64,000 nt of DNA, taken from contig NC_084924.1 of NCBI RefSeq assembly GCF_958298935.1, forward strand, positions 20,123,819 to 20,187,818. The letters run 5' to 3'. Position 1 is the stretch's first letter, and each line of letters opens with the position of its first letter. Shown in pieces: positions 1 to 64,000 of this stretch. The notes beneath the pieces were generated by a model that did no database searches, was not told the DNA's origin, and was given only the letters and a program-made list of their open reading frames with translations. The position numbers and the translations under genes are program-made. Source of the DNA: Phragmites australis. Taxonomy: Eukaryota > Streptophyta > Magnoliopsida > Poales > Poaceae.

Positions 1-139
1 TCCCTCTTTGCAGAGATGAGACAAACCATAATGCCATCATGACATTCTCGACTTCCGCTGAACTCGCTACGCGCCCGAGGTGACGCCATCATTTCGGATC
101 TTGACGGATACGTTGACACAGTATGACCCGTTTCCCCGC

Positions 140-147
140 TATAAATA
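140..147 (+). promoter_or_regulatory. TATA box of antisense ORF in Tat element
   Basis: TATAAATA lies about 80 bases upstream of the ATG at 229 and points against the direction of the Tat element. With the ORF and the polyadenylation-like signal at 971 it outlines an independent antisense transcription unit inside the retrotransposon. Confidence 0.5.
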
Positions 148-228
148 TAGGGGACTCGAAGGCGTTTATCTGTCATCTCCTTTGTTTCTTTTACCCATTG
201 TCTCCTAGGACTCGTAGAGCTTGAAGCC

Positions 229-788
229 ATGGCCTCCACTCCATCTCTGTCTCTTGAGCCAATCCCATAAGTCCACTCCCCTAGGCCTCTCGCCCTGGTA
301 CTTCCTGAGGTCATCATCATCATCACTTCCTCCGATGATGAGGACTCGAGTGGCGGGCCTAAGAAGGAGAGGGAGAAGCACCCACCGTAGATCGTCACCG
401 TCCCCTCATTAAGCGCGTTCTCCATTTCATCAAGACCTATGCTTCAGGCCAGACAGCGCAACACTCCACACGAGAGAGGAATGAGGATGGTGGTGATCTT
501 GCCTGAATCATCGACCAAGCCACCATCGAGGTCTTCAGCGGTGGAGCCCCTGAGTCATAGCCGGCTATGGAGGTGCCATCACCTTCTCCATTGACAACCG
601 CCAGATCACCTTCGCACCATGCAGAACACCACTCGGCATCACCGGCGCTGGTCAGCGGCTCCAACAGGGTCTTTGCTTCGGTCACTTTGCTTGGTCCTTA
701 TGCTGGTCGGCGGCTGGTTCCTAGAGTGATCAGCTGCCACCCGTGGGAGGAGTATAAAAGGTTCCTTGACTCGTCCAAGGGCGAATGA
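229..788 (+). pseudogene. Antisense extra ORF of Tat element, decayed
   Basis: This ORF lies between pol and the missing 3' LTR of the Tat element, on the opposite strand to gag-pol. It begins MASTPSLSLEP and contains the run VIIIITSSDDEDSSGG followed by a Lys/Glu-rich stretch. A later segment ends EEYKRFLDSSKGE. Stops at 268 and about 388 and at least one frameshift break it. Antisense extra ORFs in this position are known from Tat-lineage elements, and their function is unsettled. The acidic/serine run followed by basic residues would suit a nuclear or nucleic-acid-associated protein, but that is inference. No catalytic motif is visible. Confidence 0.55.
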
Positions 789-980
789 GGGTCTATGCGC
801 CTCCAAACTTTTGGAGATTGTGGATCTTCATTATTTGCAAGAGCTAGGCGGATCCTTTCTGCCAATTTTCCACTAGCCACACGGCTTAGGGGAAAAAGAA
901 GAAAATTATGTAATCGGGTAGCTAATAGAATCAAATGTAATCGACTTACTAGTAACCTACCTTTTCTATGAATAAAACTT
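789..980 (+). terminator. 3' UTR and poly(A)-signal-like site of antisense ORF
   Basis: Downstream of the antisense ORF is an AT-rich stretch with AATAAAA at 971-977. The pol reading frame of the Tat element ends at about 966 on the other strand, so the two units converge and meet tail to tail here. Confidence 0.35.
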
Positions 981-1736
981 TCGGAGTTGGTCGATGTTCC
1001 ACGAGTGCTCGAGTATCTCGCTGTTTGGAGTAGATAGGCGTACTGATCCTGGCCGAGTGACTTCGACTACTATGCAAGGTCCTTCCCACTTAGGCGATAA
1101 CTTGTGGCGCTGGGCTTGTTTCTGCACCATTCGTGGGATGAGGCCCAATGGTGAGTTTCCTGGACTAGATTATCTGGCTTTGATATCTATGCAACACCTG
1201 CTGATACTTAGCAGCTCGAATAGATGTTCGATCTCGGTACTCCTTGAGTAAATTTATGTCTTTCGCTCATAATTTCTCCTGCCTTTCTTTAGAGTAACCT
1301 TCCACTCGAGGTGATCCAAATTGCAACTCAGTCGGGAGCATCGCTTCCACTCCATCAACCAAGAAGAATGGAGTTTCACTGATGGCTCTATTGGTCGAAG
1401 TACGAACGACCCATAATACCGAGGGAAGTTCTTTTACCTAGCGTTTCGAGTAGGCTTTTAGCCTGTCGAAGACTTGAGTTTCCATTAGCATGCTCAACTT
1501 GATCGTAAATCTACAGGTGAGCTACTGAGGTGAAACAAGTTTTGATACTGAATTCTTCGTAGAATGCAATAAAGGTCCCACTTCTGAACTAGCTGCTGTT
1601 ATCCATAATTATCTGATGTGGAATGCCGAATCGAGTAATTATGCTCCTCATGAACTTCTTGGCCACTTTTGCAATTATTTTTCCTATGTTGATAGCTATG
1701 AATAGGAACTTGTAACCACCTTGGGCCCTTGGGATC
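966..1736 (-). pseudogene. Tat integrase, core and C-terminal part
   Basis: Minus-strand translation gives the end of a Ty3/gypsy integrase. Near 1580-1640 there is a GIPHQIIMDNSS-like block around the second catalytic aspartate. At 966-1148 the terminal GPCIVVEVTRPGSVRLST segment matches the usual C-terminal fold, ending WNIDQLRKFYS. Stops and frameshifts interrupt the part between. It joins to 7902 once the LTR insertion at 1737-7901 is removed. This is the last domain of the polyprotein and would have joined element cDNA to the chromosome. Confidence 0.75.
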
Positions 1737-2361
1737 TGTAACACCCTAATTTTTAAATTTTTAGAAATAGTAATAAAATATTCTTTTCCTTAGAATAGGG
1801 TGTTAGTCTTTGTCTCAAAACCCTAGGAGGAAGAAATTATTTTCTAAACTAAGAAATTAACCTAGGTTATATTAAAGTTTGTTGCATTCATGCCGAAATA
1901 GCTGCATTAGGGTTTTTATTGTGTGAAAAATAAGTTTTGAAAACCCCGAGGTGCGCTGTTTAAGTTTTTTGGAAAAGTTTGCAAAATTTTTCCTAAAAAG
2001 AAAAGTTCCTTTTCTTTTCTTCAGCTCCCTTTCTTTTTCCTTTTCTTCCTTTCTCTTCTTTTCTCCTGGGTAGCCCCTCTCTCCTTCCCAGGCCAAGCTC
2101 CAGCCTGCTCCTCCCTTCACCCTGCCTCCCCGCCCGGGCCACCTGAAGGCCACGGCCCAACCAGCACCCAAGCCGCTCTCGTTGGTGCCCTGGCCAAAGC
2201 CGTCTCCGCCCGAGCACCGGCGCCCCCACTCGCCATCTTCCCCTTCGTGCCCGTATCCGAGCCGGCCGAGTCCGCATGGATTACGAGCACCGTCTACCAC
2301 TTCCTCTCTGAACCCAAATCCCAACCAACTAGAGCCTATCAGCAAGCCGCGTGCCCCCGCA

Positions 2362-2369
2362 TATATAAA
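2362..2369 (+). promoter_or_regulatory. TATA box of solo LTR
   Basis: TATATAAA is followed about 245 bases downstream by the splice-donor-like GAG/GTACGC. It sits where the U3/R boundary of the LTR is expected. Confidence 0.5.
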
Positions 2370-4091
2370 CACCCGAGCACCCCCTCTTTTCCCATTTTTG
2401 AAGCAAACTCAAGCTCCTCCGTCTGCCGCCATAGCCACTCGGCCGAGCTTTGCTCCGGCCGATTCCGTCGCCCGTTTGCCGTAGCCGAGCCACCCTTGAG
2501 CACCTCCACCGCCTTCTGCGCCCGCCGGTGACTTTGCCATCGTGTTTTGGCCACCGGAGCTTCCTCCCTGATGCTCACCAGAGGTTTCCACTGTCTACCC
2601 CCCGAGGTACGCACTAAAACGGACTCCCCATTTCCCCTTCTTTCTTCGCCACCGCTCGCCATCGACCCCCATGCCCGACAACGAGGTCCGCCGCCTCTCC
2701 GGCGAAAGCGCCACCACGTCCGAGCCTTCCGCCGCCGCCTCTCCTCTCTGGAGTTGGCCGGTCAAGCCCTCCCTCTCTCGTGGCCGTTGGATCTATTTTG
2801 GATGGCCAAGATTAGAAGCCACATATACCCTTTCAACATCCAATCACGTGATGCCACGTGGCCACTTAATCCTAGTCGGCAAAACAAGCGATGTCATCGC
2901 CCACATAAGCCGGCCACCTCAGCGAATTAGCCCGCATGGCAATGCCATATCAGCACGCCTTTATCAAGTCATTATTCCTATTTGTTTTAATTCAGGAATA
3001 ATGGAAATTTTGCAGATAAGCCCCTAGATGTCCCTATATTTAAATAAAAGCCCCTGTCTTTATACAGTTTAGTCACCAAACTTTCTCATAATTATAAATA
3101 GGTCCCTATATTTTTACAAAATACCCCTAACCTCTATGTTTTTATTCAAATTAAGTCCTTTTATTTTTAGATTTAACCCTAATCTTGTTTATAGCATAAC
3201 TTTCTCATTTTAGCTCCGATTTAGATGGTTTTCGCGCTCACGTGTTCGTAGCGACGTGTACTATCTTTTAGTACCTTTTTAATAGATGTTAGATATTGTT
3301 TGGTGTACTGTTCTTAGTTAGTTTTGTTGTGTGTTTTTCCGATGTGTTTTGAGAGTAGACGAGGAGCAATTCGAGAATCTCCAGGACCAAGTATTTGAAG
3401 AGTCCGAGCAGCAAGTTGGGAGAGGCAAGTGCCCTTGAACATTTTGATCCCAGTTTTTGTAAATGCGTTCTTTACTTCAAACATGCATGCTGTTAATTCG
3501 GAATCCTATGTACTTATAGTATCCTGTTCCATATAATTCCTTGTCGCCTAGTTGTTAGCAATGGATATGATGTGTAGTTATGCTTAGCATTGCACAATGG
3601 AAGGGTTAATTGTTATACATGACTAATGAACTATGCAACTACGAGTTGGGAATACTAATGATGGTATAGTAACATGGAACCTTAGGCCTTGAGCAAAGTA
3701 GTGTTATTGATGTTGATGGCTATGTTGTTGGTTTAGTGTTTGCTCAAGCAACCTAAGTAAGGACCGGTTCGTGGAGCGACAACCCAAGAAATATCGTACC
3801 AACCACGAGACTTAGTATGGGATAGGCCTAGCCATTAATTAGTGGATTCCAGTTTTTATGCGTGCCAAAGAGAAGAGTGGATGTGTGGGGACGGCAAAGG
3901 CCAGAACCATTTGGTTAGTGGTATGGGATGGGTAGTGGAAGGGAAGGGTGAAAACTTTCTGGAGACTACAAGGCACAAAAGGGGGCTTCTGGGTGGTGTG
4001 AATGCCACTTTGACGGCGGCGAAACCTAGCGGGCATGCACATACTGGATGAAACTTTCCGGGCTTCTGGCTTTGTAGTGACTTTCCGGGCG

Positions 4092-7000
4092 TGTGAGGAA
4101 CCGTCCAAATAGTATTCTAATTAATCATCAGGAGGATCATTATTCATAATCACAACCTCGACGATTAACCAGAATACCATTCCGGTAGTCCCGGCACGTG
4201 TTTTGTGCCCAGGATCGGAACACATGCCTTCCAACTCAAATATCACAACACAGTTTAATAGAGAGCAAATAATTAAACTGGATTACCATTATTAAACACG
4301 CAACTGCTTCCACAATTTACAACAAAAGAGGAACAACAACAACTATGCAGCGGAAGAAAAACCTATACAACAAAAGAGTATGGAGCCGTATGCCCTTAGG
4401 CTCCATACCAAAAGCGCCGGAGTTCGGAGTAGAAGGTGCTACTCCTGCCCGCCACCCTGATCGGCAGGCACAAAGTAGCCGAACACTGCACTACCTCTTC
4501 CTCGCCAACCTGCGAACCTGAAAGCAACTTAAGGGCAGCACCCCTTAGTACGAAGGTACTAGCAAGTCTTACACAGTATGAGTATATATATTCTCGACTC
4601 CAAGGATCATGCATTCAAAGCTGTAGCAAGGATTAAGACATGTTTAAGTTCATTAAGCGGTAAGCAACCTAGACTCTAGGTGTAAGCAACTGACTTAACC
4701 AACCACCGACTCAAACCCTGCCAACCAACTGATCAGAATAGATATATGAACAATAAGTGTATAAAAGCAAACCATTCCCACCAAACCACCAACCACATAC
4801 CGACCAAACCACCCCAATCCAACCATGCCACAACCCACATCGAAACTCTACGATCAAAACATGGTCGCTCGGTGGAGATAAGCGATAGCGATGCTCATGA
4901 TCGAGAGCGCGGCAGTTCGAACTGATTATACACCCTGCAGGGGGATACTCCTGGACCCACACGACACAGGGACCATACGGCTTGTGCCACCCGCTAAGAT
5001 GCACACAAGGGGGTACACGTGACAACCTTTCCCAACCAGGCCCAACCATGTGGGTCAACCATAGCTCGGCACGGCGGTATTAGAACTACTCCCCGAGCAA
5101 ACTAATACCGCTAAAAGCCCGGACTCAAACCGGACTCACACCGTCTATGACGAGGCCCACATGACCACGTCTGCGAAGGTAATCAGCTCGCCTACCATTA
5201 TATCAGCATGTGGTGAGTAAGGTAAGTGCTAAAGCCGACTACACCGACGGTCGGTGCTTAACCGGTGCAAGCGGTCTACGGTGTCCGGGTTTCCTCCCCG
5301 AACTGCCTGAGGACTCCTCGTGAGCAGATGACACCCCTAACACCGCCCACACCTCGTCTCAACTCACCACTCACCAAACCGACTCATCATCAACACAACC
5401 ATAAGTGTGAACAAGTAATAAGCCCTAGGCTCGCGACAACGGTGGACGCCGTCGTCGACTTCTACCAGAAAGCCTAAGTACCACTAAGTATAGCGAACTA
5501 TAATTAGACCTCGACGACACCACTAGGCTCCAAGGAATAACACATGACACGTGACCGAAATGGGAGAATGCATCGGCATAGGTTCTACCCAACTCGGTAC
5601 CCGACACATGCAATGTATACATAAGCGTAGATAACATATTAGATTTTGAATTGACACGGTGCAATATGATAGATGCTTGCCATGCTGCCCTGCATCAGAA
5701 AGGTGGGGTGCCTCACGATCGCCCACGGCCTCCGGGATCGACGGATCGGCGTTCACTATAGAGAGCAACGCGTGCAATGTAATGAGCATGTATGAAATGC
5801 GACCATATAAGAAAAATATGCTCCACAATACATGACAATATTTTTCCCAGATCGCACTGTGCAAGACAAGAGTTTTTCCAGTGGTCTCACAACTTTCGAA
5901 CATGGCATTGACTATTTGTGCTTTAACTAAGCTGAAATGCATTTAATCAATAAATAAATTCTCAGAACGTACTTAATGAGTTTTAACATTTTTAACATGT
6001 AGTTCATGTTCCTACTAAGCCAACGCAACTGGTCTCATAAAGTTTGGAGTTCGTACAAATTAACTATGAATTTTACAAGCTACCAGCTTCCAAGAAAGCC
6101 TGATAACCGCCCTGCGACTACTGCTACAGTACTCGGCTGCTCGATGAACAGTACGCGGGAGTGCTAGGGTAAACAGTACCCGGGAGTGCTCGGGATGGAC
6201 CGTGCTCGGGTGAACAGTATCCGGAGTGTAGGTGAACAGTGCTCGAGTGCTCGGTAAACAGTACGGGAGTGCTCGAGGTGAACAGTACCCCCCCCCGAGT
6301 GCTAGAGTGAACAGTACTCGGGCGCTACAGTAAATCAGACTCGTGCAGCTCCAGAACAGCAGCCATTACGAAGGGAAAAACTGGACTAAACTAACCTGGG
6401 AGTCTCTATAAATCAAAAGTAAAAATGCCTAGAAGGGTGTACAGGGTCTAGACTTTGCTCAACCGTCTAGCAACATGATTCCTAACTCAAATCCACGTAA
6501 ATCCTCATTTGTTCCCAGACTGAATAATTTTAAGAACTTCGCAACCCTAGTTCCAGATTCAAGATCTATCCAACAAAAAATGAGCATACTTGCCATGGGA
6601 GCCTAGCAGACTCACCCAAGGTCCTTTGCTGAGGTTGGTGACCGCCAGTTGAAGGAGGAAACGACGGAAAATGGGTTGGAGAAGAGAGGAAAAACTGCTG
6701 CTTCCTTGCTTCTCCCAAAGAACACCAAACAAGTTCAGAACCAGCTCGAATTCCTTCGGGGAAACTGAAAATGAATTGGATGGACGAGTAGTCCTTAAGC
6801 TGGTGGTCACGTGAGTACCACATACGTACCTTGATCTTGCTCCCAGAGGTAGGGATCCAAAGGGGAAAAAGGGAGCCTAAGAGAGAGAGTGAGAGACAGC
6901 CAACTCCAACTTGCTTCCTCAAAAAGCCTTATCTGGTGGGTGGGTGAGTAGTACGTATGGGCAAGTTTTGAGGGGGAGAGAGAGTGTTATTGCCCACCTA

Positions 7001-7205
7001 TAGAGAGATATTTTCCACCCAAGTGGGCCCTATTTACCTAGAGGAAAAGTCCAGACTTGCTTCTAGCTCCTTTATTTCTCTTAGTTTTCCTTCTCCCACC
7101 TCATTGATTCAAAGTGAGGTGCTCCAGTGACCCAAACTGGAACATGAAGCTGAAATTGCATGTTTTAGGATTAAAACACACAATTACGGATTTCAGGACG
7201 TGACA
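4092..7205 (-). mobile_element. Solo LTR, 3.1 kb, nested in the LTR at 1737
   Basis: On the minus strand it begins TGTCACGTCC at 7205 and ends GGTTCCTCACA at 4092. A perfect five-base duplication, GGGCG, flanks it (4087-4091 and 7206-7210). Its 3' half closely resembles the solo LTR at 50031-53676, which lies in the opposite orientation. The 5' halves are much more diverged. No gag or pol is present. It contains a minisatellite at 6140-6330 that the other copy lacks. Confidence 0.88.
6140..6330. repeat. Minisatellite, roughly 23-30 bp units
   Basis: Seven to eight imperfect units share the core GTGAACAGTACCCGGGAGTG followed by CTCGG. One unit carries a run of nine cytosines. It lies inside the solo LTR at 4092-7205 and is absent from the related LTR at 50031-53676, so it expanded after the copies separated or was lost from the other. 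Confidence 0.75.
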
Positions 7206-7901
7206 GGGCGACACATCGCTGGTGTGTGTAAGTATTTCGCGGACGCGGCAATAAGGAAATTTGTGACTTGTGGGGAAAGCTGGACAACCTCTGCAGAGTG
7301 TAAAATTTGATATATAAGTTGTGCTCACGGATATGAGATACTTGGGTCCTCACATGATTAGTTGGATGGGTTGGTTTGGTTTGATGTGAGATCCAGGTGG
7401 TTGGGAAATATGCGAAAATGTTTCTAGAAGTTGGATGTCTACAGATGATTCACCTAGTCAAGTACGATGCTTTTATAATTCTTCATTAGCATAGTTGGCT
7501 TTTGTGCATAACAGCTTGTTCCTTTGTTTAACCTTGCATGGCATTTTATTTTCCCACACTTGCGGAGTATGAGTTGTACTCATACTTGCTGTTTCCTTCC
7601 AAATGTCCTCCAAGCACTGCTCACGCATTGAAGGAAAACCGACTTCTTCGTTGATGAAGATAAAGATTGCTAGGCTGGCATTTTCCCCTGTCAATTGCCT
7701 GTGGAAGTTGGAGCTTAGCGGTGTTTAGTTTGTGTGCTTTTGTTTAAGACTTTGATGTCTTTCTATTTCTATTCAAGTTAAATGTTGTAATAATGACACT
7801 GCATGTGATACACTGATGAAGTCGCTGCATGTATGAAACATGATCTTGACATACATGTGGTTTACACCTGGTTTTGTCCCTTTCTAAAACCGGGTGTGAC
7901 A

Positions 7902-9806
7902 GGAACAATCCCAGGATATCCAAGCCCCAGATGGAGAAAGACCAAGAAAGAGGAATTGTTGTAGAGCTTGGGCTAGTCTAGTGGTCTGCCTTCCAAAAAC
8001 TTGGCAGCTCTCGCACTTTTTGACCAGCTCAGAAGCATCCTGGAGCGTAGTCAGCCAATAGAATCCCTGGCGAAAAACTTTTCCGATCAAGGTGCGAGAA
8101 GACACTTGATTACCACACATGCCTCCATGGATATCGAGCAATATTTTGCTGCCTCTTCCTAAGTGATGCACTTCATCAAGATTCCATTACTCCCCTTTTG
8201 GTAGAGCTTGCCATTTACCAAAACATAGAGCTTAGATTTACGAGCAATTTTCTCTGCAGACGCATCATCCTCAGGGATGTCTCGAACCTCGAGATAGTCT
8301 TGGTACAGAGTCATCCAAGTTAGGTTGTGTTCAAGGAGTGCAGCATCTCTGTCTGTGGGTTCTGCCTCACTGACATGGCCAGACTACTGGTCGGGTTGGA
8401 TAGCATCCGTTTGCCGAACTATCGGGTTAGATGGTTTAAGGAGTTTCTCAACGAAGACCCCATGGGTACCGGTGCTCGATAAGAAGCGAGTCTAGCAAGT
8501 TCATCAGCATCAGAGTTATCACTCCTTCTGATTACTTCTAGCCCTTTGAACTTTTCCTTGACCTTTTGTATCTTGAGTAAGTAAGACGCCATCTTGTCAT
8601 CTGAGCACTGGTACTCCTTTTGAACTTGGTTCATGACTAGCTGTGAGTCCCCTTTCACAAGAAGTCATTTAATTCCAAGTGATGTAGCTATGCGGAGCCC
8701 ATTTACCAGTCCTTCATATTCTACAACATTATTAGAAGCTTTAAAGTATAATTGAACAACGTACCTGAGTTTGTTGCCCATTGGAGATTTGAGTATAATG
8801 CCAGCCCTCGAGCCCTGGAGCGTGAGAAATCCATCAAAGAAGAGCATCCAATGATCTTTGACCATGTTTGTTCTTGTTTCCTCAACGTTTGTCCATTCGG
8901 TGATGAAGTCTACTAACACTCCGGATTTCAGGCTGGTGCGTGGTGCGTAGCTTACATCGAACTCATTTAGCTCTACTGCCCATTACGCGATTCGTCCAGT
9001 AGCTTCCTAATTGCGTGCTACATCCTTTAGCGGGTTCATCGTCATTTCCAGGAAGGCATCAAGACTGCATATATCAGCTTCTGTACTTGCGGGTATCGTA
9101 GCTTAGCATCAAGTAGAACCTCTCTCACATAGTAAATAGGTATCTGGACCTTGGCCTTTTTCTCGGGACATTCCCGTTCGACCACCAGTACCATGCTTAC
9201 AACTTTTGGGGTAGTTGTAATATACAAAAAGAGCTCCTCTTTTTCGTTAGGTGGTGTAAGGATTAATGGAGACGATAAATACCTTTTTAAGTCCTGGAAG
9301 GCGCGCTTCGCTTCTTCTATCCACTCGAATCGGTATTGTTTCCTCAAGAGCTTAAAGAAAGGCATCCCTCGCTCGCCCATCCTAGAAATGAATCGACTAA
9401 GAGCAGCAATGCAACCTGTCAGTTTTTGAACCTCTTTCAGTATTCGAGGTGACTGCATCTGGTCGAGAGCCTCAATTTTGCGCGGGTTGGCCTCAATGCC
9501 GTGACTTAACACCAAGAAGCCGAGAAGCTTGCCCGACGGTATACCAAACATGCATTTTTCAGGGTTGAGCATCATGCGATACTTCCTGAGGTTGTCAAAT
9601 GTTTCCTTGAGATTGTCAACCAATACGATTCCGGTTTTTCATTTGACTACAACATCATCGATGTATGCTACATTGAGCCCAATTTGGGGTTGTAGATAGT
9701 TTTGAATACACCTTTGATATGTAGCACTAGCATTTTTTAAACTGAAAGGCATCTTTACATAGCAAAATACACCGAAGGGAGTAGTAAAAGCCATTTTCTG
9801 CTCATC
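7902..9806 (-). pseudogene. Tat pol: RT C-terminal half, RNase H domains, integrase zinc finger
   Basis: Read right to left. At 9639-9806 is the RT palm with AYIDDVVVK (catalytic YIDD). At 9042-9623 are RT thumb and the first RNase H (GKLLGFLVLSHGIEANP, then PPNEKEELFLYI). At 8419-8919 is the archaeal-type second RNase H, with FFDGF, NNVVEYEGL and DADELARLAS motifs. At 7902-8171 is the HHCC integrase zinc finger with IHGGMCGNQ and CESCQVFG. The dual RNase H is the main reason for the Tat assignment. Several stops break the frame. The right end adjoins the Tekay insertion and the left end the LTR insertion. Confidence 0.82.
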
Positions 9807-12800
9807 TGTCACACCAGGTTTTAAAACCAAAACCAGATGTAAACTATATGTATGCCAGGATCAGTTTATTCATACATATAGCGACTTCATTAGTGCGTAA
9901 CAGAAACAATGCTTCTTATTACAACGCTAATTATTACAAAATGACCACACACGGGTCTAAAGAAAATACACCACAGCGGAAAAGAACGGTGCAGCTGCAA
10001 GCCAACAGGCAGCCGACCGGGAGTTCCACAAGCCTAGAACTCGGCATCATCTTCAGGGAAGTCATCCTCAGGGAATTCTTCAAAAGTTTCACCTTCTGAA
10101 ACAGCAAGCGTGAGTATTTCCAATACTCAAGAAGTGGGGGAAAATTAAATTTGATATGGTGGCTTGAAACAAGGTTTCCTATTCTCTAGAGTTTCATTTG
10201 CATCAAAGCCAATTTTATTCCTGAACTATGGAAAAGCAAATTTTATTTTAAACAGGAAAAGATGTACAAAAGATTTTCCTTAACCTCTGAGAATTCAACC
10301 AATTCTCAACCAAGAAAAACAACCACCCGACTAATCATGAGAGGGTCCATGCTGCTCATAACCGTGAGCACGGCTGAATATTCAGTTTGACACTTTGCAG
10401 AGTTTGTACACTTTACCCACGAGTCGTGACCTTCTCTGTTGCCGGTACCTGTTGGTACCTTACAAACTTCCGAGGTGTGCGCCGAGAGATCACTAAGAGG
10501 CTTTTCCAAAGAGTCTCCCAGTATGCACTTGCCCATTGAGGTTTCACCACCGTACATAAGTGGAGTAACCCTCCACCCTAGAAGCACCCTCTTGTGCCGG
10601 GTAGAATCGGGAAGTAACCCTTCCTTATCTACACATCCAATCGGCTCATACAACATTGGGAGAACATCTAATTACTAGGCCAAGCCGTACCATATTGGTC
10701 TCACGGTTGTTCTGTTTGCCATGGATGGTCGCTCCACGAACCGGTCCTTAAAATGGTCTGGGCAAGACCGCCAATAACCCCATAAGGGTAGATTACCAAA
10801 CATTTCCAAACAACCAACCATGCCAGGAAAAATAGCTCTTTCTTGCCCAAAACCCTAATTATCTTTGTTGTTAACTCCCTTAACAACATCAGTTTTCATG
10901 TCATACATCCTATATCAACTTTTAGTTCATAACTCATGATTCATCACCTACATGCTACATGTTCATCTAGAAGCATGGCTAAGCATAAACATGATGTTAT
11001 TTTAAGGATAAAACATCTACAACTAACACTAGTATTTGCTATACTACCCGTTTTGTAAAACAACATACATATTGGATAAAGACTATTTTTATATAAAAAC
11101 TGGGTTTGCAACAGGGTCAAGACACTTGCCTTCATCGAAGTGATGCACAGGTCCGTCAAAATCTTCTTCCTGAAAGTTTTCGAACTCCTGGACTGAATCG
11201 TCTACACGAGCACACAATCATACATAAGAACAGTACACCAAATAGACCTAAAACTAGGGAAAAACCCTATAAATAGAATCTACACGTCTCTACGAGAATA
11301 TGAACGCAAAGATCATCTAAATCGGAGCTACGAGCAAACGTTGTGAGCGTTTGAAGTTCCAGGGGTGTTTTTGCAATTTTTCTTATTATTAGAGAAAATC
11401 CGAATTGTTTTTATACTGGAAATTTGATTTATGATGTCATAAAGCGAAACAAATTTATTTCTTAAAAGAAAAAGACATGGAAAAGGTTCACGGGGCTTGT
11501 GGACCATGGGAGAAACATCGGTCCACTGGTCCATGGTGGACCAAAGGGACAACGCATTTGGCCGGTCTAATTCGGCCGTTGGTTGGAGATCCGACGGTCA
11601 AGATTTAAAAAGGGGCGGTGCCGGTGGCTTCATCGGAGGGGTGGCAGCGAGCTCACCGGCGATGCACCAAACGGCGCATCAGGCCACAGAGCTTAATGGT
11701 GAGCGGCGGAAGAGGGAAAGGGGGGAAAGGGGAGTCTCACCACGGGCTCGACGGTGGCAGAGGAGCTTCGGAGACGGCCGGCGACGGTGAAGGAGGCCGA
11801 CGGTGCTTCGGTCTCGGCGGAAGCGGCGTCCGGTTGCGAGAGACACCCCAAAAAGTGCCGAGGGACGATGACTGAGACCCTACGACACCGTTTGAGTGAA
11901 GAACATGGTCAATTGAGGCTCGGCCATAGAGGAAATGGGCGGCGGCCGAGCTTCTTACCGTCAACAATGGCGGTCTCGGCGGAGGGCTTAAACCCAAGTG
12001 AAAATCGAGGGGAAAAAGGGTGGTTCAGGTGGGGAATGAAGAAGGATGCCGAAGGAGGGCTTAAATAGCAGAGAGGGGGAGGAAGACGGCCGGATTCGAG
12101 AAGATTGGTCGGCGGCCCCAAATTTAATCCAAGCTTCGGTTTCCATGCAAGTGAGAGGGGAATCAAGGGGGAAACAGTCGGACTGGGGTAAAAGAGAGAG
12201 GGGAACGCAGCCATGCACTTTGATTGCCGCATCAATGCGCGGGGAGGCAGTGGGGATTTGGGAACTCGGGAGTCCGGCGACGGGATTAGGTAGAAGAGGA
12301 GCCGATCAGGTGGCGGCTCAGCTCGTGGCTCGGTGGGTCCCACGCGGCAGCGAGAGCGGGGGCGACGGGCCGGCTGGAGAGGTCGGCTCAGCGGGCGCTC
12401 GGCCGGCTTGGAGCGAGAGCGGGGGCGACGGGCTGGCTGGAGAGGTCGGCTCAGCGGGCGCTCGGCCGGCTTGGGCTGGCGCTGAGAGAGAAGCTGGCCC
12501 ACACGGGAGGGGAAAGAAAGGAGGGGAGGAGGGGAAACTGGGCCGGGGAAGAGAATTCGGCCCAAGCATAATTTCTTAATTTCCAAAGCCTTTTCCATTT
12601 AAATTTTCAACATTTTTCAAAATGAGATACTAAAGCGGCGATATCTAGCGAAATTTGTAAACTTTTTCCACCCAATAAAACCTTATTGCATCTATAACGG
12701 TATGAATGCAATCAAACAATTTTTCTAGGCCAAGTTAAATTTAGAAATTAATTTCCTATTGAGCTAAGTTGCAACACCTGATTAATTTCTAGCAAAATTT

Positions 12801-12836
12801 TAAATTATTACAAATATTGAATTTTTGGGTCTTACA
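9807..12836 (-). repeat. 3' LTR of Tekay element
   Basis: It is about 3.0 kb, minus strand, TGTAAGACCC to GGTGTGACA. It has a TATA-like CTATTTAAG at 12060-12068 and a strong splice-donor-like GACG/GTAAGA at 11958. A 63-base segment is tandemly duplicated at 12350-12475, whereas the 5' LTR has it once. Long GC-rich reading frames on both strands at 11500-12600 recur in the 5' LTR but are proline/arginine-rich and low in complexity, so they are not called as genes. Confidence 0.85.
12350..12475. repeat. 63-bp tandem duplication inside the 3' LTR
   Basis: Two near-identical units begin at 12350 and 12413 with GCGAGAGCGGGGGCGACGGG. The matching place in the 5' LTR (about 28918-28980) has a single unit, so the change arose after insertion of the element. 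Confidence 0.8.
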
Positions 12837-12850
12837 AACCTACCCCCCTT
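12837..12850 (-). promoter_or_regulatory. Polypurine tract of Tekay element
   Basis: On the minus strand AAGGGGGGTAGGTT directly precedes the 3' LTR start. It is the expected primer for plus-strand DNA synthesis. The other Tekay element has nearly the same tract at 33306-33317. Confidence 0.8.
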
Positions 12851-14300
12851 AGGATGAATCTCGCCCTCGAGATTCGGGTTGATCTTCGAACGGCTGCTGG
12901 AATTCTGCCTTCAGATCATCTTCTCGCTCCCAGGTTGCTTCATCTTCTGAGTGATGACTCCATTGAACCTTGCACATTCTGATAGCCTTTCTTCTCGTCG
13001 TTCGCTCTGTAGTGTCCAGAATTCTGATAGGATATTCTGCATATGTCAGATCTTCTTTTGGGTCCACTTCTTCCAGGTACAACTGTTCCTCTGGCATTCT
13101 TAAATATTTCTTTAATTGAGATACATGAAATACGTCATGCACATCAGCCAGTGCAGATGGTAGTTCCAGCTGATATGCTACCTCTCCACGTCTAGCGACT
13201 ATCTTGAATGGTCCAATATACCTGGGTGCCAATTTCCCTTTAACCTTAAACCTGCGGAGACCTCTGATAGGTGAGACTTTCAAATACACCATATCTTCCA
13301 CTTCAAAAGTCAATTCTCTCCCTCGATTATCTTCATAACTCTTTTGTCAGGACTGTGCAGTCCTCAAGTTTTCCCGTATGGCCTGAACCTGCTCTTCTGC
13401 TCTTCTAAGAACTTCTAGCCCAAACACTTGGCTTTCTCCAGTTTCGTTCCAATACAGCGGAGTTCTGCACTTTCTACCATACAAAGCTTCAAATGGAGAT
13501 ATTTTGAGGCTGACTTGGTAGCTGTTATTGTAAGAAAACTCTGCATATGGTAAGCTCCTATCCCAACTCTGCTTGTACTTCAAGGTGCAGGCTCTTAACA
13601 TGTCTTCCAACACTTGGTTGGTCCTCTCTGTCTGTCCATTGGTTTGGGGGTGATATGCGGAACTTTAGTTCAGTTTCGTATCCAAGGATTCATGCAGCTT
13701 CTGCCAGAAGCGAGAGGTAAATTGGGTACCTCTCTCTGACATGATCTTTTTGGGTACCCCATGTAGACACACAATCCTTGACATATACAACTCGGCAAGC
13801 TTCACACTTGAATATGTTGTCTTGACTGGGATAAAATGCGCAACTTTCGTTAAGCGGTCCACCACTACCCTGATATAATCGTAGCCTGCTTGAGTACGGG
13901 GTAACCCAACGATGAAATCTATACCAATTTCTTCCCACTTCCACTCTGGAACTTTCAAGGGTTGCAATAATCCTGCTGGCCTTTGATGTTCTGCCTTTAC
14001 TCTCTGACAGGTATCACACAAAGCTACATATTCTGCGACATCTCTCTTCATACCATACCACCAATAATACTCTTTCAGATCCTGATACATCTTGGTGCTT
14101 CCGGGGTGAATGGAATATGCAGAATCATGTGCTTCTCGTAAAATCAAATCCTTCAAATTTTCTGGTTGGGCACACAAATTCTTTTCCCAAACCACACTGT
14201 TCCTTGATTATCTTCTGAGAATCCCGGTGCTTTATTTGTTTTTATGAGTTCTTTGATCTCCTTTATTTTCTCATCTTCCCATTGTCCTTTTCGGATGTCT
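12849..14300 (-). pseudogene. Tekay integrase with C-terminal chromodomain
   Basis: Minus strand, N to C: HHCC zinc finger (14050-14170, ALCDTCQRVK), catalytic core (GIDFIVGLP for the first aspartate; SERGTQFTS where the second is expected; PYAEFSYNN with the glutamate), GPY/F-type region (GPFKIVARRGEVAYQLELP) and a chromodomain at the C terminus (YPIRILD, then KVQWSHHSEDEATWERE). The chromodomain of this clade is thought to steer integration by reading modified histone H3 or chromatin partners. The second catalytic Asp is replaced by Glu, and stops occur at about 13664 and 13346, so this copy is inactive. It ends just before the polypurine tract. Confidence 0.88.
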
Positions 14301-14305
14301 TGTTC

Positions 14306-16078
14306 CTATTGTGACTTCATTTCTATTACTGTTGCATCCATGTCAGCAACACAACCTAAATTTAACCTCTCAAACTCCTTGCATAATTTTGGCTGACTTC
14401 CTTGCAACATAGTCATATTGCAATAACCCTTCCTACTCAGGGCATCTGCCACAACATTTGCTTTCCCAGGATGGTAATGTATTCCCACATCATAATCTTT
14501 GATTAGTTCCAACCATCTACGTTGCCGCAGATTAAGATCCGGTTGGGTAAAAATATATTTTAGGCTTTTATGATCCGTATGTATTTCACATCAGTTGCCA
14601 ATGAGGTAGCGCCTCCAAATCTTTAGGGCATGAATCACTGCAGCTAACTCCAAATCATGGGTCGGATAATTTTCCTCATGTTTCCTCAACTGTCTGGATG
14701 CATATGATACCACATGACCTTCTTGCATAAGTACACATCCCAACCCTTGTCGAGACGCATCACAATACACAGAGAACGGCTTCTGGGTATCTGGCATAAT
14801 AAGAACTGGCGCGGTGGTCAACTTTTCCTTCAACTCATTGAAACTGGCTTCTCGAGTGGTTGTCCATTTGAATTATGCTCCTTTTTCTAGTAGTTCTGTC
14901 ATTGGTTTCACTATCTTGGAAAAACCTTCTATAAATCGGCGGTAATACCCTGCGAAACCCAAGAAACTGCGGGTCTCCGAAATGTTCTGCGGGGTTTTCT
15001 AGTTTATAACATCCCTTACTTTGGATGGATCTACGGACACACCTCCTGATGAAATAATATGACCAAGGAAGGGTACTTCTGTCAACCAGAACTCACACTT
15101 ACTCAATTTGGCATAGAGCTGGTTCTCTCTGAGTTTCTGTAATACCATCCTTAAGTGTTCCTCGTGTTCTTCCTCGTCCTTGGAGAAGACCAGGATATCA
15201 TCAATAAACATCATGAAAAACTTGCCCAGAAACTCCATGAAGACCTTATTCATTAGGTACATGAAGTATGTGTGTGCATTTGTCAAGCCAAAAGACATCA
15301 CCGTGAACTTATAAAGGCCATATCAGGTAACGAACGCGGTCTTTGGAATATCCGAAGCGCGAATCTTTAACTGGTCGTATTCGGACCGAAGATCAATCTT
15401 GGAAAAAATACACGCTCCTTTCAACTAATCAAACAGACCATCAATGTGAGGCAGTGGGTATTTGTTCTTGATAGTTACTTCATTGAGAGCCAGATAGTCT
15501 ATGCACAACCTTTGCGTTCCATCTTTCTTTGGTACAAAGATGACTGGAGCTCCCTAGGGCGAAGAACTAGGGCAGATAAACCCTTTGTCTAACAGCTCTT
15601 GGATTTGCTCCTTGAGCTCTGCCAGCTGATTGGCATCCATTCTATAAGATATCTTATATATAGGTGCAGTTCCTGGCACTAACTCAATCACAAATTCTAT
15701 TTCACGATCTGGCGGCATACCTGGAAGATCATCGGGAAAAACGTCCGGGAACTCGTTCACCACATTGATCTCTTCTACAGGAATACCCTTCATTTGATTT
15801 AGTGAGCATTCTTCTGCCGAGGGTATAGTTGCAACAAACTTGACCTGCGTGCCTTCTCTGTTAGTCAGTTGAAATGCTCTTCTGGCGCAGTCTGTGATTC
15901 CCTTATATTTCGCCAGCCAGTCCATACCCAAAATAACATCAATTCCACTGGATTCCAGAACTACAAGGTTGGCTAAGAAGTCTACCCCCTTATATAAAAG
16001 GCTTAGCTTTGAGAATATATACGTTGCCCTCATTTCTCCTCCAGGGGAGCTAATAATCATTTGCTGCTTCATATGCAC
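14306..16078 (-). pseudogene. Tekay protease C-terminal part, reverse transcriptase and RNase H
   Basis: Minus strand. At 15554-16078 are the end of the protease fold (GIDVILGMDWLAKYKG) and the RT N terminus (DVFPDDLPGMPPDREIEF). At 14999-15301 is the RT palm with [10 protein letters not shown] and [11 protein letters not shown] (catalytic FIDD). At 14591-14833 is RNase H, with [17 protein letters not shown] and the later [13 protein letters not shown]. At 14306-14512 is its end, with [16 protein letters not shown]. Stops and frameshifts lie between the blocks, for example at 15303-15553 and near 14880. It is immobile unless helped by another copy. Confidence 0.87.
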
Positions 16079-17392
16079 AATTGGCAGATTATACTTTGCA
16101 ACATATCTGTAGTGATGAATGAATGCGATGCTCTTGAATCAAATAAAACTGATGCTGGGTTTGAGTTGACAAGGAACATACCAAGCACCACATCTTGCGC
16201 TTCTTGGACTTCTTCAGTAGTGACATGGTTGACTCGCCCACGTGCGTAGTTCTGTTGAGCCCGGTTGGTTGGAGCTGGTGCCTGGTTCCCATTGCGACCT
16301 GGAGCTTGATGCTGTCCTTGATTTGGAGCATTTCCATTGCCATACTGCATGGGAGGGTTGTTGGGTTTCTTCCTCGGGCATTTATTGGCATAATGCCCTA
16401 CTTCACCACAGATGAAACATGCCTTTCTGGTGGAAGGTGCCTGATCGCCAAACTTCTGTTGAGGCCCCGGGGGTTGGGTCTGACAAGGGGCTTGGAAGTT
16501 TGAGCGCTGAGCTTGCATCTGTAGCTTGTTCTGGTTCTGATGCTGGTTCTGATTTTGATGCTGGTTCTGTTGGCAGAACATGGGTCCTTGTTGAGGTGGG
16601 TTATAGCGGGGTCGAGAGTGACTGCTTGAGCCTTGGCCTTGAGAAGACATTTTCCTCTTATGATCCATCTGGCGGCGTTTGTGTTCAACCACCAGGGCTT
16701 TATTCACCTTAGGCTGGAAGCTTGCAAAGTCTTGGGGAAGCAATGCATATTGGATACCATCATTCAGGCCCTCTAGGAAATTTTCCTGCTTTTTCTCATC
16801 CGTATCGACATCCTCGGGGGCATACCTTGATAGTTGTGTGAACTTTGCCACATATTCACTCACAGACATAGCTCCTTGTTTAAGCTCATGAAATTCCTTA
16901 TTTTTGAGTTTCATTGCCCCAGCTAGTATATGGTGAATGCGAAAGTTGGTCCGAAACTCCGCCCATGTAATGGCTTGTGCATCTTCATGGGCATTGACAT
17001 ATGCGTCCCACCAATCTGCCGCTGGTCCGGAAAGTTGATGTGAAGCAAACAAGACCTTTTCCCTGTCGTTGCACTGAGCTATCCGGAGTTTCTTCTCCGT
17101 GGCTTTCAACCAGTCGTCAGCATCCATTGGTTTCCACGACCTATGAGAACACTGGGGGTTTGGTTCTCATAAACTCTCCCAACCTATTCTGTGGTGGGGG
17201 AGGAGGAGCTTGCATGTGCACGGGGGCCTGCTGCATATTTTCCATAGTCTAAGCTAGTCCCTGAAGAATTTGCGTTTGCATGGCCATCATTTGCTCCATG
17301 TTGAACTGAGGTGGTGGAGGAGGATGCGGCAGTTGCTGGTTGTTGTTGACATTGTTGTTGTCGGCACGGGGGTTTCTCCTGGTGTTCACTAT
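16069..17392 (-). pseudogene. Tekay gag and protease N terminus
   Basis: Gag starts at 17392-17390, where the expected ATG reads ATA before GTGAACACCAGGAG. The protein continues with an MEQMMAMQTQILQGL motif, a stop near 17249, a one-base frameshift near 17145, then MDADDWLKATEKKL and a retrotransposon-gag domain (residues WWDAYVNAHE, FLEGLNDGIQYALL). A CCHC zinc knuckle, CFICGEVGHYANKC, lies near 16395-16440. The protease active site near 16130 reads FDSRASHSF where FDSGAS is expected. The bases just before the start codon end in CAACCAG, a splice-acceptor-like context. A second Tekay element shows the same arrangement at 55060. Confidence 0.87.
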
Positions 17393-17668
17393 CTGCTGGT
17401 TGCCAAGGTATGAGTGGAGAACAGGGGGAAAAAGCAAAGATGACAAGATATGACTGAGACAGATAGAACAAGAGCAAAAGCCTCCCAACTATTTATTATA
17501 TTATAAGATAACTGATGCAACATGGAGAAAGAGCATCCACCTTACATCAACAATCACGTAAAGATCCAACTCCAAACATTGATCACAAAACAGACACGAC
17601 CACACAAAGACTAGAACAGACGACACAAACGATCTAGACAACTTATTAAACTGGCTCCAGGTGGTCTC

Positions 17669-18466
17669 CTAAGCTTGCGAACCGATGGATGGTTTAGCAG
17701 TTGACTGGTCGTCGTCCTCCGAAGACTCCTCGCTAGAAGGAACACTGCGGCGCAGCCTCTTGGGAGAGGGCGAGTGGACGAACTGGTCCTCTGAGTCAGA
17801 AGAGCTAGACATCCCATTGAGGCTATTTTGCGGCTCTCTGATCTGTGCTTCAGCATCTCGAAGGTGCTTGCGGGTGTCCTGAAGCTCATCCAAAGCTTCA
17901 TCTAGGTCCTCATGCAGTGTCGTAGCCAACAGCACCTGCTCTTGAGCCACACCGCTATGCTTGTGGGTTGTTCCCTTCACCTTGATATCCCAGCTTCCAC
18001 GCTCCCGATGAGGGAAGTAGTCGTAGGAAGTCCCCCTCAGAGTGCTCCTATGGTGCTCACAGACACGAGCCAGTGCCTGCCTTGCTACGTCTCTGATCCC
18101 TGCTTCGAAGCTTTCATGGACGGCCATTGGTTTGTGGATGCCCACGATCTCATAGTTGTTGTCGCCTTATGGAGAACCATTGATGCACACCTCCACCAAC
18201 CACTCCTCACATCCTGGACGAGTCTAACGAAGACCGTGGTAGACAGTTGCCTTGGTGTACCCCAGACGCTGCAGCTTTTCCACCCGTATCATTGGTGCCT
18301 TCCCTGCTTCGAATCCCTTGGAATGATACAGCTTCTTGCTTCCATTCTTAGGAATAGTGACTCCACGGCTGGGTCTAGCAGAGGCGTTGGGTGCAAAGGT
18401 GACCGGGGCACGGGGAGGAACATAGCCGCCGGTGGTCTTGCGGGCAGTCTTCTTGATGCGGGCCAT
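17669..18466 (-). pseudogene. Extra ORF upstream of gag with histone H3-like N-terminal tail
   Basis: One minus-strand frame of 265 codons, broken by TAG at codon 81 and TAA at codon 100, both one base change from CAG/CAA. Residues 1-14 read MARIKKTARKTTGG; histone H3 begins MARTKQTARKSTGG. Identity is 11 of 14 and keeps R2, K4, R8, K9 and the GG turn. Similarity to H3 stops there. About residues 70-165 form a domain with CEEWLVEV, FEAGIRDVARQA and YDYFPHRERG. Residues 175-212 look like a coiled coil. SPSPKRLRRS (232-241) resembles a nuclear localisation signal, and SSEESSEDDD follows. The ATG (18466) directly follows TTTCCAAACTGTAG, a good 3' splice acceptor. The rest of the protein resembles extra ORFs of other grass Tekay-type elements, including 54246-54788 here. 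A nuclear, chromatin-directed role is inferred. Confidence 0.8.
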
Positions 18467-18490
18467 CTACAGTTTGGAAACAAGAGAGTA
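18467..18490 (-). promoter_or_regulatory. Predicted 3' splice acceptor at the H3-like ORF start
   Basis: On the minus strand a pyrimidine-rich stretch ends CTGTAG immediately before the ATG, with a branch-point-like ACTGATA about 30 bases upstream. The matching donor candidate is GACG/GTAAGA in the 5' LTR at 28510. With the CRM insertion removed the intron would be about 2.3 kb and would take out the primer-binding site. Confidence 0.5.
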
Positions 18491-18622
18491 TCAGTAAAAC
18501 ATTTTCAATAAAGCAATAAAATGAAGCTCAAGGGTAAACAAAGATTATGCAAATATAGTTTTTCTAAATTAATCCTTAATACGCGACCATTTCTAGCTAG
18601 GCTTGCGACCTACAGTCAACAC

Positions 18623-18635
18623 GGCTATGATACCA
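18623..18635 (-). promoter_or_regulatory. Primer-binding site of Tekay element
   Basis: On the minus strand TGGTATCATAGCC lies four bases inside the 5' LTR end. It resembles the complement of the initiator methionine tRNA 3' end, the usual minus-strand primer in these elements. Confidence 0.75.
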
Positions 18636-18639
18636 CTTC

Positions 18640-19728
18640 TGTCACACCCGGTTTTAAGACCAAAACCAGATGTAAACTATATGTATACCAGGATCAGTTT
18701 ATTCATACATATAGTGACTTCATTAGTGCATAACAGACACAGTGCTTCTTATTACAACACTAATTATTACAAAATGACCACACACGGGTCTAAAGAAAAT
18801 ACACCACAGCGGAAAAGAACGGCGCAGCTCCAAGCCAACAGGCAGCTGACCGGGAGTTCCATAAACGTAGAACTCGACATCATCTTCAGGGAAGTCATCC
18901 TCAGGGAATTCTTCAAAAGTTTCACCTTCTGACACATCAAGCGTGAGTATTTCCAATACTCAAGAAGTGGGGGAAAATTAAATTTGATATTGTGGATTGA
19001 AACAAGGTTTCCTATTCTCTAGGGTTTTATTTGCATAAAAGCCGATTTTATCCCTGAACTATGGAAAAGCAAATTTTATTTTAAACAGGAAAAGATGTAC
19101 AAAAGATTATCTTTAACCTTCGAGAATTCAACCAATTCTCAACCAAGAAAAACAACCACCCAACTAATCATGAGAGGGTCTATGCTGCTCATAACTGTGA
19201 GCACGGCTGAATATTCAGTTTGACACTCTGCAGAGTTTATACACTTTACCCACGAGTTGTGTTCTTCTCTGTTGCCGGTACCTGCTGGTACCTTACACAC
19301 TTCCGGGGTGTGCGCCAAGAGATCACTACGAGGCTTTTCCAAAGAGTCTCCCAGTATGCACTTGCCCACTGAGGTTTTACCGCCGTACATAAGTGGAGTA
19401 ACCCTCCACCCCAGAAGCCCCCTCTTGTGCCGGGTAGAATCGGGAAGTAACCCTTCCTTATCTACACATCCAATCGGCTCATACAACACTGGGAGAACAT
19501 CTAATTACTAGGCCAAGCCGTACCATATTGGTCTCACGGTTGTTCTGTTTGTCATGGATGGTTGCTCCACGAACCGGTCCTTAAAATGGTCTGGGCAAGA
19601 CCGCCAATAACCCCATAAGGGTAGATTACCAAACATTTCCAAACAACCAACCATGCCAGGAAAAATAGCCCTTTCTTGCCCAAAACCCCAATTATCTTTG
19701 TTGTTAACTCCCTTAACAACATCAGTTT
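18640..19728 (-). repeat. 5' LTR of Tekay element, part next to the internal region
   Basis: This piece is collinear with 9807-10889 of the 3' LTR. It ends at the CRM insertion, which is flanked by AGTTT, and the LTR continues at 27451. Confidence 0.85.
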
Positions 19729-20637
19729 TGATGAGGACATCACTCTTTCGGATACACACACACCGAATATTCCTCCAACACTATGTCCATTGACACGAGC
19801 TCATACACGTCAACTAAATCATGAGGTGAGCTCGTTCCTTAGTGTTCCTTTATACTTTGATGAGGATGGGATGCTACTGAATAATTGTGATGTATTGCTA
19901 CTTAGGAACACGGGAGAAGAACAGCATGGGCGCCCAAGCCAAGGTGGAGGCCCAATCCAGTTCGAGTCCGTTTCGGAGTCCAGGACCAGTCCGCACTAAA
20001 ATCGTCGCCCAGGACGCATACAGACTTCGTTTTTTACGTTCTACACATGGTTGGAAAGCTAAGGAGATAAGCTTTCCAACGGTACTAGTACCATGTCCAA
20101 ATTCTTTCTGAGTCAACGGGAATCGTTGAAACAAGTGGACGTCCAGAATCTGTCAGGGTGCTGCGCCACCATCTTTTGGGCCGTTGGGCTGTGTAACGTG
20201 TTGGAGTCCATTAGGGACGCGTCCAGGGGTCTTTGGCCGACCCTAGTCTTTTATATATAGTAGCCGTCACCGTAATTAGGGTTGGGTTTTGCTTAGATAT
20301 TGATCTACACACAGTTGTGAGATTTTCGCTCTTGTTCCGGACCGACTAGGCCGCCGCAAGTGTTTGTGGAACCCCGACTTCGAGTGCTTGAATTCTATTC
20401 GCAATATTTCATATTGCATCTTCTACGTTCTTGCTTGTGTTCTCGGTACGCTTGTAGGGATTGAGCCTTCTTGGCGAGGTCAACCGCGCGACATGGTTGA
20501 TAACCATCGGAGCTGTGGTGTAGTGATTGCAAGGGAGACGATCTGTTCGGGTCGAAGCCTTTGGATCATCAACGTCGAGTTCTCCACCCACCGACTTATC
20601 ACTACCTATCGGAAAATCAGGCCAACATTACTCATCA
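19729..20637 (+). repeat. 5' LTR of CRM element
   Basis: It is 909 bases. A TATA box, TATATATA, lies at 20252-20259. The start of the LTR is also coding: in this copy the frame continues [18 protein letters not shown] and HEVSSFLSVPLYFDED, the tail of the polyprotein, because (AC)5 keeps phase. Confidence 0.9.
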
Positions 20638-21880
20638 ACTGGTATCAGATTTTCAGGTTGCCGTTAGGTAATTTCGTTTTCCCTTTAGATTAGTCTGTTT
20701 TTCATTACCTAGAGTCCAGAAAAAGCCAAAAAAAATTCCGTCAATTTCCGCTGCCCTAGAACCCTTTGTGCCTTTGCAATTTTTGTTTTCAGTTGCGCGT
20801 TGTTGAGTTTGTATCCGTGGTCAAGTCTTGTTGCTAGTTTTAGAGTCGTGTTCTTGGTTTTTAGTCAATGCTCCGTGCTATTTTGATCACGCCGCTATCC
20901 CATCGCCACCATCCCCACCAACAAGTCGAGCCACCACATTACTCGATTTGCCACCGCGAGCTGCCTTGTGTTACTTTCTGCCACGCCAACCCTAGATAGG
21001 TCGCAAGCCGCCTTGTATCAATTGCCTTGCCACCGCTGCCATCCTTGTTCATCTCGCGATCCTATTGCTGGCAATACCTTAAAGATGTCAATTTCTGCAA
21101 GAGTTGCTTGAAAAAAAAACCCTAACTCGACAGGGGTTCAGTAAAACAGCCATAACTTTCTCATACGGACTCGGAATTAGGCAAAAAAAAATTTCACGGA
21201 CATCTACAGAAAAAGTTACATCCGTTGCTCCCCCGCTTCGCCAAGTTCCACCAAAATTTTTTTCCCAAATTCGGCTCGGAAGATTGAGTATTCAAGCCGT
21301 GAAGTTTCCGCACGCTTTTCAGAGAACGTGCTTGATTTTCTGTAGGCCACATCTTGCATCCGTTTGAGCTGAAAATTTCTGTGGTTGTTGCTTGTGTGCT
21401 CCTAGTTCAGAAAAAAATATCAGAAAAATACAAAAAAAAATTCGTGATTCCTACTAGTGCTAAAAGACAAAAAAGAGGAGCACATAGAGAACACCCAGAT
21501 AATTGTGCTGTTTGCTGTGTTTTTTTCTGATCATCCTTTTTAGCTTTGTTTCAGCTTTTGTGCTAGGACTAGGGACACGTGATAGACCAGCAACTGTGAT
21601 TCATACTTTGGACACTTATTTAGCTTTGCTCTTCTGATTACAATTATTGCTAATCCTTGCTACCATATTGTGCCTTCCAAACTCCACCTCCTTTGATCCG
21701 AACAGGTTCACTCTTGCAATCATCCCACGCTTCCAGACTCGTCACCGGTTGTTCCTCCTTGCTGCGTTGGTAAGAACATTTGTAAGAGCGTGGTAAGACG
21801 CTTGAGTGTGTGTGATTCCACCTTCCACAACCTAGTAGTTGATAGGGATAATATTTGTTGTCCTTTGTTTTCTACTAACC
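20638..21880 (+). promoter_or_regulatory. Primer-binding site and leader of CRM element
   Basis: TGGTATCAGA at 20640-20649 fits the initiator-tRNA-type primer-binding site. The remaining 1.2 kb up to the gag ATG shows no coding domain and is read as the untranslated leader. Confidence 0.65.
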
Positions 21881-23030
21881 ATGTCAGGTGATGGCTCTCC
21901 GTCGGATTTTAAGGATCGTGTGTCCAAGGAAGAACTCAACAAAGCCTTGCAGGATCATACTAGGCTATTGACAGACATTAGAACAAGCATTGCTAACCTC
22001 GTCACGCGAGTCAACGACCTTGAGTTGCGACAGCCACCACAGGATGATGACCATTCACATGATGATGATGATGATACTAATGATGGTGACCAAGAAGATG
22101 GTGAGGTTTTTGTTGGGCAAGATGCGCGTGCGAAGCAACGTCCTCATGCTGAACAATTACGTCGTGGCCAACAACAACGTCGTCAAGGTAATGGAGGTAA
22201 TAATGTTAATCGCAACGGTCGCGATGATCCTTATTCTAAGATTAAGTTTTCAATGCCTCCTTTTGATGGTGCATATGATGCTGATGCTTATTTGAATTGG
22301 GAAATGACGGTTGATCAAAAGTATAGTTCTCATATGGTTCCTGAAATACATAGAGTTAGACTAGCCACTTGTGAGTTCACGAATTATGCTATTATTTGGT
22401 GGAATGGTCTAGTTTCTAGTGGCTTAGAACCTGAATCATGGCCTAGACTAAAGCGTGCCATGCGCAATAGATTTATTCCTCCTGATTATACATGTGAATT
22501 GAAAAAGAAATTGCAGCACTTAAATCAAGGTCCTAAATCTGTCCATGATTACTATCAAGAGCTTCAAATTGCTATGCTTCGTTGTAGTATACAAGAGGAT
22601 GATGAGGATACCATGATTCGTTTTTACTCCGGGTTGAGACATGAAATTCAGGACCTTGTTGATTATAAAGATTACAATACTACCAATAGGTTGTTCCATT
22701 TTGCTATCTTGGCAGAAAAAGAACTGCAGGGTCGACAACAGGTGCAGAAATTGCGGAACAATTTTGGGAGTACATCTACTTCACGAGTACCATCGGGACA
22801 AGCAACAACATTCCCTTCTACATCTACACGATCTGCTGCCCCCTCCTCCAACACTCGGGCGCGTTCAGCAGGAGCACCACAACCATCACGTGAGGTGAGT
22901 AAATCTACTGTTTCGTAGGATCCGATGTCACGCTCTTCTTCAGGTGCAGCTACCACGGGTCGTACAACGGGCATTGTGTGCCGTCGCTGCCAAGGTATTG
23001 GCCACGTCATGAAGGATTGCCCAAGCCAGC
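21881..23030 (+). pseudogene. CRM gag with zinc knuckle
   Basis: The start MSGDGSPSDF at 21881 is preferred over an upstream in-frame non-ATG extension. An acidic run (HDDDDDTNDGDQEDGE) is followed by the retrotransposon-gag fold (FSMPPFDGAYDADAYLNWE, then WPRLKRAMRNRFIPPDY and VHDYYQELQIAMLRC). A TAG stop at 22916-22918 is in frame, and the same frame continues to the CCHC zinc knuckle CRRCQGIGHVMKDC at 22979-23020. Gag forms the cytoplasmic particle that packages element RNA. Confidence 0.9.
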
Positions 23031-25420
23031 GAGCATACTCCGTAACAGCAGATGGTGGATATGTTAGTCATAGTGATGTCGAGGAAGAATATGCATTTGA
23101 AGCTAATCTTGCAGCCGATCATGACATGGATAGTGAGGGGGAGGAGATTAGTGGTACCGCTGCCACGGAGAGTTATGCAGCATGCACCTTCATTATGAAG
23201 CGAGTTTTGAGTTCTCAAATGGGGCAAGCGGAGCAGCTACAACACCATAATCTATTCCAGACATTCCTCATTGTCAAAGATGCACGTGTTCGTACCATAA
23301 TTGATGGCGGGAGTTGCAACAACCTCTTGAGCTCTGATCTTGTGAAGAATCTTTCCTTGCCAACACGTGCACATCCTCATCCATACTACATTCAGTGGTT
23401 CAATAACAGCGGTAAGGTTAAGGTAACACAATCTGCGAGAGTACATTTTTCTATTGGTTCCTACCATGATTATGCTGATTTTGATGTAGTGCCTATGCAA
23501 GCATGTTCACTTTTGTTAGGCCGTCCTTGGGAATTTGATACCGATGCTACACACCATGGTAGAAGTAATAAATACTCTCTCATGCACAAGGGAAAGAAAA
23601 TCTCTTTGCTTCCTTTGACACCTGCTGAAATTGTGCAATGTGATAAAGCTTTAGCTGAAAAAGAAAAGAAAGAACGTGTTTTGGAATCTGAAAATCAGCA
23701 AGTAGCTCAATCTGTTTTTCCACCTAAGAAAGAGAAGAACACACCTAGGTCCGAAGGCATTAAGTTAAAGGGTGGTGTTATGCTTGCTACTAAATCTGAC
23801 CTTACTGAAATTCAAGATAATGATACTTTGTGCTATGCTTTCGTATGCAAAGAGGTTTTATTTTCAATTGATGATATACCTAGCTCTTTGCTTGCTGCTG
23901 TCACTAACCTTTTGCAGGAGTATAAGGATGTCTTTCCAGCTGAGATACCCCCGGGGCTACCACCATTGAGAGGGATAGAGCACCAAATAGATTTGATCCC
24001 AGGAGCGACTTTGCCAAACCGCGCTGCATATAGGACCAATCCGGAGGAGACTAAGGAAATTCAGTGACAAATCCAAGACCTTTTGGACCGTGGGTACGTA
24101 CGAGAGAGCCTTAGTCCTTGTGCTGTTCTTGTTCTTTTGGTTCCTAAGAAAGATTGTACATGGCGCATGTGTGTTGATTGTAGAGCCATTAATAATATCA
24201 CAATAAGGTATCGTCACCCTATTCCTAGGCTAGACGACATGCTTGATGAGTTGAGTGGTTCTATTATTTTCACGAAAATTGACTTGCGTAGTGGTTACCA
24301 CCAAATAAGAATGAAATTGGGAGATGAATGGAAAACTGCTTTCAAAACTAAGTTCGGTCTATATGAGTGGTTAGTGATGCCTTTTGGTTTAACTAATGCA
24401 CCTAGCACTTTCATGAGATTGATGAATGAGGTTTTACGTGCTTTCATATGAAGATTTGTGGTGGTGTACTTTGATGATATTTTGATCTATAGCAAGTCAT
24501 ATGAAGAACACATTGATCATCTACGTGCTGTTTTTACTGGTTTGAGAGAGGCACGTTTGTTTGCTAACCTTGACAAGTGCACCTTTTGCACGAATAGAGT
24601 TGCTTTTCTTGGCTATGTTGTTACTCCACAGGGAATTGAAGTGGATGAAGCTAAAATTGAAGCCATCAAGAGCTGGCCGACCCCTGGGACTATCACACAG
24701 GTGAGAAGCTTTCATGGCCTTGCAGGGTTCTATCGGCGTTTTGTGAGAAATTTCAGCACCATTGCTGCCCCACTCAATGAGTTGACAAAGAAGGGCGTTC
24801 CGTTCCAATGGGGGCCAGCACAAGAACAAGCTTTTAATACGCTGAAAGATAAGCTTACGCATGCACCTCTACTCCAACTTCCGGACTTTGGTAAGACTTT
24901 TGAGTTAGAATGTGATGCTAGCGGCATTGGAATTGGAGGAGTGCTACTACAAGGAGGTAAACCTGTTGCTTATTTTAGTGAGAAATTGAATGGGCCATCT
25001 CTTAATTATTCGACTTATGATAAGGAGTTGTATGCTTTAGTGCGAGTTTTAGAAACATGGCAACATTATCTTTGGCCCAAGGAGTTTATTATTCATTCTG
25101 ATCATGAAGCTTTGAAACATATTAGAAGCCAAGCCAAACTGAACAAACGTCATGCTAAATGGGTTGAATTTATAGAGTCTTTTCCTTATATCATTAAACA
25201 TAAGAAAGGTAAAGACAATGTCATTACAGATGCGTTATCTAGACGTTATACCATGTTGTCCCAACTCGATCATAAGATTTTTGGTTTAGAAACAATTAAA
25301 GGATTATATGCTACTGATTTGGACTTTAAAGATGCTTTTGAACATTGTAACGAAGGAAGAACTTGGAATAAATATGTGTTGAATGATGGATTACTATACC
25401 GTGCTAACAGGCTATGCATC
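23031..25420 (+). pseudogene. CRM protease, reverse transcriptase and RNase H
   Basis: Same frame as gag. The protease has IIDGGSCNNL near 23297. The RT begins near 24000, with [33 protein letters not shown] and [12 protein letters not shown] (catalytic YFDD near 24467). RNase H is at 24895-25240, with [24 protein letters not shown] and [13 protein letters not shown]. In-frame TGA codons at 24065-24067 and 24449-24451 break it, and both could be single-base changes. Otherwise the active-site residues look intact. Confidence 0.9.
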
Positions 25421-26591
25421 CCAGCTAGCTCTATTCGCCTATTGTTCTTGCAGGAAGCGCATGGAGGTGGTTTGATGGGACATTTTGGAGTGAAGAAGAC
25501 CGAGGATGTACTGGCTACTCACTTCTTTTGGCCTAAGATGAGGCGCGACGTCGAGCGCTACGTGGCACACTGCACTACTTGCAATAAAGCTAAGTCTCGC
25601 TTGAACCCACATGGATTTTATATGCCTCTTCCTGTTCCTAGTGTGCCTTGGGAGGATATTTCTATGGATTTTGTTTTAGGATTGCCTAGGACCAAGAGGG
25701 GGAGGAATAGTATATTTGTCGTTGTGGATCGTTTTTCAAAATGGCACATTTTATACCTTGTCACAAGAGCGATGATGCTACATAGCTGATTTGTTTTTCA
25801 GGGAAATCATTCGCTTGCATGGAGTGCCTAACACCATTGTTTCGGATCGTGATGCAAAATTTTTGAGCCACTTTTGGAGGACACTTTGGAATAAACTTGG
25901 GACAAAGCTGCTGTTTTCGACGATATGTCACCCTCAAACCGAAAGACAAACGGAGGTTGTGAACCGCACATTATCCACCATGTTGCGGGCTGTTTTGAAG
26001 AAAAATTTGAGGATGTGGGAAGAGTGTCTACCCCATATTGAGTTCGCTTACAACAAATCAGTTCACTCCACCACCAAGGTAAGTCCGTTTCAGGTAGTGT
26101 ATGGTTTTAACCCCCGTGCCCCTATTGATTTACTTCCTTTACCAACATCCGAGAAATTGAATTTTGATGCTAAGACACGTGCTGATTTGATTCTGAAAAT
26201 GCATGAGTTGACTAAGGAAAAAATTGAAAAGATGAATGAGAAGTATAGAACTTATGGTAGCCGAGGTCGGAAACATATTACTTTTGAAATTCGTGATCTT
26301 GTGTGGTTACATTTGCGCAAAGATAGGTTTCTTGATTTGAGAAAGTCTAAATTGCTGCCTCGAGCTGATGGTCCTTTTACAATTGTGGAAAAGATCAATG
26401 ATAATGCATATAAGCTTGAGTTGCCTGCAGATTATGGGGTTAGTCCCACATTTAACATTTCAGATTTAAAACCTTACTTGGGAGAAGAAGATGACATTGC
26501 GTCAAGGATGACTCCAATTCAAGAGGAGGAGGATGATGAGGACATCACTCTTTCGGATACACACACACACCGAATATTCCTCCAACACTAG
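25421..26591 (+). pseudogene. CRM integrase; C terminus runs into the 3' LTR
   Basis: The HHCC finger ([19 protein letters not shown]), the three catalytic acidic residues ([30 protein letters not shown]) and the GPF-type segment ([19 protein letters not shown]) are present. Small indels near 25738 and 25779 shift the frame between the first and second catalytic residues. The C terminus ([26 protein letters not shown]) crosses the LTR start at 26534, as in CRM elements whose tail is thought to guide centromeric insertion. Here (AC)6 instead of (AC)5 throws the tail out of frame. Confidence 0.88.
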
Positions 26592-27445
26592 GTCCAATGA
26601 CACGAGCTCATGCACGTCAACTAAATCATGAGGTGAGCTCGTTCCTTAGTGTTCCTTTATACTTTGATGAGGATGGGATGCTACTGAATAATTATGATAT
26701 ATTGCTACTTAGGAACACGGGAGAAGAACAGCATGGGCGCCCAAGCCAAGGTGGAGGCCCAATCCAGTTCGAGTCCATTTCGGAGTCCAGGACCAGTCCT
26801 CACTAAAATTGTCGCCCAGGACGCATACAGACTTCGTTTTTGACGTTCTACACATAGTTGGAAAGCTAAGGAGATAAGCTTTCCAACGGTACTGGTCCCA
26901 TGTCCAAATTCTTTCTGAGTCAACGGGAATGGTCGAAACAAGTAGACATCCAGAATCTGTCAGGGTGCTGTGCCACCATCTTTTGGGCCGTTGGGCCGTG
27001 TAACTTGTTGGAGTCCATTAGGGACACGTCCAGGGGTCCTTGGCCGACCCTAGTCTTTTATATACAGTAGCCGCCGCCCTAATTAAGGGTTGAGTTTTAC
27101 TTAGATATTAATCTACACACAGTTGTGAGATTTTCGCTCTTGTTCCGGACCGACTAGGCCGCCGCAAGTGTTTGTGGAACCCCGACTTCGAGTGCTTGAA
27201 TTCTATTCGTAATATTTCAGATTGCATCTTCTACGTTCTTGCTTGTGTTCTCGGTACGCTTGCAGGGATTCAGCCTTCTTGGTGAGGTCAACCGCGCGAC
27301 ACGGTTGATAACCATCGGAGCTGTGGTGTAGTGATTGCAAGGGAGACGATCTGTTCGGGTCGAAGCCTTTGGATCATCAACGTCGAGTTCTCCACCCACT
27401 GACTTATCACTACCTATCGGAAGATCAGGCCAACATTACTCATCA
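26534..27445 (+). repeat. 3' LTR of CRM element
   Basis: It is 912 bases, preceded by a purine-rich AAGAGGAGGAGGATGA tract. It has one more AC unit near 26557 than the 5' LTR. The LTR-encoded tail resumes in a different frame as MTRAHARQLNHEVSSFL from 26597. Confidence 0.9.
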
Positions 27446-29342
27446 AGTTTTCATGTCATACTTCCTATATCAACTTTTAGTTCATAACTCATGATTCATC
27501 ACCTACACGCTACATGTTCATCTAGAAGAATGGCTAAGCATAAACATGATGTTATTTTAAGGATAAAAAATCTACAACTAACACTAGTATTTGCTATACT
27601 ACCCATTTTGTAAAACAGCATGCATATTGGATAAAGACTATTTTTATATAAAAATTGGGTTTGCAACAGGGTCAAGACACTTGCCTTCGTCGAAGTGATG
27701 CACAAGTCCTTCAAAATCTTCTTCTTGAAAGTTTCCGAAGTCCTGGACTGAATCGTCTACATGAGCACACAATCATACATAAGAACAGTACACCAAACAG
27801 ACCTAAAACTAGGGAAAAACCCTATAAACAGAATCTACATGTCGCTACGAGAATATGAGCGCAAAGATCATCTAAATTGGAGCTACGAGCAAAAAGTTGT
27901 GAGCGTTTGAGTTCCAGGGATGTTTCTACAATTTTTCTTATTATCAGAGAAAATCCGAATTGTTTTTATACTGAAAATTGGATTTATGATGTCATAAAGT
28001 GAACAGATTTATTTCTTAAAATAAAAAGACATGGAAAAGGTTCACGGGGATTGTGGACCATGGAAGAAACATCGGTCCATCGGTCCATGGTGGACCGAAG
28101 GGACAATGCATTCGGCTGGTCTAATCCGGCCGTTGGCTGGAGATCCGACGGTCGAGATTTAAAAAGGGGCGGTGCCGGTGGCTTCAACGAAGGTGCAGCG
28201 GCGAGTTCACCGGCGATGCGCCAAACGGCGCATCAGGCCACAAAGCTCAACGGTGAGCGGCAGAAGAGAGAAAGGGGGAAAAGGGGAGTCTCACCACAGG
28301 CTCGACAGCGGCAGAGGAGCTCTGGAGACGGCTGGGGACGGTGAAGGAGGCCGGCGGTGCTTTGGTCTCGGTGGAAGTGGTGTCCGGTTCGAGAGACACC
28401 CCAAAAGCACCGAGGGACGATGACCGAGACCCTACGACACCGTTTGAGCGAAGAACATGGTCAATTGAGGCTCGGCCATAGAGGAAATGGGCGGCAGTCG
28501 AGCTTCTTACCGTCAACAATGACGGTCTCGGCAGAGGGCTCAAACCCGAGTGCAAATCGAGGGAAAAAAGGGTGGTTCGGGTGGGGAATGAAGCAAGGAT
28601 GCCGAAGGAGGGCTTAAATAGCCAAAAGGGGGAGGAAGACAGCCGGATTCGAGAAGATTGGCCGACGGCCCCAAATTTAATCCAAGCTTCAGTTTCCATG
28701 CAAGTGAGACGGGAATCAAGGGGGAAACAGTCGGACTGAGGGTAAAAGAGAGAGGGGAACGCAGCCATGTATTTTGATTGCCGCATCAATGCGCGGGGAG
28801 GCGGTGATTTGAAGCGGCGGCGGGATTTGGGAGCTCGGGAGTCCGGTGGCTGGAGGAGGGAGAAGAGGAGCTGATCAGGCGGCGGCTCGTCTCGTGGCTC
28901 GGTGGGTCCCACGCGGCAGTGAGAGCGGGGGCAACGGGCCGGCTGGAGAGGTCAGCTCAGCGGGCGCTCGGCCGGCTTGGGCTGGCGCTGAGAGAGAAGC
29001 CGGCCCACGCGGGAGGGAAAAGAAAGGAGGGGAGGAAGGGAAACTGGGCCGGGGAAGAGAATTAGGCCCAAGCACAATTTCTTAATTTCCAAAGCCTTTT
29101 CCATTTGAATTTTCAACATTTTTCAAAATGAGGTACTAAAGCGGCGATATCTTGCGAAATTTGCAAACTTTTTCCACCCAATAAAATCTTATTGCATCTA
29201 TAGCGGCATGAATGCAATCAAACAATTTTTCTAGGCCAAGTTAAATTTAGAAATTAATTTCCTATTGAGCTAAGTTGCAACACCTGATTAATTTCTAGCA
29301 AAATTTTAAATTATTACAAATATTGAATTTTTGGGTGTTACA
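27446..29342 (-). repeat. 5' LTR of Tekay element, outer part
   Basis: It is collinear with 10889-12836. The TATA-like CTATTTAAG is at 28613-28621 and the splice donor GACG/GTAAGA is at 28510, both the same as in the 3' LTR. It ends TGTTACA at 29342, beside the Tat RT. Confidence 0.85.
28505..28516 (-). promoter_or_regulatory. Predicted splice donor in Tekay 5' LTR
   Basis: On the minus strand TTGACG/GTAAGAAG is a near-consensus plant 5' splice site about 105 bases downstream of the TATA-like box. It is identical in the 3' LTR (11953-11964). It is the best candidate donor for transcripts joined to the H3-like ORF or to gag. Confidence 0.5.
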
Positions 29343-29594
29343 TAATCCTCTAATCCCATGCTAATTTGGTGATACCCTGAATAGGCATCTAGAAAACATA
29401 GCAACTCGTAGCCTGCTGTAGAGTCAATGATCTGGTTGATGCGCGGGAGAGGAGAAGGATCCTTAGGACAAGCCTTGTTGAGGTCGCTGAAGTCGACGCA
29501 CATTCTCCAACTGTCATTAGCTTTCTTGACAAGGATAGGATTTGTGAGCCATGTAGGATGACACACTTCTCGAATGAAGCCCGCCATTAGAAGC
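29343..29594 (-). pseudogene. Tat reverse transcriptase, N-terminal part
   Basis: Minus-strand translation gives DKLLMAGFIREVCHP, then KKANDSWRMCVDFSDLNKAC, PLPRINQIIDSTAG and YSGYHQISMGLED. It joins at the right to 35080 (RKHAIQEEVD) across the insertion at 29600-35074. At the left it joins 9806 (EQKMAFTTPFGVF). Confidence 0.88.
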
Positions 29595-29599
29595 TTATC

Positions 29600-30865
29600 T
29601 GTAACACCCTGATTTTCAGAATTTAAATTTTTTTAAAATTTTCCAAGATTATTGAATAGCTTCACCAGTAGTATAGGTTTAAAACCTATTTTCTTAATCA
29701 ATCAATCAATATAGGTTATTATTTTATGTGCATTGCATACTGAGTTTTGCTAGGAGCCAGGTAAATATATTAGAGTTCTTTTTCTTTTTGGCGTTTTGAG
29801 TGAAAAAGATTTTGAAAAGGTTTCTACAAAACTCAGTAACGAATAAGTTAAGGATCTTAATGGTTGGAGTTCAAAATCTTTTAATTCATCATCTATTCAA
29901 TCCTTGATTATACCTAACCCTTCTCTTGTTCAATTTAAATCTTATCCAAATTATTGTTTAAAGTCAATCTCTCATCTTTCTCAAATTCTACCCAAATCCA
30001 AATTCAAATTCCTTATCTACTCCTATCTTGTTCAACCTTATTTTTCGTTCCTCTTAAATTCATTCCGAACTCAATTCAAATTCAAACCCTATTCAAATTT
30101 CTCTGCAAATGTCTTTGGGCTCAATCTTACTCAAGTCCAAACCCTTAGCCAATTCTTCTAGAAGGCCTAACACATAGGATCCATGAAATCTGCAAATTTT
30201 CACGGAGTCCTGGGTAGCCTCATCTTCCCATGAAGTTTCGGAGTTCAAAACGGCCTCAAATGCAAATCTTGACAATACCAAATTTCTAGGTCTCATCGAG
30301 AGCTTCGATTTGAATCTATGGAAGTCCTCTTTTGGATAATGGAGATAGGAGTTGTGGCCTCCGAAATCAGTGCTGCGTAGATAAGTCCGAGTTCAAACAG
30401 TTTATCTTGTGGCGCATTTTTGGAAATCAAGATGACGTTTTCAGAAATTCTAATGACTACCAAAGTTGTATATCTTTTCGATTACTACAATTTAGAATAA
30501 GGAAACGTCCAAGTTGGAGTCTGTACAATGAAGATATCATCCTCAAAATAGAGAGCTGCAAAAAAGAGAATCGTAACCGACTCGAACCCGAATCCGATTC
30601 GTCTTCGGTTTGGACTCCACCTCAACCAGCCACCCTAGCCCTATAAATATGAGTAGCACGCCCACTGCTATCCCTATTTCACACCCCCAAGCCCTAGAAG
30701 TGCTGCTGCCATGTCTGTGCATCGTCGGAGCGCCGCCATTCGCCGGAGCCATCGCTGCCGCCACCGCCACCGCCCATGATGCGCTACGTCGTCTTCTCCA
30801 CGAATCCTCCTTCCTCGACCATAAAAGCAAGGTGAGGATCCCTTCTTCTCCTCCCTTACTACTGT
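29600..30865 (+). repeat. Left LTR-like end of deleted Tekay element
   Basis: It starts TGTAACACCCTGATTTTCAG. It has an AT-rich first kilobase, TATAAATA at 30642-30649 and a GC-rich short segment with an MLLWSRKEDSW-type shadow frame that is not coding. It is cut before the R/U5 end: no primer-binding site follows. Confidence 0.65.
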
Positions 30866-33316
30866 TTTAGCGACCAATGCCCCAGCCTATTTCATGAATC
30901 TCATGAACAAGGTATTCATGGATTATTTTGACAAGTTTGTGATGGTGTTCATTGATGATATTCTAACTTTCTCCAGAAGCAAAGAAGAACACGAAGGACA
31001 TTTGAGAATTATGCTACAGACACTCAAAGAACATCAGGTCTATGCCAAACTTAGCAAGTGTGATTTTTGGTTAGACCAAGTCGCATTCCTTAGCCATATC
31101 TTAACCGCTGGAGTTGTAGCGGTAGACCCCAGTAAAGTAAAGGATGTACTGAATTGGTTACCACCAACCAACGTGTCAGAAATTAGAAGTTTTCTTGGAT
31201 TAGCAGGGTACTATCGCCGTTTCATAGAAGGGTTCTCTAGGATAGCCCGATCTCTTACCTCTTTGCTTCAAAAGAATGTGGCGTTTAAATGGAGTCCTGC
31301 TTGTCAGGCAAGTTTTGAAGAATTGAAGAAGAGATTGACTACGGCCCCAGTGCTAGTACTACCTGATATTAGCAAGAACTTTGACATCTACTGTGATGCT
31401 TCGCGACAAGGACTTGGATGTGTTCTTATGTAAGAAGGTCGAGTCATGGCCTATGCGTCAAGACAATTAAGGAAGCATGAAGAGCACTACCCCACACATG
31501 ATTTAGAACTAGCAGCTGTGGTTCATGCCTGAAGATTTGGAGGCATTACCTCATTGGAAAACGATGTGAAATATACACGGATCATAAAAGCTTGAAGTAT
31601 ATTTTCACTCAACCGGATCTAAACCTTCGTCAGCGCAGATGGTTGGAGTTGATTAAGGATTACGATGTGGGAATTCACTATCACCCAGGAAAAGCAAATG
31701 GTGTGGCCAACGCCTTGAGCCGGAAAGGTTACTGCAATTCGATGATGGTTCAAGATAATCAACCTGGGTTATGGAAAGAGTTTGAAAAGCTCAACCTTGG
31801 ATTTGTGGCAGACATGGAAACAACCACCATGGAATTAGATTGTACCCTTGAACAAGAAATTCAGAAAAGTCAACTGGAGGACGAGAAGCTCAAGGAAATT
31901 AGACAGCTTATTAAGGAGGTTAAAGCTCCAGGTTTCACGGAGGATAGTCAAGGTACAATATGGTTCAAAAAGAGAGTTTGCGTACCTAACCGGGAAGATA
32001 TTAAAAAGACGATTCTGAGAGAAGCTCACGAATCAGCTTATTCCATTCACCCTGGGAGTACCAAGATGCATCATGATCTTAAGGATTGTTATTGGTGGTA
32101 TGGAATGAAAAGAGAAGTTGCAGAATACGTAGCTCTGTGTGATACTTGTCAAAAAGTCAAAGTAGAACATCATAGACCAGCAGGTTTACTGCAACCCTTG
32201 AAGATACCTAAGTGGAAGTGGGAAGAAATCAGTATGGATTTTATTGTTGGATTGCCCCGTACCCAGAATGGATATGACTCTATTTGGGTGGTGATTGATC
32301 GCTTGACAAAGGTCGCCCATTTCATTCCAGTAAAAACCACATATAGTGGAGCTAAACTAGCAGAGTTGTATATATCAAGAATAGTATGTTTGCATGAAAT
32401 ACCAAAGAAGATTGTTTTGGATAGAGGAACTCAGTTTACCTCTAAGTTTTGGCAGAAGCTACATGAGTCTATGGACATAAAGTTGAATTTTAGTTCTGCC
32501 TATCATCCTCAAACAGATGGTCAAACATAAAGAGTAAATCAAATATTGGAAGATATGCTGAGAGCGTGTGCTCTTAAGTATGGAAAAAGTTAGGACAAAA
32601 GTTTACCTTATGCCGAGTTCTCGTATAACAACAGTTATCAAACAAGCCTCCAAATGTCTCCCTTTGAAGTCTTGTATGGAAGGAAATGTAGAACACTGCT
32701 GTTCTAGAATGAGATGGGAGAGAGTCAGGTTTTTGGCCCAGAGGTTCTACGAGATGCAGAAAAACAAGTTCAGGTGATTCGAGAAAATATGAGGATTGCA
32801 CAATCCAGACAGAAAAGTTATGCTGATAATAGGCGAAGAGAATTGGTTTTCGAAATTGGAGATTTCGTCTATCTTAAGGTCTCTCCTATAAGGGGTCTTC
32901 GTAGATTTAAGGTTAAAGGAAAGTTGTCGCCAAGATTCATTGGACCCTTCAAGATATTGGATAAAAGGGGAGAGGTGGCTTATCAGTTGGAATTACCACC
33001 TCAGTTATCAGATGTGCACGATGTTTTCCATGTTTCCCAGTTGAAGAAGTGTCTTCGAGTACCGGAAGAGCAATTACCTATGGAGGAATTAGATGTTCAA
33101 GAAGATCTCTCCTATGTAGAATACCCTGAGAAGATTCTTGAGAGATCAGAAAGAGTAACCAGAACCAAGGTAATACCAATGTGCAAAGTGCAATGGAGTC
33201 ACCACTCGGAAGATGAAGCAACTTGGGAAAGGGAAGAAGATCTGAAGGCGGAGTTTCCTCATCTCTTCTCTGCTCCAGGTGAATCTCGAGGGCGAGATTC
33301 ATTCCAAGGGGGGTAG
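30866..33316 (+). pseudogene. Tekay RT (partial), RNase H, integrase and chromodomain
   Basis: It begins inside RT at TNAPAYFMNLMNKVF. FIDDILTFS (catalytic FIDD), RNase H ([40 protein letters not shown]), the HHCC finger ([10 protein letters not shown]) and the integrase core ([19 protein letters not shown] with the Asp kept, PYAEFSYNNSYQ) follow. The C-terminal GPFKILDKRGEVAYQLELP and a chromodomain (YPEKILERSE, CKVQWSHHSEDEATWERE) end at 33316. Stops at about 31430, 31530 and 32528 break the frame. It is closely similar to the Tekay element at 12849-15301 but has the intact second catalytic Asp. Confidence 0.88.
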
Positions 33317-33317
33317 G
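33306..33317 (+). promoter_or_regulatory. Polypurine tract
   Basis: AAGGGGGGTAGG lies two bases before the 3' LTR start at 33320 and just after the pol stop. Confidence 0.8.
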
Positions 33318-33319
33318 TT

Positions 33320-35074
33320 TGTAACACCCTAATTTTTCCAATTCTAAAATTTCTCAATATTTGTTAAGTTCAAAATGAGTTTAAATATTTTAAAAGAGAG
33401 AAAACCCTATTTTATATGAAAGAAGGTATAAATGGCATAGGATATAAGTGAATATTTTGCATTCAGCTGAATTAGGCAAGTAGCATTTTATTTGATTTTT
33501 GATGAATTTATTTGAAGAGTTTTTGCCTGGATTTTGAATTTGAATTTAGATTTTGAATTCAAAAGTAAAAGAAAAAGAATAAAACCTCTCACGGGCTGTC
33601 TTTTTCCTTTTCGGCCCAGCCCCACCTCGGCTTTGGCCCAGCCACCGCCGACCTCCCCTCCCACCCGGGCTGCCTGCCTCAGCCCATCTCCGCGCGCCAG
33701 CCCACGCGCCGAGTTGCCTCACCCGAGCCACTGACATGCGGGTCCCGCATGTTAGGACCTTCTTCCTCCTCAGTCGGACTCCAACGCAGACACGGGAATG
33801 TGTCGGTTGCCGTCTTCCGTTCGAATCCGAGCCCAAACCGAACCCGAGAACTTCTAGAAAGCCGCCAAATCATATCCCCGGGATCCCCTCTATCTTTAGC
33901 CAGCCTTATCTCTAAGGAAATCGCGGAATTGAGCTCGGATACAACTCCCCGCCGCCGTGTCCGAGTTGATCTCGCTGCGCCATTGCCCTGGACACCCCGA
34001 GATGCGTATATAAGTAGAGCCTCCCTCCCCGAACGCATCTCAACCAGAATTCGCCAAAACCCGAGCCTTAGACGCCGAGTTCAGAGCTTGCCGAGCTGCC
34101 CTCACCGCCGCTTAGACCGAGCTCACCACCGTGCCGTTCCAGAGCCTTGTAGCGCATCTCGAGCCCACCATCGCGAGTGCCTACCACCGCAGAAGCTTTT
34201 CCCGTCTTCGATTTGATCTCTGCGCCACCGGAGAGCCTTCTCCGACAAGTTCCCGAAGCAGCCGCCGCCCCCTTCCATCGTCGACCACCTTCCCGTGCCG
34301 CGCCGCCCTCAGTAAACTCCAAAACGAGATCGCCATTTCCTTCTCATCGTGTTCCGCCGCTTGTCGTCGTGATCCGAGGCCGGCGACGAGGTTAACGCTT
34401 GTCTCCGGCGAGCCACCGCCGTGCCTGAGCTCAGCTCCGCCGAGAACCACCCTGCCGACCGCCCAAACCTTCCCCAGCCGTCGGATCCGAAGCCCTCAGC
34501 CCAGATTAGATCTGTTCTTACCCCTTCGGTCAACCAACCAGAAGCTGGCACGTGTTGCCACTTAAACCAGTCAGCAATACCTTGCCACCTCATCTTGCAA
34601 CGTCGACATATATGCTGATGTGTCATCCCTGTCATTGTGCCATGTCAGCCATGCCAGCTCAGTCAGCAATTCAAGCTTTTCCAGTACAAAGATAATTCCA
34701 AAAATCCCAGATAATTCCTTTAATTGGTAATTTTGCAATTTAGCCCCTAAACTTTTCTAAAATAACAAAAAGAGCCCTATCTTTTTGCAGTTAGGTCCCT
34801 ATACTTTTTCATATTTACATTTAGGTCCCTCTGTTTTTACAAAAAGGTCCCTGAACTTTTTGTTAATTCAATTTAGGCCCTTTTCTTTTTCCAGATTTAA
34901 CCCTAGACTTGTTTTAGCCCTAACTGTTTTCCGGTCGGTTGCCTGCGATGTTGTTGGGTACTAGTGCTTCTGTTCCGCTGAAGATATCTTCATAGAAGAT
35001 AATATATGTCAATTGTTGTAAGAGTTTAACGTTTATTCTATAAAAGTATTGCTTTTGTTTCTTCACCTGTGACA
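33320..35074 (+). repeat. 3' LTR of deleted Tekay element
   Basis: It is 1755 bases, shorter than the roughly 3-kb LTRs of its relatives, apparently from an internal loss near 34935. TATATAAG is at 34007-34014 and a donor-like GAG/GTTAAC at 34391. A GC-rich segment on both sides gives overlapping frames with no recognisable domain. Confidence 0.75.
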
Positions 35075-35079
35075 TTATC

Positions 35080-36360
35080 GACCTCCTCCTGGATGGCATG
35101 CTTCCTATCTTCCGCAAATGTTTACTGCTTCTACACCACAGGTTTGGTGTCAAGTTTAACAACTAGTTGATGCTCGATCACCTCCCTGGGGACCCTAGGC
35201 ATATCGGATGATTGCTATGGGAACATGTCTTGGTTTGCATTGAGGAAGGTGGTGAGCTAGAGTTCCTATTTGTGATCAAGATTAGCTGCAACCTTAAATG
35301 TCTTGGATGGTTTAGACAGGTCGAGGGGCACTGCTTTGATGCAACCATTAATGTTTTTGTTGTTTGCTCCGTCGTTAGTCTTTCCTTTAGCGTCGTCGAA
35401 TTTAGAAGTGCCAGCAAGACTTACGAGCCTGGAATCGGCCTCGAGGACACCTTGGTGCCTTTGACGCTTAGAATTTGTGTCCTTAGGAGTGGTGGCCGCT
35501 CGACTGAAGTGTTCGACCATATCTAGGCTTTGCTTGTTGCATCGGATCACTGCGCACTAATCTCCTTTAACTATAACGTCCCAATTGGGATCCTAGATCT
35601 TGAGTGTTTGGTAGGCATAGTGAACCACTGCCATGAACTTGCCCAGCATTGGGCGGCCTAGGATCACATTGTACGCTGTCTCGAAGTCCATGACATCGAA
35701 CGTCACCTTTTTTGTACATTAGTTGTTGGGCGTGCCAAATGTGACCGGCAGCTCGATCTAGCTGAGAGGCATGTTTGATAAGTTGGGAGTTATGCCATGG
35801 AAAGGCTCGACTCCAGTCCTAAGCTACGATCTCTGAAGTCCCATCTTGTCCAAGGTTTTGGAGAAGATTAGGTTGACTGAATTACCACCATCAACCAGAG
35901 TTCTGGTAACTTTGACGTTGAGTATGGTCAGCTGAACCACGACCAGGTATTGACCAGGATGTGGTACCATGGCCGGATGGTCGGTTTTATCAAAGGTGAT
36001 CGGCTATTCCGACCACTTGAGATACCGAGTGGGCCTAGTTAGGGCCAGGTTGACTTCTCGTTCGACCGCCTTGTACTGCATTTTGGACTCATACGTGATG
36101 GATCCTCCGAAGATGTGCACCAAGCTGTGGTCAGCCTCGTGGATCTGGGGCTCATCACCCTCAACATTTGGATTAGCCTGCTCATTACCACACTCAGCAT
36201 TTCTCTTGATCTTTTCATTATGTTTCTTCTTGAACACATAACACTCGTCGAAGTTTTGGTGGTTGCTCTGATGGATGGGAAACCACTTTCCGCCACCTCG
36301 ACTGAGGCCTTGGATTTTTCCTTGCCAGATTGAAGGTTTTTAGCGTGCACCTGCGCTTCA
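35080..36360 (-). pseudogene. Tat protease region and RT linker
   Basis: Minus strand. At 35080-35120 is RKHAIQEEVD, which leads into the RT block at 29594. At 35560-35720 is a segment with FETAYNVILGRPMLGKFMAVVHY. Near 35880 is the protease active site, TLVDGGNSVNLIF (DGG where Tat elements usually have DGGSS). At 36060-36280 is FPIHQSNHQNFDECYVFKKK, the His/Cys-rich element found after gag in Tat polyproteins. Frameshifts and stops separate these. Confidence 0.72.
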
Positions 36361-38310
36361 ACTCATTTTGCTCACTTATCGGCCAACTCAAAAAACTCTT
36401 TGACCGTACGGATCTGCTGAGTAGCCATATTTCCATGCAAATCTGTGTCCTGAACACCACGTTTGAAGGTGATGATTATCGTCTCATTAGATATGTCTGG
36501 GATCATGTTACTTTTGTCACTGAATCGGCGGATGAAATCTCAAAGGGATTCGTCATCGCCTTGGTGCAGCTAGTGGAGATCGTTCTCCATTCATGGGCGC
36601 TCGAATGTGACTTGGAAATTGGCTATGAAATGAGCCTTAAGTTCTGCCCACGAACAAATCGAGTTGGGCGGCAAGTTTGGCAACCAGGACCTTGCGGGTC
36701 CATCAAGGGCGGTTAACAGATAATTGACCATTACTCGGTTGTCACCATCAGCTACTCGAATGACAGTGGTGTAGATCTGCAACCACTCATTGGGATTGAT
36801 CTTCCTGTCGTACTTCTGGATCGGGTCCGCTTTGAACTTCTCGGACCATCGAATTGACCGAAGTTTGCATACGAAAGCCTCACAACCCCCGTTGAACTCT
36901 CTAGGAGAGGTGGTGGGGATTGTCACGCCTGTCTTTTCGAGCAGGGGAGTCATGTCGACCATATCGTCCTATAGATCTGCGGTCGTAGTAGCGGCAATTG
37001 TCTTCACGACATTCCTCACGGCGGTTTTTGATCGCCACACATAAATCATGCTAGTTGTGAGGAATACGGTTTCTCAGGTCTTCCTAATTTCTGCGCCTAT
37101 GGATAGGGCAGCTATAGTTTGGCCCATAGTGTTTTGTTCGGGCTCGATCACCTGAGCTTCCCATCTGAGATTCCTCTACTCGAAGCATTCCCGCCCGTTT
37201 CTCCTCGAGCCGGGACAGTACCTAATGGGGGCATGAAGTTGCAGGGATTGTTTGCTTGAGCAACTTGGATCTGAGCCGCATCGAGTAGGATCTTGACTTG
37301 ATTGGCAATAGGAGTTATTGGATTTGCCGGATCCAATTCATTTTGCGCACTTATCGGCCAACTCAAAAAACTCTTTGACCGTACGGATCTGCTGAGTAGC
37401 CATATTTCCATGCAAATCTGTGTCCTGAACACCACGTTTGAAGTTGATGATTATCGTCTCATTAGATATGTCTGGGATCATGTTACTTTTGTCACTGAAT
37501 CGGCGGATGAAATCTCAAAGGGATTCGTCATCGCCTTGGTGCAGCTAGTGGAGATCGTTCTCCATTCATGGGCGCTCGAATGTGACTTGGAAATTGGCTA
37601 TGAAATGAGCCTTAAGTTTTGCCCACGAACAAATCGAGTTGGGTGGCAAGTTTGGCAACCAAGACCTTGCGGGTCCATCAAGGGCGATTAACAGATAATT
37701 GACCATTACTCGGTTGTCACCATCAGCTACTCGAATGACAGTGGTGTAGATCTGCAACCACTCATTGGGATTGATCTTCTTGTCGTACTTCTGGATCGGG
37801 TCCGCTTTGAACTTCTCGGACCATCGAATTGACCGAAGTTTGCATACGAAAACCTCACAACCCCCGTTGAACTCTCTAGGAGAGGTGGTGGGGATTGTCA
37901 CGCCTGTCTTTTCGAGCAGGGGAGTCATGTCGACCATATCGTCCTATAGATCTGCGGTCGTAGTAGCGGCAATTGTCTTCACGACATTCCTCACGGCGGT
38001 TTTTGATCGCCACACATAAATCATGCTAGTTGTGAGGAATACGGTTTCTCAGGTCTTCCTAATTTCTGCGCCTATGGATAGGGCAGCTATAGTTTGGCCC
38101 ATAGTGTTTTGTTCGGGCTCGATCACCTGAGCTTCCCATCTTAGATTCCTCTACTCGAAGCATTCCCGCCCGTTTCTCCTCGAGCCGGGACAGTACCTAA
38201 TGGGGGCCTGAAGTTGCAGGGATTGTTTGCTTGAGCAACTTGGATCTAAGACGCATCGAGTAGGATCTTGACTTGATTGGCAATAGGAGTTATTGGATTT
38301 GCCGGATCCA
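36361..38310. repeat. Tandem duplication, 975-bp units, in Tat gag
   Basis: Units 36361-37335 and 37336-38310 are almost identical, starting CATTTTGC(T/G)CACTTATCGGCCAA and ending near TTTGCCGGATCCAATT. Each contains the same gag segment. A short shared CATTTT/CAATT at the joint would suit slippage or unequal exchange. Confidence 0.88.
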
Positions 38311-38700
38311 ATTCTGGAAGGGATCTGAGAATCAGGTGAGCTCCTTGCACGTTAGTGTCCAGAAGTAGCCTCATGGTTGTGGTTGAGCCATGTAGCGTCA
38401 TGGTGATTGTTAGGAGGTAGCTTATCCCTTGAGCTATGGGCGGTCATGGGCGGAGGTGCACCCACCAGAAGTCGTCAGGAAAGGCCAGGAGGCATCTGCC
38501 TTCCTCTAGTCCACCGATGGAGGATCATGTCAGGTGCACATAAGGCTCCAGCTGCGGATCCTTTGGGTGTTAACTCGACGCTGTTACCATTGGCAGCGAT
38601 GGCTGTCACCGGATCTTCAAGAATTTTTGCACCGTTGTTGACCACAACATTTGGATCCACCGCCATTGGGTCAGCTGGTGGGGGTCGTCGCCTTTGGCCA
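36400..38700 (-). pseudogene. Tat gag, partly duplicated
   Basis: The gag core (MVDMTPLLEKTGVTIPTTSP, REFNGGCEAFVCKLRSIRWS, WLQIYTTVIRVADGDNRVMV, GPARSWLPNLPPNSICSW) appears twice, at 36591-36962 and 37566-37937, from the 975-bp tandem duplication. Upstream come ELDPANPITPIANQVKILLD (37300-37435 and a second copy) and, at 38475-38666, an N-terminal part with DPVTAIAANGNSVELTPKG. Gag forms the particle shell. Stops and frameshifts show it is no longer translated in one piece. Confidence 0.75.
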
Positions 38701-38765
38701 TATACAAAAATCGATCTGTTCAGCTGCTCTGGCTAGTGTTGGAGTCACCGTCACCACCCTCGTCA

Positions 38766-39023
38766 CTATGTGTCCATGCAGTGGAGAACATTAGGCTCCA
38801 CAGGATCCCACTCGAGATGTCTCACCTCACGGTACACATCCAATGGTCTAGACTCGAGGGTACCATTGTGGATCAGTCCACCTTGATCATCCCAATGGAA
38901 AACTATAGTTCCGAAGATGATCTCAGAGTCTACAGGAGGGGACTCGAAGATGTCCATTGTCGACTTGAAGTGGTCGTAGAAGCCGGTGTCAGAGAATCCG
39001 ACTCAAATGTGAGCCCGAGGCAT
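38766..39023 (-). pseudogene. Short ORF between Tat 5' LTR and gag
   Basis: A minus-strand frame starting MPRAHI, then a stop, SDTGFYDHFKSTMDIFESPP, VDSEIIFGTIVFHWDDQGG and a final VEPNVLHCMDT. It starts only about 40 bases inside the 5' LTR. It may be a separate leader ORF or the decayed N terminus of gag. I do not recognise a domain. Confidence 0.4.
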
Positions 39024-39062
39024 GATTAATCATACAAAACAGAAGAAGGCCCCTACCTGGCA

Positions 39063-39543
39063 TGTCAACTGTTGAAGATTAGTTCCCGATAATATGTTCA
39101 TAATATTGATTGGGTACCTTCGAGTGCAGGGATTAATCATGAGATGAGACACACGATATATACAGGTTTAGACCTCCGATTGGAGTAATACCCTACGTCC
39201 TGTGGGGGTGTTGCTGTTGTATATTGTTGATCTCGAGTACAAGCAATGTGGCTAAGACTATTATAAGGAGTAGATCGGATCTAATCTAACCTAGGGCTAA
39301 AGTTGTCGAGTAGCTTCTCTGCTAAGGTCTTGATGCTTTCCTCTCTTTCTTGCTCTTCTCCTTTCCCCTAGGCTTTCCGCCTTATATAGGGGTGAGGTAC
39401 TGACTGCTATCTAGCCGTAGTCGATAGGGAGTTATCTTCCTTGACGTCCAAGTGGATAGATCTGTTTTGGATACTGATCGTTCCGAGTTGGGTAACCAAT
39501 CTAAACCTTCCTAGTATGTACTTCCTTGATTTCGGGTGTATCA
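39063..39543 (-). repeat. 5' LTR of Tat element
   Basis: On the minus strand it runs TGATACACCC (39543) to CAACAGTTGACA (39063), 481 bases. A sequence reading TGCCAGGTAGGGGCC follows on the inside. A TATA-like CTATATAAGG lies near 39395 on the minus strand. Beyond 39543 the copia remnant starts, so the Tat element inserted into copia pol. Confidence 0.7.
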
Positions 39544-40413
39544 GATACCGCTGATTTGGTTCCGTGATATCTGGAGCTGCTTAATATGTGTTGTACATAC
39601 CCTATCTGTGTATGATATACTTCTTATGCGTATATACCCCATAGTTAGATATTCAATAGTATTGGGACCGGAGTTTCCATACTTAAGTGCAATAGGTGCA
39701 CTGATGTATTTGGCTAATTGCACTAGGCTAGACATAGCATTTGCAGTAAACCTACTTGCATGATACAATGCAGAGCCCACTAAAAGGTATTGGAAGGGCT
39801 TGCAGGATATTCTGTGGTATTTGCAAGGTAGCAAAGATCTTGGATTGTTCCGAAGAAAGAATCAGAACCTAAGTCTGGTTGGATACATAAATGCTGGGTG
39901 CTTGTCAGATGCAGTACAGTGAAATCACAGACTGACTATGTTTTCCTATATGGTGGAACTGCAATTTCCTAGAAATCGTCAAAGCAAAGTCTTGTATCTA
40001 CTTTGACAAACCACTTTTAAATAATAACTTTATATGAAGCTGCACAGGAATGCGCTTGGCTTAGAAGAGTGATCAATCATATCTAGCAGTCATGTGGTTT
40101 GAACAGTACTAACACCCCTACCATTATCTATGAAGATAATGCTGCATGTGTCACACATGTTCAATCGGGATATGTGAAAAGTATTGTAACGAAGTATACC
40201 AATCCCAAATTCTTTTATTCTCATGAATTGCATAAGATGAATGAAATAAAGGTAATGCATATCATGTCATGTGAAAATCTTGTAGATTTATTCACTAAGT
40301 CTCTCCCCGCATGTAGTTTTGACATATGTGTTCGTGGCATTAGGATGATGAGGCTTAGAGAGTTGCACATTTTAGGGGAAGAATTATCACATAATACTGA
40401 TATGAAGAATTAA
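39544..40413 (+). pseudogene. Ty1/copia reverse transcriptase end and RNase H, decayed
   Basis: Translation of the plus strand gives PYLSAIGALMYLANCTRLDI, YWKGLQDILWYLQGSKDLGL, GYINAGCLSDA and, after several stops, TPTIIYEDNAACVTHVQSGY and ENLVDLFTKSLPACSF. These are the conserved copia RT/RNase H blocks in order. At least five stops or frameshifts occur between 39765 and 40100. The upstream RT is cut off by the Tat insertion. Confidence 0.85.
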
Positions 40414-41809
40414 ATCTTAGTTTCTAAGATCATGTTATGAAAAATTGGTTTGATTGATGAAATTGGCAGAGCAAAGTGATTTAGCATAATGACATTTGGT
40501 TGATGTTCATGAGTTGCTAAGATATTCTTGGATAGCATAGTTGGTTTGATGCGCTATCATTAGTTGGGTATGCTTAGGTTAGCGTGTTAGTTTTACTTGG
40601 AGTTTGCGTGGTGTTGCATGAACTGATCTTGAGTCAAGTCGGTAAGGACTTGTGCTCATACTCGATTGTTGTTTGATTCATGTGCAGGTGTGGCTTGAAG
40701 ACGAACGTGGTCGATTACGGATCGACGAACTAAGTTCAGGGAGGAACTGAGGTTCAACGACTAGGTTGAGGAGGAACTGAGGTCGTGGTGATCGAGGATG
40801 TCATGTGGGATGTTCTAGCTGAGAAAAAAATGCATATGGAGACAAGGCTTCGCGATGGACATAGGAGGCGATCTGATCATGAGAGGACGTGAAGACTAAT
40901 TCATGTTCAAGTTAGAGTAGGCACGGGAGACTCGTGTGGTGGTTGGACTTGAGATAAGAGTTAGTGTCGGAGATGGACTCTAAGTTGGTTACGTATATAC
41001 ATGTATGCATGGGAGATGTGCATGGATGATTACGTAAGAGTTGTTAGCTAATTAGCTTAACTAGCGGAAGTTGTTTGTCCTTTTGTGATTAGAGGATGAT
41101 AGAGACCTGATTGAATACGACAGAGAGTTGTAGTTGAATTCGGTTATGTTTGTGCATGTGGCTACCCTATAAATAGAGAGGTATGTTGTATTGGGTAGGG
41201 AAGCACAGAACGGGAAAGCACAATGCAACAGAGAGATAGAGAAACTTGAGAGAGAGTTGTTTTGGGATTTCGTGGAGATTCTTGTTGGATATTTTGGAGA
41301 GGCATCTTGTCAACTCATTTATGCAATGAAAACTAAGTTTCATAAGTTGATGAGTTGCTGATTCGAAATTTTCTTTTTGTTCTATATTCTGCATGATCGG
41401 TTTTGGTTTTCAATTAATTTCATGTTTCTATGAAGTTTCATCTTGGTTTATTTCGAATGGATTTGGTTTGTTCTCAAGTAACTTTTTGTTAACTTGACTA
41501 GGTTTTGATCTACTTGATTCTGGTTGACACAGTCTGCTTTGACCAGTAATAACTTTTGATCCACATATCCAATTTACTCGAATCTTGGTTAGTTTCATAT
41601 TTGAATCTAGTTTCTTCTAACCAAAATTGAGAGCAATCCGACTAGCTGATCTTTTTCTACATCATTTTTACTAGAGCTTGTGCAATCTGTTTCGAGTGGA
41701 ATACCTAGTATAAATCAAGTTTTGATTTTGGTGAGTAAATATTTGAATTTGGTTTCCGCAATCATTCATCCCCCTTTGATTGGGTATTTTACGCATATTC
41801 GATCCTACA
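40414..41809 (+). repeat. Ty1/copia LTR and 3' untranslated region
   Basis: It lies between the RNase H stop and the primer-binding site. A TATA box, TATAAATAG, is at 41169-41177, and the LTR ends ATTCGATCCTACA at 41809. The left boundary is not clear; it may lie between 40414 and 40700. The last 62 bases (41748-41809) recur at 43881-43941. Confidence 0.6.
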
Positions 41810-41811
41810 AT

Positions 41812-41824
41812 TGGTATCAGAGCC
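41812..41824 (+). promoter_or_regulatory. Primer-binding site of copia element
   Basis: TGGTATCAGAGCC is a perfect initiator-methionine-tRNA-type primer site, three bases after the LTR end. Confidence 0.85.
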
Positions 41825-41863
41825 TTAAACCTTTCTAATTGATCTTAATCGGTCATTAGAAGT

Positions 41864-43866
41864 ATGGCTTCAGATAGGTATTCCACAAAACCTTGTGTCT
41901 TCGATGGAGTTGATTTTCAGTTCTGAAAGGTGAATATGGAGGCCTACATTGAAGCAAAGGGTTTTGTAATTTGGGAAAGAGTCTACAAGCCATATGTGGT
42001 CCCTGAGAATAATGAAGTGACACCACATAATATGTCTCATGTCGAGGTGAACAACAAGGCAAGGAATCTGATCATCCAAGGCTTGGGAAGGAGCGACTTC
42101 GATCGAATAATACATCTCAAATCGGCGTACGAGGTATGGAAAGCAATCTATGATTATCGTGAAGGTTCAAATACTATTAAAGAGGTACGTCCAGATTTGT
42201 TTAAGAAAGATTATATGCATTTTGAGATGAAGCCTAGTGAGTCACTAGATGATTTCTTTGATCGGTTTTAAAAAATCCTTAGTAATTTGCATACTGTTAA
42301 TATTACATGTATTGATGCTGAGAATGCACATCAATTACTAGGAGCTTTAGATATGTCAGTGTGAAAGATAAAAGTTATATCTATTAGAGAATCTACTGTC
42401 ATGAGTTCACTTACATTAGATGTACTTCATTCTAAATTTAAAACTCATGAGCTAGATGTATTTGATAGGAAGAACGTTAATAAATCAATTGCTTTGGTCT
42501 CTCAACCCATCATGTCTCATATTGAATCGTCTTCATCAAGTTTTTCATTATCTTCTATATCTTCACTAATCGATGATCAGATTGAGTTGATTCCTGAAGA
42601 AGATTTAGCACTACTTTATACTCGGTTCTCTAAAGCATTGCAGAATGTGCGTATGAGGAAGAAAGAAAATGGAGGTCCTCAAAGATGCTATGAATGTGGT
42701 GACCTCAACTACATTCATTCCAATTGTCCTAAGCTTGCAGATAAAGCATCAAAAGAGTAGAAGGAGAAAAAGAAGCGATCGTTCAACAACAAGAAGAAAA
42801 AGAGCTTTCTCAATCGCAAGGTTGTGCATCGAGTTCTTTCAACGTTCGAACAAGTCAACTTGAGTAATGTTGATTCAGAGAGCAGCGAGGATGACACAAC
42901 ATCTAAGAGCAAGACATTACATTATTTGACTGGATTGTGTCTCATGGCAAGCAACAAAAAAAGCTCAACCGAGGATGAATTTGACAGTGACGGTAACGAG
43001 GTATTACCTACATATAATGATATATCTAATACTATTGTTTGTCTTGGTACACTCAGAAACGTAACAAGAAAATTAAGAAACATGATGTTTTAATTGAATC
43101 CCTTAATTATGAAATTGCAAGACTTAAGACTTTAATTCATGTGATGATGCTTGCAAATCAATTGACTTAATTTATTCTGAGCTCAGTTCTCTTAGAGATA
43201 TTTATGCTTCTACTCTTGATAAATTTAGAGAAGAAACTGGGAAAAATGAGAAACTTGTTGTGCTAAATTGCAAACATGTTAAAAATACAAGTTGTTCAAC
43301 GTTTCATTTGCATGATTCAATTTCCTGTTCTAATTGCTCAATTTTTGAATTGAAGTTGCATGATGCTAATACTAGAGTTTCTCGAATAGCTAATAACATG
43401 ATTACTCATGAGGTTATTTCATGCTGTAACTGTCGTAAACAAAAGAAACCCATGAGTGTTGCTTGTAATAAGTACCCAGCTCTTTCTAAACAGGTTGATT
43501 ACTTAAAAAACTTTAAAACGTTTTTCTAAGGGAAAAAAAAATCTGAACCTAATTTTAGATTCATCTAAGTCATGTACATGTAAACAAGGTTTATGTTTTG
43601 ATCCCTATACTCGTTCTAAGACAAATACACCCATTATAGTTAGAGCTCTTGACTGTGGCAAATTTGAAACTCTTACTGAATCTAAACCTAAGAAGCTTGT
43701 ATTTAAGTCTGCTGGATTTTTATCCTCTACAATGAATGCAAATGTTGCTTCTTCTTCAAAATCCATACATCGGGTTAAGTACACTTGCACTCATTGTAGT
43801 AAAGATGGATATTTAGTAGATTTTTGCTTTAGACTAGCTAAACAATAAAAGAAAGAAAAATCTAAG
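41864..43866 (+). pseudogene. Ty1/copia gag with CCHC knuckle, decayed
   Basis: The ATG at 41864 starts MASDRYSTKPCVFDGVDFQF, then MEAYIEAKGFVIWERVY, AYEVWKAIYD and FFDRF, a gag of the copia (UBN2-like) type. The zinc knuckle CYECGDLNYIHSNC lies near 42690. Lys-rich and Ser/Glu-rich parts (SFNNKKKKSFLNRK, DSESSEDDTTSKSK) follow. Stops at 41924, 42270, 42364, 42760 and later break it. After about 43866 the sequence jumps to an LTR end, so protease, integrase and RT are deleted. Confidence 0.8.
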
Positions 43867-43880
43867 ACTAGGTCTTTAAA

Positions 43881-43941
43881 TTTGGTTTCTGCAATCATTC
43901 ATCCCATCTGATTAGGTATTTTACGCATATTCGATCCTACA
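43881..43941 (+). repeat. Copia LTR end fragment
   Basis: It is a near copy of 41748-41809, ending ATTCGATCCTACA. It marks the truncated 3' LTR of the copia copy whose gag lies at 41864-43866. Confidence 0.8.
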
Positions 43942-44383
43942 TAGTTAAGAAGATTTAGTATCCAAAGTTAATCACAAAGATTATATGAAGCATTTTTGGG
44001 TGAAGTGTACTTTTTCCTTAAATGAGTTTTCCTCAAATTTCTCATATTAAGGTTTTTAACGAGACAATTTGTGTGACCATGTCGCGAGCTATGTACTCTT
44101 TTTTTTAATTTTTTCCACTAGGTTTTTAGAGAGTTTTACCGAGATATATGTATTTCACAAGAAGTGTCTAAGAGAGAGTGTTAGAAAAACTAGAGTTTTA
44201 CAACCGAATGTGGGTCTATCTCGATCTCTTCAAAGATTTAATTATATCTCCTAAGGATTTTTAGCACTACATATACGGAGCAACACCCCTCATTATAAAT
44301 AAAAATAAATAAAGAATAGATATCATTTCCTCTATATTATATCTTACTTTGTAATCATTATTTTAAAAAAATTATTATACTAC
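43942..44383 (+). repeat. Probable 3' end and short LTR of a second copia element
   Basis: A pre-LTR region with T-rich runs and AGAGAGAG leads into TGTTAGAAAAACTAGAG at 44179, with TATAAATA near 44296 and an end near 44383 (TACTACA). This layout, purine tract then a short LTR starting TGTTAG, is usual for short-LTR copia families. No target duplication was found. Confidence 0.4.
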
Positions 44384-45657
44384 ACCCGATAGTAGTGGTT
44401 GCTCGTTACTGCCTTGCCCGATGGAGGCTTCTCCGCTGGGTGAACCCCGCGTGCCCGCCCGTGGTCCACACGCCTTGTTTTTTCTGGCGATTCGCTCGCT
44501 ACTTGTGGACGAGCTGCTCGTCCTTGTTCAGATTTGACTACCGCGCTGCCTGGCATCGGTGCAGCAGAAGGAAAAATAAAAAGTTGCTGAATTTCCTTTG
44601 GATTCGGTTTGCTGTCGTCTTCGTGGAGGTGTTTCGTTTTTGGTTTGTTCCTGGGAGGAATTGTGGTGTCGAGCTCGCCAGCTCGATGTGCAATGGCACC
44701 TCAAGAACACGGGAAAAAAACCAAACTTGCAAAATATACTCGCCAGGACGCCAGCTCGTTTCTGCGTTCTTGACCCAAGATATCCATACTTGCAAAATCT
44801 CACCGCCGCTTCCAAAATTTAGGGCCTGTTTGTATATGAAAAACACGCAAATTGTACTGAAATGCCAATGCAATCCAAAATGAATGAATGTAAAACATAA
44901 TATCGGTTCAAACTGGTGTCCGGTTGCTTTTTACATGAATTTGTAGGATATCTATGAGCAAGGCATTCCATGAGATTTGTACGCAAGGACGTATCTTCTG
45001 ATTGATGACTTTTAAACACCACTAAATCTGATTCGTGTCGCCCCGGCCGGCTTTTCCACACATGTATAGGGTGGGATTTTTTATATTTTTATTTCTAATT
45101 TGATAAAAATAAATGCCTATTTAAATACTACTTATTTCTAATGAATTCTTTTGTCTACCTTTACCCTTCTTCCACCCGCTTCTCGTTCGTCAGCCCTTGA
45201 CGTTTCGCCCTTCCTCACAAAAACAGCGCGCCAACAAGTGGGTCCTCTATGTCCTATCTTGTACTTGTGCATCCGTCGTCCCACCCTCCCTAACAAACCC
45301 AGCGATTTCGCTGCCGCATCATGCTGCTCCTCCCCACACCGCCTCCTCATCTTCCTCCTACCCTCACTGCGTCGGCGCCACCACACCACCATTCCCCATC
45401 CAAACCATCCATACTCCATTTGCCCTTCTCACTGCCCGCCCTGCCCGTCCCCTCCTATGGTATTCTCCTAGCATCACAGACACCTCCTCCTGACACCTCT
45501 GCCACTCTCTGCTCCTCGTCCCTTCGTGTTGCCGCCATGGTTTGCGCTCAACCTCCCAGCCCCAGGTAGGCAAGGAGGGTAAGCCTGACGCCCTCAAGTC
45601 CATTATGTTTGGTGGATTTATGATCTAATGACGTCGGGTGACGAGGTGGCGGTGGTG
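44384..45657. other. GC-rich stretch without a recognised gene
   Basis: Long open frames on both strands (for example 44395-44883 and 45151-45603) have no domain I recognise and overlap each other. TTAGGGCCTGTTTG at 44818 looks like the end of a Tourist/Harbinger-type MITE, but the other end was not found. The 45170-45560 part is rich in C/T and looks like the leader of a gene, perhaps tied to the RPT6-like trace that follows. Confidence 0.3.
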
Positions 45658-45771
45658 ATGGGTATGTGCGGCGGAGGGGAGGGGCTACAGTAGTACTACC
45701 TATAGCATATCCACGACCTGCAGAAGGCCCACAAACCCAACCACCTCGAGGTCCAGCGGAACGACCTCCTC
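45658..45771 (+). pseudogene. N-terminal trace of 26S proteasome ATPase RPT6-like gene
   Basis: One frame reads EGLQ, stop, YYL, stop, HIHDLQKAHKPNHLEVQRND. RPT6 (regulatory subunit 8) of plants has YYLQHIHDLQ and later NRLEAQRN in this order near its N terminus, before the coiled coil. The stop inside YYL-HIHDLQ would be one base from CAG. After about 45771 the similarity ends, and the AAA ATPase domain is not present. It is a short captured or decayed gene piece among repeats. Confidence 0.55.
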
Positions 45772-46600
45772 GCTCCTCCTCGGCATCCGTAGTCTCGTGG
45801 CCTCGCACGCACGTTGCCGGTCAACGTGCCCAGTTAGTGGTCGCCGCAATGCGAGCGCCGCCGCCGATGTTGACCTTGGGGTGGAGGGCCATCTTGGGCT
45901 CTTGGTCTTCGGGGGCGGCGGGTAGTGAGGGCATACCATCCCCTTATGCTCCTCTTGGCCTAATTTCATCTCCGGCGGTGGCTACCCGTTCAATACACGC
46001 CGTGGAAGTGGCACTGCTGTTCCTTCATCCAATAGCATAGCCTTGCCGCCGGACGCACACAGCTCTGAGAATCCAATCCGGTAGGCATGCGGGGTCTATG
46101 CCTCAGGAAGGACCCGCTTGGCAGCTCAGCTAGTGCGTAATGCCTTCCACTTGTATAATTATGGTGGTTAATTCATACATGAATGCATCAAAATAAAAAT
46201 TCTCCATTTGCAAATCAGGATATATGTTTCCCCAATTCTTTGATTGGATTTGTCTAAGCTGTGTTGCGATGTTATGTTATCACTTCATTCAATAGATTTC
46301 GAAAGCTTTGGATCCCTGCCCCTGTCGTTGTCATCGTCAAAAGCTCTGCTGCTGTACTTCCTTTCTAGCTAATCTCCACGAATCCTCATCCTGAATACCC
46401 ATCCCCTCACCGATGGGCAAGTATACAAAAAAATGTGATGCATAGGTTAGTCTGTACATCTCCTCCTCGACTAAATTTTAACAAGTTGATCAAGATGATA
46501 AACCAGCAGGAAGTTGCAGTGGTATATATATGCACATATGTATGCATATATATATATATGTGTATAAAAGTGTATGTATTGTATATGTATATGTATATAC
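45772..46600. other. Unrecognised sequence with TA-rich microsatellite
   Basis: GC-rich DNA to about 46080 is followed by AT-rich intron-like DNA. No coding domain was seen. A (TA)n/(TATG)n run lies at 46521-46602. Confidence 0.4.
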
Positions 46601-46602
46601 AT
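46521..46602. repeat. TA/TATG-rich microsatellite
   Basis: Alternating TATATA, TGCATA and TGTATA repeats. It borders the Tekay-type LTR that follows and may mark its truncated start. Confidence 0.7.
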
Positions 46603-46619
46603 GAATGCACAAGGGAATG

Positions 46620-49600
46620 CTAGAAAATGAGAAAAAGGGAAAAAAATAAAAGGGATATAAGCCTCTCGGGCCGACCTCTTCCCAACCGGCACAACTCCTT
46701 CCCTCCCTCCTCTCTTTCCACTCGGCCTGGAAAGCCGGTAGGTCGCCTCCCTCCCTTCCCTCTTGGGCCGTGACGCTGGACTGGCCCAAGCGCACATGTT
46801 AACCCAGCCGAGCCACCCCCTTCTCCTTCCTCCCGCTGCTCCGCTCTGCTTCCTAGTTAGCGCACGTGACAGCAACACCTTGCAAGACGCCAACTGGATG
46901 GAGGATGAGCTCAAGCCTGAGCTGCCAAATTGGGATCGCCAAGACGTATACAAGGTGTAGTCTGGACAAGATATGACAGGGCCCGCGTCAAACGAGAGAT
47001 AGAGCTCGAGTTCAACATGGAAACCAAATTCAAATCTGAAGCAATCTGACGAAATTAGATATAGAATTGGTTTGGAGCTTCTTCGGATAAGTTGCGCAAG
47101 CTACCCGTGATCTTTGGCATGTTCTATCTCTAGCCGAGCGCATTTGAACCAAGAGATGACATGTGTCGCCACTGGACTCCTCTCAACCCTAAACCGACTC
47201 GAATCAAGACCTTCACCTCTCAGGCCTATAAATATGCAACCCCATAAGCTCTTACCTCGTCCCATAGCTTTTGTCCACAAAACTGAGGTGAATGCGCCGC
47301 CAATTGCCCATCTTCGATGAACTCTTAGCATTTTAGCCGCACCTCGCTGTCGCCAGCCTTACCAGAAACTCGCCGATGTCGACATGTGTCCTAGGTGAGT
47401 TCTCTGTCCTTCCATGATGCTTTTCCGCTGCTTGCAGAATTTTTTGGACTATGGGAGCTCAACTCCGGTGACATTCCAGCCGTGCGCCACCGCGGAGTAG
47501 TTGTCGCCACCCTCCGTCGTGTCAGAGATGAGCACGATTGCATGCTGACCATTCGATCTGCGTTGTGTGGTGGATTAGATCGTCTTGTACCCCTTTGGCC
47601 TACTAGATCTGAGATGGATGGCTCGAATTTAATAACCATAATGATGCTGTTAGCCGGTGTTAACACAGTCTGTTAGCGACATCAGACGACATGCCAGCAA
47701 GTCGCGTGAGCATCTTCGCTTGGGTGGCAGTGCCACGTCAGCCGACTATGCTTGTGTGCCATGCCTAGTCATCCTTATTATTTTTCTTTTTGATTTATTT
47801 CTGTTACTAATGTCATATATGTTATATAGTGTGCAATAATTAGTTTTTAGTATTAAAATTTTTGAAAACAGGAATAATTAGGAAAATAATTGTAATAATG
47901 TTTTAATAGGTTTATTTAATTTTGTTTAACATTTTGTATAGTTTTATAATTCAAAAAAATCTAAAAAATTTCAGACAAATCCTAGAAAATCATAGATAAC
48001 TTCGGAAAAATTCTACAAAATTACTAACATAATTTCATATGTAGATAATCTTTTTATTCCTGTTTTAATCTTTCAAAAGTCGTAACTTGTCGATCGTAGT
48101 CCCATCTTGACCCGTTCTTTTGTCGGATTGTCCGAAAAAGTGTGATCTTGTATGTGATGATACTTGTTATGTGATATTTGGCATTTTGGATCTTGATGTT
48201 TATGTGTTGCCTTTTCGCGTATGTTTTAGAGTAGATGTCAACATTCTATAGGATCTAGAAGGGCTGCAGGATCAAGAATTTCAAGAGCCAACTGAGTACA
48301 GTGAAGACAAGTTGTATTCTTGAACATATTTATCCCAGTTTTAAAGTATTTTATTTTACATCCATACATGCTAATAATTTTATCAAAAATCCCAAGAGTT
48401 AGGCTTTACCCTAGATTTCCAATATCATCCTATTAGCCTTGCTTATGGTTTGGATATGGAAGGGTAGATGGTGCTTAGCCTTACTTTAGGATGATGATCA
48501 TGATAATGGCTCTACGAAACTTGATAATGGTCTGATGCAACAATGATAAAAGATGATGGCATAATTTTTATAGTAACATGATATAGGGATTTGAGCATGT
48601 GGTATGATAAGATCGGTACAGGATGTACAGTTAGGATACGGTGGTTTTACTCAAATCTAATAATCAGTTCGTAGAGTGATCTTTTCCTATAAACAATGCA
48701 ACCACAAACCTACTATGGAACGGGCCAATCCAATTACTTTGCATACTTTCAACATTGTGTAGACCATCCGGTTGTGTGGAATGGAAGGGTGTACTTCTAG
48801 GGTGTTCTATTGGCGCATGAGGTGGCTTTTGAAGTGAAGGGTGTACTCTCACGATGGTGAAACCTTAGCGATTAGACATGTGTTGAGAGTAACATAGTAA
48901 ATGCTTTGTTGTGGATTCCTAGCGCACATCCTAGAAGTGTGTAAGAGTTTCCGTCAGCAATTGGACGCATGGCAAAATAAGATGAAACGTATTGTTGGTA
49001 AAGTGTATAACCTCTGTACAGTGTAAAACTGGTTAATCAGCCATACTCGCGGTTATGAGTGACATGGAAATCCTCACATGATTAGAACTTGGTGTTTTGA
49101 TTGGTTTGCTTAATTATGGTGGTGGGAACTATGATTGAGGTGTGTTCAACCTTGTTGGTGGGAACCTTAGTTGAGGAGTTGGAAAGTTAGTTAAATCAAG
49201 ATGGTTGAAATCTTGAGGTGGTTGATTATTTACAATTATTTATGTAATTATTACTATTTTTCAAATTCTTTAACTTAAATGTGGATTTGTGCAAAAGAGC
49301 TATATTGCCATATCATTGTTAAGCCTTCATATGCATATTATTTCTTCACAACTTCCTGAGTACGATAAATACTCACTCTTGGTATCACTAAACACTCAGT
49401 TGGAGAATGTATCGAGTAGTTTGCTGAGGATGGATCATCCTAAGATGCATTCTACATTGATCATGCATGTGGAGAAGTCGTGAAGGATTAGAGCATAAGT
49501 AGCTAAATTATAGAGTTTTATTTGGATCTTGGCTCTCAAAGGTCACTTTTGTAAGATGATTTATTTGATTAAGGTATGGATATTGTAATGATTATCATCA

Positions 49601-49681
49601 CTGAAGTCACTATATGCTGGGATTGATTCCTAGGCTCAACACATAGATGAGATTGGTTTGCAGCTTAAATTAGTCTTGACA
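46620..49681 (+). repeat. 5' LTR of second Tekay element
   Basis: It ends TTAGTCTTGACA at 49681. TATAAATA is at 47227-47234 and a consensus donor CTAG/GTGAGT is at 47395. At 48250-48330 a block resembles the U3/R portion of the solo LTR at 3355-3450, confirming family kinship. The LTR start is not found; similarity fades near 46620. Confidence 0.65.
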
Positions 49682-49685
49682 GAGG

Positions 49686-49698
49686 TGGCATCAGAGCC
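49686..49698 (+). promoter_or_regulatory. Primer-binding site of second Tekay element
   Basis: TGGCATCAGAGCC, four bases after the LTR end, differs by one base from the initiator-tRNA-type site. Confidence 0.75.
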
Positions 49699-50030
49699 AT
49701 ATTAACCTAGAACACTTAGATAACACGATCAACCCTAAAAAGATGAAATCTTGAAAATAAAAACTATGCTCAAAGACTCCTCATCTTCGTCTTTCCCTAA
49801 TAGATTACTTATCCCACCCTTACTTGAACCTATAGATGGAATTTGATCTCAATGAAGTACGCCACTCTAATCACTATAGAATCTATTTAGTGGGACGCCC
49901 TTGTACAGATAGATCTATGGAGCTGCCTATACAAAGGGTACCATAGACGGCTCCAAACTAGAACCGTCTGAGAAAATAGCAACGAACTGTTGCAATTAAG
50001 TGGGACACTACAGTATAGATGGTTACAAAC

Positions 50031-50653
50031 TGTCATGGCCCAGAATTTCCAAAGCATATAATTAAGTGCTAATGGACGTCATTAGCATCAGTTGCTTGGT
50101 TTTGAGCAATTTTAGGCATGCAATTTTTAATTAAATAAATTGTAAAAATCAATATTAGTTGATGCGTTGTTAAGCAACTCACCATATTTCTATACAACAT
50201 AGGGTTGGAAACAATTTTAGAAATTAGTAGGTGCCTAGAGGAGAATATCAATGAATTTTCCCAAATTTTTGGGAATTATTTTAAAGGCATAAAAATTAAC
50301 ACAAGTTAGAAAAGCTTGCCTCTTTGGAGAATTTTCATTTGAATTTGGTGCAAGCTTTTTGGGTCAAACAAGGTAAAATGGATTGTTCATGATTTATAGA
50401 AGCCAACAAAATTTGTTCCACAATTTTTAGACCACAGTAAGGCCTCCACCTTGATAACCAAAGTAGTGAAGATATTTTTGCCTGGCGGTCACTGTTCATC
50501 GGCCCCACCTGTCATCCCCTTCGCTCAGGCAGCCTCTGCTTCCCCTTCTCCCGCTCTCACAGAGCAAGGCGGCGCCGCAAATCTTGACTTCGGTGGCCAG
50601 GCCACGTTGCCGGAAGCCAAGCACAGCGCCGTGTCCTTATCTTCCCCTCCCCG

Positions 50654-50684
<31 letters not shown>

Positions 50685-53676
50685 GCTCCTTCTCTCGCGC
50701 GGCTGGAAATCAAAGCGCAGAGCACACGCACTGGCCGCCGGCCAAATCACCGCGCCGCCGGTGTTTTCCGCCGAGCCCGAGCAAGGTAGAGCACAGAGGG
50801 AGGTCGCCAAAGCCCTCCTCCGCCGTTTCCCCTCCTTCCCCGGCTGTTTCCCGCAAGGATTGAAGCCGTCCGCGCCTTCTTCTCCAACGGCGGCAGCCGA
50901 GCTCCGCTGTCCTCCGTCGACCCGCCGTGCCCTCGCTTCTCCGGCCCAACCTGCTGCACGGTGAGCTTCCTCATGCTCCTGTACACCTTTTGCGCACGGC
51001 GTTTTTCCTCCGTCCCGTCACCGGCGCGTGTGTCCACGATGGCCGAGCCGCCGCCGCCTCCCAGCGCGTGCTGCCAGCCGTGCCGCCGTCGAGCTCGTCG
51101 GCCGGTGAGCACGCCGTTAGGTCCACATGCTCACGTGGAACGCGTAGGTGCATTCGGCCAGGCGTGTTACGCCGCCGTTCGTCGTCGGCGAGTCAAGACC
51201 GAGCCGCCGTCGTATAGTTTCCGCCGTCCGCCGCCGCTAGCCATTCTCCGGCCGTCGACAGTGGCGACGTGTGCCTCAAATGGATCCCCGCGCACATGCT
51301 GGAGCTGCAGCTGCCGTTGCCAGCCGCTTGGACTGCGCCGCTCGCCGCCGGCGGGCGCAAGCCGAGCCCCGGCCAGCCGTGCTGCGCTCTGTTCTGGCGC
51401 GAGTCCATTTTGACTCGGGTCAAAATACGCCGGCCCCACTGTCAGTCACAGCGGCTGGCCGAACCCGAGTGGAAAAAGGTTTTAGGGTGTTTAAGTATTC
51501 GGAAAAATCAGAAAATGCGAAATTGGATATTTGTTTAATTGATAAATCGGCTGATAGCTTGTATAATGCATAGAAAAATGTATATAACTCCAAAATTCGT
51601 GAAACCAGTTTTGTTGGGTTTATATGATCATTATCTACATGTTAAAAATACCAGCAGCCATGAAATGTGTTCTGGGAATTATTGAATAAATGAAGCATGT
51701 TTAAGCTTTGATAATTCATAATTAAATCTTGGTAGCTCCAAAATTGATGAATCCAATTTTGTGAATCTTGCTAAATTGTTTCCTGTTCAGTAAAAATATA
51801 CACCCTCATGTTAAGCATAATTAACTTTCCAGTTTGGTTTAAGCTTTGGTTTATGCTTTAAAGTATTTCAGGAAATGTTTAAATGGTTAATGCTAATTGC
51901 AATTAGGAAATATTTGATGTTTTAAGCGCAAGGCATAATGCATGTCACCTCCGTTGTTGCATGGCTTTCATACTCATCATTGCACGCGATTATTCTTTTA
52001 GGGAACTTCGACCCGGCGAACGAGGCTGTACCCGGAGGTTCCCGCAGTGGTGATCGTGACTCGGGTAGCTGTGAGCAGCAGCTAGGGCAGCAAGGCAAGC
52101 ATCTATCATATTGCACCGTGTCAAATTGAAATCTAATATGTTATCTACGCTTATGTATACATTGCGTGTGTCGGGTTCCGAGTTGGGTAGAACCTATGCC
52201 TATGCATTCTTCCATTTCGGTCACGTGTCATGAGTTATTCCATTGGAGCCTAGTGGTGTCGTCGCGGTCTAATTTTAGTTCGCTATGCTTAGTGGTACTT
52301 AGGCTTTCCGGTAGAAGTCGACGACGGCGTCCACCGTTGTCGCGAGCCTAGGACTTATTACTTGTTCACACTTATGGTTGTGTTGATGATGAGTCGGTTT
52401 GGTGAGTGGTGAGTTGAGACGAGGTGTGGGCGGTGTTAGGGGTGTCATCTGCTCACGAGGAGTCCTCAGGCAGTTCGGGGAGGGAACCCGGACACCGTAG
52501 ACCGCTTGCACCGGTTAAGCACCGATCATCGGTGTAGTCGGCTTTAGCACATACCTTACTCACCACATGCTGATATAATGGTAGGCGAGCCGATTACCTT
52601 CGCAGACGTGGTCATGTGGGCCTCGTCATAGACGGTGTGAGTCCGGTTTGAGTCCGGGCTTTTAGCGGTATTAGTTTGCTCGAGGAGTAGTTCTAATACC
52701 GTCTCGCCGAGCTATGGTTGATCCACATGGTTGGGCCTGGTTGGGAAAGGTTGTCACGGGTACCCCCTTGTGCGCATCTTAGCGGGTGGCACAAGCCGTA
52801 TGGTCCCTGTGTCGTGTGGGTCCAGGAGTATCCCCCTGCAGGGTGTATAATCAGTTCGAACTGCCGCGCTCTCGGTCATGAGCATCGCTATTGCTTATCT
52901 CCACCGAGCGACCATATTTTGGTCGTAGAGTTTCGATATGGGTTGTGGCATGGTTGGATTGGGGTGGTTTGGTCGGTATGTGGTCGGTGGTTTGGTGGTA
53001 ATGGTTTACTTTTATACACTTGTTTACATATCTGTTGTGGTCAGTTGGTTGGCAGAGTTTGAGTCGGTGGTTGGTTAAGTCAGTTGCTTACACCTAGAGT
53101 CTAGGTTGCTTACCGCTTAATGAACTTAAACATGTCTTAATCCTTGCTACAGCTTTAAATGCATGATCCTTGGAGTCGAGAATATATATACTCATACTGT
53201 GTAAGACTTGCTAGTACCTTCGTACTAAGGGGTGCTGCCCTTAAGTTGTTTTCAGGTTCACAGGTCGGCGAGGAAGAGGCAGTTTTCGGCTACTTTTTGC
53301 CTGCCGATCCGGGTGGCGGGCAGGAGTAGCACATTCTACTCCGAACTCCGACGCTTTTGGTATGGAGCCTAAGGGCATACGGCTCCATACTCTTTTGTTG
53401 TATAGGTTTTTCTTCCGCTGCTTAGTTGTTGCTGTTCTTATTTTGTTGTAAATTGTGGAAGCAGCTGCATGTTTAATAATTGTAATCCAGTTTAATTACT
53501 TGCTCTCTATTAAACTGTGTTGTGATATTTGAGTTGGAAGGCATGTGTTCCGATCCTGGGCACAAAACACGTGCCGGGACTACCGGAATGGTATTCTGGT
53601 TAATCGTCGAGGTTGTGATTATGAATAATGATCCTCCTGATGATTAATTAGAATACTATTTGGACGGTTCCTCACA
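50031..53676 (+). mobile_element. Solo LTR, 3.6 kb, inside the CACTA element
   Basis: It runs TGTCATGGCC to GGTTCCTCACA with a perfect CAAAC duplication (50026-50030 and 53677-53681). It is of the same family as 4092-7205 but in the opposite orientation. It has a CT microsatellite at 50659-50684, a GC-rich part, and a donor-like CACG/GTGAGC at 50961. No gag or pol is present. Confidence 0.9.
50659..50684. repeat. (CT)n microsatellite
   Basis: About 13 CT units in the GC-rich segment of the solo LTR. It may belong to the core promoter, since pyrimidine patches are common near plant transcription starts. Confidence 0.8.
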
Positions 53677-54245
53677 CAAACTACAACTGTCTATACTAAT
53701 AGTGCATACGGTTCTAGTTTAGAACCGTCTGTATTATTCCTTTTGTATAGACGGTTCCAAATTAGAACCGTCTGTACAAAAAAGAATAGTATAGACGGTT
53801 CTAAACGTACTAATAGTGTCCCACTCATTTTGAGCATATATCTTATATAGATTATTTTCATACAATGGTTAGCAAAGAATGACAGGTGAGATGGTAAGGA
53901 AGGTTCGCGCGAGGTTAGAGGTTGCGGGTTCGACTCCTAGAAACACACTCGTGGTATTTCGTGTGAAAAATCATGTGACTTGCGACCGCACCTACATAAT
54001 AATATAGGGAGCTGGTGTGGGTAGGATAATATTTTTTCTAGATTGTTTAGCTCCAGAAAACTTAGTACATACGGTTCCAATAACGAGCCATCTGTACAAA
54101 TCATTTGTATAGATTTTTTTTGACAGAAAGTTCAAAAAAGTGTCTCGCACGGGGTTTCTGAACCGTCTATACAAATCATTTTTGTACTAGTGAATGGATT
54201 ACACCAAGGCATCTTACCAAGGATGCTTTGATCCATGCTCACTGA

Positions 54246-54788
54246 CATAGGCAACAAAAGAAGGCGATGTATGAGGGATCAAGGCAAGCCAATGGTACGG
54301 AGTGGACTGTCACTGTCTTCATCTATGGACGCCGTTCACACAAGGGAGAAGTTAGAGTTGCATGTACATACTCCTTGGAGACAAGGAGGTCCAATTTTGA
54401 AGAAGACATACAAAACGCTGCACGCCAAGCTCCCTACCATGAGTACCGCTACATCAATGTCTAAAGTGACACCAACCCAAATACTAGAGTTCGATGCTAC
54501 TGCAATGAAGAAAGCACTATGCTCCAAATACAAGTTCAATTCACCATCACCCTAGATCGACAATATGACAGTACTATGCAAGAACTGAAGGCCACATACC
54601 ATCACTTGGAAGATGACGAAGAAGAGAATATGATACTTCATCATCGCCTATGTGATGGTACACCTACACCATCCTCGCCTCCAAGCAAGAGATCTCACTT
54701 CGAGCCTCTCACAAGTTCAGGATCAGAATATCCAGACATTGATTTAGATGGAGAACCTGCAACCCCACCATGTGTACCAGATAGGTAA
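54246..54788 (+). pseudogene. Extra ORF upstream of gag, second copy, lacking the H3-like end
   Basis: One frame with a single internal TAA at 54462-54464. EWTVTVFIYGRRSHKGEVRV and NFEEDIQNAARQA align with CEEWLVEVCINGS and FEAGIRDVARQA of the ORF at 17669-18466. A coiled-coil-like part (LDRQYDSTMQELKATYHHLE), SPPSKRS and an acidic DIDLDGE tail follow in the same order. Upstream, after the CACTA joint, YTKASYQ matches YTKATVY of the other copy. No MAR-KTARK-like start is found between the PBS and here. It is a member of the same family with its N terminus lost or strongly changed. Confidence 0.7.
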
Positions 54789-55059
54789 ACCACTGGTAAG
54801 CTAGTAGACATCGATCAATAGTATCGTTTAGGTCGTTTTGGAGTTTTTGGTTTTTATGGATTTTATTGCTTATGTGTGTCAGATGTGAGTTGCAAGATCA
54901 CCCTTAGACATCCTGTCTACATCCGCATCTTAGAAGTAGGGTTTGAAGATATTAAATAATTAATATAATAAGAGTTTTAAAAGTAAAGCAAGTCTCTATA
55001 ACATAGACCTTCCTTTAGAATCTTGTGTCTTCCTCTTATCTATGCCCTATTCCTACCAG

Positions 55060-55245
55060 ATGGTCAACACCAGGAGCAACCCCGAAGATAGTGGCAACCA
55101 CGCAACAACCCCACCTCCACCATCACCTCTGATGTCTATGGGGCAACTCATTGCTATGCAAACCTAGATATTGCAAGGGATGGCCCAAGCAATGGCCAAC
55201 ATGCAACAAGCATCTCAGGCTCAACCTCCACCATAGCCTCAAATC
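55060..55245 (+). pseudogene. Gag N terminus of second Tekay element
   Basis: The ATG at 55060 starts MVNTRSNPEDSGN, then a proline-rich run and MGQLIAMQT, stop, ILQGMAQAMANMQQAS. It matches the NTRRNP and MEQMMAMQTQILQGL parts of gag at 17250-17392. The ATG directly follows a pyrimidine-rich CCTATTCCTACCAG, a good 3' splice acceptor. The sequence breaks off at about 55245 at the CRM-like element. Confidence 0.8.
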
Positions 55246-55249
55246 TTAT

Positions 55250-55748
55250 TAAAATATGGAAGCTGTAGCAAAGGAGCGTGTGTCAACTTATCTTTTAATA
55301 CCGTGAAGGCTTCTTCTTGTGCGTCATTCCAAATGAATGGAACATCCTTATTCGTAAAGTTCATTCATATGTGCGGCAATTGTACTAAAATCCTTCACAA
55401 AGAGATAGAAGAATCTAGCAAGTCCTAAAAAACTTCGCACATGGGTGATCATTGTTGGGGTTGGCCAACTCCAAATAGCTTCGATCTTGGCTTTATCAAC
55501 TTTAAGTCCTTGTGGGGTCACAACATAGCCAAGAAATGATACTCGATTGGTGCAAAAGATGCACTTCTCGAGGTTACAAAACAAATGCGCATTTCATAGA
55601 GCATAAAAAACAACACGTAGATGTTCAACATGTTCACCTATAGATGTGCTATATATTAGAATATCATAAAAGTATATTACCACAAATTTGCCAATGAAAT
55701 CACGCAAAACCTTGCTTATCAACCTCATAAGGGTACTAGGGGCGTTAG
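55250..55748 (-). pseudogene. CRM-like RT C-terminal part
   Basis: NLEKCIFCTNRVSFLGYVVT, KIEAIWSWPTPTMITHVRSF and, after a break, [20 protein letters not shown] are plain CRM-clade RT/RNase H blocks. The catalytic motif near 55665 reads YFYD where YFDD is expected, so RT was inactive or has decayed since. Confidence 0.82.
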
Positions 55749-55978
55749 TGAAGGTTTATCTAGCTCCTAATTATGGTTTTGGTAATTAATGATAATACCT
55801 ATTGACTAACAATTGTGTTGAAAATTGTTAGTAGGTTGAGTCATTTTTTATGGCCATTCTTTTTCTCCTCGCAAACCAATACCCTTATTAGGAAAGAGGA
55901 AAATCATGAGATCAAAGAAATGCATCGATGCCATTGAGCTCTGGGTGATGCTCATGAGATGAAAGAGAAGCTCAAGAA

Positions 55979-56186
55979 GATTGACGATAAGCGTGAATGC
56001 TAAGTCACTTGTGAAGATTAAGTGACTATATGATATTGTCAATTGAGTTTTATGGACTAACCCATGTGCTAATTTCTTCAAAATGGGTGGGGTTAGGTTC
56101 CATATGAAGATTGATAATAAGTGAAGGCCAAGTTACTTGTGAAGATATAAAACTGTCAATTAGGTTTTATGGACTAACCCATGTGC
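55979..56186. repeat. Tandem duplication in long LTR
   Basis: Two units share GATTGA(C/T)(G/A)ATAAG and end GGACTAACCCATGTGC. The related LTR at 63366 has one such unit (near 63580-63685). Confidence 0.7.
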
Positions 56187-56941
56187 CTTGTGCATGAGAG
56201 TGAGTTGGGGTTAGGTTTCATAATAAGGTGTGAGTTGAATTGAGATATTCAATATGACAAGTTGGAAGACCAAGATCAAGATAATCTTAGTGGATAACTT
56301 GTGTACTTGATGCTTGCGGTTCATGCTTGGTGGTGAATTGGATGAAGATGATGTGAAAAGAGAAGTCTTCCATGCTTGGTGTGTGGGAAGCAATCAAGTT
56401 AACTTCATCAAGCTTCCGGTAGATGAAGAGATGATCAATATGGAAGCGAGGATGATCATCGTCATCAAGAGAAGAGGAGTTGATGATGAGCCTGAAAGAG
56501 CTATGATAAGCATCGGGGATTAGATGATGTATTCGTCAAGTCCGATGGGATATCTCAAGGCAAAGATATAACTAGAATATATTTACTAGTTTTGCTAGTC
56601 TCAAGGAGTTTGGTGGGAGACCGGGTTATAGGATCAATAGCCATACTATCAAGAGGAGCTGTTAAAAGCGTTGCTCGATTGTTGTGTCGAGTGCTCAAAC
56701 CATGTGCTTAGTGTGGGATGGGTTTGTGTTGAGAGTTCATCCTCAGAGTCAGGGGTATCTATAAGGTATTTTAGATTTATCCCTTTGAGTTGTTGGCCTT
56801 AGTGGTTATAGCCAAGCCTTAGTGATGTTTGACATGTTCCATATGGTACCTAGTTTAATCTTGGCGGATTAAGCTTTGTACAATAGGAGGATGTGTCTGA
56901 ATCGGGTTTCGGAGTGTTCCTAGTTTTGATCTAATATGTTT

Positions 56942-58460
56942 GTGAAGGGGTCGGTGACGTCCTAAGAGGGGGAGGGGTGAATTATGACATTTAAAAGCCT
57001 AAATGGCTCCACATACTTCACAAGATAAACTAATATCAATTATTTAAATGTGCTCTAGGTTTATCTACTATGTCTACTCTACCACTCAAAAGAGATTGCA
57101 ACCTGTTTATGAAGGTAAATTATAGTATGTAAATGCAGAAACTTAAAAAGGGTAGATAGAGCAAACTCGGTACAAGGGATTTTTATTCCGTGGTATCCAT
57201 GGCGTAAACATCACCCTTGGTCCATGTTGGATCTCCACCAAGGATATGCTCCCGGACGTCAAGACTCTTTCGGTCATGGCTATTGAGCCACCAAGTTATA
57301 AAGGCAAGGCTCACACCAAGCCTCTCTTCCGGTCACTTGCCGCTGTCTTCACTTCGGAGCTTGAGCCACCAAGGCAAGGGTCTCCGTGTCCCTGTACAAG
57401 ATTCTTGCTGCCACTCCACACCAAGTCGGAGGGTCAACAAGCTTGAGCCACCAAGGCAAGGGTCTCCGTGTCCCTGTACAAGATTCTTGCCGCTGCTCCA
57501 CACCAAGTTGGAGGGTCAAGAAGCTTGAGCCACCAAGGCTAAGGTGTCAGCGAGTCACCAAGACTCCAAGGTGCTGGTGTACCACTTGATGCAAGCTACG
57601 ATCACTCTTTGATCCACTCGCTATGCAGCAACACCTAGCAACAACTCTCTCTAGGCCTATTAGTACTAAGCACTCTTTAATCTTGTGCTTAATTACATTG
57701 GATCATCACTCTAAGCACTTTGGTGGCTTGGATGTCTTCTCAAGTGTATGTGAGCTTCTCTGGACTCCAGCCCCTTCAAATGACTGAGTGGAGGGGTACT
57801 TATAACCTCAATCCCACAGGCTAGTTGTTGCCCCAACAGCTCAACTTTACTATATACACCGGATGATCCGGTGTAAACAATATTGTACTCATCGGACCAT
57901 CCGGCGTGTACATCCTTAAAAAACTAGCCGTTGGAACTCCACTCAGAACAATCTGTGAACACTACATGTTCCGGTGTGTTCACTAGCTCCATCGCCGGAT
58001 CATCAAGCGTGTACACTTGACCTAGACTGAAACTCTTCTTCTCTATACAAAATACTCTGACGTGTTAACTTTCAGAGTGCCGAACTATCCAGCGTGTTGA
58101 TTTCACTCTTCAACACTTGTAGACTTCTCTGCAAGAAATACTCCAGTGTATTCAACTTCATATTGCCAGCCCTTCCTGCGTATTCTTCGGTTTTCTTCCC
58201 TTTGAGCTGACCATCCGACGTGTACAAGTGTCATGAGCTGAAAAGCTCCGATATGTACAACACCTCTATTGCCGGACCATCCAGCATGCACATTTTTCTT
58301 TGGACTTCTCTAATTCAATCAATCTTTGTTCTGGCTTTGGTTGCTTCTTCATGTATCGGATCCATGATGCCTACTAAAGCATATACTTGACAAACTTGTT
58401 AGTCTCATTGACTATGTTGTCATTAATCATCAAACATACATACATGCCCTAAGAGAGTCA
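56942..58460 (-). mobile_element. Second long-LTR copy, nested, opposite strand
   Basis: On the minus strand it starts TGACTCTCTTAGGGCATG at 58460 and ends near 56942 (CCCTCTTAGGACGTCACC). TGTTT lies on both sides (56937-56941 and 58461-58465). The ATTAATGACAACATAGTC start and the repeated CCGGATGATCCGGTG motif (57855-58290) fit SIRE-type LTRs. The exact left edge is uncertain by one base. Confidence 0.65.
57359..57545. repeat. 82-bp tandem repeat
   Basis: Units start GCTTGAGCCACCAAGGCAAG at 57359 and 57441, and a partial third at 57523. A diverged earlier unit lies at about 57285. They are inside the nested LTR and of no evident coding value. Confidence 0.8.
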
Positions 58461-59963
58461 TGTTTCTATAGTTTGAGATTATGAATTCAGTAGGAATGTG
58501 TAGGCCTCTAAATAATCTTTCCATAGATTCTGAGATCTCCTAAATTGGACATCTGAAATCAAAAGTTATCGTCATTTTTCTGAGTGTCGGCTGTGTTGAT
58601 CAGAAGTTCCAATCCTAGAATTGAAAGTTTCGATCTATCAAAAAGTTCGATTTCTAGAAACTTGGTGCTATTGGGTTCAGATATTTTTTTATCGGAAGTT
58701 TTGATCCGAGGATCAAAAGTTCCGATGTTAGTCGAAAAGTCCGATTTATAGAAATCTAGTGCTCTTGGGTTCGGATGGTTTTTAATTAGAAGTTTCGATG
58801 CTAGTATCGAAAGTTCCAATATGTGGTTTTCGGCAGATCTGGGAGTGAGTTTTGCCTGGATTTGACTTTTAGGATACATGGGATTGAAAGTTCCGATCGG
58901 TGTAGGATCTGTCCAACGGCTAGTTTTTTTACAGTGGATCGGAACTTCTGATCAGTGCAGGATCCGTCCAACAGCTAATTTTTCAGAGTGGGGTATTTAT
59001 ACCCCTTTGGCTCCTTGCGTGGGGGCAGAGCTTTGAAAGTTGTTTTGCTGCCTTTGTGGTGCTTGTGAGAGGTGTTAGAACTTGGTTTTCCACCTTTGAG
59101 TGCTCCCCTCCCATATCTATTAAGAATTTGTGAAAATCAAGCTTTTATGGCTTAGTGAGGATACAGTGAGGTGTGTGGAGCTTGGGTTGCTCGCATGTGT
59201 CACATTAGTTTCTTATGTTTGGGCACTTGGCATTGATCGTATGCGAGTTTGGGAGTTTGTTACTCTTGGAGACCATCGTCTCCTAGACAGCTCGGTAGTG
59301 GATTGCTGGTGATATCCTCAAGTGAAGATTGTGAGGAGGCCCATAAGTGGTTGTGAAACTTACCATCTTCAGAGTGGAGGAAGAGTTGACCATAGTAGAA
59401 GCGAGGAGTGCATGTGTGTAACCTCATGAGAAAAATGGTTGAAAGAGACCCGGCTCAAATGTCACCGAGATTCCACAATGGAGACGTAGGATATCGATGG
59501 ATATCCGAACTTTGGTAACAAATCTTTTGTCTCCGTATTTCCTTACTGTTGTGCATTACATTGGTTAATTGCTTGTATCCTTATTTGTATGTTTGTTGAG
59601 TTAATTTTGTGATATTTAAATCTGTTATTTTGATCGGATCGAAAGTTTTGATAAACAGTAAAATAGGACCATTCAATGAACAATATTAGAACATCTGATG
59701 AATAGTAAAATCAGAATATCAGAGTTTCTTGCATATTTTGCTAGATTTGGATAATCTTTATCACCCTAGGATTGTAACCTTCACATTTGTTTAGGGTTAT
59801 TGTGCACTAGTTGAGCATAGCATATTTATGTTTTTCGCTTGTGAAAAATTCGTTAGTTTATTTCCACTACAAGTTTAGGCCAAATATTAAAAGGGGATGA
59901 AGGTTTGCAAAAACACCTATTCACCCCCCCCCCTCTAGGTGACATCATTGTCCTTTCAGTTAG

Positions 59964-60321
59964 TCGGACCGAGCGGCATAACCAACCACTCATATAAATC
60001 AAATTTATTTTTGAACGACATTTTCCATTCATCTCCTAATTTCATGCGAATTTAGTGATAGCCATTACGCAAATCAACCTTAGAGAACACAATAGAGCCA
60101 CTCAATTCGTCAAGCATATCATCTAACTTAGGAATAGGATGATGATAACTGATAATAATATAGTTGATAGCTCTATAATCTACACACATATGCCATGAAC
60201 CATCTTTTTTAGAAACAAGAATAACAGGGTCAGAACATGGGCTAAGTGATTCACACACGTACCAATTATCAAGAAGCTCTTGTACTTGGCAATGAATCTC
60301 CTTGGTCTCATCTTGATTCAT
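59964..60321 (-). pseudogene. CRM-like RT N-terminal part
   Basis: [59 protein letters not shown] and [12 protein letters not shown] are the RT fingers and palm start. The frame is broken once after the NGYH motif. The left neighbour is the inserted LTR. Confidence 0.82.
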
Positions 60322-61118
60322 TTGGTATGGTGCACGGTTGGGCAGTGCGGCACTGGGGATTAGATCAATTTGATACTCAATCCCACATATCGGTGGTAAT
60401 CTTGGTGGTACTTCTTTTGGAAAAATATCACTGTACTCCTACAAAATGTTAGCGACAGCAGGAGGCAAAGAAGGAATCGTATTCTCAAATAAAATAAAGC
60501 TTCTTTCCACACGAAAGCATAGTAAACATAACTACTAGCATCAAATTCATCCATATCAGATTTGGTAGCAAGGAGACTCAGCGCTTTTAGTTTAGTCTCT
60601 TCTTTCCTAGTTGTAGTAGGTTTATCTTTCTTCTTATATTTCTCAAATTCTTTGGCTACAATCTGATTTTCACTTTTAGATGACTCCTAATTCTTCTCTC
60701 TACGAGTTCTAGCAAGATCATCTTTAACAATATGTTCTGGAGTCATATGATGTAACACAATTTCTTTTCCTTGAGGCATGAGAGAGTATTGATTAGTTTT
60801 ACCACGATGCACACAATCTGTATCATACTGTCATGGCCTACCTAATAACATAGAACACATTTGCATAGGCACAACATCACAGTTAACAAAATCATGATAT
60901 GAACCCAAAGCGAAGTGTACTCTCACCGTTCGTGTTACATTAATCTTACCAATGCTGTTGAACCATTGAATGTAGTATGGATGTGGGTATTGTTGTGTAT
61001 GCAGTGCTAACTATTGCACTAAATGAATGATGGCCAAGTTGTTGCAACTTCCTCCATTGATAATGATGCGAATCAAATTTTCCTTAATGACACCCTTGAT
61101 TTGGAACATATTGTGTCA
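60322..61118 (-). pseudogene. CRM-like protease and linker
   Basis: The active site near 61050 reads IIINGGSCNNL, so the catalytic Asp is Asn. PYYIQWFN, GSYHDF, DVVPMQMCSMLLGRP and YSLMPQGKEIVL follow in the order of the CRM element at 23290-23620, with stops between. The part toward RT has the variable linker, about 60360-60780. Confidence 0.75.
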
Positions 61119-61980
61119 CTAATTTTGCTTCACACTAGCTGGTTGAACACTAAGCACTTGTTGTGCTATAATGCTTGAATACTGGTCGACATCATTGTCA
61201 TGGATGTGTTCCGTAACATGATCAGTATCGTGACCTTCTTCTTCATTCACAGCAAGCATAACATAAGTTTCCTCATCAAAATTGCATGTTGAATCGTACT
61301 CGCCGTCTTCATGAATAATCATTACTCGTTTACTTGGACATTCCCACATCATGTGACCAAAACCTAGGTAGCAATGACATTGTGTTTCCTTTGTCTTCTC
61401 GGTAGAAGCAATAGAGGATGAAGAACTCTTGACTGGTGCTGCGAAAACACTTTTCATCGGTACTGATGCTCTTTTCTCTGAAGTGGGTGTAGAGGGAGAC
61501 GGTTTCATTTGATGTCATGGTACAATTGGACGAAACAACGAAACTACGAGAAGTCCATGGCATACTCCGACCTGCAGAAATATTAGTACGATTCCTGTTC
61601 TGGGATCCCTGCACTTGACGTTCAACTTTACAAGCAAGATGGAACAAACGGGTGATATTATTATAATCTTTGAAATCTAATATGTCCTAAAATTCACAGT
61701 TTAAACCACCCATAAAATGAGCCATCATTGCATCTTAAAATTCATTAAGACCACAATGAATCAAACTAGTTTGCAATTTCTAATAATACTCTTCTACAGA
61801 ATTAGTTCTTTGATTTAATCGTCACAACTTATTCAACAAATCACGAGCATGATAAGGAGGCACAAACTTATGTCTCATTTGCTGTTTCAATTCTTCCCAC
61901 ATGGTAGGAATAGCATTATGGTGTGCACAACAATGTTCACGCCACCAAACAGATGCAAAGCTTGTAAAAAAAGAATAAAC
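61119..61980 (-). pseudogene. CRM-like gag, N terminus missing
   Basis: Minus strand: SFASVWWREHC near 61960, MWEELKQQMRHKFVPPYHA, EEYYQKLQTSLIHCGL, RLFHLACKVERQVQGSQ, then a degenerate zinc knuckle, CHCYLGFGHMMWEC (first Cys spacing kept, middle Cys lost), then RVMIIHEDGEYDSTCNFDEE. The N-terminal half of gag and most of the leader are lost: after SFASVWW the sequence goes nearly straight to the primer-binding site. Confidence 0.8.
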
Positions 61981-62022
61981 TAACTATGAGAAACAAAAAT
62001 CTCTCATAGATCAACCTAGAAA

Positions 62023-62032
62023 TATGATACCA
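62023..62032 (-). promoter_or_regulatory. Primer-binding site of CRM-like element
   Basis: TGGTATCATA on the minus strand, two bases inside the LTR end. Confidence 0.6.
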
Positions 62033-62034
62033 CT

Positions 62035-62590
62035 TGATATGCACTGCAGATGGGTGTCTCGATCTTTCGATGAGAAACACATGCCAGTTTGGTGAAGATG
62101 ACTTTGATGATCTAATGACACTCATAAAATAATGGAGTGCCTTGACTTTCGCTAAACAAACTCCTAGAGGTTACCGACCTTGCCGTAGGCACAATTAGCC
62201 TGAACACGAAGTTCTTATCCCTGCAAGCAACTGAAGAACAAGGAAGAATAATTGAAGGCAATATGAAATTATGAATATAAATGAAAAACGATATTGTTGG
62301 CGCAATAATATGTCTTGCACGAACATGTGCGATGAGAGTACACTCACAGGAGTGTGCTAAAGCTTGGAGAAGAAGTGGAGAAGGAGGAACACCAGATATG
62401 TGATGGTACAGAAGGATTGGTTCCTTGGTCTGATGGCCAAAAGGTCTGTATTTATAGTGCCATACAGGGTGTAAATGTACAAATATACCCTTACAGAGGT
62501 AGCGATACAAACCATCGTTATCCCGCAGGGACCTAGGACCGATTGAATCACTCAGCATGGGTCTAGGTATGATGTATTTTACCCCTAACA
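62035..62590 (-). repeat. 5' LTR of CRM-like element
   Basis: On the minus strand it runs TGTTAGGGGTAAAATACATC (62590) to TGCATATCA (62035), with a TATA-like CTATAAATAC near 62448-62457. No target duplication can be tested because the other end is gone. Confidence 0.65.
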
Positions 62591-63365
62591 AGAAGATATT
62601 ATCTATCATGGCAATACAGTAGTGCAAGTGGCTCTAGGGATGTGGTACCCTGCCGGTCGCCTATTGCGGTGCTGCACTGTGCAAGGTGTCAGCCTAGCCC
62701 CCACTTGCACTTGGGATGTCAGGATGGCTCCCACATGCATCACATTGAATGTCGGTCACTTTCTTACCAGAGGAGGAGAGATGGTGGGCCCCCTCTGGTC
62801 GATCTTTCTCCAAGATCAGACAGCTCCTCCCTCCGGGTTGTGGGGGAGCCTACCCAGGCTCCAGGAGACAGGGGCTCTGGAAGGCCATGGCTTTGGGGGC
62901 GTCAAGGGCTCCGGGAGATAGGGGCTCTAGGAAACTGGGGCTTGGGAGGCTGTGGCTTCGGGGGCCCTGAGGGCTTCAGGAGACAGGGGCTTTGGGAGGC
63001 TTTGTCTCTGAGGGTGTTGAGGGTCCCTAGAGATGACCTCACCCTCCCCTAGAGGACGACTTCTTTTCCTGTCTTGGGGATAGCTTCCAAAGGGACCCAC
63101 AGCCTCTGGAAGCTGGGCTTTCTTTTGTGGAGTTTAAACCCAAGGGTTCCAACGGAGCTCCTGGTGATGACCTTTTAGTGGTATCTGTGGATTAGGGTAT
63201 TTCCCTCCAATAGTACCCCCTCATTTGCTGGCCTGAGGTAAGGAGGGGTGAGCGGATGTAGAAGGAACTAACTCTAGCTCGTCCCTATAGTCTGGATATC
63301 TCATGTCATAGCCTCTATCCGCATAGGAGTCTTTCAGTGATAACCGTGAGCCAAGTGGGGATGAC
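62591..63365. other. Unassigned LTR-like sequence with 50-bp repeats
   Basis: No coding domain was found. Three imperfect units start GGCT(C/T)C(A/G)GGAGA(C/T)AGGGGC at 62857, 62907 and 62972, spaced 50 and 65 bases. A C/T-rich part with GTACCCCCTCATTTG near 63215 resembles LTR sequence of grass elements, but the family is not clear. Confidence 0.4.
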
Positions 63366-64000
63366 TGAAAGTGCATCAAGCTTTTATGTGTGGTTTTGGT
63401 AATTAATGACAATACCTATGGACTAGCAACATTATTGAGAATTGTTAGTAGGTTGTTCCATAGGTGATGCATGGAGGAAAGATATGCATGAGCTCTAGGT
63501 AAATGGAGAAATTGAAGGTGCATCAAGATAAATGAGCTCTTAGTGATGTTAGGTGATGCTCATGAAGAGGAGGAGAAGCTCAATAAGATTGATAATATGC
63601 ATGAAGGCTAATAAGTTATTTATCGAGATCAAGTAACTTAAGATATAAAAGTTGTCAATTGAGTTTTATAGACTAACCCATGTGCTTTTTGCTTAATAGT
63701 GAATTGGGGTTATGGTCCATAAGAAGGCATGAGTTGAGTTAAGATTCTATTTGCCAAGAGTGAAGAATAAGATTGGACTCCATATATGATAAAATGAATT
63801 TATTGAAGATGTCAAATACAAAGTGGTTTTCTATGAAAAGATGGTGAAGGACAAGCAAGACTCGGCTGCGATGGACCATCCGGTGGCGAAGGGCAAGAAA
63901 ATAGCTTGGCGCCGAAGGACCAAGGTGGTGGTGAAGTGCGAGTGAAGACTTTGCACCTATACTGTGCGAGGTCATGTGAAGCTATCGGTGATTCATATCA
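63366..64000 (+). mobile_element. Start of another long SIRE-like LTR, cut by window end
   Basis: TGAAAGTGCATCAAGC followed by GGTTTTGGTAATTAATGACA matches the start of the LTR at 55749. The similarity continues through GACTAACCCATGTGC at about 63673-63687. The remainder and any internal region lie outside the window. Confidence 0.7.

Follow-up and report, generated by a model that had tools for sequence, protein, structure and literature searches.

The additional ORF that lies upstream of gag in a Phragmites australis retrotransposon begins with a tail that follows histone H3 in register, and its relatives continue into a domain with a predicted dsRBD fold. We propose, with a probability of about 0.4, that such proteins would act as TE-encoded H3-tail decoys or adaptors that link host H3 readers and writers with small-RNA proteins and weaken silencing of the element. 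If this is true, one retrotransposon protein meets both plant TE-silencing arms, H3K9 methylation and small RNAs, and an H3-tail mimic in an LTR retrotransposon would extend histone mimicry beyond viruses. Tekay-type chromoviruses are abundant in plant genomes, and to our knowledge no function has been established for the extra ORFs at their 5' side.

The window, i.e. the whole analyzed stretch of 64,000 nucleotides, contains the following components of the element:

18638..19733, minus strand: 5' LTR, 95.3% identical to the 3' LTR; a different element, inserted at ~19728, splits its outer end
18623..18635, minus strand: primer-binding-site-like (PBS-like) sequence TGGTATCATAGCC, found in the sequence, which we take to be of the initiator-Met-tRNA type
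18467..18516, minus strand: splice-acceptor-like leader end with a branch-point-like CTGAT, a pyrimidine-rich tract and a TAG abutting the ATG
17669..18466, minus strand: 5' additional ORF (aORF) upstream of gag, 265 codons plus stop, with two in-frame stops in the window copy
18425..18466, minus strand: H3-like N-terminal tail MARIKKTARKTTGG, codons 1-14, from the match to H3
18224..18226, minus strand: in-frame stop at codon 81, from the ORF translation
18170..18172, minus strand: in-frame stop at codon 99, from the ORF translation
18053..18310, minus strand: predicted dsRBD-fold domain, placed by reference to the relative P0002 (its residues 50-135)
17810..17953, minus strand: long predicted helix (coiled coil), placed by reference to residues 169-216 of P0002
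17672..17773, minus strand: SP-KRLRR basic motif, then an acidic serine tail, from the sequence
16069..17127, minus strand: gag (Retrotrans_gag, zinc knuckle) and protease start, domain matches
15554..16078, minus strand: protease region (RVP_2), domain match
14999..15322, minus strand: reverse transcriptase (RT) fragment, domain match
14306..14872, minus strand: RNase H region, domain match
13347..14195, minus strand: integrase, with Pfam matches in 13665-14195; the part 13347-13664 is without its own match and continuous with it
12849..13346, minus strand: integrase C-terminal region with an SH3-like domain and a partial chromodomain (Pfam Chromo scores 21.8 bits, the cut-off being 25.1)
9805..10900, minus strand: 3' LTR, partner of the 5' LTR

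The ORF sits on the coding strand between gag and the PBS-like site, which is ~156 bases upstream, and this is the position of Tekay-type 5' aORFs. By its domain content the element appears to be a chromovirus, its integrase carrying the partial, sub-cut-off chromodomain; the Tekay label is that of the original prediction. LTR identity was not used for insertion dating, since the 5' LTR is apparently common to a neighbouring copy. A 63-base tandem duplication (98.4%) was observed at 12349-12474 in the 3' non-coding region.

The original prediction had located the ORF correctly, on what is the minus strand, and the middle domain, coiled coil (a long helix predicted on P0002), basic motif and acidic serine tail that it listed are all present; the stops at codons 81 and 99 went unmentioned. 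The window copy is broken, and an 80-residue product is the most it can make. The host genome (848 Mb) contains many relatives: of 449 candidates, at least 150 were scored as matching the first 80 residues, and many of the matches listed sit in frames open over 265 codons. Fifty-two tail-bearing loci were examined; these are related copies from 49 distinct places (three fetched twice), selected by a loose tail pattern, so that tail tallies on them were set aside. A PBS-like site is upstream in 42 of them, and gag-like sequence is downstream in 31, 17 of the 21 loci without gag being short fetches. An ordinary gag N terminus was rejected as the identity of the ORF, because gag lies downstream both in the window and in these 31 loci. 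Searches of IMG/VR and prokaryote genomes by tblastn confirmed no relatives there.

A recount of the H3 match claimed for MARIKKTARKTTGG gave the same 11 identical residues of 14 (Met included), and across the window's lineage 11-13 of 14 residues match the H3 N-terminal tail ARTKQTARKSTGG. The runner-up among the 65,842 open 14-mers in six frames of the window reaches 6 of 14, and a chance match was rejected on this comparison; the best internal 14-mer of the relatives reaches 5 of 14 (24,676 scanned). We consider it very likely that the H3 likeness is genuine. The scores of individual relatives, out of 14, are 13 for P0002, 12 for P0001, P0005 and P0006, 9 for P0007 and P0008, 8 for P0004, and 7 for P0009, P0010 and P0011. 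By phmmer, the H3 match has an E-value of 0.006 for the first 80 residues of the window ORF and 0.039 for P0002, values that are weak because the tail is short.

The statement that the protein is not a histone beyond residue 14 stands as far as the fold is concerned: a true histone was rejected, given the dsRBD-like model fold and the absence of histone Pfam matches in five relatives at E-values up to 10. It does not quite hold for the register, since P16 agrees with H3 in five of six lineage representatives and L20 does so in one further host-genome family (L031, L036). In the P0002 model, the H3-like motif falls in a predicted disordered terminus (pLDDT under 50 for residues 1-3 and also 7-39), which suggests an exposed terminal placement, as in an NS1-type mimic.

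Comparison of intact relatives agreed with the expected conservation of the first 14 residues: the tail was found in many copies and several lineages, with matches of up to 13 of 14. Among six hand-chosen representatives (P0002, L012, L029, L031, P0005 and P0006, of which L029 and L012 are from sister groups), six of nine tail columns are invariant (A1, R2, T3, T6, R8 and K9), as opposed to 15 of 189 elsewhere (p=4.8e-5); for four representatives the numbers are 7 of 9 and 17 of 191. By BLAST, L029 is about 51% identical to P0004. For 15 of 21 pairs of lysine-bearing proteins, the domains are 22-30% identical and 6 to 9 of the nine tail residues 2-10 are common; two further pairs have 44-47% domain identity (6 and 7 common residues), and four are within one lineage.

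Some positions of the tail are less stable. In 36 hand-picked rows (27 of 60 fetched loci and 9 proteins), R8 is R and K9 is K in 30 rows each, and position 4 is divided among K (18 rows), R (11) and other residues (7). Of the residues R2, K4, R8, K9 and T11 that the original prediction held to be in register, R2, R8 and K9 are kept in the representatives, whereas K4 is kept in half of the rows. Some of the 36 rows have another residue at S10 (R, Q, T, A, H, V), and two of the six representatives have P in place of A7. T3 gives way to V or I over much of the lineage to which the window copy belongs, and positions 3, 4, 5, 10 and 12 change fast within that lineage. Judged from these alignments, the constrained core is A1-R2-T3-x-x-T6-[A/P]-R8-K9.

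Using pN/pS summed over 12 pairs, we asked whether purifying selection acts more strongly on the tail than on other parts of the protein, and found no such difference: the values are 0.44 for tail codons 2-13, 0.41 for the dsRBD (Fisher p=0.46), 0.58 for the linker and 0.43 for the helix, the pairs being hand-picked and partly overlapping, with synonymous changes near saturation in the deeper ones. By this measure the tail is constrained as a block, yet no more than the rest of the protein.

The ordinary whole-tail pN/pS is consistent with the tail being a basic segment for localisation or nucleic-acid binding, whose H3 likeness has no functional meaning. This alternative, which we regard as unlikely, also agrees with the exchange of K4 for R between lineages and with the positive charge kept at R2, K/R4, R8 and K9. 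K/R purity of the tail is a weak argument against it, because 7 of 12 other mostly basic columns are equally pure (5 of 12 are mixed; seven related rows). However, A1, T3 and T6, which carry no charge, are no less invariant than the basic residues in the six representatives, G13, P16 and, in one family, L20 follow H3, and most rows examined already have a separate basic SP-K/R motif near the C terminus. Most improbable, in our opinion, is a functionless relic of a captured H3 5' end. The H3 similarity does fade past residues 14-20, both lysines are lost in one clade, and, according to the available part of PMC6710886, whole H3 genes have been captured by fungal DNA transposons and the copies inactivated; but a tail pN/pS of 0.44 is well below 1, and the tail persists across lineages with domains that are only 22-30% identical.

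The start codon of the H3-like tail appears to be used; the downstream start that the original prediction named as speaking against it was not seen. TAG directly precedes the ATG in all 52 tail-bearing loci (49 places), although the loci are related copies and these cases are not independent events. Among 13 aligned leaders, 10 were judged by eye to have a CTRA-type branch motif ahead of the TAG and the other three TTGA, with a pyrimidine-rich tract. As an acceptor-like TAG abuts the ATG, translation of the tail probably starts at this ATG; another reading is that this TAG is an upstream stop codon and not an acceptor. Two ATGs occur in the leader of the window copy; they encode peptides of 4 and 3 residues, and both would be spliced away if the TAG is an acceptor. 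The first Met of the ORF is conserved and stands before Ala, and methionine aminopeptidase trims Met before Ala. The leader from the PBS to the ATG, with the acceptor-like TAG at its end, is conserved in L007, L012, L029, L031, L036 and others, which belong to otherwise divergent families. Such conservation, together with the acceptor-like end, points to a candidate leader intron, seen from its acceptor side only.

The original prediction missed the dsRBD-like fold. The model of P0002 has an alpha-beta-beta-beta-alpha arrangement, and Foldseek gave dsRBDs of plant DRB7.2, DRB4 and HYL1 as the nearest structures to the predicted domain, with no PDB match at an E-value of 0.001 or better. Two of the viral models score well, an RNase III from a giant virus at rank 2 and a DRBM protein at rank 4; a poxvirus PKR inhibitor is a weak match (rank 31, E-value 0.12). 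Pfam dsrm was not matched in five relatives at E-values up to 10, and was absent among the 25 listed of 30 families for 24 members. The KKxAK lysines at the start of helix 2 are missing: the three lysine positions in 40 rows (120 cells, few gaps) contain one K, at the second position, and three R, at the first.

The predicted fold points to small-RNA silencing. The protein could be a direct dsRNA-binding silencing suppressor, with the H3 tail only placing it on chromatin where siRNA precursors arise; the fold and the viral matches agree with this, and the same idea is put forward for grass Tekay aORFs in the available part of PMC11728184. Nevertheless, we hold it improbable, since lysine at the KKxAK positions is found in one of the 40 rows and arginine in three, and dsrm was not matched in the five relatives.

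A tree of 40 rows, built without the tail columns, revealed a 31-row clade (support 100/99) with V1, in which every row has L or I instead of K4 and I or V instead of K9. All 31 retain T3, Q5, T6 and T11, 29 retain R8 and 22 retain R2; the tails of P0010 and the 30 further rows are mostly MVRT[L/I]QTTR[I/V]NT. P0009 is also without both lysines. For this tree, 72 of 111 proteins were excluded for not starting with M[AV][RHLC][TV]: 70 of these begin at least 15 residues inside the protein, and the other two are P0003 and P0040. P0003 was also left out of the counts, because it has a foreign Pfam domain (PF00521, precomputed) and only its second half matches the family. As the 40 rows were chosen by N terminus, their tallies alone are no proof of conservation. 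Lysine-bearing rows lie on several sides of the 31-row clade, so that loss of the lysines is the simpler reading, the deep order of the tree being unsure because of long branches.

One possible role of the tail, quite unlikely in our estimate, is that of a tether: host or element chromodomains would bind the K9-methylated tail and steer the integration complex to or away from heterochromatin. The same element does encode an integrase chromodomain (partial by Pfam), and the available part of PMC11728184 describes insertion patterns that differ between sunflower Tekay groups depending on the presence of a 5' aORF. In favour of a tether, too, the available part of PMC6317226 states that the aromatic cage is missing from the Type II chromodomains of plant chromoviruses and that no partner has been identified for them. 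Against it, a chromodomain without a cage would hardly be expected to read K9 methylation, and a tether would be lost in the lysine-less clade.

A hydrophobic residue occurs exactly at the target lysine, in H3-like context, in all 31 clade rows, which is the arrangement of a K-to-M/I pseudo-substrate. The gene family may then consist of free-standing H3 tails joined to a silencing-type dsRBD, with methylatable K9 decoys in some lineages and, in the 31-row clade (L/I, I/V), an oncohistone-like dead-end substrate that would trap H3K9 (and H3K4) methyltransferases at the siRNA-producing transcripts of the element; this version is rather unlikely.

The decoy or adaptor reading, which we prefer, can be set out as a putative pathway: (i) removal of the initiator Met would expose Ala1 as in H3, (ii) the SP-K/R motif would provide nuclear entry, (iii) the protein would dimerise by its helix, (iv) the tail A1-R2...T6-A7-R8-K9 would be offered to H3K9 writers, or to readers accepting an unmethylated position 4, its TARK core being methylated at K9 or bound by a reader, (v) the dsRBD fold would serve for dimerisation or for contact with DRB or Dicer-like (DCL) proteins, and (vi) methylation of the element would be lowered. 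Q5, S10 and K4/R4 are the freest to vary, which suggests that the target recognises A1-R2 and R8-K9 and can do without methylation at K4; structures of readers are the basis for inferring readers that need these two pairs. The S10 substitutions and the K4-to-R change may spoil recognition by some H3K9 enzymes. Against a decoy speak the ordinary tail pN/pS, the K4/R4 exchange, the A7-to-P change, the lysine-less clade and P0009, the lack of KKxAK lysines and the weak E-values. On the whole, the interpretation given in the original prediction is partly supported.

The ORF is of a known kind, the 5' aORFs of Tekay chromoviruses, and the H3-like tail is an added feature. According to the available part of PMC11728184, 5' aORFs are known in Tekay elements, and of 523 group-2-like elements in sunflower 500 have one; those of grasses (maize Tekay, sorghum Sb7, rice Retrosat-2) share with the window ORF the position before gag, a long C-terminal helix, disordered parts and a predicted nuclear location. 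The maize and sorghum aORFs have a weak structural similarity to DRBM (TM 0.35-0.37), alike to the window ORF family, from which this 2024 paper proposed modulation of RNA silencing. Thus, the view of the original prediction that no function has been described holds for established functions, but not for suggested ones. Unlike the window family, no H3-like N terminus is described for the grass aORFs in that part of the source, a comparison by description and not by sequence, and the word 'histone' occurs zero times in its main text. Extra ORFs in plant retroelements are also treated in the available parts of PMC6317226 and PMC7264820. The literature matches listed contained no H3-tail mimic in a plant TE, subscription papers being outside their scope.

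Several known systems resemble the family in part. The dsRBDs of plant DRBs (DRB7.2, DRB4, HYL1/DRB1 and DRB3) are 15-20% identical to the family's domain; in comparison with them, the family lacks the KKxAK lysines and has a single dsRBD, an extra helix and the H3-like tail. NS1 of influenza A also binds dsRNA. VANC proteins bind a DNA motif and are sequence-specific, unlike the window family, and we know of no H3-like tail in them. As described in the available part of PMC10398659, the VANC proteins of Arabidopsis VANDAL transposons are TE-encoded, too, and counteract epigenetic silencing. In H3N2 NS1 (the ARSK histone mimic), a short H3-tail motif likewise lies at the protein end; it is a C-terminal motif of 4 residues in a virus, whereas the window family has 9-14 N-terminal residues in H3 register in an LTR retrotransposon (PMC10208167, available part).

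A hAT DNA transposon in six Dothideomycete fungal genomes is, like the window family, a TE that carries H3 sequence in hundreds of copies; as far as the available part of PMC6710886 describes them, these copies hold the H3 coding sequence itself and are mostly truncated and RIP-inactivated. In the window family, an LTR element carries the H3 tail only, joined to a predicted dsRBD that is unrelated, and many of its frames are open. H3K27 methylation is reduced by EZHIP and by H3 that has M or I at the target position, and G9a is tightly bound by H3K9M or norleucine (PMC6513997, PMC5030085, available parts). An H3-like peptide whose target lysine is replaced by M or I can block a SET-domain enzyme; in the 31-row clade, K9 is replaced by I/V and K4 by L/I. 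EZHIP targets PRC2, and the available text of the H3K9 paper covers M and norleucine, with nothing found there on I or V at K9.

Other elements surround the described one in the window. The outer end of the described 5' LTR is interrupted by another Ty3-type element (19729-27446), whose own LTRs are 95.7% identical, and AGTTT on both sides of the insertion is a 5-base target duplication (by eye). The split LTR runs on, at 27441-29342, into the 3' non-coding region of a same-family copy in the same orientation (pieces 91.6 and 95.8% identical), which suggests two tandem elements with one common LTR. A related chromovirus at 30872-33329 (plus strand), in the opposite orientation, extends from RT to chromodomain and is 72.6% identical at the DNA level; tblastn with the described gag and the 5' ORF relatives found neither gag nor a 5' ORF there. 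A second relative of the dsRBD-like domain, degraded and divergent, was detected by tblastn at 54216-54785 (plus strand; 27-29% identity to P0001/P0002), with no H3-like N terminus seen upstream of it. Near this relative, RT remains occur at 55474-55752 on the minus strand.
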